From: a virus
IMG/VR virus record: IMGVR_UViG_3300020201_000084
Location: 1-28,411 of that record
Reading direction: 5' to 3' (one strand)
Length of the DNA: 28,411 nucleotides
The notes beneath the pieces are model-generated. The model was not told the origin of the DNA and ran no database searches. It was given only the letters and a program-made list of their open reading frames with translations. Each line of letters opens with the position of its first letter. Positions within the stretch are counted from its first letter, which is position 1. The translations under genes were made by a program, and so were the position numbers. This document shows, piece by piece, positions 1 to 28,411 of the stretch.

Positions 1-117
1 GATAAATGCACGCTGTACCTTTTTTGTCGTCCAAGGGCTAGTAGGCTATCCAAAAAATTTTGGTAAAATTTTCATAAGTTCGAAAATGTAAATTTATCTA
101 GCTAGGGAAAACTGTAA
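1..117. promoter_or_regulatory. AT-rich leader upstream of the terminase gene
   Basis: This stretch is AT-rich and holds no complete gene. The octamer AAAATTTT occurs twice, at 54-61 and 65-72, with centres 11 bp apart, about one helical turn, which would suit a protein-binding site. CCAAAA and TTTTGG around it can also pair. A segment at 60-86 resembles one at 26459-26486 ahead of the second transcription unit. The + strand frame beginning at position 2 stays open for about 29 codons and could be the tail of an upstream gene, but nothing in it is recognisable. A ribosome binding site, AGGGA at 104-108, precedes the TTG start at 118 by 9 bases. Promoter or operator function is inference. Confidence 0.4.
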
Positions 118-2460
118 TTGGTTCAGCATAAACAACCGGTGAAGTGCAACACTGGTTGCAACAGAAAAGCCTACAAGGCAGGGCTATGCAAAGTCTGCTA
201 CGAAGATTCGGACCAGTGCTTGGCGGACGTACCAAGCTTAAGTCTTGACGATTTGGCCGGTAAGTTTTCGAAAAGCAATCTCAATTTACAAGCAAAGGTC
301 CGCGCTGCCCGAGCTGAGATAAAAATATTCCCTGACGTGACTTGGGAGAGACTTCGGGAGTTCGTCGGTGAAGACAAATTCCGCCTAATCGTCAGCGACT
401 TCGAAGACATCTTTGGCAAGGTGGATCTTCAAAACAAAGTAGACCAAGAATACCTAATTCATAGGTACTCAAGCGTTGGAGGTCTTACTAGATTTATCAC
501 TGAGCTATTCCCGGCTACGACAGCACGAAAGCCCTACGGCGACAAGCAACTAAAAGCAATCGCGACTCTTGAATCGGTGATTAGGAGTGGGGGCGTTGTT
601 CAAGTCTTGGAACCAAGAGCATTTGCCAAAACTGCTAGGATGGCACGCGCTGCCATGTGGGCAGTTCTCTTTGGGTATCGCCGGTGTGCTATTTCGTTCC
701 AAAGCAGCTTGAAGAAAGCAAAGCAAAATATAGACCGGATTTCGAATGAGCTTACCGGTAATCTAGCCTTACGTGCAATGTTCCCTGAGCTGGTAGCAAG
801 CTTGGTTCACGCCAAGAAGAATCTGCAACTGCAAAAGAAGCAAACGCACAACAAAGAACTAACAAACGTAACACTGTTGGCCGATGCTATCCGTATCCCA
901 GACTTGAAAGATTCGGATGGAGTTCCTTTTCCGTTCTCGGGGGCAAGACTGTTTTCGATGCCATTGGCAAAAGCTGCTGGGTTAAGTCTATCAGACCCCG
1001 ATACACTTGAAGATATTCGACCGGATTTGCTTTTGATCGATGACCCTCAATCGCATGATCGGGCTATGTCGGGAGGGGTCGACAGTCTCAATCTTTACGA
1101 CATTTGGCGAGACTCACTAAAGTATCTTTCTGGCCGAGGGAAGCAGCTAGCAGCGTTCTTTGCTCAAACGGTTTGTTCCGAGGATGACTTTGCCTCTCTC
1201 GTCTACAGAGATCCGGCCATCCAATCCTTGAGGTACGGATTTTTCGAGTCACTACCAGGCAAGGAAAGTCTGGAATGGTGGAAGACAAAATACAAAGACG
1301 TGCTCCAAGGGTTCGATGCATCGGACCCACAAGGCCAGTTGAAGGCGCAAGAAGCGGCGAGGGCACTGTACTTACAAGATAGAGATTTGGCCGATGCTGG
1401 CGCGGTGGTGAGTTGGGTCCATGCGTTCGACGAGGAAACTTGCGAGAGCGCAATTCAAGCTGGCATGAATAACTACATCAACGATGAGCAAGCATTTTGG
1501 AATCAGGATCAGAACACGCCAAAGAGGTTGAACGCTGAACAAGACATACGGTGTTCTCATGCTGGCATCATCAAGAAGCAACACGTTGAGCCAAGGGGAG
1601 TCATACCCGAATGGTGCGACAAATTGGTATGCCATATCGACGTTCACGACACATTGCTTTACTGGACCGTTGCGGCGGGCAACAGCCGAAACCAGATGGC
1701 GATAATTGATATGCAATCATGGCCCGAGCAACACGCTAGGCAATGGTCCCTCTCGACCGTATCAAGAAGATTTAATGACAATCCACATTTGGCCGGAATG
1801 TCCGTTGAAGACCAAAAGACGGTGGCCATAAATTTGCTGGTGACGGAGCTTAGGAATAGGGTTTGGGCTAAGACCGATGGAGAGGTCCTAAAGTTCAATG
1901 CCATCGGGGTTGATTGCGGGGATGGCTTCGACCTAATCAACAAGATCGTTCAAGGTATTACTTCTTGTGACGTAGTAATGCCAATGAGGGGGGCCGCGCC
2001 CTCTCCAGGTGACATGAGCATAAATGAGAGGCCAAAGAAGGCTGGAGAGAGTCGGGGAGATGCTTGGTCGGAAAAGAAATCAGAGCGTAGCAAGCAAAGA
2101 TATATCGAGTTCGATGCAAGCTACTACAAGTACCGATTTCATCGGGGGCTAGCTCAGTTTTTTGGGACGCTGAACAGTGTAAGTATGTTCGCTGCAAACG
2201 AGCAAGTTCATTTCATGGCGGCTGAGCAATACCGAGCGGAAGTACCTGAATGGATCAAGCAAGAGCGGACTGGAAAAGGGGTCTGGAAATGGAAAAAACT
2301 CCCTACTGACAATCACTTTTTTGACAATGCGGTTGGGTGCTACGTCTTGCTTAACCGAAGTGGAGCGAAGTTCGACGATTACGCGATCAAGAAGAAAAAA
2401 GAAGTGCCTAGGGTGAGTGTTGCGGAGGCTATGGAATCACATTTTGGTAAGGATTATTAG
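118..2460 (+). CDS. Phage terminase large subunit (TerL), zinc-finger-like N-terminus
   Basis: This protein is probably the DNA-packaging motor: an ATPase that translocates DNA into the prohead and a nuclease that cuts it. The 780 residues begin with Cys pairs (C10, C14, C24, C27) that look like a small zinc-binding knuckle. An ATPase domain follows. Its Walker A region, PRAFAKTAR at 166-174, is degenerate, while Walker B, LLLIDDPQ at 304-311, is clear. The C-terminal RNase H-like nuclease shows acidic residues in HIDVHD (D508, D511), GVDCGDG (D599) and FFDNAVG (D736), in the expected order. The start is TTG at 118, directly after an in-frame TAA at 115-117. AGGGA upstream supports it, and no ATG lies nearby. 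Position ahead of a gpW-like gene and portal matches lambda order A-W-B. No small terminase is visible in the window. TerL identity is strong; the exact subfamily (GpA-like or other) is not certain. Confidence 0.9.
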   Translation: MVQHKQPVKCNTGCNRKAYKAGLCKVCYEDSDQCLADVPSLSLDDLAGKFSKSNLNLQAKVRAARAEIKIFPDVTWERLREFVGEDKFRLIVSDFEDIFGKVDLQNKVDQEYLIHRYSSVGGLTRFITELFPATTARKPYGDKQLKAIATLESVIRSGGVVQVLEPRAFAKTARMARAAMWAVLFGYRRCAISFQSSLKKAKQNIDRISNELTGNLALRAMFPELVASLVHAKKNLQLQKKQTHNKELTNVTLLADAIRIPDLKDSDGVPFPFSGARLFSMPLAKAAGLSLSDPDTLEDIRPDLLLIDDPQSHDRAMSGGVDSLNLYDIWRDSLKYLSGRGKQLAAFFAQTVCSEDDFASLVYRDPAIQSLRYGFFESLPGKESLEWWKTKYKDVLQGFDASDPQGQLKAQEAARALYLQDRDLADAGAVVSWVHAFDEETCESAIQAGMNNYINDEQAFWNQDQNTPKRLNAEQDIRCSHAGIIKKQHVEPRGVIPEWCDKLVCHIDVHDTLLYWTVAAGNSRNQMAIIDMQSWPEQHARQWSLSTVSRRFNDNPHLAGMSVEDQKTVAINLLVTELRNRVWAKTDGEVLKFNAIGVDCGDGFDLINKIVQGITSCDVVMPMRGAAPSPGDMSINERPKKAGESRGDAWSEKKSERSKQRYIEFDASYYKYRFHRGLAQFFGTLNSVSMFAANEQVHFMAAEQYRAEVPEWIKQERTGKGVWKWKKLPTDNHFFDNAVGCYVLLNRSGAKFDDYAIKKKKEVPRVSVAEAMESHFGKDY

Positions 2461-2574
2461 GCAAAAAGGCTACAGGTAGCTACAAAATATCGACTTACTT
2501 GACATAATTCTTAGCAGCATATAGAAAAAATTGACACGTAAAAGAGTCCGAAACCCTTTTGCGAGCGCAACTAA
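2461..2574 (+). promoter_or_regulatory. Intergenic region with a sigma70-like promoter candidate
   Basis: This AT-rich gap separates terminase from the gpW-like gene. TTGACA at 2499-2504 matches the sigma70 -35 consensus exactly. TATAGA at 2520-2525 could be a -10 box, but the 15-base spacer is shorter than the usual 17. A second TTGACA at 2531-2536 has no convincing partner. It is the largest gap within the head genes, so a secondary promoter is plausible but unproven. Confidence 0.3.
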
Positions 2575-2814
2575 ATGTCAATTGAGCAGCTAGTAGAAAG
2601 TGGAAAGGCACTCGGCCCGAGTTCCATTCGTACTGCCGATGTTTCATTTACGTTCCGAAGTGTTTCGGAAATTCTGCTTGCCAATCAAGCCCTGAATGCC
2701 CCACGTAGTTTCTGTGACCTGGTGTTCTGCAATGTCATAAGTGACCCACACCCACCACATAGCCACGGTAGGGCTAACCTAGGTCCTCAAGGCCATGCTT
2801 GGGGTGTATGGTGA
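2575..2814 (+). CDS. gpW-like head-tail connector protein (putative)
   Basis: A 79-residue protein encoded between terminase and portal, exactly where lambda encodes gpW (68 residues), the connector protein that stabilises the filled head and lets the tail-joining protein bind. The pattern agrees with gpW: a short N-terminal helix, then a beta-like stretch VSFTFRSVSEILLANQAL (residues 23-40) that resembles the gpW pattern of an EFT-type strand followed by SVSDL and a second helix. The tail (residues 49-79) is rich in His, Pro and Gly and differs from gpW. The gene overlaps the portal start (ATG at 2808) by seven bases, which suggests translational coupling. Its ribosome binding site is weak. 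The call rests on synteny plus a short visible similarity; no catalytic motif is expected. Confidence 0.6.
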   Translation: MSIEQLVESGKALGPSSIRTADVSFTFRSVSEILLANQALNAPRSFCDLVFCNVISDPHPPHSHGRANLGPQGHAWGVW

Positions 2815-4316
2815 AGCTAAAAGATTGGTTCATGAGCTGGTTGCCAACTAAGGTCGAGTTTCGTGAAAGCGGTCTTGGCTTTACCGGGGATACCGTACCA
2901 TCTGTTCAAGTCTTCGATTGCTTTACAGGTCCCGAAACATCGGATGGCCAGCTACGCGAAGAGTTGCAACAGAAGAGCGCTGACAACGATTGTAAAGCCC
3001 CTTACTATGCCAAGGCGTTGAACCTCCATGCGTCTATGGTAGTTGGCTCTGGCCCAATGGTCGTAATTACCGATGACAGGATCACACCAGAAGATCGAAA
3101 GCATCTAAAAAAGCGATGGCGAAGATGGACGCAGCGATCTGGTTTTGTACGGACATTGAGATCCTTCCGTAGGGCTGGCATGAAGGTAGGAGAAGGCCTT
3201 GCCTACTTTGTCACTGCTGAAAGGCAGATGGACCCAGTTAAGCTAAAGCTTGTTGATGTGTCGGCAACACGTTTGCAGACCCCGTTGGATCTGGTCAATG
3301 AGGCGAGTATTAACGACGGTATCCAATACAGTGAGGATGGCCAGCCGACAAAGTTCTTTATCAGTGGTGGCCCTAACTCAATCGACGAACACGATGCAAG
3401 CAGAGTAGCCTATTGGTTCTGTGGTGTCTTGGAAGAACAAAAGAGAGGGATACCTGAGCTACATACTACGCTTGATTGGTTTCCCAAGATAACAGCCTTC
3501 CAAAATGCAGTTATCAGTAGCATGGAACTATTTGCACGAATGCCCCTAGCTCTTGAAGTAGATGCGGCATGGATCGGAGACGATGACGATAGCAGATCAG
3601 GTTGCCCGCTCCCAACTGATAAACCATTCAAGATGCCAGCTAACGGCTTGATGGTCCCAACACTGCCAAAGGGAACAAGCATCAGTAAGATGCAAGGTGA
3701 GGCCCCTGGGACAGATTCAAAAGATGCGCTGAAATCAATTGTCACTATGGCCGTAAGCCCGATTTTTATGCCCGCCATTTTGATTATGGGCGATGCGGGG
3801 GACGCTTCATTCAGTGCCGCAAATATCGATTGGGAACCTTACCTCAATAAAATTTACGAGGACAGGGCAGAGCTAGAGCCAACATGCTCTTTGTCGTTTG
3901 AGCAATGGCTTTTAGAGGGTGCGAAGATACCAGGGTACTTTGGCCCATCGGTTGTTGCGGCTGTCCGTGAGGATTTAGCTAGGAGTAGGGACCTGGCTAA
4001 GAGTGAGGACGAAGATAAAGGCGATTTGGACATAGACCACGAATGGCGATGGGGCCGCGTGAAATGCCATATCGACCCAAATAAAGAAGCGAGCGCACGA
4101 CAGAAAGATTTGGAATCGTGCGCGATGACACTTCCCGAGGTCTACGAGTCGAGAAACGAGGACTTAGATGAGCGGGTTGAGCAAGCATCGGAGTTCTACA
4201 ACGTTAGTCCAGACGAATACCGAGCCATGTTATGGTCAAAATTAAAAGTACAACCAACAACCCCAAGTAAAGGTAGCAACAATGCCAAGCAAGCTAGCAG
4301 CAAAAGCAGCACATAG
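2808..4316 (+). CDS. Phage portal protein, lambda GpB family
   Basis: The portal is the dodecameric ring at the unique head vertex through which DNA enters and leaves and where the terminase and tail dock. The product, about 502 residues, has features of the lambda portal family: an early segment on resident residues and internal repeats of YYAKALNLHASMVVGSG type, WRRWTQRSGFVRTLRSFRRA, then GEGLAYFVTAE, then KLKLVDVSATRLQTP, and DGIQYSEDGQPTKFFI. These follow the usual order W..W, GE-x-F, L-x-DRLxTP, GI-x-D-GxP. The last 35 bases overlap the protease/capsid gene. I prefer ATG at 2808; a TTG nine bases upstream is possible. The acidic and lysine-rich C-terminus (residues about 400-430) is low complexity. 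The call is supported by its place between the gpW-like gene and the protease. Confidence 0.85.
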   Translation: MVKLKDWFMSWLPTKVEFRESGLGFTGDTVPSVQVFDCFTGPETSDGQLREELQQKSADNDCKAPYYAKALNLHASMVVGSGPMVVITDDRITPEDRKHLKKRWRRWTQRSGFVRTLRSFRRAGMKVGEGLAYFVTAERQMDPVKLKLVDVSATRLQTPLDLVNEASINDGIQYSEDGQPTKFFISGGPNSIDEHDASRVAYWFCGVLEEQKRGIPELHTTLDWFPKITAFQNAVISSMELFARMPLALEVDAAWIGDDDDSRSGCPLPTDKPFKMPANGLMVPTLPKGTSISKMQGEAPGTDSKDALKSIVTMAVSPIFMPAILIMGDAGDASFSAANIDWEPYLNKIYEDRAELEPTCSLSFEQWLLEGAKIPGYFGPSVVAAVREDLARSRDLAKSEDEDKGDLDIDHEWRWGRVKCHIDPNKEASARQKDLESCAMTLPEVYESRNEDLDERVEQASEFYNVSPDEYRAMLWSKLKVQPTTPSKGSNNAKQASSKSST

Positions 4317-6480
4317 AGCTAAGCAAGTGAGCTTGCGTGAGACTGCCCTGAATTCCATCAAGGAAATCTTTTTGGATGCATCGGACGGAACCACGTTTGA
4401 ACTAAGTGATGCACCGGGGGAAGGGGCTACGAAGCTAAAGCAATTTGATTCCCTTGCCTACACTGGTAAAGTTGCTACTAAATGGGGCCAAAGGATTCTC
4501 ATTGATGTTTCAGGTCTGACATTTAAGTCCGTTGTGCCTCTTATTGCAGATCATGAGCCATCTTTGCGTATTGGGCATGGCAAGGTAATGATAACAGCGG
4601 ATCACCATGTTCGAATTAAAGGCCCCGTATCGAGTACAAGTCAGACAGCGATGGATTTCGTAAATGACTCAGCCAATGGCTTCCCTTTTGAGGCTAGCGT
4701 TGGCGTGAAATCTACTCGAACACGGTACATACCTGAAAAACAAAAAGTACACGTCAATGGTGCCGATCATCTTGGCCCGTTAGTGTTGATTGAAGCTGGA
4801 ATTTTGCGGGAGGTCAGTGTCACAACGTTGGGCGCTGACGATGAAACGTCCGCAACTACTCTTAACGAAGGAAAGAAACGTAAGATGGCCATCAAAGAAA
4901 TCGACGAAACAAAATTCGCTGAGTTCTTGGAATCGCATTTTGAATTTTCTGTTGAGGACTTTGAAGGCCTTTCGGAAAAGTCACAATCCAAGATCGAGCA
5001 TGCCTTTGAAGCTTCCGAGGAAGCTTCGAAGAACAAGAAACCGGATCAAAAGACGGAGCTTGAAGATAAGGCCAAGAAGGAAGCTGAAAAGGTCAAAAAA
5101 GACCTTGGCGGCAACGACTTTTTGCGCTGGTCAGAGGTTATGGAACTTACTGATGGTAACATGAAACTTGCTCGACAAGCCATCGATAAGGGCTTGAGCG
5201 ACGAAGAAGTTGTGGATGCAATGGAACTTGCAAAACTGCGAGAGGGGCGCGGCAAAGTGCCAACTGGCAAGGTCAAAGAAGACGGGCGCACCCATGCTTT
5301 GCAAGTGGCTGAATGCCGCTTGATGAGCGGAATCCGCCTGAACGTCAATGATGATGAAATTATCCTTGCCGATGAAAAGCTTTTGGAAAAGCGATACTCC
5401 AAGGCAGTCATTGACGAGGCCTTGAACTTGGGCGAAATCGGCTTCAAGGAAATGGTTGCTCTGCATGCGAACATGGCACCACAAGCAAAAGGCAAAACCT
5501 TTACTTGCTATGGTGAGCCTGACACGCGCGAAGCAATTCAGTTCTTGGGCGAGGTCAACGTATCGCTTAATGCGACTATGCCAAACTCCTTTGCTGGGGT
5601 TGCGCAAGTTGCGATGATGCAGCATCTACAACTTGCTCCACAATGTACCCCGAGCATGTTCCGAACGGGTACGAACCCTGACTTGCGACCTGTTGGAAGA
5701 ATGCGGATCAACGGCGGCGAGCGATGGCCAAAACTTGCTCCAGATGGCAAGCTTGTCCATTTGGCATTTGGTCAAGAGGAAATTTGGCAAACATGGCTGG
5801 AGACTCGCGGCGGAATCATCGTTTTCAAAGATGATGACATCATCAATGATAACATGGGCGTTATTAACGACATGATTGCCATGATGGTTGAGATGGGCGA
5901 TACGGAAGACTATGAATTCTTCCAGCACTTCTACAACTCGACCGACGATTTCTACGACGCTACTAATACGCTTAGTGGTGCCGATGCGGTCTTGAGCTAT
6001 GAAAACGTCCAGTTGGCATGGGACCGAATGAAGACCCGTACTATCCAAAAAGGCCTGGAAACTCGCCGTCTACGGATGGGCCAAAAGTTCTGGTTGCTGG
6101 TTGGCATTGGCCTTGAGAAAGAGGCATGGAAGTTGTTCAGCGATGATTCTTACTGCCAAGACTGTGACAGCAACAGTGAGAAGAATTGGTGGCGAGGTAA
6201 GATCGACGTGAAGGTATGCGACGACATGGACAACGATACCATCTATGGTGATTTAGCTGGTCTTCCAGCTTGGGGCCTAGTCACTCAGAATCGCAATTTC
6301 AGCCCTTACGAGCTGACAACATTGCGAGGCATGAAACAACCCCGAGTTGAACGGTTCGCGTTGCCTGGGGATACCCTTGGAATGGGCATGCGGTTCTACA
6401 AGCGTTCCCGCGTCAACCCAATGGACAAGTACGGTATCATCCGCGCTATCCCCGATCTGACTGAATCAAGTAGCAGTTAG
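4282..6480 (+). CDS. Prohead protease-scaffold-major capsid fusion protein
   Basis: A single 732-residue protein seems to carry three functions that lambda encodes as C, Nu3 and E. Residues about 50-190 resemble the prohead protease (S78/U35): VVPLIADHEP with probable catalytic His91, FPFEASVGV with probable Ser139, and REVSVTTLGAD with Glu177. Residues about 205-335 are highly charged and helical (KKEAEKVKKD), like a scaffold. From about 345 to the end it resembles the Mu gpT-type major capsid protein; the clearest signs are a GE-x-W-P-x-L region and DDDIINDNMGVINDM at about residues 518-532, near the family's IINDDLGAF signature. The gene starts within the portal gene; AAAGG at 4269-4273 is a good ribosome binding site for ATG 4282. 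An in-frame ATG at 4885 (MAIKEIDETK) may give a protease-free form. Cleavage between scaffold and capsid is expected but its site is not visible. Confidence 0.82.
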   Translation: MPSKLAAKAAHRAKQVSLRETALNSIKEIFLDASDGTTFELSDAPGEGATKLKQFDSLAYTGKVATKWGQRILIDVSGLTFKSVVPLIADHEPSLRIGHGKVMITADHHVRIKGPVSSTSQTAMDFVNDSANGFPFEASVGVKSTRTRYIPEKQKVHVNGADHLGPLVLIEAGILREVSVTTLGADDETSATTLNEGKKRKMAIKEIDETKFAEFLESHFEFSVEDFEGLSEKSQSKIEHAFEASEEASKNKKPDQKTELEDKAKKEAEKVKKDLGGNDFLRWSEVMELTDGNMKLARQAIDKGLSDEEVVDAMELAKLREGRGKVPTGKVKEDGRTHALQVAECRLMSGIRLNVNDDEIILADEKLLEKRYSKAVIDEALNLGEIGFKEMVALHANMAPQAKGKTFTCYGEPDTREAIQFLGEVNVSLNATMPNSFAGVAQVAMMQHLQLAPQCTPSMFRTGTNPDLRPVGRMRINGGERWPKLAPDGKLVHLAFGQEEIWQTWLETRGGIIVFKDDDIINDNMGVINDMIAMMVEMGDTEDYEFFQHFYNSTDDFYDATNTLSGADAVLSYENVQLAWDRMKTRTIQKGLETRRLRMGQKFWLLVGIGLEKEAWKLFSDDSYCQDCDSNSEKNWWRGKIDVKVCDDMDNDTIYGDLAGLPAWGLVTQNRNFSPYELTTLRGMKQPRVERFALPGDTLGMGMRFYKRSRVNPMDKYGIIRAIPDLTESSSS

Positions 6481-6541
6481 GCCAACTTCCGACGAGTCAA
6501 TTTTTACCAATTCAACTAATTAGAAAAGAGAGATAAGAACT
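6481..6541 (+). promoter_or_regulatory. Short intergenic leader with ribosome binding site
   Basis: These 61 bases follow the capsid gene. AAGAGAG lies a few bases upstream of ATG 6542 and is the likely ribosome binding site for the next gene. No convincing terminator hairpin is present. Confidence 0.4.
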
Positions 6542-7078
6542 ATGGCAACACCTTGGCGAGCAACTTTGCGGGGTTACTGCGAAGCGTTTACTTACATTGA
6601 ACCCCTGCCTAACTTTTGCACTTGGCGTTCACCAGACAACTTCATTTGGCAGAACACAACTGATTTCGTCATCCCTGGCGGTGGCGTGGTCGTTCTTCTG
6701 GACCCTGATACCGATTTGCCGATTCGGCTAGGCGTTACCGATCCAGGTTGCGCGATTTGCCCCGGTGATCTTGGAAGGCTTAACCTCCGTGGCGTTGTCG
6801 AAGTGAAACTCGTTTCGCCTTGGGTTACTGACATCATCCAGGGGGCCAAGATTTACCTTGGCAGGCAAGCCGATGGATCGTGGCGAGCATCCAACGTAGC
6901 ACCTGCTATTGGGTTCCTACTTGGTCGAGCGATCATCAACTACGAAAAGTCTTGGTTGGCCGGGGAGTCCGCTAAAGCAGGTTCCCAGAACGTCCAAGTT
7001 CAGTTTGAGGCTATCGAGCCTATCGAGCTGTTTGGTGTGGTTACTGGAGAGCTAGACAACGACGTCGATGTGCCTTAA
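6542..7078 (+). CDS. Probable capsid decoration (cement) protein
   Basis: A 178-residue protein directly behind the capsid gene, the usual place of a head decoration protein. Its composition is beta-rich, with Gly/Val-rich strands and no membrane segment or signal peptide. The second half (GAKIYLGRQADGSWRASNV followed by IGFLLGRAI) recalls the DUF2190-type cement fold, in which a small beta-barrel carries a terminal G-x-A motif; this similarity is from memory and weak. Four or five Cys residues occur in the first half. The ATG is preceded by an AAGAGAG element. If not decoration, it could be another head-completion protein. Function is therefore inferred mainly from position. Confidence 0.5.
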   Translation: MATPWRATLRGYCEAFTYIEPLPNFCTWRSPDNFIWQNTTDFVIPGGGVVVLLDPDTDLPIRLGVTDPGCAICPGDLGRLNLRGVVEVKLVSPWVTDIIQGAKIYLGRQADGSWRASNVAPAIGFLLGRAIINYEKSWLAGESAKAGSQNVQVQFEAIEPIELFGVVTGELDNDVDVP

Positions 7079-7086
7079 GGGACAAG

Positions 7087-7638
7087 ATGAATTCCAATCT
7101 ATTCAGTCGAGGGCGCAACACCAGGGCAATGGGGTCATCGGTTCAGATATTATCTGTTCCGGCAGCCCCAGTGGTTCCTGTTGCGCCTACTGACTGGATG
7201 GCGTATGGATGCGGATTTCTTAGGAGTGCCGTACAAGACTTCTCGGAAACTGACGTTTGGGTCATCTGTTCTAGGGACTGCGATACTATCGAGTTTGCTA
7301 GGCCAATAAAGCTTGTCCTTGGGGCAACTTTTTCTAGCTTGGATAGTGTGTACACTACCAGCTTAACGGATGGACCACGAGAATTTTTGGTGCGTCCCGA
7401 AGAATGGAAAAGGCATACCGAGCTAGGCGAATACCCTAAAAGAGGGCTATTCGTTTTTGTGGTTTGTACAAACGAATGGGTCGAGCTTATGCCAGATGGT
7501 GGATTGCCAGTTTATGAAATTGCCGATCAGTATTCGACCATTTGGAAGTTGAGGGGCAAGGTTGTCAAACCTTGTTTCGTTTGGTCTATTGGGTATGTTG
7601 TTGGGCCGTCTATAGTTGGTCAGTCTACAGTAGGATAG
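7087..7638 (+). CDS. Hypothetical protein, head/fibre junction
   Basis: I do not recognise this 183-residue protein. It lies eight bases after the probable decoration gene and five bases before the large fibre gene, so it is co-transcribed with both. The AAGGGACAAG segment upstream of ATG 7087 is a good ribosome binding site. The N-terminal 35 residues are rich in Pro, Val and Ala, like a linker. The remainder is a compact beta-rich domain with repeated Trp and Cys residues (WVICSRDCD, FVVCTNEWVEL, KPCFVWSIGYVVG). There is no signal peptide. It could be a head-completion or head-tail adaptor protein by position, or a fibre-attachment protein; neither is supported by a motif. Confidence 0.55.
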   Translation: MNSNLFSRGRNTRAMGSSVQILSVPAAPVVPVAPTDWMAYGCGFLRSAVQDFSETDVWVICSRDCDTIEFARPIKLVLGATFSSLDSVYTTSLTDGPREFLVRPEEWKRHTELGEYPKRGLFVFVVCTNEWVELMPDGGLPVYEIADQYSTIWKLRGKVVKPCFVWSIGYVVGPSIVGQSTVG

Positions 7639-7642
7639 AAGC

Positions 7643-10600
7643 ATGACGGCACGCACAACGCTGAAAACTATTTTTGAAACTGGTGACCCGCTTACCCAGG
7701 AATCTTTCTATGCGTTGATCGAAGGGTTAGCTACTACAGAAGAGGTACAAGCAGTTGGCGGTGTACTTAACCCTGCATCTCGGATACCGCTTAAAGCGCT
7801 TTTTGAAACCGGTGACGCTCTTACCCAAGCAACTTTTTATACGTTGATTGAGGGGCTAGCCACTACAGAAGAAATTCCCGCAACTGGACCGGTAGGGCCA
7901 ATTGGACCAATTGGACCAATAGGGCCAATTGGACCAACTGGCCCCCCTGGTTCTGATGCTAATGCTACGACAGATGCGTCAGATTTGGTTACCGGTACCT
8001 TGGATGATGCTAGGTTATCATCGAACGTGGTGTTGACGGCGGAGTTACTGGCCTCGCTGCAATCCGTTTCTGCCTCAAGCTATGGCGTTGTAGCTGACGG
8101 CATCGTTGACGATACCGTCGCTTTTGGGCTGGCCTTAGACGCTGCAATTGCTGCCGGTGTGGGGTTGGTTCTGCCATCGAACGGCACTATTAAACTAACA
8201 TCAATGATGACTCGGGTTCTCAGCGAAGACCTGACGATTTTCGGCAACGGATGCACGCTAAAAAAGAACGCAGGCATCCTATACTTTTCAGCTTTTGAGT
8301 ACGCGAATCTAACGCTGGCAGTTGCAGTCGCTTACAAAGCAACGTCGATTACTGTTGCTAGTGCGAGTGCTGTTTCTGTCGGGGACATTATTCGACTGCT
8401 CACGCCTAGCACCTATGCTGAAATAGCATGGAACTATAGGACTGGCGAGACGTTCAAAATCACGAAAATTACCGGCAACGTATTGACGTTGGATTCCGAA
8501 ATCAATCTTGGATTCAATCCAGCCGTTGAAACTGTCACAGTGGAGCATTGGAAAAACGTATCGCTCAACATCGAGAATCTAAAATTTGCAACAAAGGATC
8601 TTGTGGCCGAAGGTGCCGATGCGTTTCTGTATTGTCGCGGATTGACAGGCGAGATCACCAATACGCAATACACAGGGGCAAAGATTTCGGAATCGGTTGC
8701 GATCAATCTAAATGCTTGCGTAGGGATGCAGGTGCGAGACTTGCGATTAGTCGCAACTTGGTACGGAGTCGGAATCGATTACTGCCGTCACACGCTCGTG
8801 GACGGAGTATCGGGATACGACAACACGGCACATCCTGTCGTTCCTGCCGCACTGTCCTCACACACCTATATCCGTGGTGTGCACATGAGCGGTTCAAATG
8901 CGAACATCGACGCTCACCCATGCTTTTACACGACCTACGAAGACGTTGAGTCGGCAGAGTCGAACTACCCGAATGCACGTTGTTGGGGAATCAAATTCAT
9001 CAACGTCACGATCACTAACACGCTGAATCCCGACAACGTAGCCGATTTCATGCCGGGGCAGGGTGCTTCGAACCTAGTGAGATTCCCGCATCTTGCGACA
9101 GACTTCGACATCGAGTTTGTAAATTTCAAGATGGTATCATTGGTCGGTGCGAGCATCGATAACACGTTGCTGATTGCGCATAAATGCCGACGATTAATTG
9201 TGACCGGCTGTATCCTCCCAGGCATTCGATGTAGCAATGCAATTGAAAGCGTTCAGATAACAAATAGCGTCCTGGGGCAATTGCGGTTTCACGATGATGC
9301 GACAGCCCAAATCAGCAATGTTGTTTTCGACTACAACCTTTGCCAGTACGCGGCAGCCAACTTCAAAGGTCCAATATTTTCCGTCAATGGAAAAACTCTA
9401 AGCCTGAGTAATGTAACCTATGTCAATTGGCCGACGGACTTCTTTCTGTTCTCCTACCTATTTAACTCAGGTACGCTTTTAGTTTGTGATTGCGATTTCG
9501 GCACGCTGGCTGATTTGTGCGGAAACAATGACGCTACAGGCACGATTGCCGACTACCGATTTGTTAACTGCAAAATGGTTCTTGCCGCGTCCAGTCAGGT
9601 AGCTATCGACCTAGCAAAAGTTGTAAGCTGCATTGGCTCAATTGGCGGTGTTTCGCTCAGCAGTTCAGCAACCAGGCGACTCAGTGCAGGTATTGCCGCA
9701 ACAGACACGCTTTTACTTGCTGGGATGCGATTCGATAACCCATCTGTTGGGTCTAACGCAACGCCATCAATCTCTACGATTGATTTTACGGTCGGAAATA
9801 ATGACTACAAAGCCGGAGCTATCCGAGCCATAGCTAAGATAGCTAATAACCAATACACCGACCTAACCCTGAGCGGGATGAATGCCGCAACTGGGGCCTA
9901 CGACGACACCCTTACGTTGATGGGTATCGGCACGACAAAAGTGCTATCTTCGACGACGGCAAGAGCCTCGATCAACGTCCCTCACGGCGTTGCACCGACA
10001 AGTCCAGTCAATGGAGACACATGGAGCACGACAGCGGGTTTGTTCTTTCGAGCCAACGGAACGACACAAGGACCGTTCAGTGTAAGTTCGACCATCGTTG
10101 GAATCACCGGCACGATGATTGAGTTCAACACGGCATGCACGAATGGGGATTTCCTCTTCGTCGGTGACGTGACAACGAATGCAACTCACACCGGCGACGC
10201 AACCGGAGCAACCGCACTGACGCTTGCCACGGTCAACAGCAACGTAGGTGCATTCGGATCGTCCACGCAATCGCTGACGTTAACAGCCAATGCAAAGGGC
10301 TTAGTCACTGCGGTAAGTGCTCAGACTGTCACGCCAGCCGTTGGATCGATTACAGGTTTGGGCGCTGGCGTTGCAACCGCACTCGCAGCCGCACCGACTG
10401 GTTCGGGCGGGATAATGCTCGCTGCTAGTCCGACGACTACGGGGACGCTGACAGCAGCAATAATCAATGCCAGCGGACCAGTTGCAGTAGCATCCGGCAC
10501 GCTAACAGGTAGTTCGACCCCAGCGATTAACGTTACCCAAACTTGGAATAATGCTGCAACTACGTTTGTTGGTTTGCTCAGTAACATCACCGACACGGCA

Positions 10601-11581
10601 AGCAATGCAGCTAGCTTGCTCATGGATTTGCAAGTTGGTGGATCAAGTAGATTTCATGTAAGAAAAGATGGTGGTATTAGGGTAACTGGACCAAGCGGAA
10701 CAAGTTTCTTTGAAGCTACAGATGCTTTTGGAACCGTGAAAATTCAATACGGGGGAATTGTCGCTAATTCGTATTATACAGGTGGAATAATATATGCAGC
10801 CTCATACTCAATTGGAATAAATGCTGATACTTTCATAACTCGTGAAGGCAATGGAATAGTAGCACAACGCAACGCTGCCAACGCACAAACATCCCGTCTC
10901 TACGGCACGTGGACAGACGCTTCAAATTACCGTCGTTTGTTTATGTCCTCAACGACAGCGGGTGCATTTACGCTAGGTGTTGAAGGGCTAGGCACTGGGG
11001 CAAGCGGTAATACGCTGACGATCGCGAATGCACTGACGATAAGCGGCGACCTGACCGCAACAGGCAACATCTCAGCAGCAGCCATCACCGCAAGCGGAGC
11101 ATTCAATCTAGCCCCAATCACAAAAGCAGCACTACTAGCACTCACTCCCACAGCGGCAACTGGTGGCCGATGGCGAGTCACTGATTCCGTACCTGCACAA
11201 CGTAACGTGTTTCCCGACGGCACGGTTTGGAGGTACTCAGACAACAATAAGGACGTGAATCTAGCCGACGAAGTAACCTACACACCAGGAGGCACAACGC
11301 AAACGATACCCCTCAACGATGGTCCTACACAGACACTCCTTTTATCGAGTGCAACCGGGACAGTAACAACAACTTTGACGATACCAAGCCAACCCGGCTC
11401 AGGCCGAATCATTGTTCGACAAGGAGCAACGCCTCGACTCGTCACGCTTGCGGTGAGTAGCGGCACATTGGTTTTGCTGGGTGCAGCACTTCCGCTTGAT
11501 GCGGCTGATACAATGAGAGTTTATTCGTGGACTTACGATGGGACTCGTACGATTGTTGGACCATCGGAGGTATCGGTATAA
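7643..11581 (+). CDS. Large tail fibre / spike with collagen-like and beta-helix regions
   Basis: This 1312-residue protein is probably a trimeric receptor-binding fibre. It begins with two tandem copies of a 30-residue unit (residues 6-35 and 49-78, sharing FETGD and LIEGLATTEE). Eight collagen-like Gly-Pro-X triplets follow (82-105), which may zip a trimer. Residues about 146-187 hold the typical start of a pectate-lyase-like right-handed beta-helix: YGVVADGIVDDTVAF then a strand ending in VLPSNGTI. The helix runs to about residue 700. Further fibre modules follow, including one near TSPVNGDTWSTTAG, a threonine/alanine-rich repeat zone, and a module near VAQRNAANAQTSRLYG seen in many phage fibres. 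No intramolecular chaperone (S74) domain is visible at the C-terminus. No enzyme activity can be claimed: beta-helices may bind or cleave polysaccharide. Its place between head and tail genes is unusual. Confidence 0.8.
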   Translation: MTARTTLKTIFETGDPLTQESFYALIEGLATTEEVQAVGGVLNPASRIPLKALFETGDALTQATFYTLIEGLATTEEIPATGPVGPIGPIGPIGPIGPTGPPGSDANATTDASDLVTGTLDDARLSSNVVLTAELLASLQSVSASSYGVVADGIVDDTVAFGLALDAAIAAGVGLVLPSNGTIKLTSMMTRVLSEDLTIFGNGCTLKKNAGILYFSAFEYANLTLAVAVAYKATSITVASASAVSVGDIIRLLTPSTYAEIAWNYRTGETFKITKITGNVLTLDSEINLGFNPAVETVTVEHWKNVSLNIENLKFATKDLVAEGADAFLYCRGLTGEITNTQYTGAKISESVAINLNACVGMQVRDLRLVATWYGVGIDYCRHTLVDGVSGYDNTAHPVVPAALSSHTYIRGVHMSGSNANIDAHPCFYTTYEDVESAESNYPNARCWGIKFINVTITNTLNPDNVADFMPGQGASNLVRFPHLATDFDIEFVNFKMVSLVGASIDNTLLIAHKCRRLIVTGCILPGIRCSNAIESVQITNSVLGQLRFHDDATAQISNVVFDYNLCQYAAANFKGPIFSVNGKTLSLSNVTYVNWPTDFFLFSYLFNSGTLLVCDCDFGTLADLCGNNDATGTIADYRFVNCKMVLAASSQVAIDLAKVVSCIGSIGGVSLSSSATRRLSAGIAATDTLLLAGMRFDNPSVGSNATPSISTIDFTVGNNDYKAGAIRAIAKIANNQYTDLTLSGMNAATGAYDDTLTLMGIGTTKVLSSTTARASINVPHGVAPTSPVNGDTWSTTAGLFFRANGTTQGPFSVSSTIVGITGTMIEFNTACTNGDFLFVGDVTTNATHTGDATGATALTLATVNSNVGAFGSSTQSLTLTANAKGLVTAVSAQTVTPAVGSITGLGAGVATALAAAPTGSGGIMLAASPTTTGTLTAAIINASGPVAVASGTLTGSSTPAINVTQTWNNAATTFVGLLSNITDTASNAASLLMDLQVGGSSRFHVRKDGGIRVTGPSGTSFFEATDAFGTVKIQYGGIVANSYYTGGIIYAASYSIGINADTFITREGNGIVAQRNAANAQTSRLYGTWTDASNYRRLFMSSTTAGAFTLGVEGLGTGASGNTLTIANALTISGDLTATGNISAAAITASGAFNLAPITKAALLALTPTAATGGRWRVTDSVPAQRNVFPDGTVWRYSDNNKDVNLADEVTYTPGGTTQTIPLNDGPTQTLLLSSATGTVTTTLTIPSQPGSGRIIVRQGATPRLVTLAVSSGTLVLLGAALPLDAADTMRVYSWTYDGTRTIVGPSEVSV
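7658..7876 (+). repeat. Tandem 30-residue repeat in the fibre N-terminus
   Basis: Two copies of a 90-base coding unit, at 7658-7747 and 7787-7876, are separated by 39 bases. The proteins share FETGD, LTQ, FY and LIEGLATTEE with few changes. This suggests duplication of a small virion-attachment or fold-nucleating domain. The collagen-like segment (7886-7957) follows directly, built largely from nine-base units encoding Gly-Pro-Ile. Confidence 0.8.
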
Positions 11582-11626
11582 TGATTAACGGTAGAATCTC
11601 CTTACACATGACTAACGGATAATAAA

Positions 11627-12127
11627 ATGCTTGCGAATTTAATCCAAAACATCCCTGGCTGGGAAACAAAAACAGTCGACGAGATCACATCTGCTCTCAA
11701 CTCGCAATCGATTAAGGTAGAGGATCACGAACCATACACCTGGGCAGGTGTTGCGTTGCTTGTCGGTCCAGTTGCGACCGAGACGCTACGTGAGACTCTC
11801 GACGCTCAAGGACTCGGATGGGTTGTCTACCAACTCGGTGGAGCGGGCATTCGTCTTAACAATCCGTTAGTGCAACAAGCACTTCTGGGGTTTGCTCAGG
11901 CTGGCGTGTTGGGAGCGTCGGACCTCGCGGCCAAGGGCATGCATTACGTCTCGCCAGCCATGCAACATGGGCTGACAGTCACGCCAGAGACGGTTGCAAC
12001 GGCCTTGGAGTCACTCACGCTTGAGACAACGAAATCAGTGATGCTCCAAGCCGGTGCAAATCGGTGGAACGCATTTGTTGACGCTATTGATGTCTGGGAC
12101 GGCTCAGGAAGTGGGCCGGTACTCTAA
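11627..12127 (+). CDS. Hypothetical protein in the fibre module
   Basis: A 166-residue protein that I do not recognise. It is predicted to be mainly helical, rich in Ala, Leu and Gly, with no signal peptide and no clear membrane segment; the central part (LGWVVYQLGGAGIRLNNPLVQQALLGFAQ, positions about 65-93) is hydrophobic. It follows the large fibre gene after 45 bases and ends in a TAATG overlap with the second beta-helix gene, so the two are likely translationally coupled. A fibre chaperone or adaptor is a possible role from context, but no motif supports it. The ribosome binding site ahead of ATG 11627 is weak. Confidence 0.55.
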   Translation: MLANLIQNIPGWETKTVDEITSALNSQSIKVEDHEPYTWAGVALLVGPVATETLRETLDAQGLGWVVYQLGGAGIRLNNPLVQQALLGFAQAGVLGASDLAAKGMHYVSPAMQHGLTVTPETVATALESLTLETTKSVMLQAGANRWNAFVDAIDVWDGSGSGPVL

Positions 12128-13266
12128 TGGCGATTGTCACACGATACTTTTCGACAACAGGAGCGGGAGCAGCCAACGGCACAACGTGGGCCGATCGGGC
12201 TGCATTGTTTTCGTCCGGCAATTGGTCAACTGTCATCACAGGATTCGCGTTTAATGCGTCCGATTCGTTGGAAGCACGAATTCAAGGAGGGCTTACCTAC
12301 ACTTGCAGCCAATCGTTAGCTAGTGGTTTGTTCGCTAATCCACCTTCGGTGTCCAATCTACTCGTGCTGCACGGATGCAATTCGTCCGGTGATTTGTTGT
12401 TGCCGCCTGATGGTGCCTGGGTTTCCTCACAGCCTGCGTTTTCAACAGCAACCCTGCCAGTGATCGCAACGACGACGAATATCATTACGTTTAACCTTGC
12501 AAATCTGTACGCGAGATTGATTGGTCTAACTGCCTCGGGTGCCGGTGTAGCCAGCATCACAGCTTCCGGTAATTTCGACTGGATCAATATCATCTGCACA
12601 TCGAATAGTGCAAGTGCGACAGGCTTCCTTACGCCGACAATGCTACTGAATTCATGCGTACTATTTTCTGGCACAGGGTTCGAGGCGGGCATAGTTTCGC
12701 CATCGGGACTAGTCAATAACGTCAGGATAGATGGGACGGCAGCCACATCATCCGGCACACGCAGAGGGGCAAATACTACGAGTAGCGGACATGTTTTTAG
12801 CCGAATAACATCCATAGGATGTGCTGGTGGTGGGGCATTTATGGCGACGGGATCTGCAACACGATCAGGCCACTATTCCCGAAGCCTGATGATTAACTGC
12901 GGTGCATTCGGATTTCAGGGCAGTCCTACAGCGTCCCAGACTGTATTTCACACCGTCGCAAATTCGGTAATCGTAAATTGCGTCACGGGCATAGACGGCA
13001 ACACAAACGCACGCTTCATACTCGCTGGCAACCGATTGCGGGACAACTCTTCAGCGAACTATGCGACGACCGGCAATTCTCTGACATCGGTAGACGACAC
13101 ATCATCTGGAACTAACGCAAACGAGTTTGTCGACGCGGCGTCCGGTGACTATCGCATAAAATTAGGGTCTGCAATTTGGGGCAAAGGCATCGGGCCAGGC
13201 GATCAGCCAGCAAGCAGCGGTGGACTCATGCTCCCACGACCAATGAACGGAGGCTACTCAGCATAA
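12127..13266 (+). CDS. Second beta-helix fibre / spike protein
   Basis: A 379-residue protein made mostly of short Ser/Thr/Asn-rich strands, the look of a parallel right-handed beta-helix. The start, MAIVTRYFSTTGAGAANGTTW, is typical of beta-helix proteins in which the first strand is followed by a DGTTWA-type turn. Near the C-terminus, ASGDYRIKLGSAIWGKGIG (about residues 334-352) matches the closing strand pattern of parallel beta-helix repeats (N/D-G-D-F/Y-R-L...S-x-a-I). It starts by TAATG overlap with the preceding gene and ends by another with the next gene. It probably acts with the large fibre in host recognition. It may be an enzyme or only a binding protein; no catalytic set could be identified. 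Confidence 0.7.
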   Translation: MAIVTRYFSTTGAGAANGTTWADRAALFSSGNWSTVITGFAFNASDSLEARIQGGLTYTCSQSLASGLFANPPSVSNLLVLHGCNSSGDLLLPPDGAWVSSQPAFSTATLPVIATTTNIITFNLANLYARLIGLTASGAGVASITASGNFDWINIICTSNSASATGFLTPTMLLNSCVLFSGTGFEAGIVSPSGLVNNVRIDGTAATSSGTRRGANTTSSGHVFSRITSIGCAGGGAFMATGSATRSGHYSRSLMINCGAFGFQGSPTASQTVFHTVANSVIVNCVTGIDGNTNARFILAGNRLRDNSSANYATTGNSLTSVDDTSSGTNANEFVDAASGDYRIKLGSAIWGKGIGPGDQPASSGGLMLPRPMNGGYSA

Positions 13267-14072
13267 TGAAACGTAAACTAACAGCCGGTCAAACATCAGT
13301 ATCATTGCCGATTTTTGTCCAAGATACATCAAGTACAACAGGTGGTGGACTGTCGGGACTAACCAGTGCTACGTCTGGACTGGTAGCAGAGTACCGACGC
13401 AGGGGCGATTCCGCATGGACTGCGATTACACTCGTTGCCAAGACGCTAGGTACATTCACAAGCGGTGGCATCGTTGCTGACGGTGCTTTGGGCGGAGCGT
13501 ATGAGTTGGACGTACCAAACGCAGCTTGCGCGGCGGGTGTCAGGTGGGTGGTCATTCGATTGCGCGGGGCGACAAACATGCTTCCGTGTTTGATCGAAAT
13601 GGAATTGGACGCTGTGGACTACCAAAACGCAACCACGTTTGGATTAACGAACTTGGACGCTGCAATTTCAAGTCGCATGGCTACGTTCACACAGCCTACA
13701 GGATTCCTTGCTGCTACTTTTCCAACTGGCACTATTGCAAACACGACTAACTTAACGGCTGGGACGATAGCGACGGTGACGAATTTGACCAATGCTCCAA
13801 CGGCTGGCGACTTGACGGCAGCCATGAAAGCAAGCGTTAACGCCGAAGTCCTAGACGTGCTCAGCGTTGATACATTTGCCGAGCTTGCAGCAGTGCCCGC
13901 TGCAACAAGTTCACTCAAGGATAAAATCACTTGGTTGTTTATGTGGGGGCGAAACCGAGCCACGCAAACAGCAAGTCAGCGTCGATTGTTTGCGGATGAC
14001 GCGACGACTGTAGTGAGCACCGAGGCGGTAAGCGACAACGGAACGACCTATGACAAGGGCGAGGCATCATAA
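13266..14072 (+). CDS. Fibre-associated protein with a widespread phage domain
   Basis: A protein of 268 residues from ATG 13266, which shares an A with the preceding TAA; an upstream GTG-type start would put 30 extra residues within the preceding gene and is less likely. Residues about 1-125 form a beta-sandwich-like domain with LVAEYRRRGDSAWTAITL, then GGAYELDVPNAACAAGVRWV and VIRLRGATNMLPCLIEMEL. I know this pattern from many phage and metagenomic fibre-associated proteins (GxYELxLPNA then RGATNMxPxxxEIEL). After it come Thr/Ala/Asn-rich heptad-like repeats (NLTAGTIATVTNLTNAP) and a helical end. It is probably a fibre shaft or a baseplate attachment component. The function is not proven. 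Confidence 0.65.
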   Translation: MKRKLTAGQTSVSLPIFVQDTSSTTGGGLSGLTSATSGLVAEYRRRGDSAWTAITLVAKTLGTFTSGGIVADGALGGAYELDVPNAACAAGVRWVVIRLRGATNMLPCLIEMELDAVDYQNATTFGLTNLDAAISSRMATFTQPTGFLAATFPTGTIANTTNLTAGTIATVTNLTNAPTAGDLTAAMKASVNAEVLDVLSVDTFAELAAVPAATSSLKDKITWLFMWGRNRATQTASQRRLFADDATTVVSTEAVSDNGTTYDKGEAS

Positions 14073-14251
14073 TGGACACTCAAAAGAAAAGAGCCGCATC
14101 GCTGACTTTCGGATCGTCTCACCGTTCTGTTGTCCAGCCACCTGACAATGCGACTTCGGCTTTCGACCGGTCAAGCTCACTTGGCTTATTTTTGACAGCC
14201 CAGTCAGAGGCATCGTATCGCAGAAATCACACTATGATAGGTAACTTCTAA
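14072..14251 (+). CDS. Small 59-residue protein in the fibre module
   Basis: A 59-residue open reading frame, easily missed because it is short. Its ATG at 14072 overlaps the TAA of the preceding gene, and its TAA at 14249-14251 overlaps the ATG of the next gene, so it is bracketed by two TAATG junctions. That exact tiling is strong evidence that it is translated. The product begins MDTQKKRAASLTFG, contains a GLFL hydrophobic patch near residue 38, and ends HTMIGNF. Small proteins of this kind, with a basic start and a DR...LGLFL pattern, occur in fibre regions of other phages. No function is assigned. Confidence 0.65.
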   Translation: MDTQKKRAASLTFGSSHRSVVQPPDNATSAFDRSSSLGLFLTAQSEASYRRNHTMIGNF

Positions 14252-14742
14252 TGACGAAAAGAATCTACAAGATAGAAAAGTTCATTCCTCGAACTGGCAA
14301 TCCAGTGTTCCAGATCAACGAGGAATTAGACACTGACGGCAAGGTTATCAAGCTTGATCCACGCAATCCAACGGCACAAGAATTGACTGATGCCGATGAA
14401 GTGTTTGCTGTTGCTCAGCAAGCTCGAATAACCGAACTGGAAGCGATCAAATCGGCACTTGAGACGGAGAAAGCAACTGTCATCAGTGAGCGAGATACAG
14501 CCACGAAAACAGTCGAAACCTTGAGTGCTAATCTCGCAACAGCCAATGCGAGCCTAGCAACGGCTACGGCTGAGCGTGATGCAGCCAAGCAAGAGCTAAT
14601 CGACATTTACGAATTGCTTGGAGCAGACCCAAACATTGCCGCACTAAAAAAACAACGAGCAATTGCAGAGGCTGAAAAAGAGATTGCTGATGCAATCAAA
14701 CGCAAGGAGGATTTAGTTAATCCCGTTGAGGAAACAAAATGA
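14251..14742 (+). CDS. Coiled-coil protein of the fibre module
   Basis: A 163-residue protein with a short beta-like N-terminus (MTKRIYKIEKFIPRTGNPVF) and a long helical coiled coil from about residue 55 to 150, rich in Ala, Glu, Lys and Thr with heptad spacing (ITELEAIKSALETEKATVI, then SLATATAERDAAKQEL). It starts by a TAATG overlap with the 59-residue protein and ends by an ATGA overlap with the next gene. Such proteins can be fibre shaft segments or assembly helpers, and trimerisation is plausible. It has no membrane segment or signal peptide. No enzyme or known family is recognised. Confidence 0.6.
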   Translation: MTKRIYKIEKFIPRTGNPVFQINEELDTDGKVIKLDPRNPTAQELTDADEVFAVAQQARITELEAIKSALETEKATVISERDTATKTVETLSANLATANASLATATAERDAAKQELIDIYELLGADPNIAALKKQRAIAEAEKEIADAIKRKEDLVNPVEETK

Positions 14743-15296
14743 CAGACCCAATCAACATACGCAACGCAGTTCGAGACTGCATCAACACTGACTTGAATGA
14801 TATTCTTGCCAATAATGGCTTGAATAAATACGAGATTGGTGGCGTTGTTGACCAAAGCAAATTTGCGACGAACGCAATAGGCGTCTACAAGCCGAACTAT
14901 GACTCTTGCAACCAGAATGATTTGCGAGTTTTCGTATCACAGAGAGGTAGGGAATTCCTTTTTGAAGAGTCGTTGCAAAACTCTCGCGACAGAACAAAGT
15001 TCAGCCAGATATCGAGTAACTATTCCATATACGTTGAGCTGTACAAGAGGCTATGTGGCCAACCAGAAGACGGGATTGATGCGTACCCAACTGACGTCAC
15101 TGACGAGCTGCAAAGCGTATTTGACTTGATGGAAAACTTGCTGTTCTGCAAAAGGCAATACAACATAGAGGGATCACTTTTTTTCCAAGACCAGCCCCCA
15201 GTTGAAAGCGGCCCCGAGGAAGGCTATTTCGAAGAGGCTGGAGTATTTGCGAAGCAATTCCAGCTTACGTTCCGAGTTGATAGGTGTTGCACATGA
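14739..15296 (+). CDS. Probable head-tail or tail-completion protein
   Basis: A 185-residue protein starting in an ATGA overlap with the coiled-coil gene and ending in an ATGA overlap with the gp10-like gene. The N-terminus (MTDPINIRNAVRDCINTDLNDI) is helical; the middle contains alternating strands (RVFVSQRGREFLFEES) and the end has FQLTFRVDRCC. In lambdoid and HK97-like phages the genes next to the gp10-type protein encode tail terminator and head closure proteins, about 120-190 residues long. A tail terminator (gpU-like) is the best guess by length, fold look and position; no signature residue confirms it. It restarts ordinary tail genes after the fibre module. Confidence 0.5.
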   Translation: MTDPINIRNAVRDCINTDLNDILANNGLNKYEIGGVVDQSKFATNAIGVYKPNYDSCNQNDLRVFVSQRGREFLFEESLQNSRDRTKFSQISSNYSIYVELYKRLCGQPEDGIDAYPTDVTDELQSVFDLMENLLFCKRQYNIEGSLFFQDQPPVESGPEEGYFEEAGVFAKQFQLTFRVDRCCT

Positions 15297-15970
15297 CGCG
15301 GTTGGCAATAGGATTCAAGTTCAACCCGCGAAACTTGTTCAATGACATGAACCGGCTTGCTGCTAAGATTGGTAAGCAAGAGGCCATTGCATTGCGCAAA
15401 GTTGGTTACCAACTTCGTAAGAGAATGAAGCAAATCATACGGCGTAGACCAGGGGCTAGTAAGCCTGGGAAACCCCCACATGCTCACGTCGCAGGTAATC
15501 AAGGCTTGAAGCTTGTCGAGTTCTCTTTGGAGGGAAAATTCAATCTCGTAGTTGGCCCAAAGAAGTACGCAAGACAAAGACAAAACAGACCAGCCCCGAA
15601 CGTCCAAGAGTTTGGGGGCGCAGTGAGCTATACAGGCAACCAAGTTATACCGGTCAGGTATCTACTACGTGGTAGGGGTAGGAATCGTAGACGAGTTCCA
15701 ACAGTGAGAGGTAGGCCAGTAGTTGTGCCTTTTCCATCTGGCATAACGGAACGAAACGGACTACTATTGCGACGTGGAACTGGTATGCTTAACAGGTCGC
15801 AAGCTGTTCAAGTTCGCAGGAACATGAACGCATTAAAGCAGAGGGCAGCGATACAAGCGGGGCGAAGGCTCAACTTCAAAAGAAGACCGTTTGCTGAGCC
15901 AACTTTGAGTAGAGCAATTCGGGATAATGTTATCCCGAAAGAATTCAGTAATTTAACCAGAGGACTCTAA
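15293..15970 (+). CDS. HK97 gp10-like minor tail protein
   Basis: A 225-residue basic protein from ATG 15293, which overlaps the upstream TGA in an ATGA junction; a GTG nine bases upstream would add three residues. It matches the HK97 gp10/lambda gpZ family pattern: an N-terminal helix (LFNDMNRLAAKIGKQEAIA), then RKRMKQIIRRRPGASKPGKPPH, then a beta part with LVVGPKKY and NVQEFGG (residues about 85-108). The motif of a SxPGxPPH turn and a final EFGG or EYGG is typical of this family, which joins the head-neck to the tail tube. The C-terminal third is Arg-rich, ending with FAEPTLSRA, also usual. It is encoded immediately before the putative tail tube gene. Confidence 0.75.
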   Translation: MTRLAIGFKFNPRNLFNDMNRLAAKIGKQEAIALRKVGYQLRKRMKQIIRRRPGASKPGKPPHAHVAGNQGLKLVEFSLEGKFNLVVGPKKYARQRQNRPAPNVQEFGGAVSYTGNQVIPVRYLLRGRGRNRRRVPTVRGRPVVVPFPSGITERNGLLLRRGTGMLNRSQAVQVRRNMNALKQRAAIQAGRRLNFKRRPFAEPTLSRAIRDNVIPKEFSNLTRGL

Positions 15971-15971
15971 A

Positions 15972-16826
15972 ATGGCTCTTGATGCCCTTCCAGGCGTTTG
16001 CAATTGTGACGGTTCACTTGCAGCAGGATTCTATAATACAAACCCAGTTTGTAGTGGTTCGCCTGTTTGGGTGGCGCACCTTGACACAAAAGGAGATTTG
16101 AATTTTAACAACGCGATTGACAAGACCGAAAACACCCCGAGAGGGGCTGACGTCTGTTTTAAGACGTACATGCCCGGCAAGGGGGATCTTGAAGTTACGT
16201 TCGATATCGGTTGCTCATCGAATTACGAAGGCAACGACATCATCATCCAGATGGCAGCGAGTTGTGGAGATGCAGTCCCAAAGGATTGGTTGTTTCTCAA
16301 CCGACCTATTGCTGACGTCAATACCCTCGGCTACCGAGGTTGTTTTTCAGTGTTCAATTTCAGCTTGGCCAACCCTTCAAGTGGCCTTTCACAAATTTCA
16401 ATTTCAATGGCCCCCGCGGCTGCTTGCCTGGGTTGCGCGTGCCCCGTAAGAATGGTGAAAGGCGATGGCCTTGGCGATATCGATGTTCTGTCTGTACCCG
16501 CTCAAGTTCAACGACTACTCGGCCTGTCTGCCGACCTTAAGGCACTGAGAATTGACCCTTTGGCAGAAATGCAGGCATCACTACCACTAACCCTTTCGGA
16601 GCGGGTCACGATCGAGGTAGACGACATCATTGCATCAATGCATATGATCGGAAAAACGCAGCAAAACATCGAAGCGGACTTCCAGCAAATCGCAACGAAA
16701 AGCGATATCCAGTTCTACAAGATGCGTCAAAAAGGGAGCACGCGGGGCCTTATCGAAGTTTACAAAAAGAGTTTAGATGCTATGCTAGGAGAAATCCTAG
16801 GGTCTATGCGGCAGTTTGCCGCGTAG
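15972..16826 (+). CDS. Probable major tail (tube) protein
   Basis: A 284-residue protein following the gp10-like protein; AGAGGA at 15959-15964 is a good ribosome binding site for ATG 15972. Its first 165 residues look like a tail tube beta-barrel: WVAHLDTKGDLNFNNAIDKT, DIIIQMAASCGDAVPKDWL and FSVFNFSLANPSSG are strand-rich and end in GACPV-like residues. Ten cysteines occur there, an unusual number. The C-terminal part (about 180-284) is helical and has a FYKMRQKGST segment, perhaps a decoration or assembly domain. The call comes from position between the gp10-like gene and the chaperones plus this beta look; siphophage tube proteins are often 150-250 residues, so a fused C-terminal domain is plausible. 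Confidence 0.6.
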   Translation: MALDALPGVCNCDGSLAAGFYNTNPVCSGSPVWVAHLDTKGDLNFNNAIDKTENTPRGADVCFKTYMPGKGDLEVTFDIGCSSNYEGNDIIIQMAASCGDAVPKDWLFLNRPIADVNTLGYRGCFSVFNFSLANPSSGLSQISISMAPAAACLGCACPVRMVKGDGLGDIDVLSVPAQVQRLLGLSADLKALRIDPLAEMQASLPLTLSERVTIEVDDIIASMHMIGKTQQNIEADFQQIATKSDIQFYKMRQKGSTRGLIEVYKKSLDAMLGEILGSMRQFAA

Positions 16827-16859
16827 TCGAAATCCTTGTATCTACTGAGATTTTGTAAC

Positions 16860-17162
16860 ATGCTGCCTATAGAAGCTACTAACCCCGAAGAACTGCTAAC
16901 CTCACTCATTCAATCTTCTGACGACATACCTTGTGTCAGGGTTGACGTGTTGGTTGCAGCTCTGGGGCTAGACGCTGCGAGAAGGTTGACGATCATTCAG
17001 ACTAACGCATTTATCGATCGATCTAGGGCAATCGAAATGATGATGTTGAATCGAGCAGTGGGCATGCTATCAGAGGTAGACCGGTTATCCCTTAATCCAA
17101 TTCCAACTGAGGTAGAAGAGTCCAATGCCAACGTTAGTACATTTGAAACGAAGCGTACTTAA
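16860..17162 (+). CDS. Small protein between tube and chaperone genes
   Basis: A helical protein of about 100 residues (MLPIEATNPEELLTSLIQSSDDIPCVRVDVLVAAL, positions 1-35) with acidic N- and C-termini and no membrane segment. A TTG at 16836 would add eight residues, but ATG 16860 is more conventional. The last 38 bases overlap the next gene. It sits between the tail tube and the tape measure, where gpG-like chaperones lie, so a role in tail assembly is likely. I cannot assign a family. The next gene has its own GAGGT ribosome binding site, so the overlap is not needed for a frameshift. Confidence 0.5.
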   Translation: MLPIEATNPEELLTSLIQSSDDIPCVRVDVLVAALGLDAARRLTIIQTNAFIDRSRAIEMMMLNRAVGMLSEVDRLSLNPIPTEVEESNANVSTFETKRT

Positions 17163-17661
17163 CACTGAGGGAGAAATCGTAGAGGAAAGCAAAAAGATGC
17201 TTCTGAATTTGACCGCGGGCTTAGCCATTCGGTTGAAGGCAGTAGGGGCGAACATTTTTGCGTCTCTCGATAGCGAGGAAACCCGAAACTGGATCACTTC
17301 GATAATCCAAGATCGGGAGTCGTTGGTCAATATAGCTCATGTCGTTTGGCCCGACCCTGAGATCGACGAATGGCTTACCGCGGATTCTCTCGACAATCTG
17401 AGGGAGGCCTTTTTGATTGAACTTCAAAATTTTTCCTACCAGTCTTCCCCGAAGACATTGCAATCGTTGATAGTGGAGAGTCGGAGCACTCTAGCGGTGA
17501 TGGACAAGGAGTTGAGCGACCGGATTCCCGAGGCGATGGACATACTTCGCAAGAAGGCACTGAGCGACATTCCAGAGGGGGAAAACCTAGCCAAGGCTCT
17601 GCTAGAAGACTACGAACAGTATCAGCGAGGGAAGTTTGGGGGGAGCTATTCAAAGCCATAG
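17125..17661 (+). CDS. Tail assembly chaperone, G-like short form
   Basis: A 178-residue acidic, helical protein (MPTLVHLKRSVLNTEGEIVE; later LVNIAHVVWPDPEIDEWLT and ALLEDYEQYQRG). Its position between tube and tape measure genes, and the presence of an open -1 frame running to the next gene, mark it as the G-like short form of a tail assembly chaperone pair, which in lambda loads the tape measure and recruits tube protein. GAGGT at 17109-17113 is 11 bases ahead of ATG 17125, so it starts independently of the gene it overlaps. The stop at 17659-17661 falls only 15 bases after a six-G run, as expected if a few ribosomes slip and read on. Family membership is inferred from context. Confidence 0.6.
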   Translation: MPTLVHLKRSVLNTEGEIVEESKKMLLNLTAGLAIRLKAVGANIFASLDSEETRNWITSIIQDRESLVNIAHVVWPDPEIDEWLTADSLDNLREAFLIELQNFSYQSSPKTLQSLIVESRSTLAVMDKELSDRIPEAMDILRKKALSDIPEGENLAKALLEDYEQYQRGKFGGSYSKP

Positions 17662-17933
17662 CCGTTCTAGGTGGTTGGTCTTTAGAACTTACCTATTACC
17701 AAATCACAGAATTGCATCGGGGCTGGCGGCAAGAGCAGTTCGACCGGGAATCATTTATCGTGTTCAGCATCGTGCAAGCGTCCGGGGGAGGCAAAGGCGA
17801 CTTTCAAAAAATAAATCCGTACCGTGACAACAGCGAAGCGGTAGCACAATCCAAGGCAGAGCAAAACAAGATCATGGAAGCCCAAGCACAAGCCGAGTTC
17901 GGTACCAGTAATAGCGATTGGGGACTGTTCTAA
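17125..17933 (+). CDS. Tail assembly chaperone long form by -1 frameshift (GT-like)
   Basis: Read without a frameshift, the 178-residue protein stops at 17661. The -1 frame, however, is open through that stop and up to 17933, one base before the tape measure start. A -1 slip after GGG at 17641-17643 gives a protein of about 269 residues: the first 173 of the short form, then ELFKAIAVLGGWSLELTYYQ and later ELHRGWRQEQFDRESFIV. This extension has the sequence look of the C-terminal region of chaperone long forms (W..L..yyqi.el..GwR). The 73-residue reading from a TTG at 17712 has no ribosome binding site, so the extension is best explained as a shifted extension. The frameshift is inferred; only proteomics or reporter data could prove it. 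Confidence 0.6.
17627..17662 (+). promoter_or_regulatory. Candidate -1 ribosomal frameshift site
   Basis: Six G residues at 17638-17643 lie in the short form's frame as GGG GGG, after TTT and before A. A P-site tRNA on the second GGG can slip back one base and pair perfectly. GAGGGAAG at 17627-17634 is Shine-Dalgarno-like a few bases upstream, as in other stimulated sites. A weak hairpin, GCTAT with ATAGC (17645-17649 and 17658-17662), follows. The heptamer TGGGGGG is not a perfect X-XXY-YYZ site, since T occupies the first position. Confidence 0.5.
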
Positions 17934-20417
17934 ATGTCAACTGCAAGTAACACTCGCGCCGGCGGTGCTTTCATCGAGGTCTTTATCAAGGACCGCGTTC
18001 AAGCAGGAATAAAGACGATCAACAGGCAGCTCCTAAGTTTTGCAGCGAAGGCAGGATTAGCCGGGGCTGCTGTTGGGGCTGCTGGGTTTGCGATCTTAAG
18101 GCCTCTGGTTAGCGCCGGCAAAGAGTTCGCTGAATTCGATAGACGTCTTAGGGCCGCGGCTGCTGCATCGGAGCTAACGTCTGGTCAGATGGAACAGCTA
18201 GGCGAGGAAATTAAAAAGGTAAGCCAACGGAGCGGTACGGTTCTCATAGATTTGGCCGATGAGACTGTTGAGCTAGCCCGAGCACTTGGCAAAGTTGACC
18301 CAAGCGAGTTGGCGAACCTTGCTGACGTTATCGCCCAATTGTCAAAGGCCTCTGGTGATACGCTTGGAATTTCTAGGACGGGTTTACTTTCTACGATTGG
18401 TGCTTTTGGGTTAAAGAACAGCCAAGCCAAAGATGTTGCCAACTTGCTTATCAAAGGTGCCAATTCATCACAAGCAAGTTTGAGTGACTTTGTTTTTACT
18501 CTTAAGACTTTGGCCCCCGTATCAAAGGCGGCTGGCATAAGCCTACAGACCACAATTGCTTTGGCAGCGGGCTTGTCGACCATCGGTATAAAAGGCGAAG
18601 AGGCAGGAACACAATTACGACGACTTGCAATCGATGTAACAGCCAACACGAAGGAGCTTGAAAAATCTTTTGGTATCATTATACCAAAGGGATCAACCTT
18701 CCTAAACGTTCTGGAGCTACTGAGCGAAGCAACCGCCGGGGACAATGTTTCGACTAAGGCCGATAAGTTCAACAAGGCATTTGGGCTGCTTGGCATTACC
18801 TCAGCGCTGGGGATTGGTACGACGGCAGAACAGATCAAGGAATTCCAAAAATCGTTCGTTGATGTATCTGGGGAGCTGCAAAAGCAATTCGATAAAATAC
18901 AAGGTGGCCTAGGTGGTGGGTTCGATCGTATGTCGTCGTCCCTTCAAGTTCTAAGGGTTACCGTTGGGGGCGCTCTAGAGGACCTGTTTGGCCGTTTTGC
19001 TGATGGTGTTCAAGCTATTAACGCGGTTATCTCACCATTCATAAAAAACAACAAAGAGGCTGTCCAGGTAATTGCTTTGGTAGGAGTCGCAGCGATTGTG
19101 ACTAGCGTATCTTTGTTGTTAATGAGCGGGGCCGCAGTTGCACTTAGCTTAGTGCTTGGCGCATTAAGTTCAATTTTACTTGTCCTTCAAACACCACTTG
19201 GCCTAATTGCCGCGGTGGTTCTGTCCAACATTGTGTTCTTTGGATTACTGGGAGCAGCGTTTCTCACTTTTACGAAGACCGGCAATACTCTAGCTAGGTC
19301 GTTAGGGTCAGGAATAATCTACGTCTTTCGTCAATTGAAAAAGACTGCCAAAGAGGTCCTTGCAGTTGTGACGTTGACAATGGAAGGCATAAGCCTTTCT
19401 TTTCAAAATGGTAATTTAGAGGCGGCTGCTACGATCGCATTCCAAGGCATTAAGATTGCCGGGATAATTGCGTTCAGAGACTTAAGTAAAGTTGCGGACG
19501 CCTTCTTTACCCGAGTACAGTATGGATTGTTAGGCCTTGGGGCAGGGCTTGGACTTAACGCTAAGCTATTAGGAGGGCTGCTAGGTGGTTTGGTTGGTGG
19601 TGGTAGTGCTACACCAGCACTTAGTAAGTCGCTCATTGAGTCCCAAAAGGAGCTTCAAGAATTGGTCGACGAGCAGCGGAAAAAGCTAAAGCTTGCGGAC
19701 CCGAAACTTGGCGATAGTCTTGGCAAAGCTATTGACGAGGCTGTTGGCGGAATGCCAAATGGAATTGAAAAAGGAATTCAAGGGATGGTATCCTCCAGCT
19801 TTGATTCGACGAGAGGGCTGATTAAGGGCCAAAAGAATTCGTCGGCAGAGCAGTTGAAATCGATTGCGGGGAGCGCTAGAGAGACGGCGGACGTCCTACG
19901 GAATGGAATTGTCACGGTAAAGCTTTACAATGCAAGAGTTGCTAATGCGGCGGCTGCTTCCAAAGCAAAATTAGATGCTCCAATTGGTGAAGATGGATTA
20001 CCGGTCAACGAAAGCAGGAATACTCTAACCCCCGAGCGAGAGCGTAGGCTACGAGAGGCGGTAGCCCGTAGAAGAAAACTTGCTCAAGAGAGAGCTGATT
20101 TGCTCGACATAAATTTGGAGCAGAAATCATTGGATAGAGCGAACCTGCCGAGCAAAGCAGATATCGAGGCTAAACGGAAAGCGGACGCAGAAAAGCTTAA
20201 TAAAGATAGGGACGAAAGGTTCAATGCGAATCGACCATTTAACAAGAAAGCTAACGTCGATGACTTAGAAAGAGAGCCAAAACGCGAGATACTTAGTAAA
20301 GAAGAATTGCAAGCGAAGCTTATAAAAGAGGCACTTGAGGCAGATGCCTTAGAGTTGAAAAAGCAAACAAGCTTACTTCAAATAATTGCCGACAAAGAGG
20401 GAGCGGTATTTGTATGA
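17934..20417 (+). CDS. Tail tape measure protein (TP901 type)
   Basis: An 827-residue protein that sets tail length and carries DNA-ejection segments. Residues about 65-310 match the TP901/PhageMin_Tail core: EFDRRLRAAAAASELTSGQM, LADETVELARALG, AQLSKASGDTLGISRTGLL, and AAGLSTIGIKGEEAGTQLRR. Residues 377-447 hold several hydrophobic segments (VIALVGVAAIVTSVSLLLM and similar), the usual membrane-interacting part. The C-terminal third is coiled-coil and charged (about 680-827). The start ATG at 17934 follows the frameshift-extended chaperone by zero bases. The stop overlaps the next gene in an ATGA. Length 827 suggests a tail of roughly 120-130 nm if the usual 0.15 nm per residue rule held, which is an estimate only. 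Confidence 0.85.
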   Translation: MSTASNTRAGGAFIEVFIKDRVQAGIKTINRQLLSFAAKAGLAGAAVGAAGFAILRPLVSAGKEFAEFDRRLRAAAAASELTSGQMEQLGEEIKKVSQRSGTVLIDLADETVELARALGKVDPSELANLADVIAQLSKASGDTLGISRTGLLSTIGAFGLKNSQAKDVANLLIKGANSSQASLSDFVFTLKTLAPVSKAAGISLQTTIALAAGLSTIGIKGEEAGTQLRRLAIDVTANTKELEKSFGIIIPKGSTFLNVLELLSEATAGDNVSTKADKFNKAFGLLGITSALGIGTTAEQIKEFQKSFVDVSGELQKQFDKIQGGLGGGFDRMSSSLQVLRVTVGGALEDLFGRFADGVQAINAVISPFIKNNKEAVQVIALVGVAAIVTSVSLLLMSGAAVALSLVLGALSSILLVLQTPLGLIAAVVLSNIVFFGLLGAAFLTFTKTGNTLARSLGSGIIYVFRQLKKTAKEVLAVVTLTMEGISLSFQNGNLEAAATIAFQGIKIAGIIAFRDLSKVADAFFTRVQYGLLGLGAGLGLNAKLLGGLLGGLVGGGSATPALSKSLIESQKELQELVDEQRKKLKLADPKLGDSLGKAIDEAVGGMPNGIEKGIQGMVSSSFDSTRGLIKGQKNSSAEQLKSIAGSARETADVLRNGIVTVKLYNARVANAAAASKAKLDAPIGEDGLPVNESRNTLTPERERRLREAVARRRKLAQERADLLDINLEQKSLDRANLPSKADIEAKRKADAEKLNKDRDERFNANRPFNKKANVDDLEREPKREILSKEELQAKLIKEALEADALELKKQTSLLQIIADKEGAVFV

Positions 20418-20749
20418 CATTTCAAAATGCGTTTTCAACGTACAAGCACAAGAAAGCGGTCAAGCACGAAAGGGGCCTGATTCTAGCGATCGAGGTATGC
20501 TCTCTTTGCGACGTGAAGATACGAAGTAAGGACCAAAGCATAGTGCTAGACGTTACCACGGTTTCCATCTTGTTCCCAAGGGCCAATTTTGACAACTTGG
20601 ACTTGATAAAAGATCACGACGGAAAGGTGTACTCGATCCGTTTTGATTCGAGGTTCCTACGTCGGGAACTTATGAGAGCCTACGAGCTGAGCGACAACAG
20701 TGAAATCACGACATCACTAACAGACAGGTTTGGCAATGCCTTTCGCTGA
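20414..20749 (+). CDS. Hypothetical tail protein after the tape measure
   Basis: A 111-residue protein starting in an ATGA overlap with the tape measure. It is mixed alpha/beta, with a CSLC pair (about residues 29-32) in CSLCDVKIRSKDQSIVLDVT that could bind a metal, and a basic N-terminus (YKHKKAVKHERGL). Immediately downstream of a tape measure, genes encode distal tail proteins or lysis/assembly accessory proteins in most siphophages. I do not recognise its family. The end overlaps the next gene's ATG (20736) by 14 bases. Confidence 0.5.
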   Translation: MTFQNAFSTYKHKKAVKHERGLILAIEVCSLCDVKIRSKDQSIVLDVTTVSILFPRANFDNLDLIKDHDGKVYSIRFDSRFLRRELMRAYELSDNSEITTSLTDRFGNAFR

Positions 20750-21701
20750 AACGAGTTTACGCAAACTAAACGTCGGGGAAAATAACTCGATTGAGTATGC
20801 CATTACGATTTGGGATACTGGAGATTGGGCTACCGGCAATTTATGCGAATCGCAAGTTTTCGGAGATGATAATGATGAAATGCTGGCCAGGGCTTATGCG
20901 TTTAGCATTCTCCCACTTATTCGATGGGTGAACCTTGGCCTATGCGACTACTCATTGCACCTAAATTCATTTACGCTAGAAGAACTTGGGACTGGGAGCA
21001 CTCGTAAGTTTCTCGTACTGGCAACTTACAGTGACGCAAGGCCTAATTTCACAATCAACTATTGCAAGATGGCCTTTACTGTTTCCGGTGAGACGGAGCA
21101 TATTCAAGCAGGCTTGGCGCATCTTGGAAGTTACATCTGCCATCCAGGCGATATTACAAGTTCTGCAACTGGCGACCCCGACAGCGCCCAGTGTGGGGAG
21201 CTATTCGGAGGGTTAATCAATGTTAATGGCACCGAGGTTGAGGGCATCGACATTCCAGCCGCGGGGCTTAACTTCACGATCACGTCATGCGTGAATCCAA
21301 ATGCGGTCACTGCTGCTTACCTCCAACAGCTTTACTACATGGCACCATGCATGAATAGTAATCCCGTCCTAGGGGCATTCGCACCGGGGGAGTTGCTGTT
21401 TCGAGGCGCGTCCGGCCAAGGGGATCAAAGTCAATTGTTCTGTATCGATTTTGACTTTGGGGCAAAACCGAATTGGGTCAACGGCCCTCCAGGTTGCGGG
21501 CCAAATGCTTGTTTAATGGGTCTGCAAAAACTAGGTTGGGATTTGTACTGGATATTCACTCAACCGGTGGCGATAACGGCAGGCCCAGCGAGTTGTAGGG
21601 TACATGCGGCCTTGCCCCATTCGGTCCATATTGAGCGTATATTCTGCGCTCGTGATTTCAACCTACTGAATATGTCTTGTAACACGATCATATTGACTTA
21701 A
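20736..21701 (+). CDS. Probable distal tail / baseplate protein, Cys-rich
   Basis: A 321-residue protein. ACAGG at 20724-20728 supports ATG 20736 over an upstream TTG at 20730. It is beta-rich with 13 cysteines spread along the chain and no signal peptide. One part, APGELLFRGASGQGDQSQLF, followed by IDFDFG and later GWDLYWI, reminds me of a family of tail-region proteins with the pattern PGExLFLGASGxxxG...WEIxFxF and GWxYLWV, found next to tape measure proteins. This is from memory. A role in the distal tail or baseplate ring is likely from place and size. The cysteines may make disulfides or bind metal; no CxxC zinc finger is clear. Confidence 0.55.
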   Translation: MPFAETSLRKLNVGENNSIEYAITIWDTGDWATGNLCESQVFGDDNDEMLARAYAFSILPLIRWVNLGLCDYSLHLNSFTLEELGTGSTRKFLVLATYSDARPNFTINYCKMAFTVSGETEHIQAGLAHLGSYICHPGDITSSATGDPDSAQCGELFGGLINVNGTEVEGIDIPAAGLNFTITSCVNPNAVTAAYLQQLYYMAPCMNSNPVLGAFAPGELLFRGASGQGDQSQLFCIDFDFGAKPNWVNGPPGCGPNACLMGLQKLGWDLYWIFTQPVAITAGPASCRVHAALPHSVHIERIFCARDFNLLNMSCNTIILT

Positions 21702-21702
21702 T

Positions 21703-22509
21703 ATGCCAAACAACTTTAAGCCCCCAACAAAAGGTCAGCCTATAGCGGAGTTTATAGAAAAGCAGTCCCTTTGGCAGACCATCCATGATGCTCTCGACCG
21801 AGTTACCAAACTTGAGCAGAAGATAAAAAACATCCAGGCACCAACTCTAAAACTGGACAAGCCTAACCCAGTTTTACCCTGGGCTATAAATCGTACCGGG
21901 GAGGACCTTGGCAATTCTTTTTCAATTGTTGCTTATGATGAGCCTTTTGTAGAGCCTCCCGATATTGACGAGCTGGCAACTATTTATGCCCCAAGATTTT
22001 CGATGGACACGACCTATTTTGCCAAAGTGCCTGATGGCCTTTGCCGATGGGGTGTATTCAACATACCTGTTGTCGAAAACGGTTTGGCCCCGATTACGCT
22101 TCAAGGTATTGCCCATGTCCAGATAGATGTGTTGGACGAGTCCCACACAATGGCAAAAGAAGTTGTTGGCGACGTTTCTAGATTGCAATCATCTATTGAT
22201 GGCACATCGTCTTCGGCAAGGATACTCTGGAAGGAACCAGGGCTAGGCCTAAAATGGGCTTCCATTCTTTTAGGTCGTTCCGATGGAATTTACCATTACC
22301 TGTTTACACTTGAGACGAACATGAGTTATGCACTCCCAAATTTTGCTACGGCGGTGATAAAAGACATGGATAATCTTGTGGTGATTAAGACAGCTTTTGT
22401 AAGAGATCCGCAAGTAATTTTTGCTGACTTAGTAGCGGGTGACCGGGGCATTTGCATACTGCAAAATGAAAAGTTCTACATCATCCAAGCTTACCGGGAC
22501 TGCGACTAA
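21703..22509 (+). CDS. Probable tail-tip or fibre-attachment protein
   Basis: A 268-residue protein directly after the Cys-rich distal tail protein. It begins with a coiled helix (FIEKQSLWQTIHDALDRVTKLEQKIKN, residues about 18-44), then a beta-rich body with LQGIAHVQIDVLDESHTMAKEVVG and ARILWKEPGLGLKWASILLG, a pattern that I associate with phage proteins in planctomycete-type tail regions but cannot assign. No membrane segment or signal. It ends in a TAATG overlap with the poly-serine protein, so the two are coupled. It may connect the latter to the tail tip. Confidence 0.5.
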   Translation: MPNNFKPPTKGQPIAEFIEKQSLWQTIHDALDRVTKLEQKIKNIQAPTLKLDKPNPVLPWAINRTGEDLGNSFSIVAYDEPFVEPPDIDELATIYAPRFSMDTTYFAKVPDGLCRWGVFNIPVVENGLAPITLQGIAHVQIDVLDESHTMAKEVVGDVSRLQSSIDGTSSSARILWKEPGLGLKWASILLGRSDGIYHYLFTLETNMSYALPNFATAVIKDMDNLVVIKTAFVRDPQVIFADLVAGDRGICILQNEKFYIIQAYRDCD

Positions 22510-22970
22510 TGGGATGGTACCCTTTTTGTTGTTGTCCAAGCAGTTCGAGCAGTTCGAGCAGTTCGAGCAGTTCGAGCAGTTCGAGCAGTTCGAGCAACCC
22601 TAGTTCGTCATCGTCGGTCCCGAGTTCGAGCAGTTCGAGCAACCCGAGTTCGTCATCGTCGGTCCCGAGTTCGAGCAGTTCGAGCAACCCGAGTTCGTCA
22701 TCGTCGGTCCCGAGTTCGTCAGTCCCAAGTTCGTCGGTCCCAAGTTCGTCGGTCCCAAGTTCGTCAGTCCCAAGTTCATCGTCTTCAAGTCCGTTCATAC
22801 AACCAAAGTGCTGTAGCAGTAACCTTCCAGGTACCCCAGGTTTATTTGTTGGCCAAACTATTTTTGACACTTGCACGACAGGGTTCGGACCAACTACAAC
22901 TTGTACTTGCGTGTTTACATGGAACGGTACTATTTGGGAAGTAACATCGGAGGATTGCACGACTATATGA
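22509..22970 (+). CDS. Poly-serine repeat protein with Cys-rich ends
   Basis: A 153-residue protein. It starts MGWYPFCCCP, then about 85 residues of serine with periodic Asn-Pro and Val-Pro breaks, then a compact Cys-rich domain (KCCSSNLPGTPGLFVGQTIF followed by DTC, CTCVFTWNGTIWEVT and EDC). The linker is probably extended and flexible and may carry sugars, given the following genes. The C-terminal domain, about 55 residues with several Cys and a WNGTIWE strand, could be a small surface or carbohydrate-binding fold. It starts in a TAATG overlap with the previous gene and ends in an ATGA overlap with the next, supporting real translation. Low-complexity coding is confirmed by in-frame repeat periods only in multiples of three bases. 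Confidence 0.6.
   Translation: MGWYPFCCCPSSSSSSSSSSSSSSSSSSSNPSSSSSVPSSSSSSNPSSSSSVPSSSSSSNPSSSSSVPSSSVPSSSVPSSSVPSSSVPSSSSSSPFIQPKCCSSNLPGTPGLFVGQTIFDTCTTGFGPTTTCTCVFTWNGTIWEVTSEDCTTI
22539..22793 (+). repeat. Nested tandem DNA repeats encoding serine
   Basis: Three repeat classes lie end to end. First, six copies of a nine-base unit (AGC AGT TCG) at 22539-22592. Second, two full copies of a 45-base unit at 22602-22646 and 22647-22691, and a partial third at 22692-22712. Third, four copies of a 15-base unit (AGT TCG TCN GTC CCR) at 22713-22772. All lengths are multiples of three, so copy-number change alters linker length without shifting frame. Confidence 0.85.
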
Positions 22971-23506
22971 CATGCCAGTATTTAGAGAATAGCTGCTGTA
23001 AGGTGGCAACCGAGTTCGCTGGCCAAAAGGTTACGACTACTGACGCAGCTTGCCAGCAGTGTGAATTGGCAACGCGACCTAGAAGCCTAAACGAGGTAAC
23101 TTTGTCACTGACCTATTCGCAACTTAGGGGTACTGAGGCATCACAAAGGGCCTTCGCTATCCTTAAAGAAAAGGCCTTTGACAAGATATCGAATGGCCCA
23201 GGGACCGAGTTAAAAAAGCTTATTTCTTGGTTCTATTCACCAACCAAAAAATGCAAGTGCGATACCCGAATTCAGAAGATGAACAAATGGGGGCCTGACG
23301 AATGCGAGAAACGTCGAACAACAATATTAAGGTGGCTGAGGCATTCTTGCCGAATTGCAAGGATACCGTACTTCGAGTCCGCCGCGAATATCCTGTTACG
23401 GATGGCTATAAGTCGATCACGGTTGCGGTCACAACAGCGCCAAGAACAGACTGTACGCTTGCCTACTGTACTGCATCAATTGAAGCGTGTGGATGGCAAC
23501 CCATAG
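22967..23506 (+). CDS. Cys-motif protein with SWF domain (first copy)
   Basis: A 179-residue protein from ATG 22967, an ATGA overlap. The N-terminal part holds CQYLENSCC and ACQQCELATRPR, a possible zinc knuckle. The C-terminal domain (about 81-149) reads SWFYSPTKKCKCDTRI..., then KWGPDECEKRRTTILRWLRH and later NILLRMA. It matches, in order, the protein at 26071-26349 (SWF, Cys pair, P-E-x-x-E, WL, hydrophobic helix). From memory, tail-region proteins of planctomycete-type phages have this C-x(1-2)-C...W-x-P-D...WL pattern. The final 30 residues are basic and overlap the next gene by 205 bases. Function unknown; the repeated presence suggests a structural or adaptor role. Confidence 0.55.
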   Translation: MTCQYLENSCCKVATEFAGQKVTTTDAACQQCELATRPRSLNEVTLSLTYSQLRGTEASQRAFAILKEKAFDKISNGPGTELKKLISWFYSPTKKCKCDTRIQKMNKWGPDECEKRRTTILRWLRHSCRIARIPYFESAANILLRMAISRSRLRSQQRQEQTVRLPTVLHQLKRVDGNP

Positions 23507-24147
23507 TCTTTGCTGAGCCTGGATCTACCGAAACAGGCTACCAAACATTCGTGAACGAAAAGAGACTTGGCATTTGGCACAACTGGCTAACCGCTTGTCG
23601 GTGGGCTATTGCAAACGGGGGTACTGAGTACATTATGACAGTGCAAGATGATTCGCTGTTCCATCCAGGCAGCAAAGTACTAACCGACAGAATGAAATGG
23701 CCCGTCGATGCTGGTTTTGTTTCCTTGTACACCCCAAAGCACTATTCCGTTTTGAACAAGAATCCAAAAACCTTAAGACATTCGGGTATAAATAAGATCG
23801 GCACTAAATGTCTTTGGGGCGCTTGCGCGATGATCTTCAAAACGGAAGTGCTGGAGAGAGTCTTAGAGAGTCCCCGCGTACCCGCATGGTTTGGGTACCA
23901 TACCAGAAGTCGGGACCCTGCTATAATGGAACGCCGACGCGCTGACACCAGTTTGGTTGCTAATTCGGATACTGTTATAGGGAAGATACTAAACGACATG
24001 CAGCTTGGGATGTATTTCGTCGAGCCTTCCGCGGTACAGCACATTGCAAAGCACTCTACCATTTCGCATGGAGGCAACGAAGGCAACCGTAATTGCTTTC
24101 CGTGTGCTGATTTTGATAAGCCACTTTTGAAACAGGTTTGGGGATGA
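23302..24147 (+). CDS. Glycosyltransferase-like protein (GT-A fold, family 2 type)
   Basis: A 281-residue protein. The conserved part begins near residue 38 (SITVAVTTAPR) and has VFAEPGS, RLGIWHNWLTACRWA, and IMTVQDDSLF with the probable DxD-like metal site (D116, D117). Later KCLWGACAMIF and HIAKHSTISHGG fit GT-A enzymes. This suggests sugar transfer from a nucleotide-sugar, acting in the host cytoplasm. The first 37 residues overlap the preceding gene by 205 bases and do not look conserved, so the true start may be a later GTG or TTG, but ATG 23302 is the only ATG in frame. It stops in an ATGA overlap with the next glycosyltransferase. The substrate is unknown. Confidence 0.6.
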   Translation: MRETSNNNIKVAEAFLPNCKDTVLRVRREYPVTDGYKSITVAVTTAPRTDCTLAYCTASIEACGWQPIVFAEPGSTETGYQTFVNEKRLGIWHNWLTACRWAIANGGTEYIMTVQDDSLFHPGSKVLTDRMKWPVDAGFVSLYTPKHYSVLNKNPKTLRHSGINKIGTKCLWGACAMIFKTEVLERVLESPRVPAWFGYHTRSRDPAIMERRRADTSLVANSDTVIGKILNDMQLGMYFVEPSAVQHIAKHSTISHGGNEGNRNCFPCADFDKPLLKQVWG

Positions 24148-24806
24148 TTGCAGTTACTTCGCTATCACATGGCCGTATCGAGCGACAACAGTATTGTGTC
24201 AACACTTGGCTTGCCAAAGGGCTACGAGTTATTGCCGTCCAATGCCCTGGTGAAACTGAGTCGCTAAGGCCTTACTTTCCGAGCGTTACGTTCAAAGAGT
24301 ATCCGTTGCCAACCAGCAATATCTTTTCAAAGAACACACCAACGATTCACTCTATGGCCTGCCAAGCCGTCGAAGAACAAGACGCTGTTTTGTTAATCAA
24401 CTCAGACATATCGATTAAAGATTCTGACCTAGTGTTCCAACAGCATTGGGTAGTGCAACCTAAAACGTTGTCATTGGGGGTTAGGCAAGACGCAAACCCA
24501 GGGAGCAAAAAACGAAAGCAGCAAAAATGGGGTATCGATGCTTTTTTAGTTACTCCAGAGATGGCCCAAACTATTCCTGACATTGGTTTTCGTATTGGTC
24601 TTCCAGGATGGGACTTTTGGATTGTCTATCACTTCCATCTGTTGGGGTACGCCATTCATGTTACTAAGTCTAGGCTGTTTCATGAGAACCATCCAAAGGG
24701 TTGGAACGAAGCGGACCAGATGGCCTACCGTTGCTTAGTGCAAACCAGATATAAGGTTACTAGAAACATGCTTCCTTATTTTATTTTGGACGTTACCAAC
24801 CGATGA
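24144..24806 (+). CDS. Glycosyltransferase-like protein
   Basis: A 220-residue protein from ATG 24144, in an ATGA overlap; a TTG six bases earlier is less likely. The N-terminal Rossmann-like part has IAVTSLSHGRIERQQYCV and GLRVIAVQCPGE. The core has AVLLINSDISI with N86-S87-D88, a DxD-like site, and KWGIDAFLVTPE followed by PGWDFWIVYHFHLLGY and FHENHPKGWNE. This order is seen in small GT-A-like glycosyltransferases, including DUF-type sugar-transferases. It probably acts with its two neighbours on a shared acceptor. No membrane segment. Specificity cannot be told. Confidence 0.55.
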   Translation: MIAVTSLSHGRIERQQYCVNTWLAKGLRVIAVQCPGETESLRPYFPSVTFKEYPLPTSNIFSKNTPTIHSMACQAVEEQDAVLLINSDISIKDSDLVFQQHWVVQPKTLSLGVRQDANPGSKKRKQQKWGIDAFLVTPEMAQTIPDIGFRIGLPGWDFWIVYHFHLLGYAIHVTKSRLFHENHPKGWNEADQMAYRCLVQTRYKVTRNMLPYFILDVTNR

Positions 24807-26071
24807 GAACAACAATTTTTATTAGATCCTACAAAGGGGACTTCGAATGGTTAGCCTACTGCGTTGAGTCAATCATGCGGTATTGCTGTGGCTTCGAGGA
24901 CGTGATTCTAGTTGTACCTGATGACCAGATTGCCGATGTCCCCTCTTCCGTTTGTCGATCAGTTGACCAGTTGATTCCAGTTCACGAAAGAACGCATGGG
25001 TACATCGATCAACAGATTACCAAACTCCGAGCCCACCATTACACGGACTCAGAACAGATACTATTTGTTGATTCCGATTGCATAATGCAGCGACACAACG
25101 AGCCATCGGATTGGATGCAAAATGGTAAGCCCCTTTTGCTTAGAGAGCATTATGACTACTTTAACCAACCAGGAAACATTGCGGCCTACAAATGGAAAGC
25201 AATAACCGAAGCAGCACTCGGTATGCCGGTCGACTACGAATACATGCGGAGGGTGCCAATCCTACTCAATAGGCAAACGCCGGTAGAGTTGGAATCTCAC
25301 TACCCATACTTGATTGACTACGTTTCAAAAATACAGGGACATGAGTTTAGCGAGTTTAACGTACTAGGGGCTTTCGCAGCCCACTATCAACCCTCGTTGT
25401 ACTCGATAGTCGATGCCCCGTCAGGCATTTCAAATCCAGCCAAACAGTATTGGTCATGGGGCGGAATCTCGGAAGTTGTCGACGAGATTCGCAACACGAT
25501 TGGAATTTATTCAGGGCCAAGGTCAAGAAACCAATTTGGAGACTATCTAAACGAAAAAGGACTGAACGGGTTCGGCTGTGAGATCGGTACTGCCTATGGT
25601 GAGTATGCTGAACAGATCCTAAAGCGATGGCATGGTACAACGATATTCTGCGTTGACCCTTGGAAGAAATGGCCTGATGAGCAGTACGTTGACGATACAG
25701 GGCGATGCGATTTTGACGTAATGTATATGCGTGCATTGAACCGATTGGCAAAGTACCCAGGTCGGGTAAGTTTCGTTCGGCAAGAGTCGGATGTTGCCGT
25801 AAAGATGTTCCCTGACAACTTTTTCGATTTTGTCTACGTGGATGGCAATCATCATGAGCCCCAGATTAGCCGGGACTTGAACAACTGGTACCCAAAGGTT
25901 AAACCAGGGGGTATCTTTTGTGGCCATGATTACTACGACTTAGATACACCGTCTTATCGGTGCGAAGTTAAGAAGGCTGTTGATGCTTTCGCGATGACAA
26001 AGCGTTTGGAGATCACGACGACAATAGAACCTGGAGATACGTCATGGTGGATCGTAAAAGGGGCTAAGTAA
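24803..26071 (+). CDS. Glycosyltransferase-methyltransferase fusion protein
   Basis: A 422-residue fusion. Residues 1-230 resemble DUF6492-type glycosyltransferases: TTIFIRSYKGDFEWLAYCVE at the start, QILFVDSDCIMQ with D90-S91-D92 as the metal site. Residues about 245-422 are a class I SAM-dependent methyltransferase (Methyltransf_24 type): GCEIGTAYGEYA (motif I, about 258-269), TIFCVDPW, FFDFVYVDGNHHEPQ (about 340-353), VKPGGIFCGHDYY. One chain could thus add a sugar and methylate it, or modify two sites. ATGA overlap upstream and TAATG downstream tie it to its neighbours. Acceptors might be a virion protein, host polysaccharide or nucleic acid. The fusion order GT then MT is clear. Confidence 0.75.
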   Translation: MRTTIFIRSYKGDFEWLAYCVESIMRYCCGFEDVILVVPDDQIADVPSSVCRSVDQLIPVHERTHGYIDQQITKLRAHHYTDSEQILFVDSDCIMQRHNEPSDWMQNGKPLLLREHYDYFNQPGNIAAYKWKAITEAALGMPVDYEYMRRVPILLNRQTPVELESHYPYLIDYVSKIQGHEFSEFNVLGAFAAHYQPSLYSIVDAPSGISNPAKQYWSWGGISEVVDEIRNTIGIYSGPRSRNQFGDYLNEKGLNGFGCEIGTAYGEYAEQILKRWHGTTIFCVDPWKKWPDEQYVDDTGRCDFDVMYMRALNRLAKYPGRVSFVRQESDVAVKMFPDNFFDFVYVDGNHHEPQISRDLNNWYPKVKPGGIFCGHDYYDLDTPSYRCEVKKAVDAFAMTKRLEITTTIEPGDTSWWIVKGAK

Positions 26072-26349
26072 TGGCTGGTGTTGGGTCACACTTGAAACAG
26101 ATGCTATCTTGGTTTGAGCCTGCCAAAGGGTGCAATATGTGTAACCAGAAGGCGAAAACGCTTGATGCCAATTCCCCCGAATGGGCTGAGCTGAATATCG
26201 AGACAGTTACCAATTGGCTTATGACAAATGCTAAGAAGAGGTATACAGCTGTCTCACTCCCAGGCCTGGAGCAGCTAAGCCGAATTGCCGCAAAAGGTTT
26301 CGTTGCTGAGGCAATTCGAAGGGCAAAGGCAGATTTGAAGAAAGAATGA
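26071..26349 (+). CDS. Cys-motif SWF-domain protein (second copy)
   Basis: A 92-residue protein whose domain matches the C-terminal half of the protein at 22967-23506: SWFEPAKGCNMCNQKA, SPEWAELNIETVTNWLM, then a Leu-rich helix and a basic end (AIRRAKADLKKE). Cysteines C-N-M-C form a metal-binding-like pair. It starts in TAATG overlap with the GT-methyltransferase and is the last gene before the terminator. Flanking the glycosyltransferases on both sides with copies of one domain is notable. Function unknown. Confidence 0.6.
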   Translation: MAGVGSHLKQMLSWFEPAKGCNMCNQKAKTLDANSPEWAELNIETVTNWLMTNAKKRYTAVSLPGLEQLSRIAAKGFVAEAIRRAKADLKKE

Positions 26350-26388
26350 AGCTACAATAGATTCGTCCCATCCCTAGTGGGCGAACCG

Positions 26389-26430
26389 GATGGCCCCTGT
26401 TTAGTCGGACTCGCAGGGGCCATCTATTTT
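26389..26430 (+). terminator. Factor-independent terminator-like hairpin
   Basis: GATGGCCCCTG (26389-26399) pairs perfectly with CAGGGGCCATC (26414-26424) around a 14-base loop, and TATTTT follows (26425-26430). The T run is short but the stem is strong and GC-rich. A smaller hairpin, CCCA/TGGG (26367-26370 and 26378-26381), lies just before. It closes the long structural/glycosyltransferase operon. Confidence 0.75.
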
Positions 26431-26534
26431 GGCCATTAGTTCTATGGGGGTGTTCAAATTGGTAATACTTTTGTAAAATACGAAAAGCTAAAGCTACTAT
26501 GCTTGGTACCCCAAATACTGCTAAGGAGTGAATT
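26431..26534 (+). promoter_or_regulatory. Promoter-like region and ribosome binding site for the second unit
   Basis: After the terminator, an AT-rich segment at 26459-26486 resembles the one at 60-86 near the window start: both begin TTGGTAA, pass a T run and a TAA, and end CGAAAA. TAAAAT at 26474-26479 could be a -10 box, though no good -35 lies 17 bases upstream. AAGGAG at 26523-26528 is a consensus ribosome binding site for ATG 26535. Start of a second transcription unit is inferred. Confidence 0.45.
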
Positions 26535-27050
26535 ATGGTTCAGATGAAAAGCTTGAGGCTGGCGATTCTGTCGGTCATGCTACCAGTGATCTTGTTAGTT
26601 ATGGCTATGCCTGCCTCAGCGCAGCTAATCCAAAGGAAAAAGGTTTGCATTAACGGAATTTGCTATGACGTGGTTAATGCTCCCACCCAATGGACGTCGC
26701 CCGTTCGACAGGTCCAGCAGGTCCAACAGGTCCAGCAGGCCACAGTATCAGCAAGCGTTGATGGGATTGCGCTTCGAAGTGATACCGTAAAATTCAAGCG
26801 GACCTTGCTTTTGGCAGCAAGACGAGCCCGCCAATCTGGTGATATTTCGATGGGCCAACATCTTGCGATCATCTTTGCAGCGCAACGGCCTGCGAAGCTT
26901 GAGGAATTGAAAAACGCAGTTCACGAACTAGCAATCGAGGACGGGTTAGCTACCGTCCAAGCGATTGACTGGGATAAGTTTCTAGCTTTTCTAGAAAAAC
27001 TTATCCCGATGATTATTACGCTCATTGGTCTTATCGGCGGTGGGGCATAG
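26535..27050 (+). CDS. Secreted or membrane-anchored small protein
   Basis: A 171-residue protein with a clear Sec signal: basic KSLR, a hydrophobic core (LAILSVMLPVILLVMAMP), and an ASA-Q cleavage site after about residue 29. Next come a Cys pair (KVCINGICYDVV), a linker with VQQ repeats (about residues 60-68), a helical middle, and a C-terminal hydrophobic segment (LEKLIPMIITLIGLIGGG, about residues 152-170). The last could be a membrane anchor or, with the signal, part of a holin-like or spanin-like lysis protein, but no lysis family is recognised. It follows a strong ribosome binding site and precedes a subtilase. An envelope role is likely. Confidence 0.6.
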   Translation: MVQMKSLRLAILSVMLPVILLVMAMPASAQLIQRKKVCINGICYDVVNAPTQWTSPVRQVQQVQQVQQATVSASVDGIALRSDTVKFKRTLLLAARRARQSGDISMGQHLAIIFAAQRPAKLEELKNAVHELAIEDGLATVQAIDWDKFLAFLEKLIPMIITLIGLIGGGA

Positions 27051-27051
27051 C

Positions 27052-28002
27052 ATGCAAGGCCAAGACGATCGAAAAATCGGTATCCCTCCCGATCACGTAG
27101 TAGACAACTCGGTAGTATTCCCCTTGTCGGAAGAGTTACCGGCCTCTGCTTGGCACGTCCCCGCTCAGCTAAAAGAGCTTCACCGTCGAGGTATCGATGG
27201 GAGGCACGTGAAGGTCGGAGTTGGTGATACCGCCGGGAGGGCAGACCATCCGTTCTTGCCGAAACAACTTGCTGGTAAAGATTTTACCGGATCTTCCAAT
27301 GGGCTGCGTGACGTTCAAGGCCACGGCACGCACTGCCAAGGCATTGTGATTTCAGTTGCCCCAAAGGCCGGTTTAATTACTGCCAAGGTTCTCGGGGACA
27401 ACGGGAGCGGTTCAACGTCCGGTATTAACGCGGGCCGTATGTGGATGGCTGAGCAAGGTGCCGACGTTATCAGCGAGTCGCTTGGGGATGGCGGGGGGCC
27501 TCCAATCCAAGCCGACTTGACAGCCTACGACAAGGCATACCAGTTTGGTACGTCTATTTGCGTTGCTGCTTTAGGCAATGCTGGTTTCAACGGAGGGAGT
27601 ACGATCGGAAGGCCAGGATCGTATTCCCATCACAACCACGGTATCGCGGCTATCCAGAGCGATTGGCGGACGATAGCAGGTTTCTCTTCTGGAGGCCCAC
27701 AAGCGCGTTTTGCGAGCCCTGGAGTGGGCATAGTCTCATGCCGTCCCGGTGGTGGTTGGGTGCTCATGTCTGGTACAAGCATGGCAACCCCTTGGCAAGC
27801 TGGTTTGTATGCCTTGATTATCTCTTGGCGCAGAGGCCTTGGGTATCAGGATCTTCGTGGGGCGAAGGCATGGTCTGATTGGCTTACTGAACACAAACTG
27901 ACAATCGATCTTGGCCAACCAGGATGGGACCCCCGATACGGCAATGGCCTTGTCGACTCGGAAAAGGTATTCAAATTCTTACTCGATAGGACTTCTGCTT
28001 AA
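27052..28002 (+). CDS. Subtilisin-like serine protease (family S8)
   Basis: A 316-residue protein with the S8 catalytic set in order: Asp59 in GVGDTAGRADHP, His91 in GHGTHCQGI, oxyanion Asn176 in AALGNAG, and Ser243 in GTSMATPWQAG. It has no signal peptide and no long prodomain (about 50 residues precede the catalytic domain), so it may act inside the cell or as a virion-packaged protease rather than a normally secreted one. ATG 27052 follows the upstream TAG by one base and has a GGTGGGG-type upstream element. An upstream start inside the previous gene is unlikely. Roles could be host envelope digestion, virion protein maturation, or defence. Such S8 proteases are found in planctomycete-type phage tail regions in my memory. 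Confidence 0.85.
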   Translation: MQGQDDRKIGIPPDHVVDNSVVFPLSEELPASAWHVPAQLKELHRRGIDGRHVKVGVGDTAGRADHPFLPKQLAGKDFTGSSNGLRDVQGHGTHCQGIVISVAPKAGLITAKVLGDNGSGSTSGINAGRMWMAEQGADVISESLGDGGGPPIQADLTAYDKAYQFGTSICVAALGNAGFNGGSTIGRPGSYSHHNHGIAAIQSDWRTIAGFSSGGPQARFASPGVGIVSCRPGGGWVLMSGTSMATPWQAGLYALIISWRRGLGYQDLRGAKAWSDWLTEHKLTIDLGQPGWDPRYGNGLVDSEKVFKFLLDRTSA

Positions 28003-28004
28003 CC

Positions 28005-28411
28005 ATGCGATACAAATCAACTACGTCAATTTGTGCTTGGCTCTTACTTTGTTCCGTTGCGCTCTCGCAAGGACTCTTCGGGGCCAAAGTCGATATAAAG
28101 CAAGTGTCGGCGGTATTTGCTCAAGCGGCATCGGTAGAACCATTCGAGGACAAGGTTGCCGTCTTCCTGATTGAGCCAGAGGCTAGGCAACAACTTGGAT
28201 TAAGTGTTACTGTCACAAGTGATGCGAAGTTCAAAGCTGTTCGAGCCACGGCAAAGAATTCGACTACGCAAATAAAAGTCCGAAAGCTTACCAACGGGGA
28301 TTATGCTTTTTTTGGTACTCCCGGCGTCTATGCTATTACGGTTGTAGAACTTGACCCCGAAAAGGGGATTGAGTTTACCGACCTAGAAGGAACTATTTCT
28401 GGGGACATCAT
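28005..28411 (+). CDS. Secreted protein, partial (cut by window end)
   Basis: An open reading frame starts with ATG 28005, two bases after the protease stop, and runs open to the end of the window, so only the first 135 residues are seen. The start has a Sec-type signal: MRYKSTTSICAWLLLCSVAL then SQGLFGAK. The following part is beta-rich (AVFLIEPEARQQLGLSVTVT; then VRKLTNGDYAFFGTPGVYAI) and resembles an Ig-like or beta-sandwich fold. There is no clear lipobox. The rest lies outside the window. Likely exported with its neighbours; function unknown. Confidence 0.55.
   Translation, partial: MRYKSTTSICAWLLLCSVALSQGLFGAKVDIKQVSAVFAQAASVEPFEDKVAVFLIEPEARQQLGLSVTVTSDAKFKAVRATAKNSTTQIKVRKLTNGDYAFFGTPGVYAITVVELDPEKGIEFTDLEGTISGDI

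Follow-up and report, generated by a model that had tools for sequence, protein, structure and literature searches.

A probable mid-gene -1 frameshift for two tail assembly chaperones in an uncultured phage with relatives in Planctomycetota genomes

The tail assembly chaperone gene of the virus record IMGVR_UViG_3300020201_000084 very probably encodes two proteins, a short G-like form and a longer GT-like form, the second produced by a -1 slip of the ribosome at the heptamer A_AAT_TTT in the middle of the gene. The stretch analysed, referred to here as the window, comprises all 28,411 nucleotides presented from this record, and the features of the chaperone locus lie on its plus strand. A -1 frameshift of the kind found in lambda G/GT is well supported at this locus by the comparison of sequences, and in the window it probably takes place at A_AAT_TTT and not at the run of six G residues proposed in a preliminary description of the same DNA. 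We further consider it likely that a large family of chaperones, found in Planctomycetota genomes, in IMG/VR contigs and in the window, shifts frame in mid-gene, where the globular domain ends. The long form would then exchange the C-terminal helices of G for a linker and a T domain, and some 190-225 nt would serve two reading frames, of which the second is kept mainly free of stops. Comparison with relatives supports the -1 arrangement, the placing of the slip site and the dual-coded overlap; that slippage takes place, how efficient it is, which tRNA steps it involves and what part it plays in tail assembly are inferred.

Reading frames and gene context of the chaperone locus

The zero-frame chaperone open reading frame occupies positions 17,125-17,661, ends with TAG and would yield a G-like product of 178 amino acids. 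Its assignment as a tail assembly chaperone is based on a family profile match, the adjoining tape measure gene and the predicted fold. In the -1 frame, stops are found at 17,418 (a TGA, 17,418-17,420) and 17,931 with none between them, leaving 510 nt open (17,421-17,930), and the tape measure gene (17,934-20,417; phrog_28, E 8.6e-41) starts directly after the TAA that closes this frame, with the chaperone gene just upstream. The preliminary description, which had likened the gene to lambda G-GT, was thus right to place it before the tape measure gene, and the chaperone stop at 17,661, the -1 frame open to TAA, the G6 run at 17,638-17,643 and a Shine-Dalgarno (SD)-like element, GAGGGAAG, at 17,627-17,634 on its 5' side are all found at the positions given there.

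The open -1 frame begins well before the G run. It is already open about 216 nt 5' of the run, and an open -1 frame of that length, 72 codons, would be expected by chance in 5.9% of in-gene windows of the same genome. The only start candidate (ATG, GTG or TTG) within the open -1 stretch is a single TTG at 17,712. Between 17,433 and 17,636, where both frames are open, the codon use of the -1 frame resembles that of coding sequence (p about 0.018), as does that of the zero frame; this segment would specify the C-terminal helices of G in the zero frame and the GT linker in the -1 frame. On the 3' side of 17,637 codon usage favours the -1 frame, and this observation, together with the rank of the segment against T-domain profiles, is the ground for assigning a T-like domain to positions 17,637-17,933, closing with TAA.

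Searches of the window chaperone and its extension against Pfam, PHROG and NCBIfam gave no useful match, the extension having no direct match in Pfam. Against profiles of the family described below, no other window segment scores as well as the chaperone (E 5.6e-5 with a profile of 14 divergent members and 0.0038 with all members). The window T domain ranks second among window segments against the profile built from the 92 loci collected first (E 3.4) and first against a divergent-subset profile (E 0.027), a subset that was chosen afterwards. As judged from these profile comparisons, the window is a distant member of the family.

Relatives and a conserved probable slip site

Pattern searches of viral contigs for close relatives of the chaperone, the extension and the tape measure protein returned none. 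Relatives were instead reached through Planctomycetota genomes, identified by a 16S pattern, in which relatives of the capsid protein and of the tape measure protein were found. Many of these genomes carry, 5' of the tape measure gene, a chaperone open reading frame and a conserved -1-frame domain with LTLREL, W and DFNPY motifs. A profile of this T domain yielded 80 IMG/VR loci, and a capsid-protein profile a further 80, of which 36 have the T domain. The resulting sets of 92 and 36 loci share three records, giving 125 distinct loci, or 126 with the window; because some are near duplicates, statistics were repeated on 55 dereplicated loci. These relatives are also the sole source of the suggestion that the phage has a planctomycete host. 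Among 392 Planctomycetota genomes, the lone match to the fusion protein proposed in the preliminary description (L132) was false, being MlaD-like on inspection. Another IMG/VR record, IMGVR_UViG_3300027878_000046 (L003), has 99% protein identity to the window in the terminase and capsid genes; this near-identical contig (L002/L003, 99%) spans roughly positions 1,246-12,963 of the window only, outside the chaperone region.

With the chaperone taken as frame zero, the T domain lies in the -1 frame in 92 of the 92 loci first collected and again in all 36 of the second set, with none in the +1 frame or in frame. No slippery sequence is shared around the start of the T domain in the relatives, though single-frame codon phase changes there. 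A score for re-pairing of tRNAs one base back peaks instead about 130-145 nt 5' of the T start, at a T_TTT_TTC sequence within the chaperone motif EL.DFF. In the alignment of 126 chaperones this column holds Phe in 124, a T_TTY sequence in 118 and T_TTT_TTC in 89; elsewhere in the family genes, TTT accounts for 27 of 176 Phe codons. The T_TTY site thus stands in mid-chaperone, usually about 130-160 nt (some 45 codons) before the T domain. A canonical heptamer is present at the slip codon in 103 of 126 loci, compared with three of 126 (window included) near the T start, and the family conserves no long homopolymer that would point to transcriptional slippage.

The -1 frame downstream of the slip codon is almost free of stops. 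In the 55 dereplicated loci no -1 stop occurs in 2651 codons between slip codon and T domain, against 51 in 2706 codons upstream, and codon shuffles put the chance of all these overlaps being open near 5e-18; the counts for all loci are one in 5889 codons and 126 in 6000 codons just upstream. RNA structure in the family is strongest directly 3' of the heptamer, where its mean z is about -0.7 under a synonymous-codon null and about 0 elsewhere. SD-like 4-mers lie 12-15 nt 5' of the site in 46 of 55 loci, a frequency that may partly reflect Glu-Glu-Leu codons. A subgroup including L140, L142, L197 and L204 has the weaker site T_TTC_TGC followed by a strong hairpin, GCCCGAGG with CCTCGGGC, which may compensate for it.

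The proposed slip site of the window, A_AAT_TTT (17,427-17,433), is the sole in-phase XXXYYYZ heptamer of the chaperone gene, such heptamers occurring in this genome at 0.0039 per codon. The zero-frame codons are CAA AAT TTT TCC, with AAT and TTT encoding N102 and F103. The TTT shares the column of the family slip codon, the profile alignment running through the motif (elvdFfp in the family, ELQNFSY in the window), and F103 is the single invariant column across 27 sequences. A minority of family members, among them L153, L165, L253 and L259, have A_AAT_TTT. In the window it begins just 3' of the last -1 stop, at a distance of 6 nt, and lies 209 nt 5' of the T domain. A possible stimulatory hairpin of 6 bp (GUCUUC-CCC-GAAGAC; 17,442-17,456) is found 8 nt 3' of the heptamer. 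It has a z of -2.3 against synonymous-codon versions and ranks in roughly the top 9% of 25-nt windows by stability, while the fold of the whole 67 nt 3' of the heptamer is no more stable than that of shuffled sequences. An SD-like element at the family's spacing is absent from the window.

The G6 run and other explanations for the T-like domain

The preliminary description had proposed the same type of fusion by a slip at the G6 run, had advised that the run and both frames be compared in related phages, and had accepted that homologues lacking the run would tell against it. On that comparison the GT-type fusion with a T-like extension holds, the -1 arrangement being found in 125 of 125 relatives, while the G run as its slip site is not supported: at least six Gs near the T start are found in just four of them (L218, L229, L243 and L249) and are missing from the other 121. 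The zero-frame codons at the run are TTT GGG GGG AGC, a non-canonical T_GGG_GGG phase, and slippage here, either on that heptamer or by a P-site tRNA-Gly slip on G_GGG while AGC occupies the A site, would give a fusion of the T domain to 173 residues of G. The position has its attractions, in that the run sits exactly where single-frame coding passes from the zero to the -1 frame and a tRNA in the P site would re-pair perfectly on G_GGG. Relatives without any G run show the same switch of codon phase where the T domain starts, and a slip at G6 would leave unexplained both the open, coding-like -1 frame from 17,421 and the conserved T_TTY. We therefore regard G6 as a very unlikely site for the fusion, and the original placement of the slip there as probably wrong. 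If slippage takes place at A_AAT_TTT, a slipped ribosome would reach the run already in the -1 frame, reading TGG GGG GAG, although some further slippage could occur at the run itself.

That the T-like domain is a separate protein, translated from the TTG at 17,712 or by reinitiation, is less probable again. This TTG is in frame, and two prophages (L145 and L150) have a T-domain ATG overlapping the chaperone stop (ACATGA). Initiation at 17,712 would leave out the first part of the domain, this TTG has no evident SD, and 113 of 126 loci (window included) have no ATG, GTG or TTG at all between slip codon and T domain. Even L145 and L150 retain T_TTT_TTC and an open -1 overlap, and in these prophages T may be made both ways, from its own ATG and by frameshifting. 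The weakest explanation, that an assembly error removed one G from a single continuous reading frame, is hardly credible; a seventh G would make the two frames continuous in this single metagenome-derived contig, for which no second copy of the region was found, but all relatives have the -1 arrangement, an in-frame fusion occurs in none of 125, and well 5' of the run the -1 frame is already open, with coding-like codon use.

Proposed products of the locus and comparison with known systems

With slippage at A_AAT_TTT, most ribosomes would read 17,125-17,661 to give the 178-aa G-like protein, while a minority would slip back one base at the heptamer, with the Asn and Phe tRNAs re-pairing on AAA and TTT. 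The hairpin 8 nt downstream would perhaps help this slip. Slipped ribosomes would continue in the -1 frame to 17,930, and the computed long product for a slip at 17,433 has 103 + 166 = 269 aa. This GT-like form would consist of the globular residues 1-103, a low-complexity linker and the T-like domain, the linker coming from DNA that also codes for the C-terminal helices of G. The peptide spanning the junction depends upon where slippage occurs, being EAFLIELQNFFLPVFPEDIAIVDSGESEHSSGDGQGVERPDSR for 17,433 and GKFGGELFK, the peptide named in the preliminary description, for G6. On the lambda model, the task of the T domain would be to bring tube subunits to a tape measure protein coated with chaperone.

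The predicted fold of the unshifted protein (pLDDT 87.8) is globular to residue 103, where a helix ends, and has a long helix from residue 109; on this model the slip would fall at a probable domain boundary. Fold searches against PDB and BFVD gave no significant match, with a few tail assembly chaperones among the non-significant viral matches. The chaperone family has no specific annotation in the libraries searched. One of its chaperones matches Pfam PF21822 (Phage_TAC_15) below cut-off, at E 0.11, and the window chaperone does not match this entry. Family T domains match Pfam PF06223 (Phage_tail_T) at E 0.0005 and 0.007, below the curated cut-off, and one such domain found no match among 50,697 annotated phage records.

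The -1 frameshift that gives gpG and gpGT in phage lambda has long been known (PMC5009743). The present locus resembles it in its order, just before the tape measure gene, in having a short chaperone and a -1 extended form, and in the weak match of the family T domain to Phage_tail_T. It would differ in geometry. In the usual lambda-type arrangement, which is not a strict requirement, the slip lies near the 3' end of the gene and GT holds almost all of G, whereas here the slip would fall in mid-chaperone, 225 nt before the stop, and of G the long form would keep just residues 1-103. Both frames would then be read over about 190-225 nt, and the slip sequence would be T_TTY or A_AAT_TTT. The tail assembly chaperones of SEA-PHAGES and of Xu et al. 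likewise have a -1 join to a second domain, a slippery heptamer and downstream structure (PMC10885494). In those phages the zero-frame stop follows the slip site at mean distances of 26 and 36 nt (PMC10885494), against a family median of 192 nt here, although theirs are averages and single phages with long overlaps may exist. A literature search for tail frameshifts in planctomycete prophages found none.

These observations correct the point at which such genes are joined: a search for a slippery run close to the stop would settle on the wrong site and predict the wrong fusion, as appears to have happened here. They also provide a clear statistical signature for frameshifts in uncultured phages, namely a stop-free -1 overlap together with a near-invariant Phe encoded as T_TTY, and make it possible to test whether a long form of the lambda type requires all of G or its globular domain alone.

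Several other genes of the window were noted. Positions 4,282-6,480 encode a probable fusion of prohead protease and major capsid protein (NF045541, E 2.6e-18, below cut-off). A 1312-aa fibre-like open reading frame (7,643-11,581) occupies an unusual place, with the head genes on one side and those for the tail tube and chaperone on the other. A short protein encoded at 22,509-22,970 consists largely of serine runs (PSSSSS repeats), and near the end of the contig (27,025-28,002) there is a subtilisin-like protease gene, whose best NCBIfam match, below cut-off, is mycosin.
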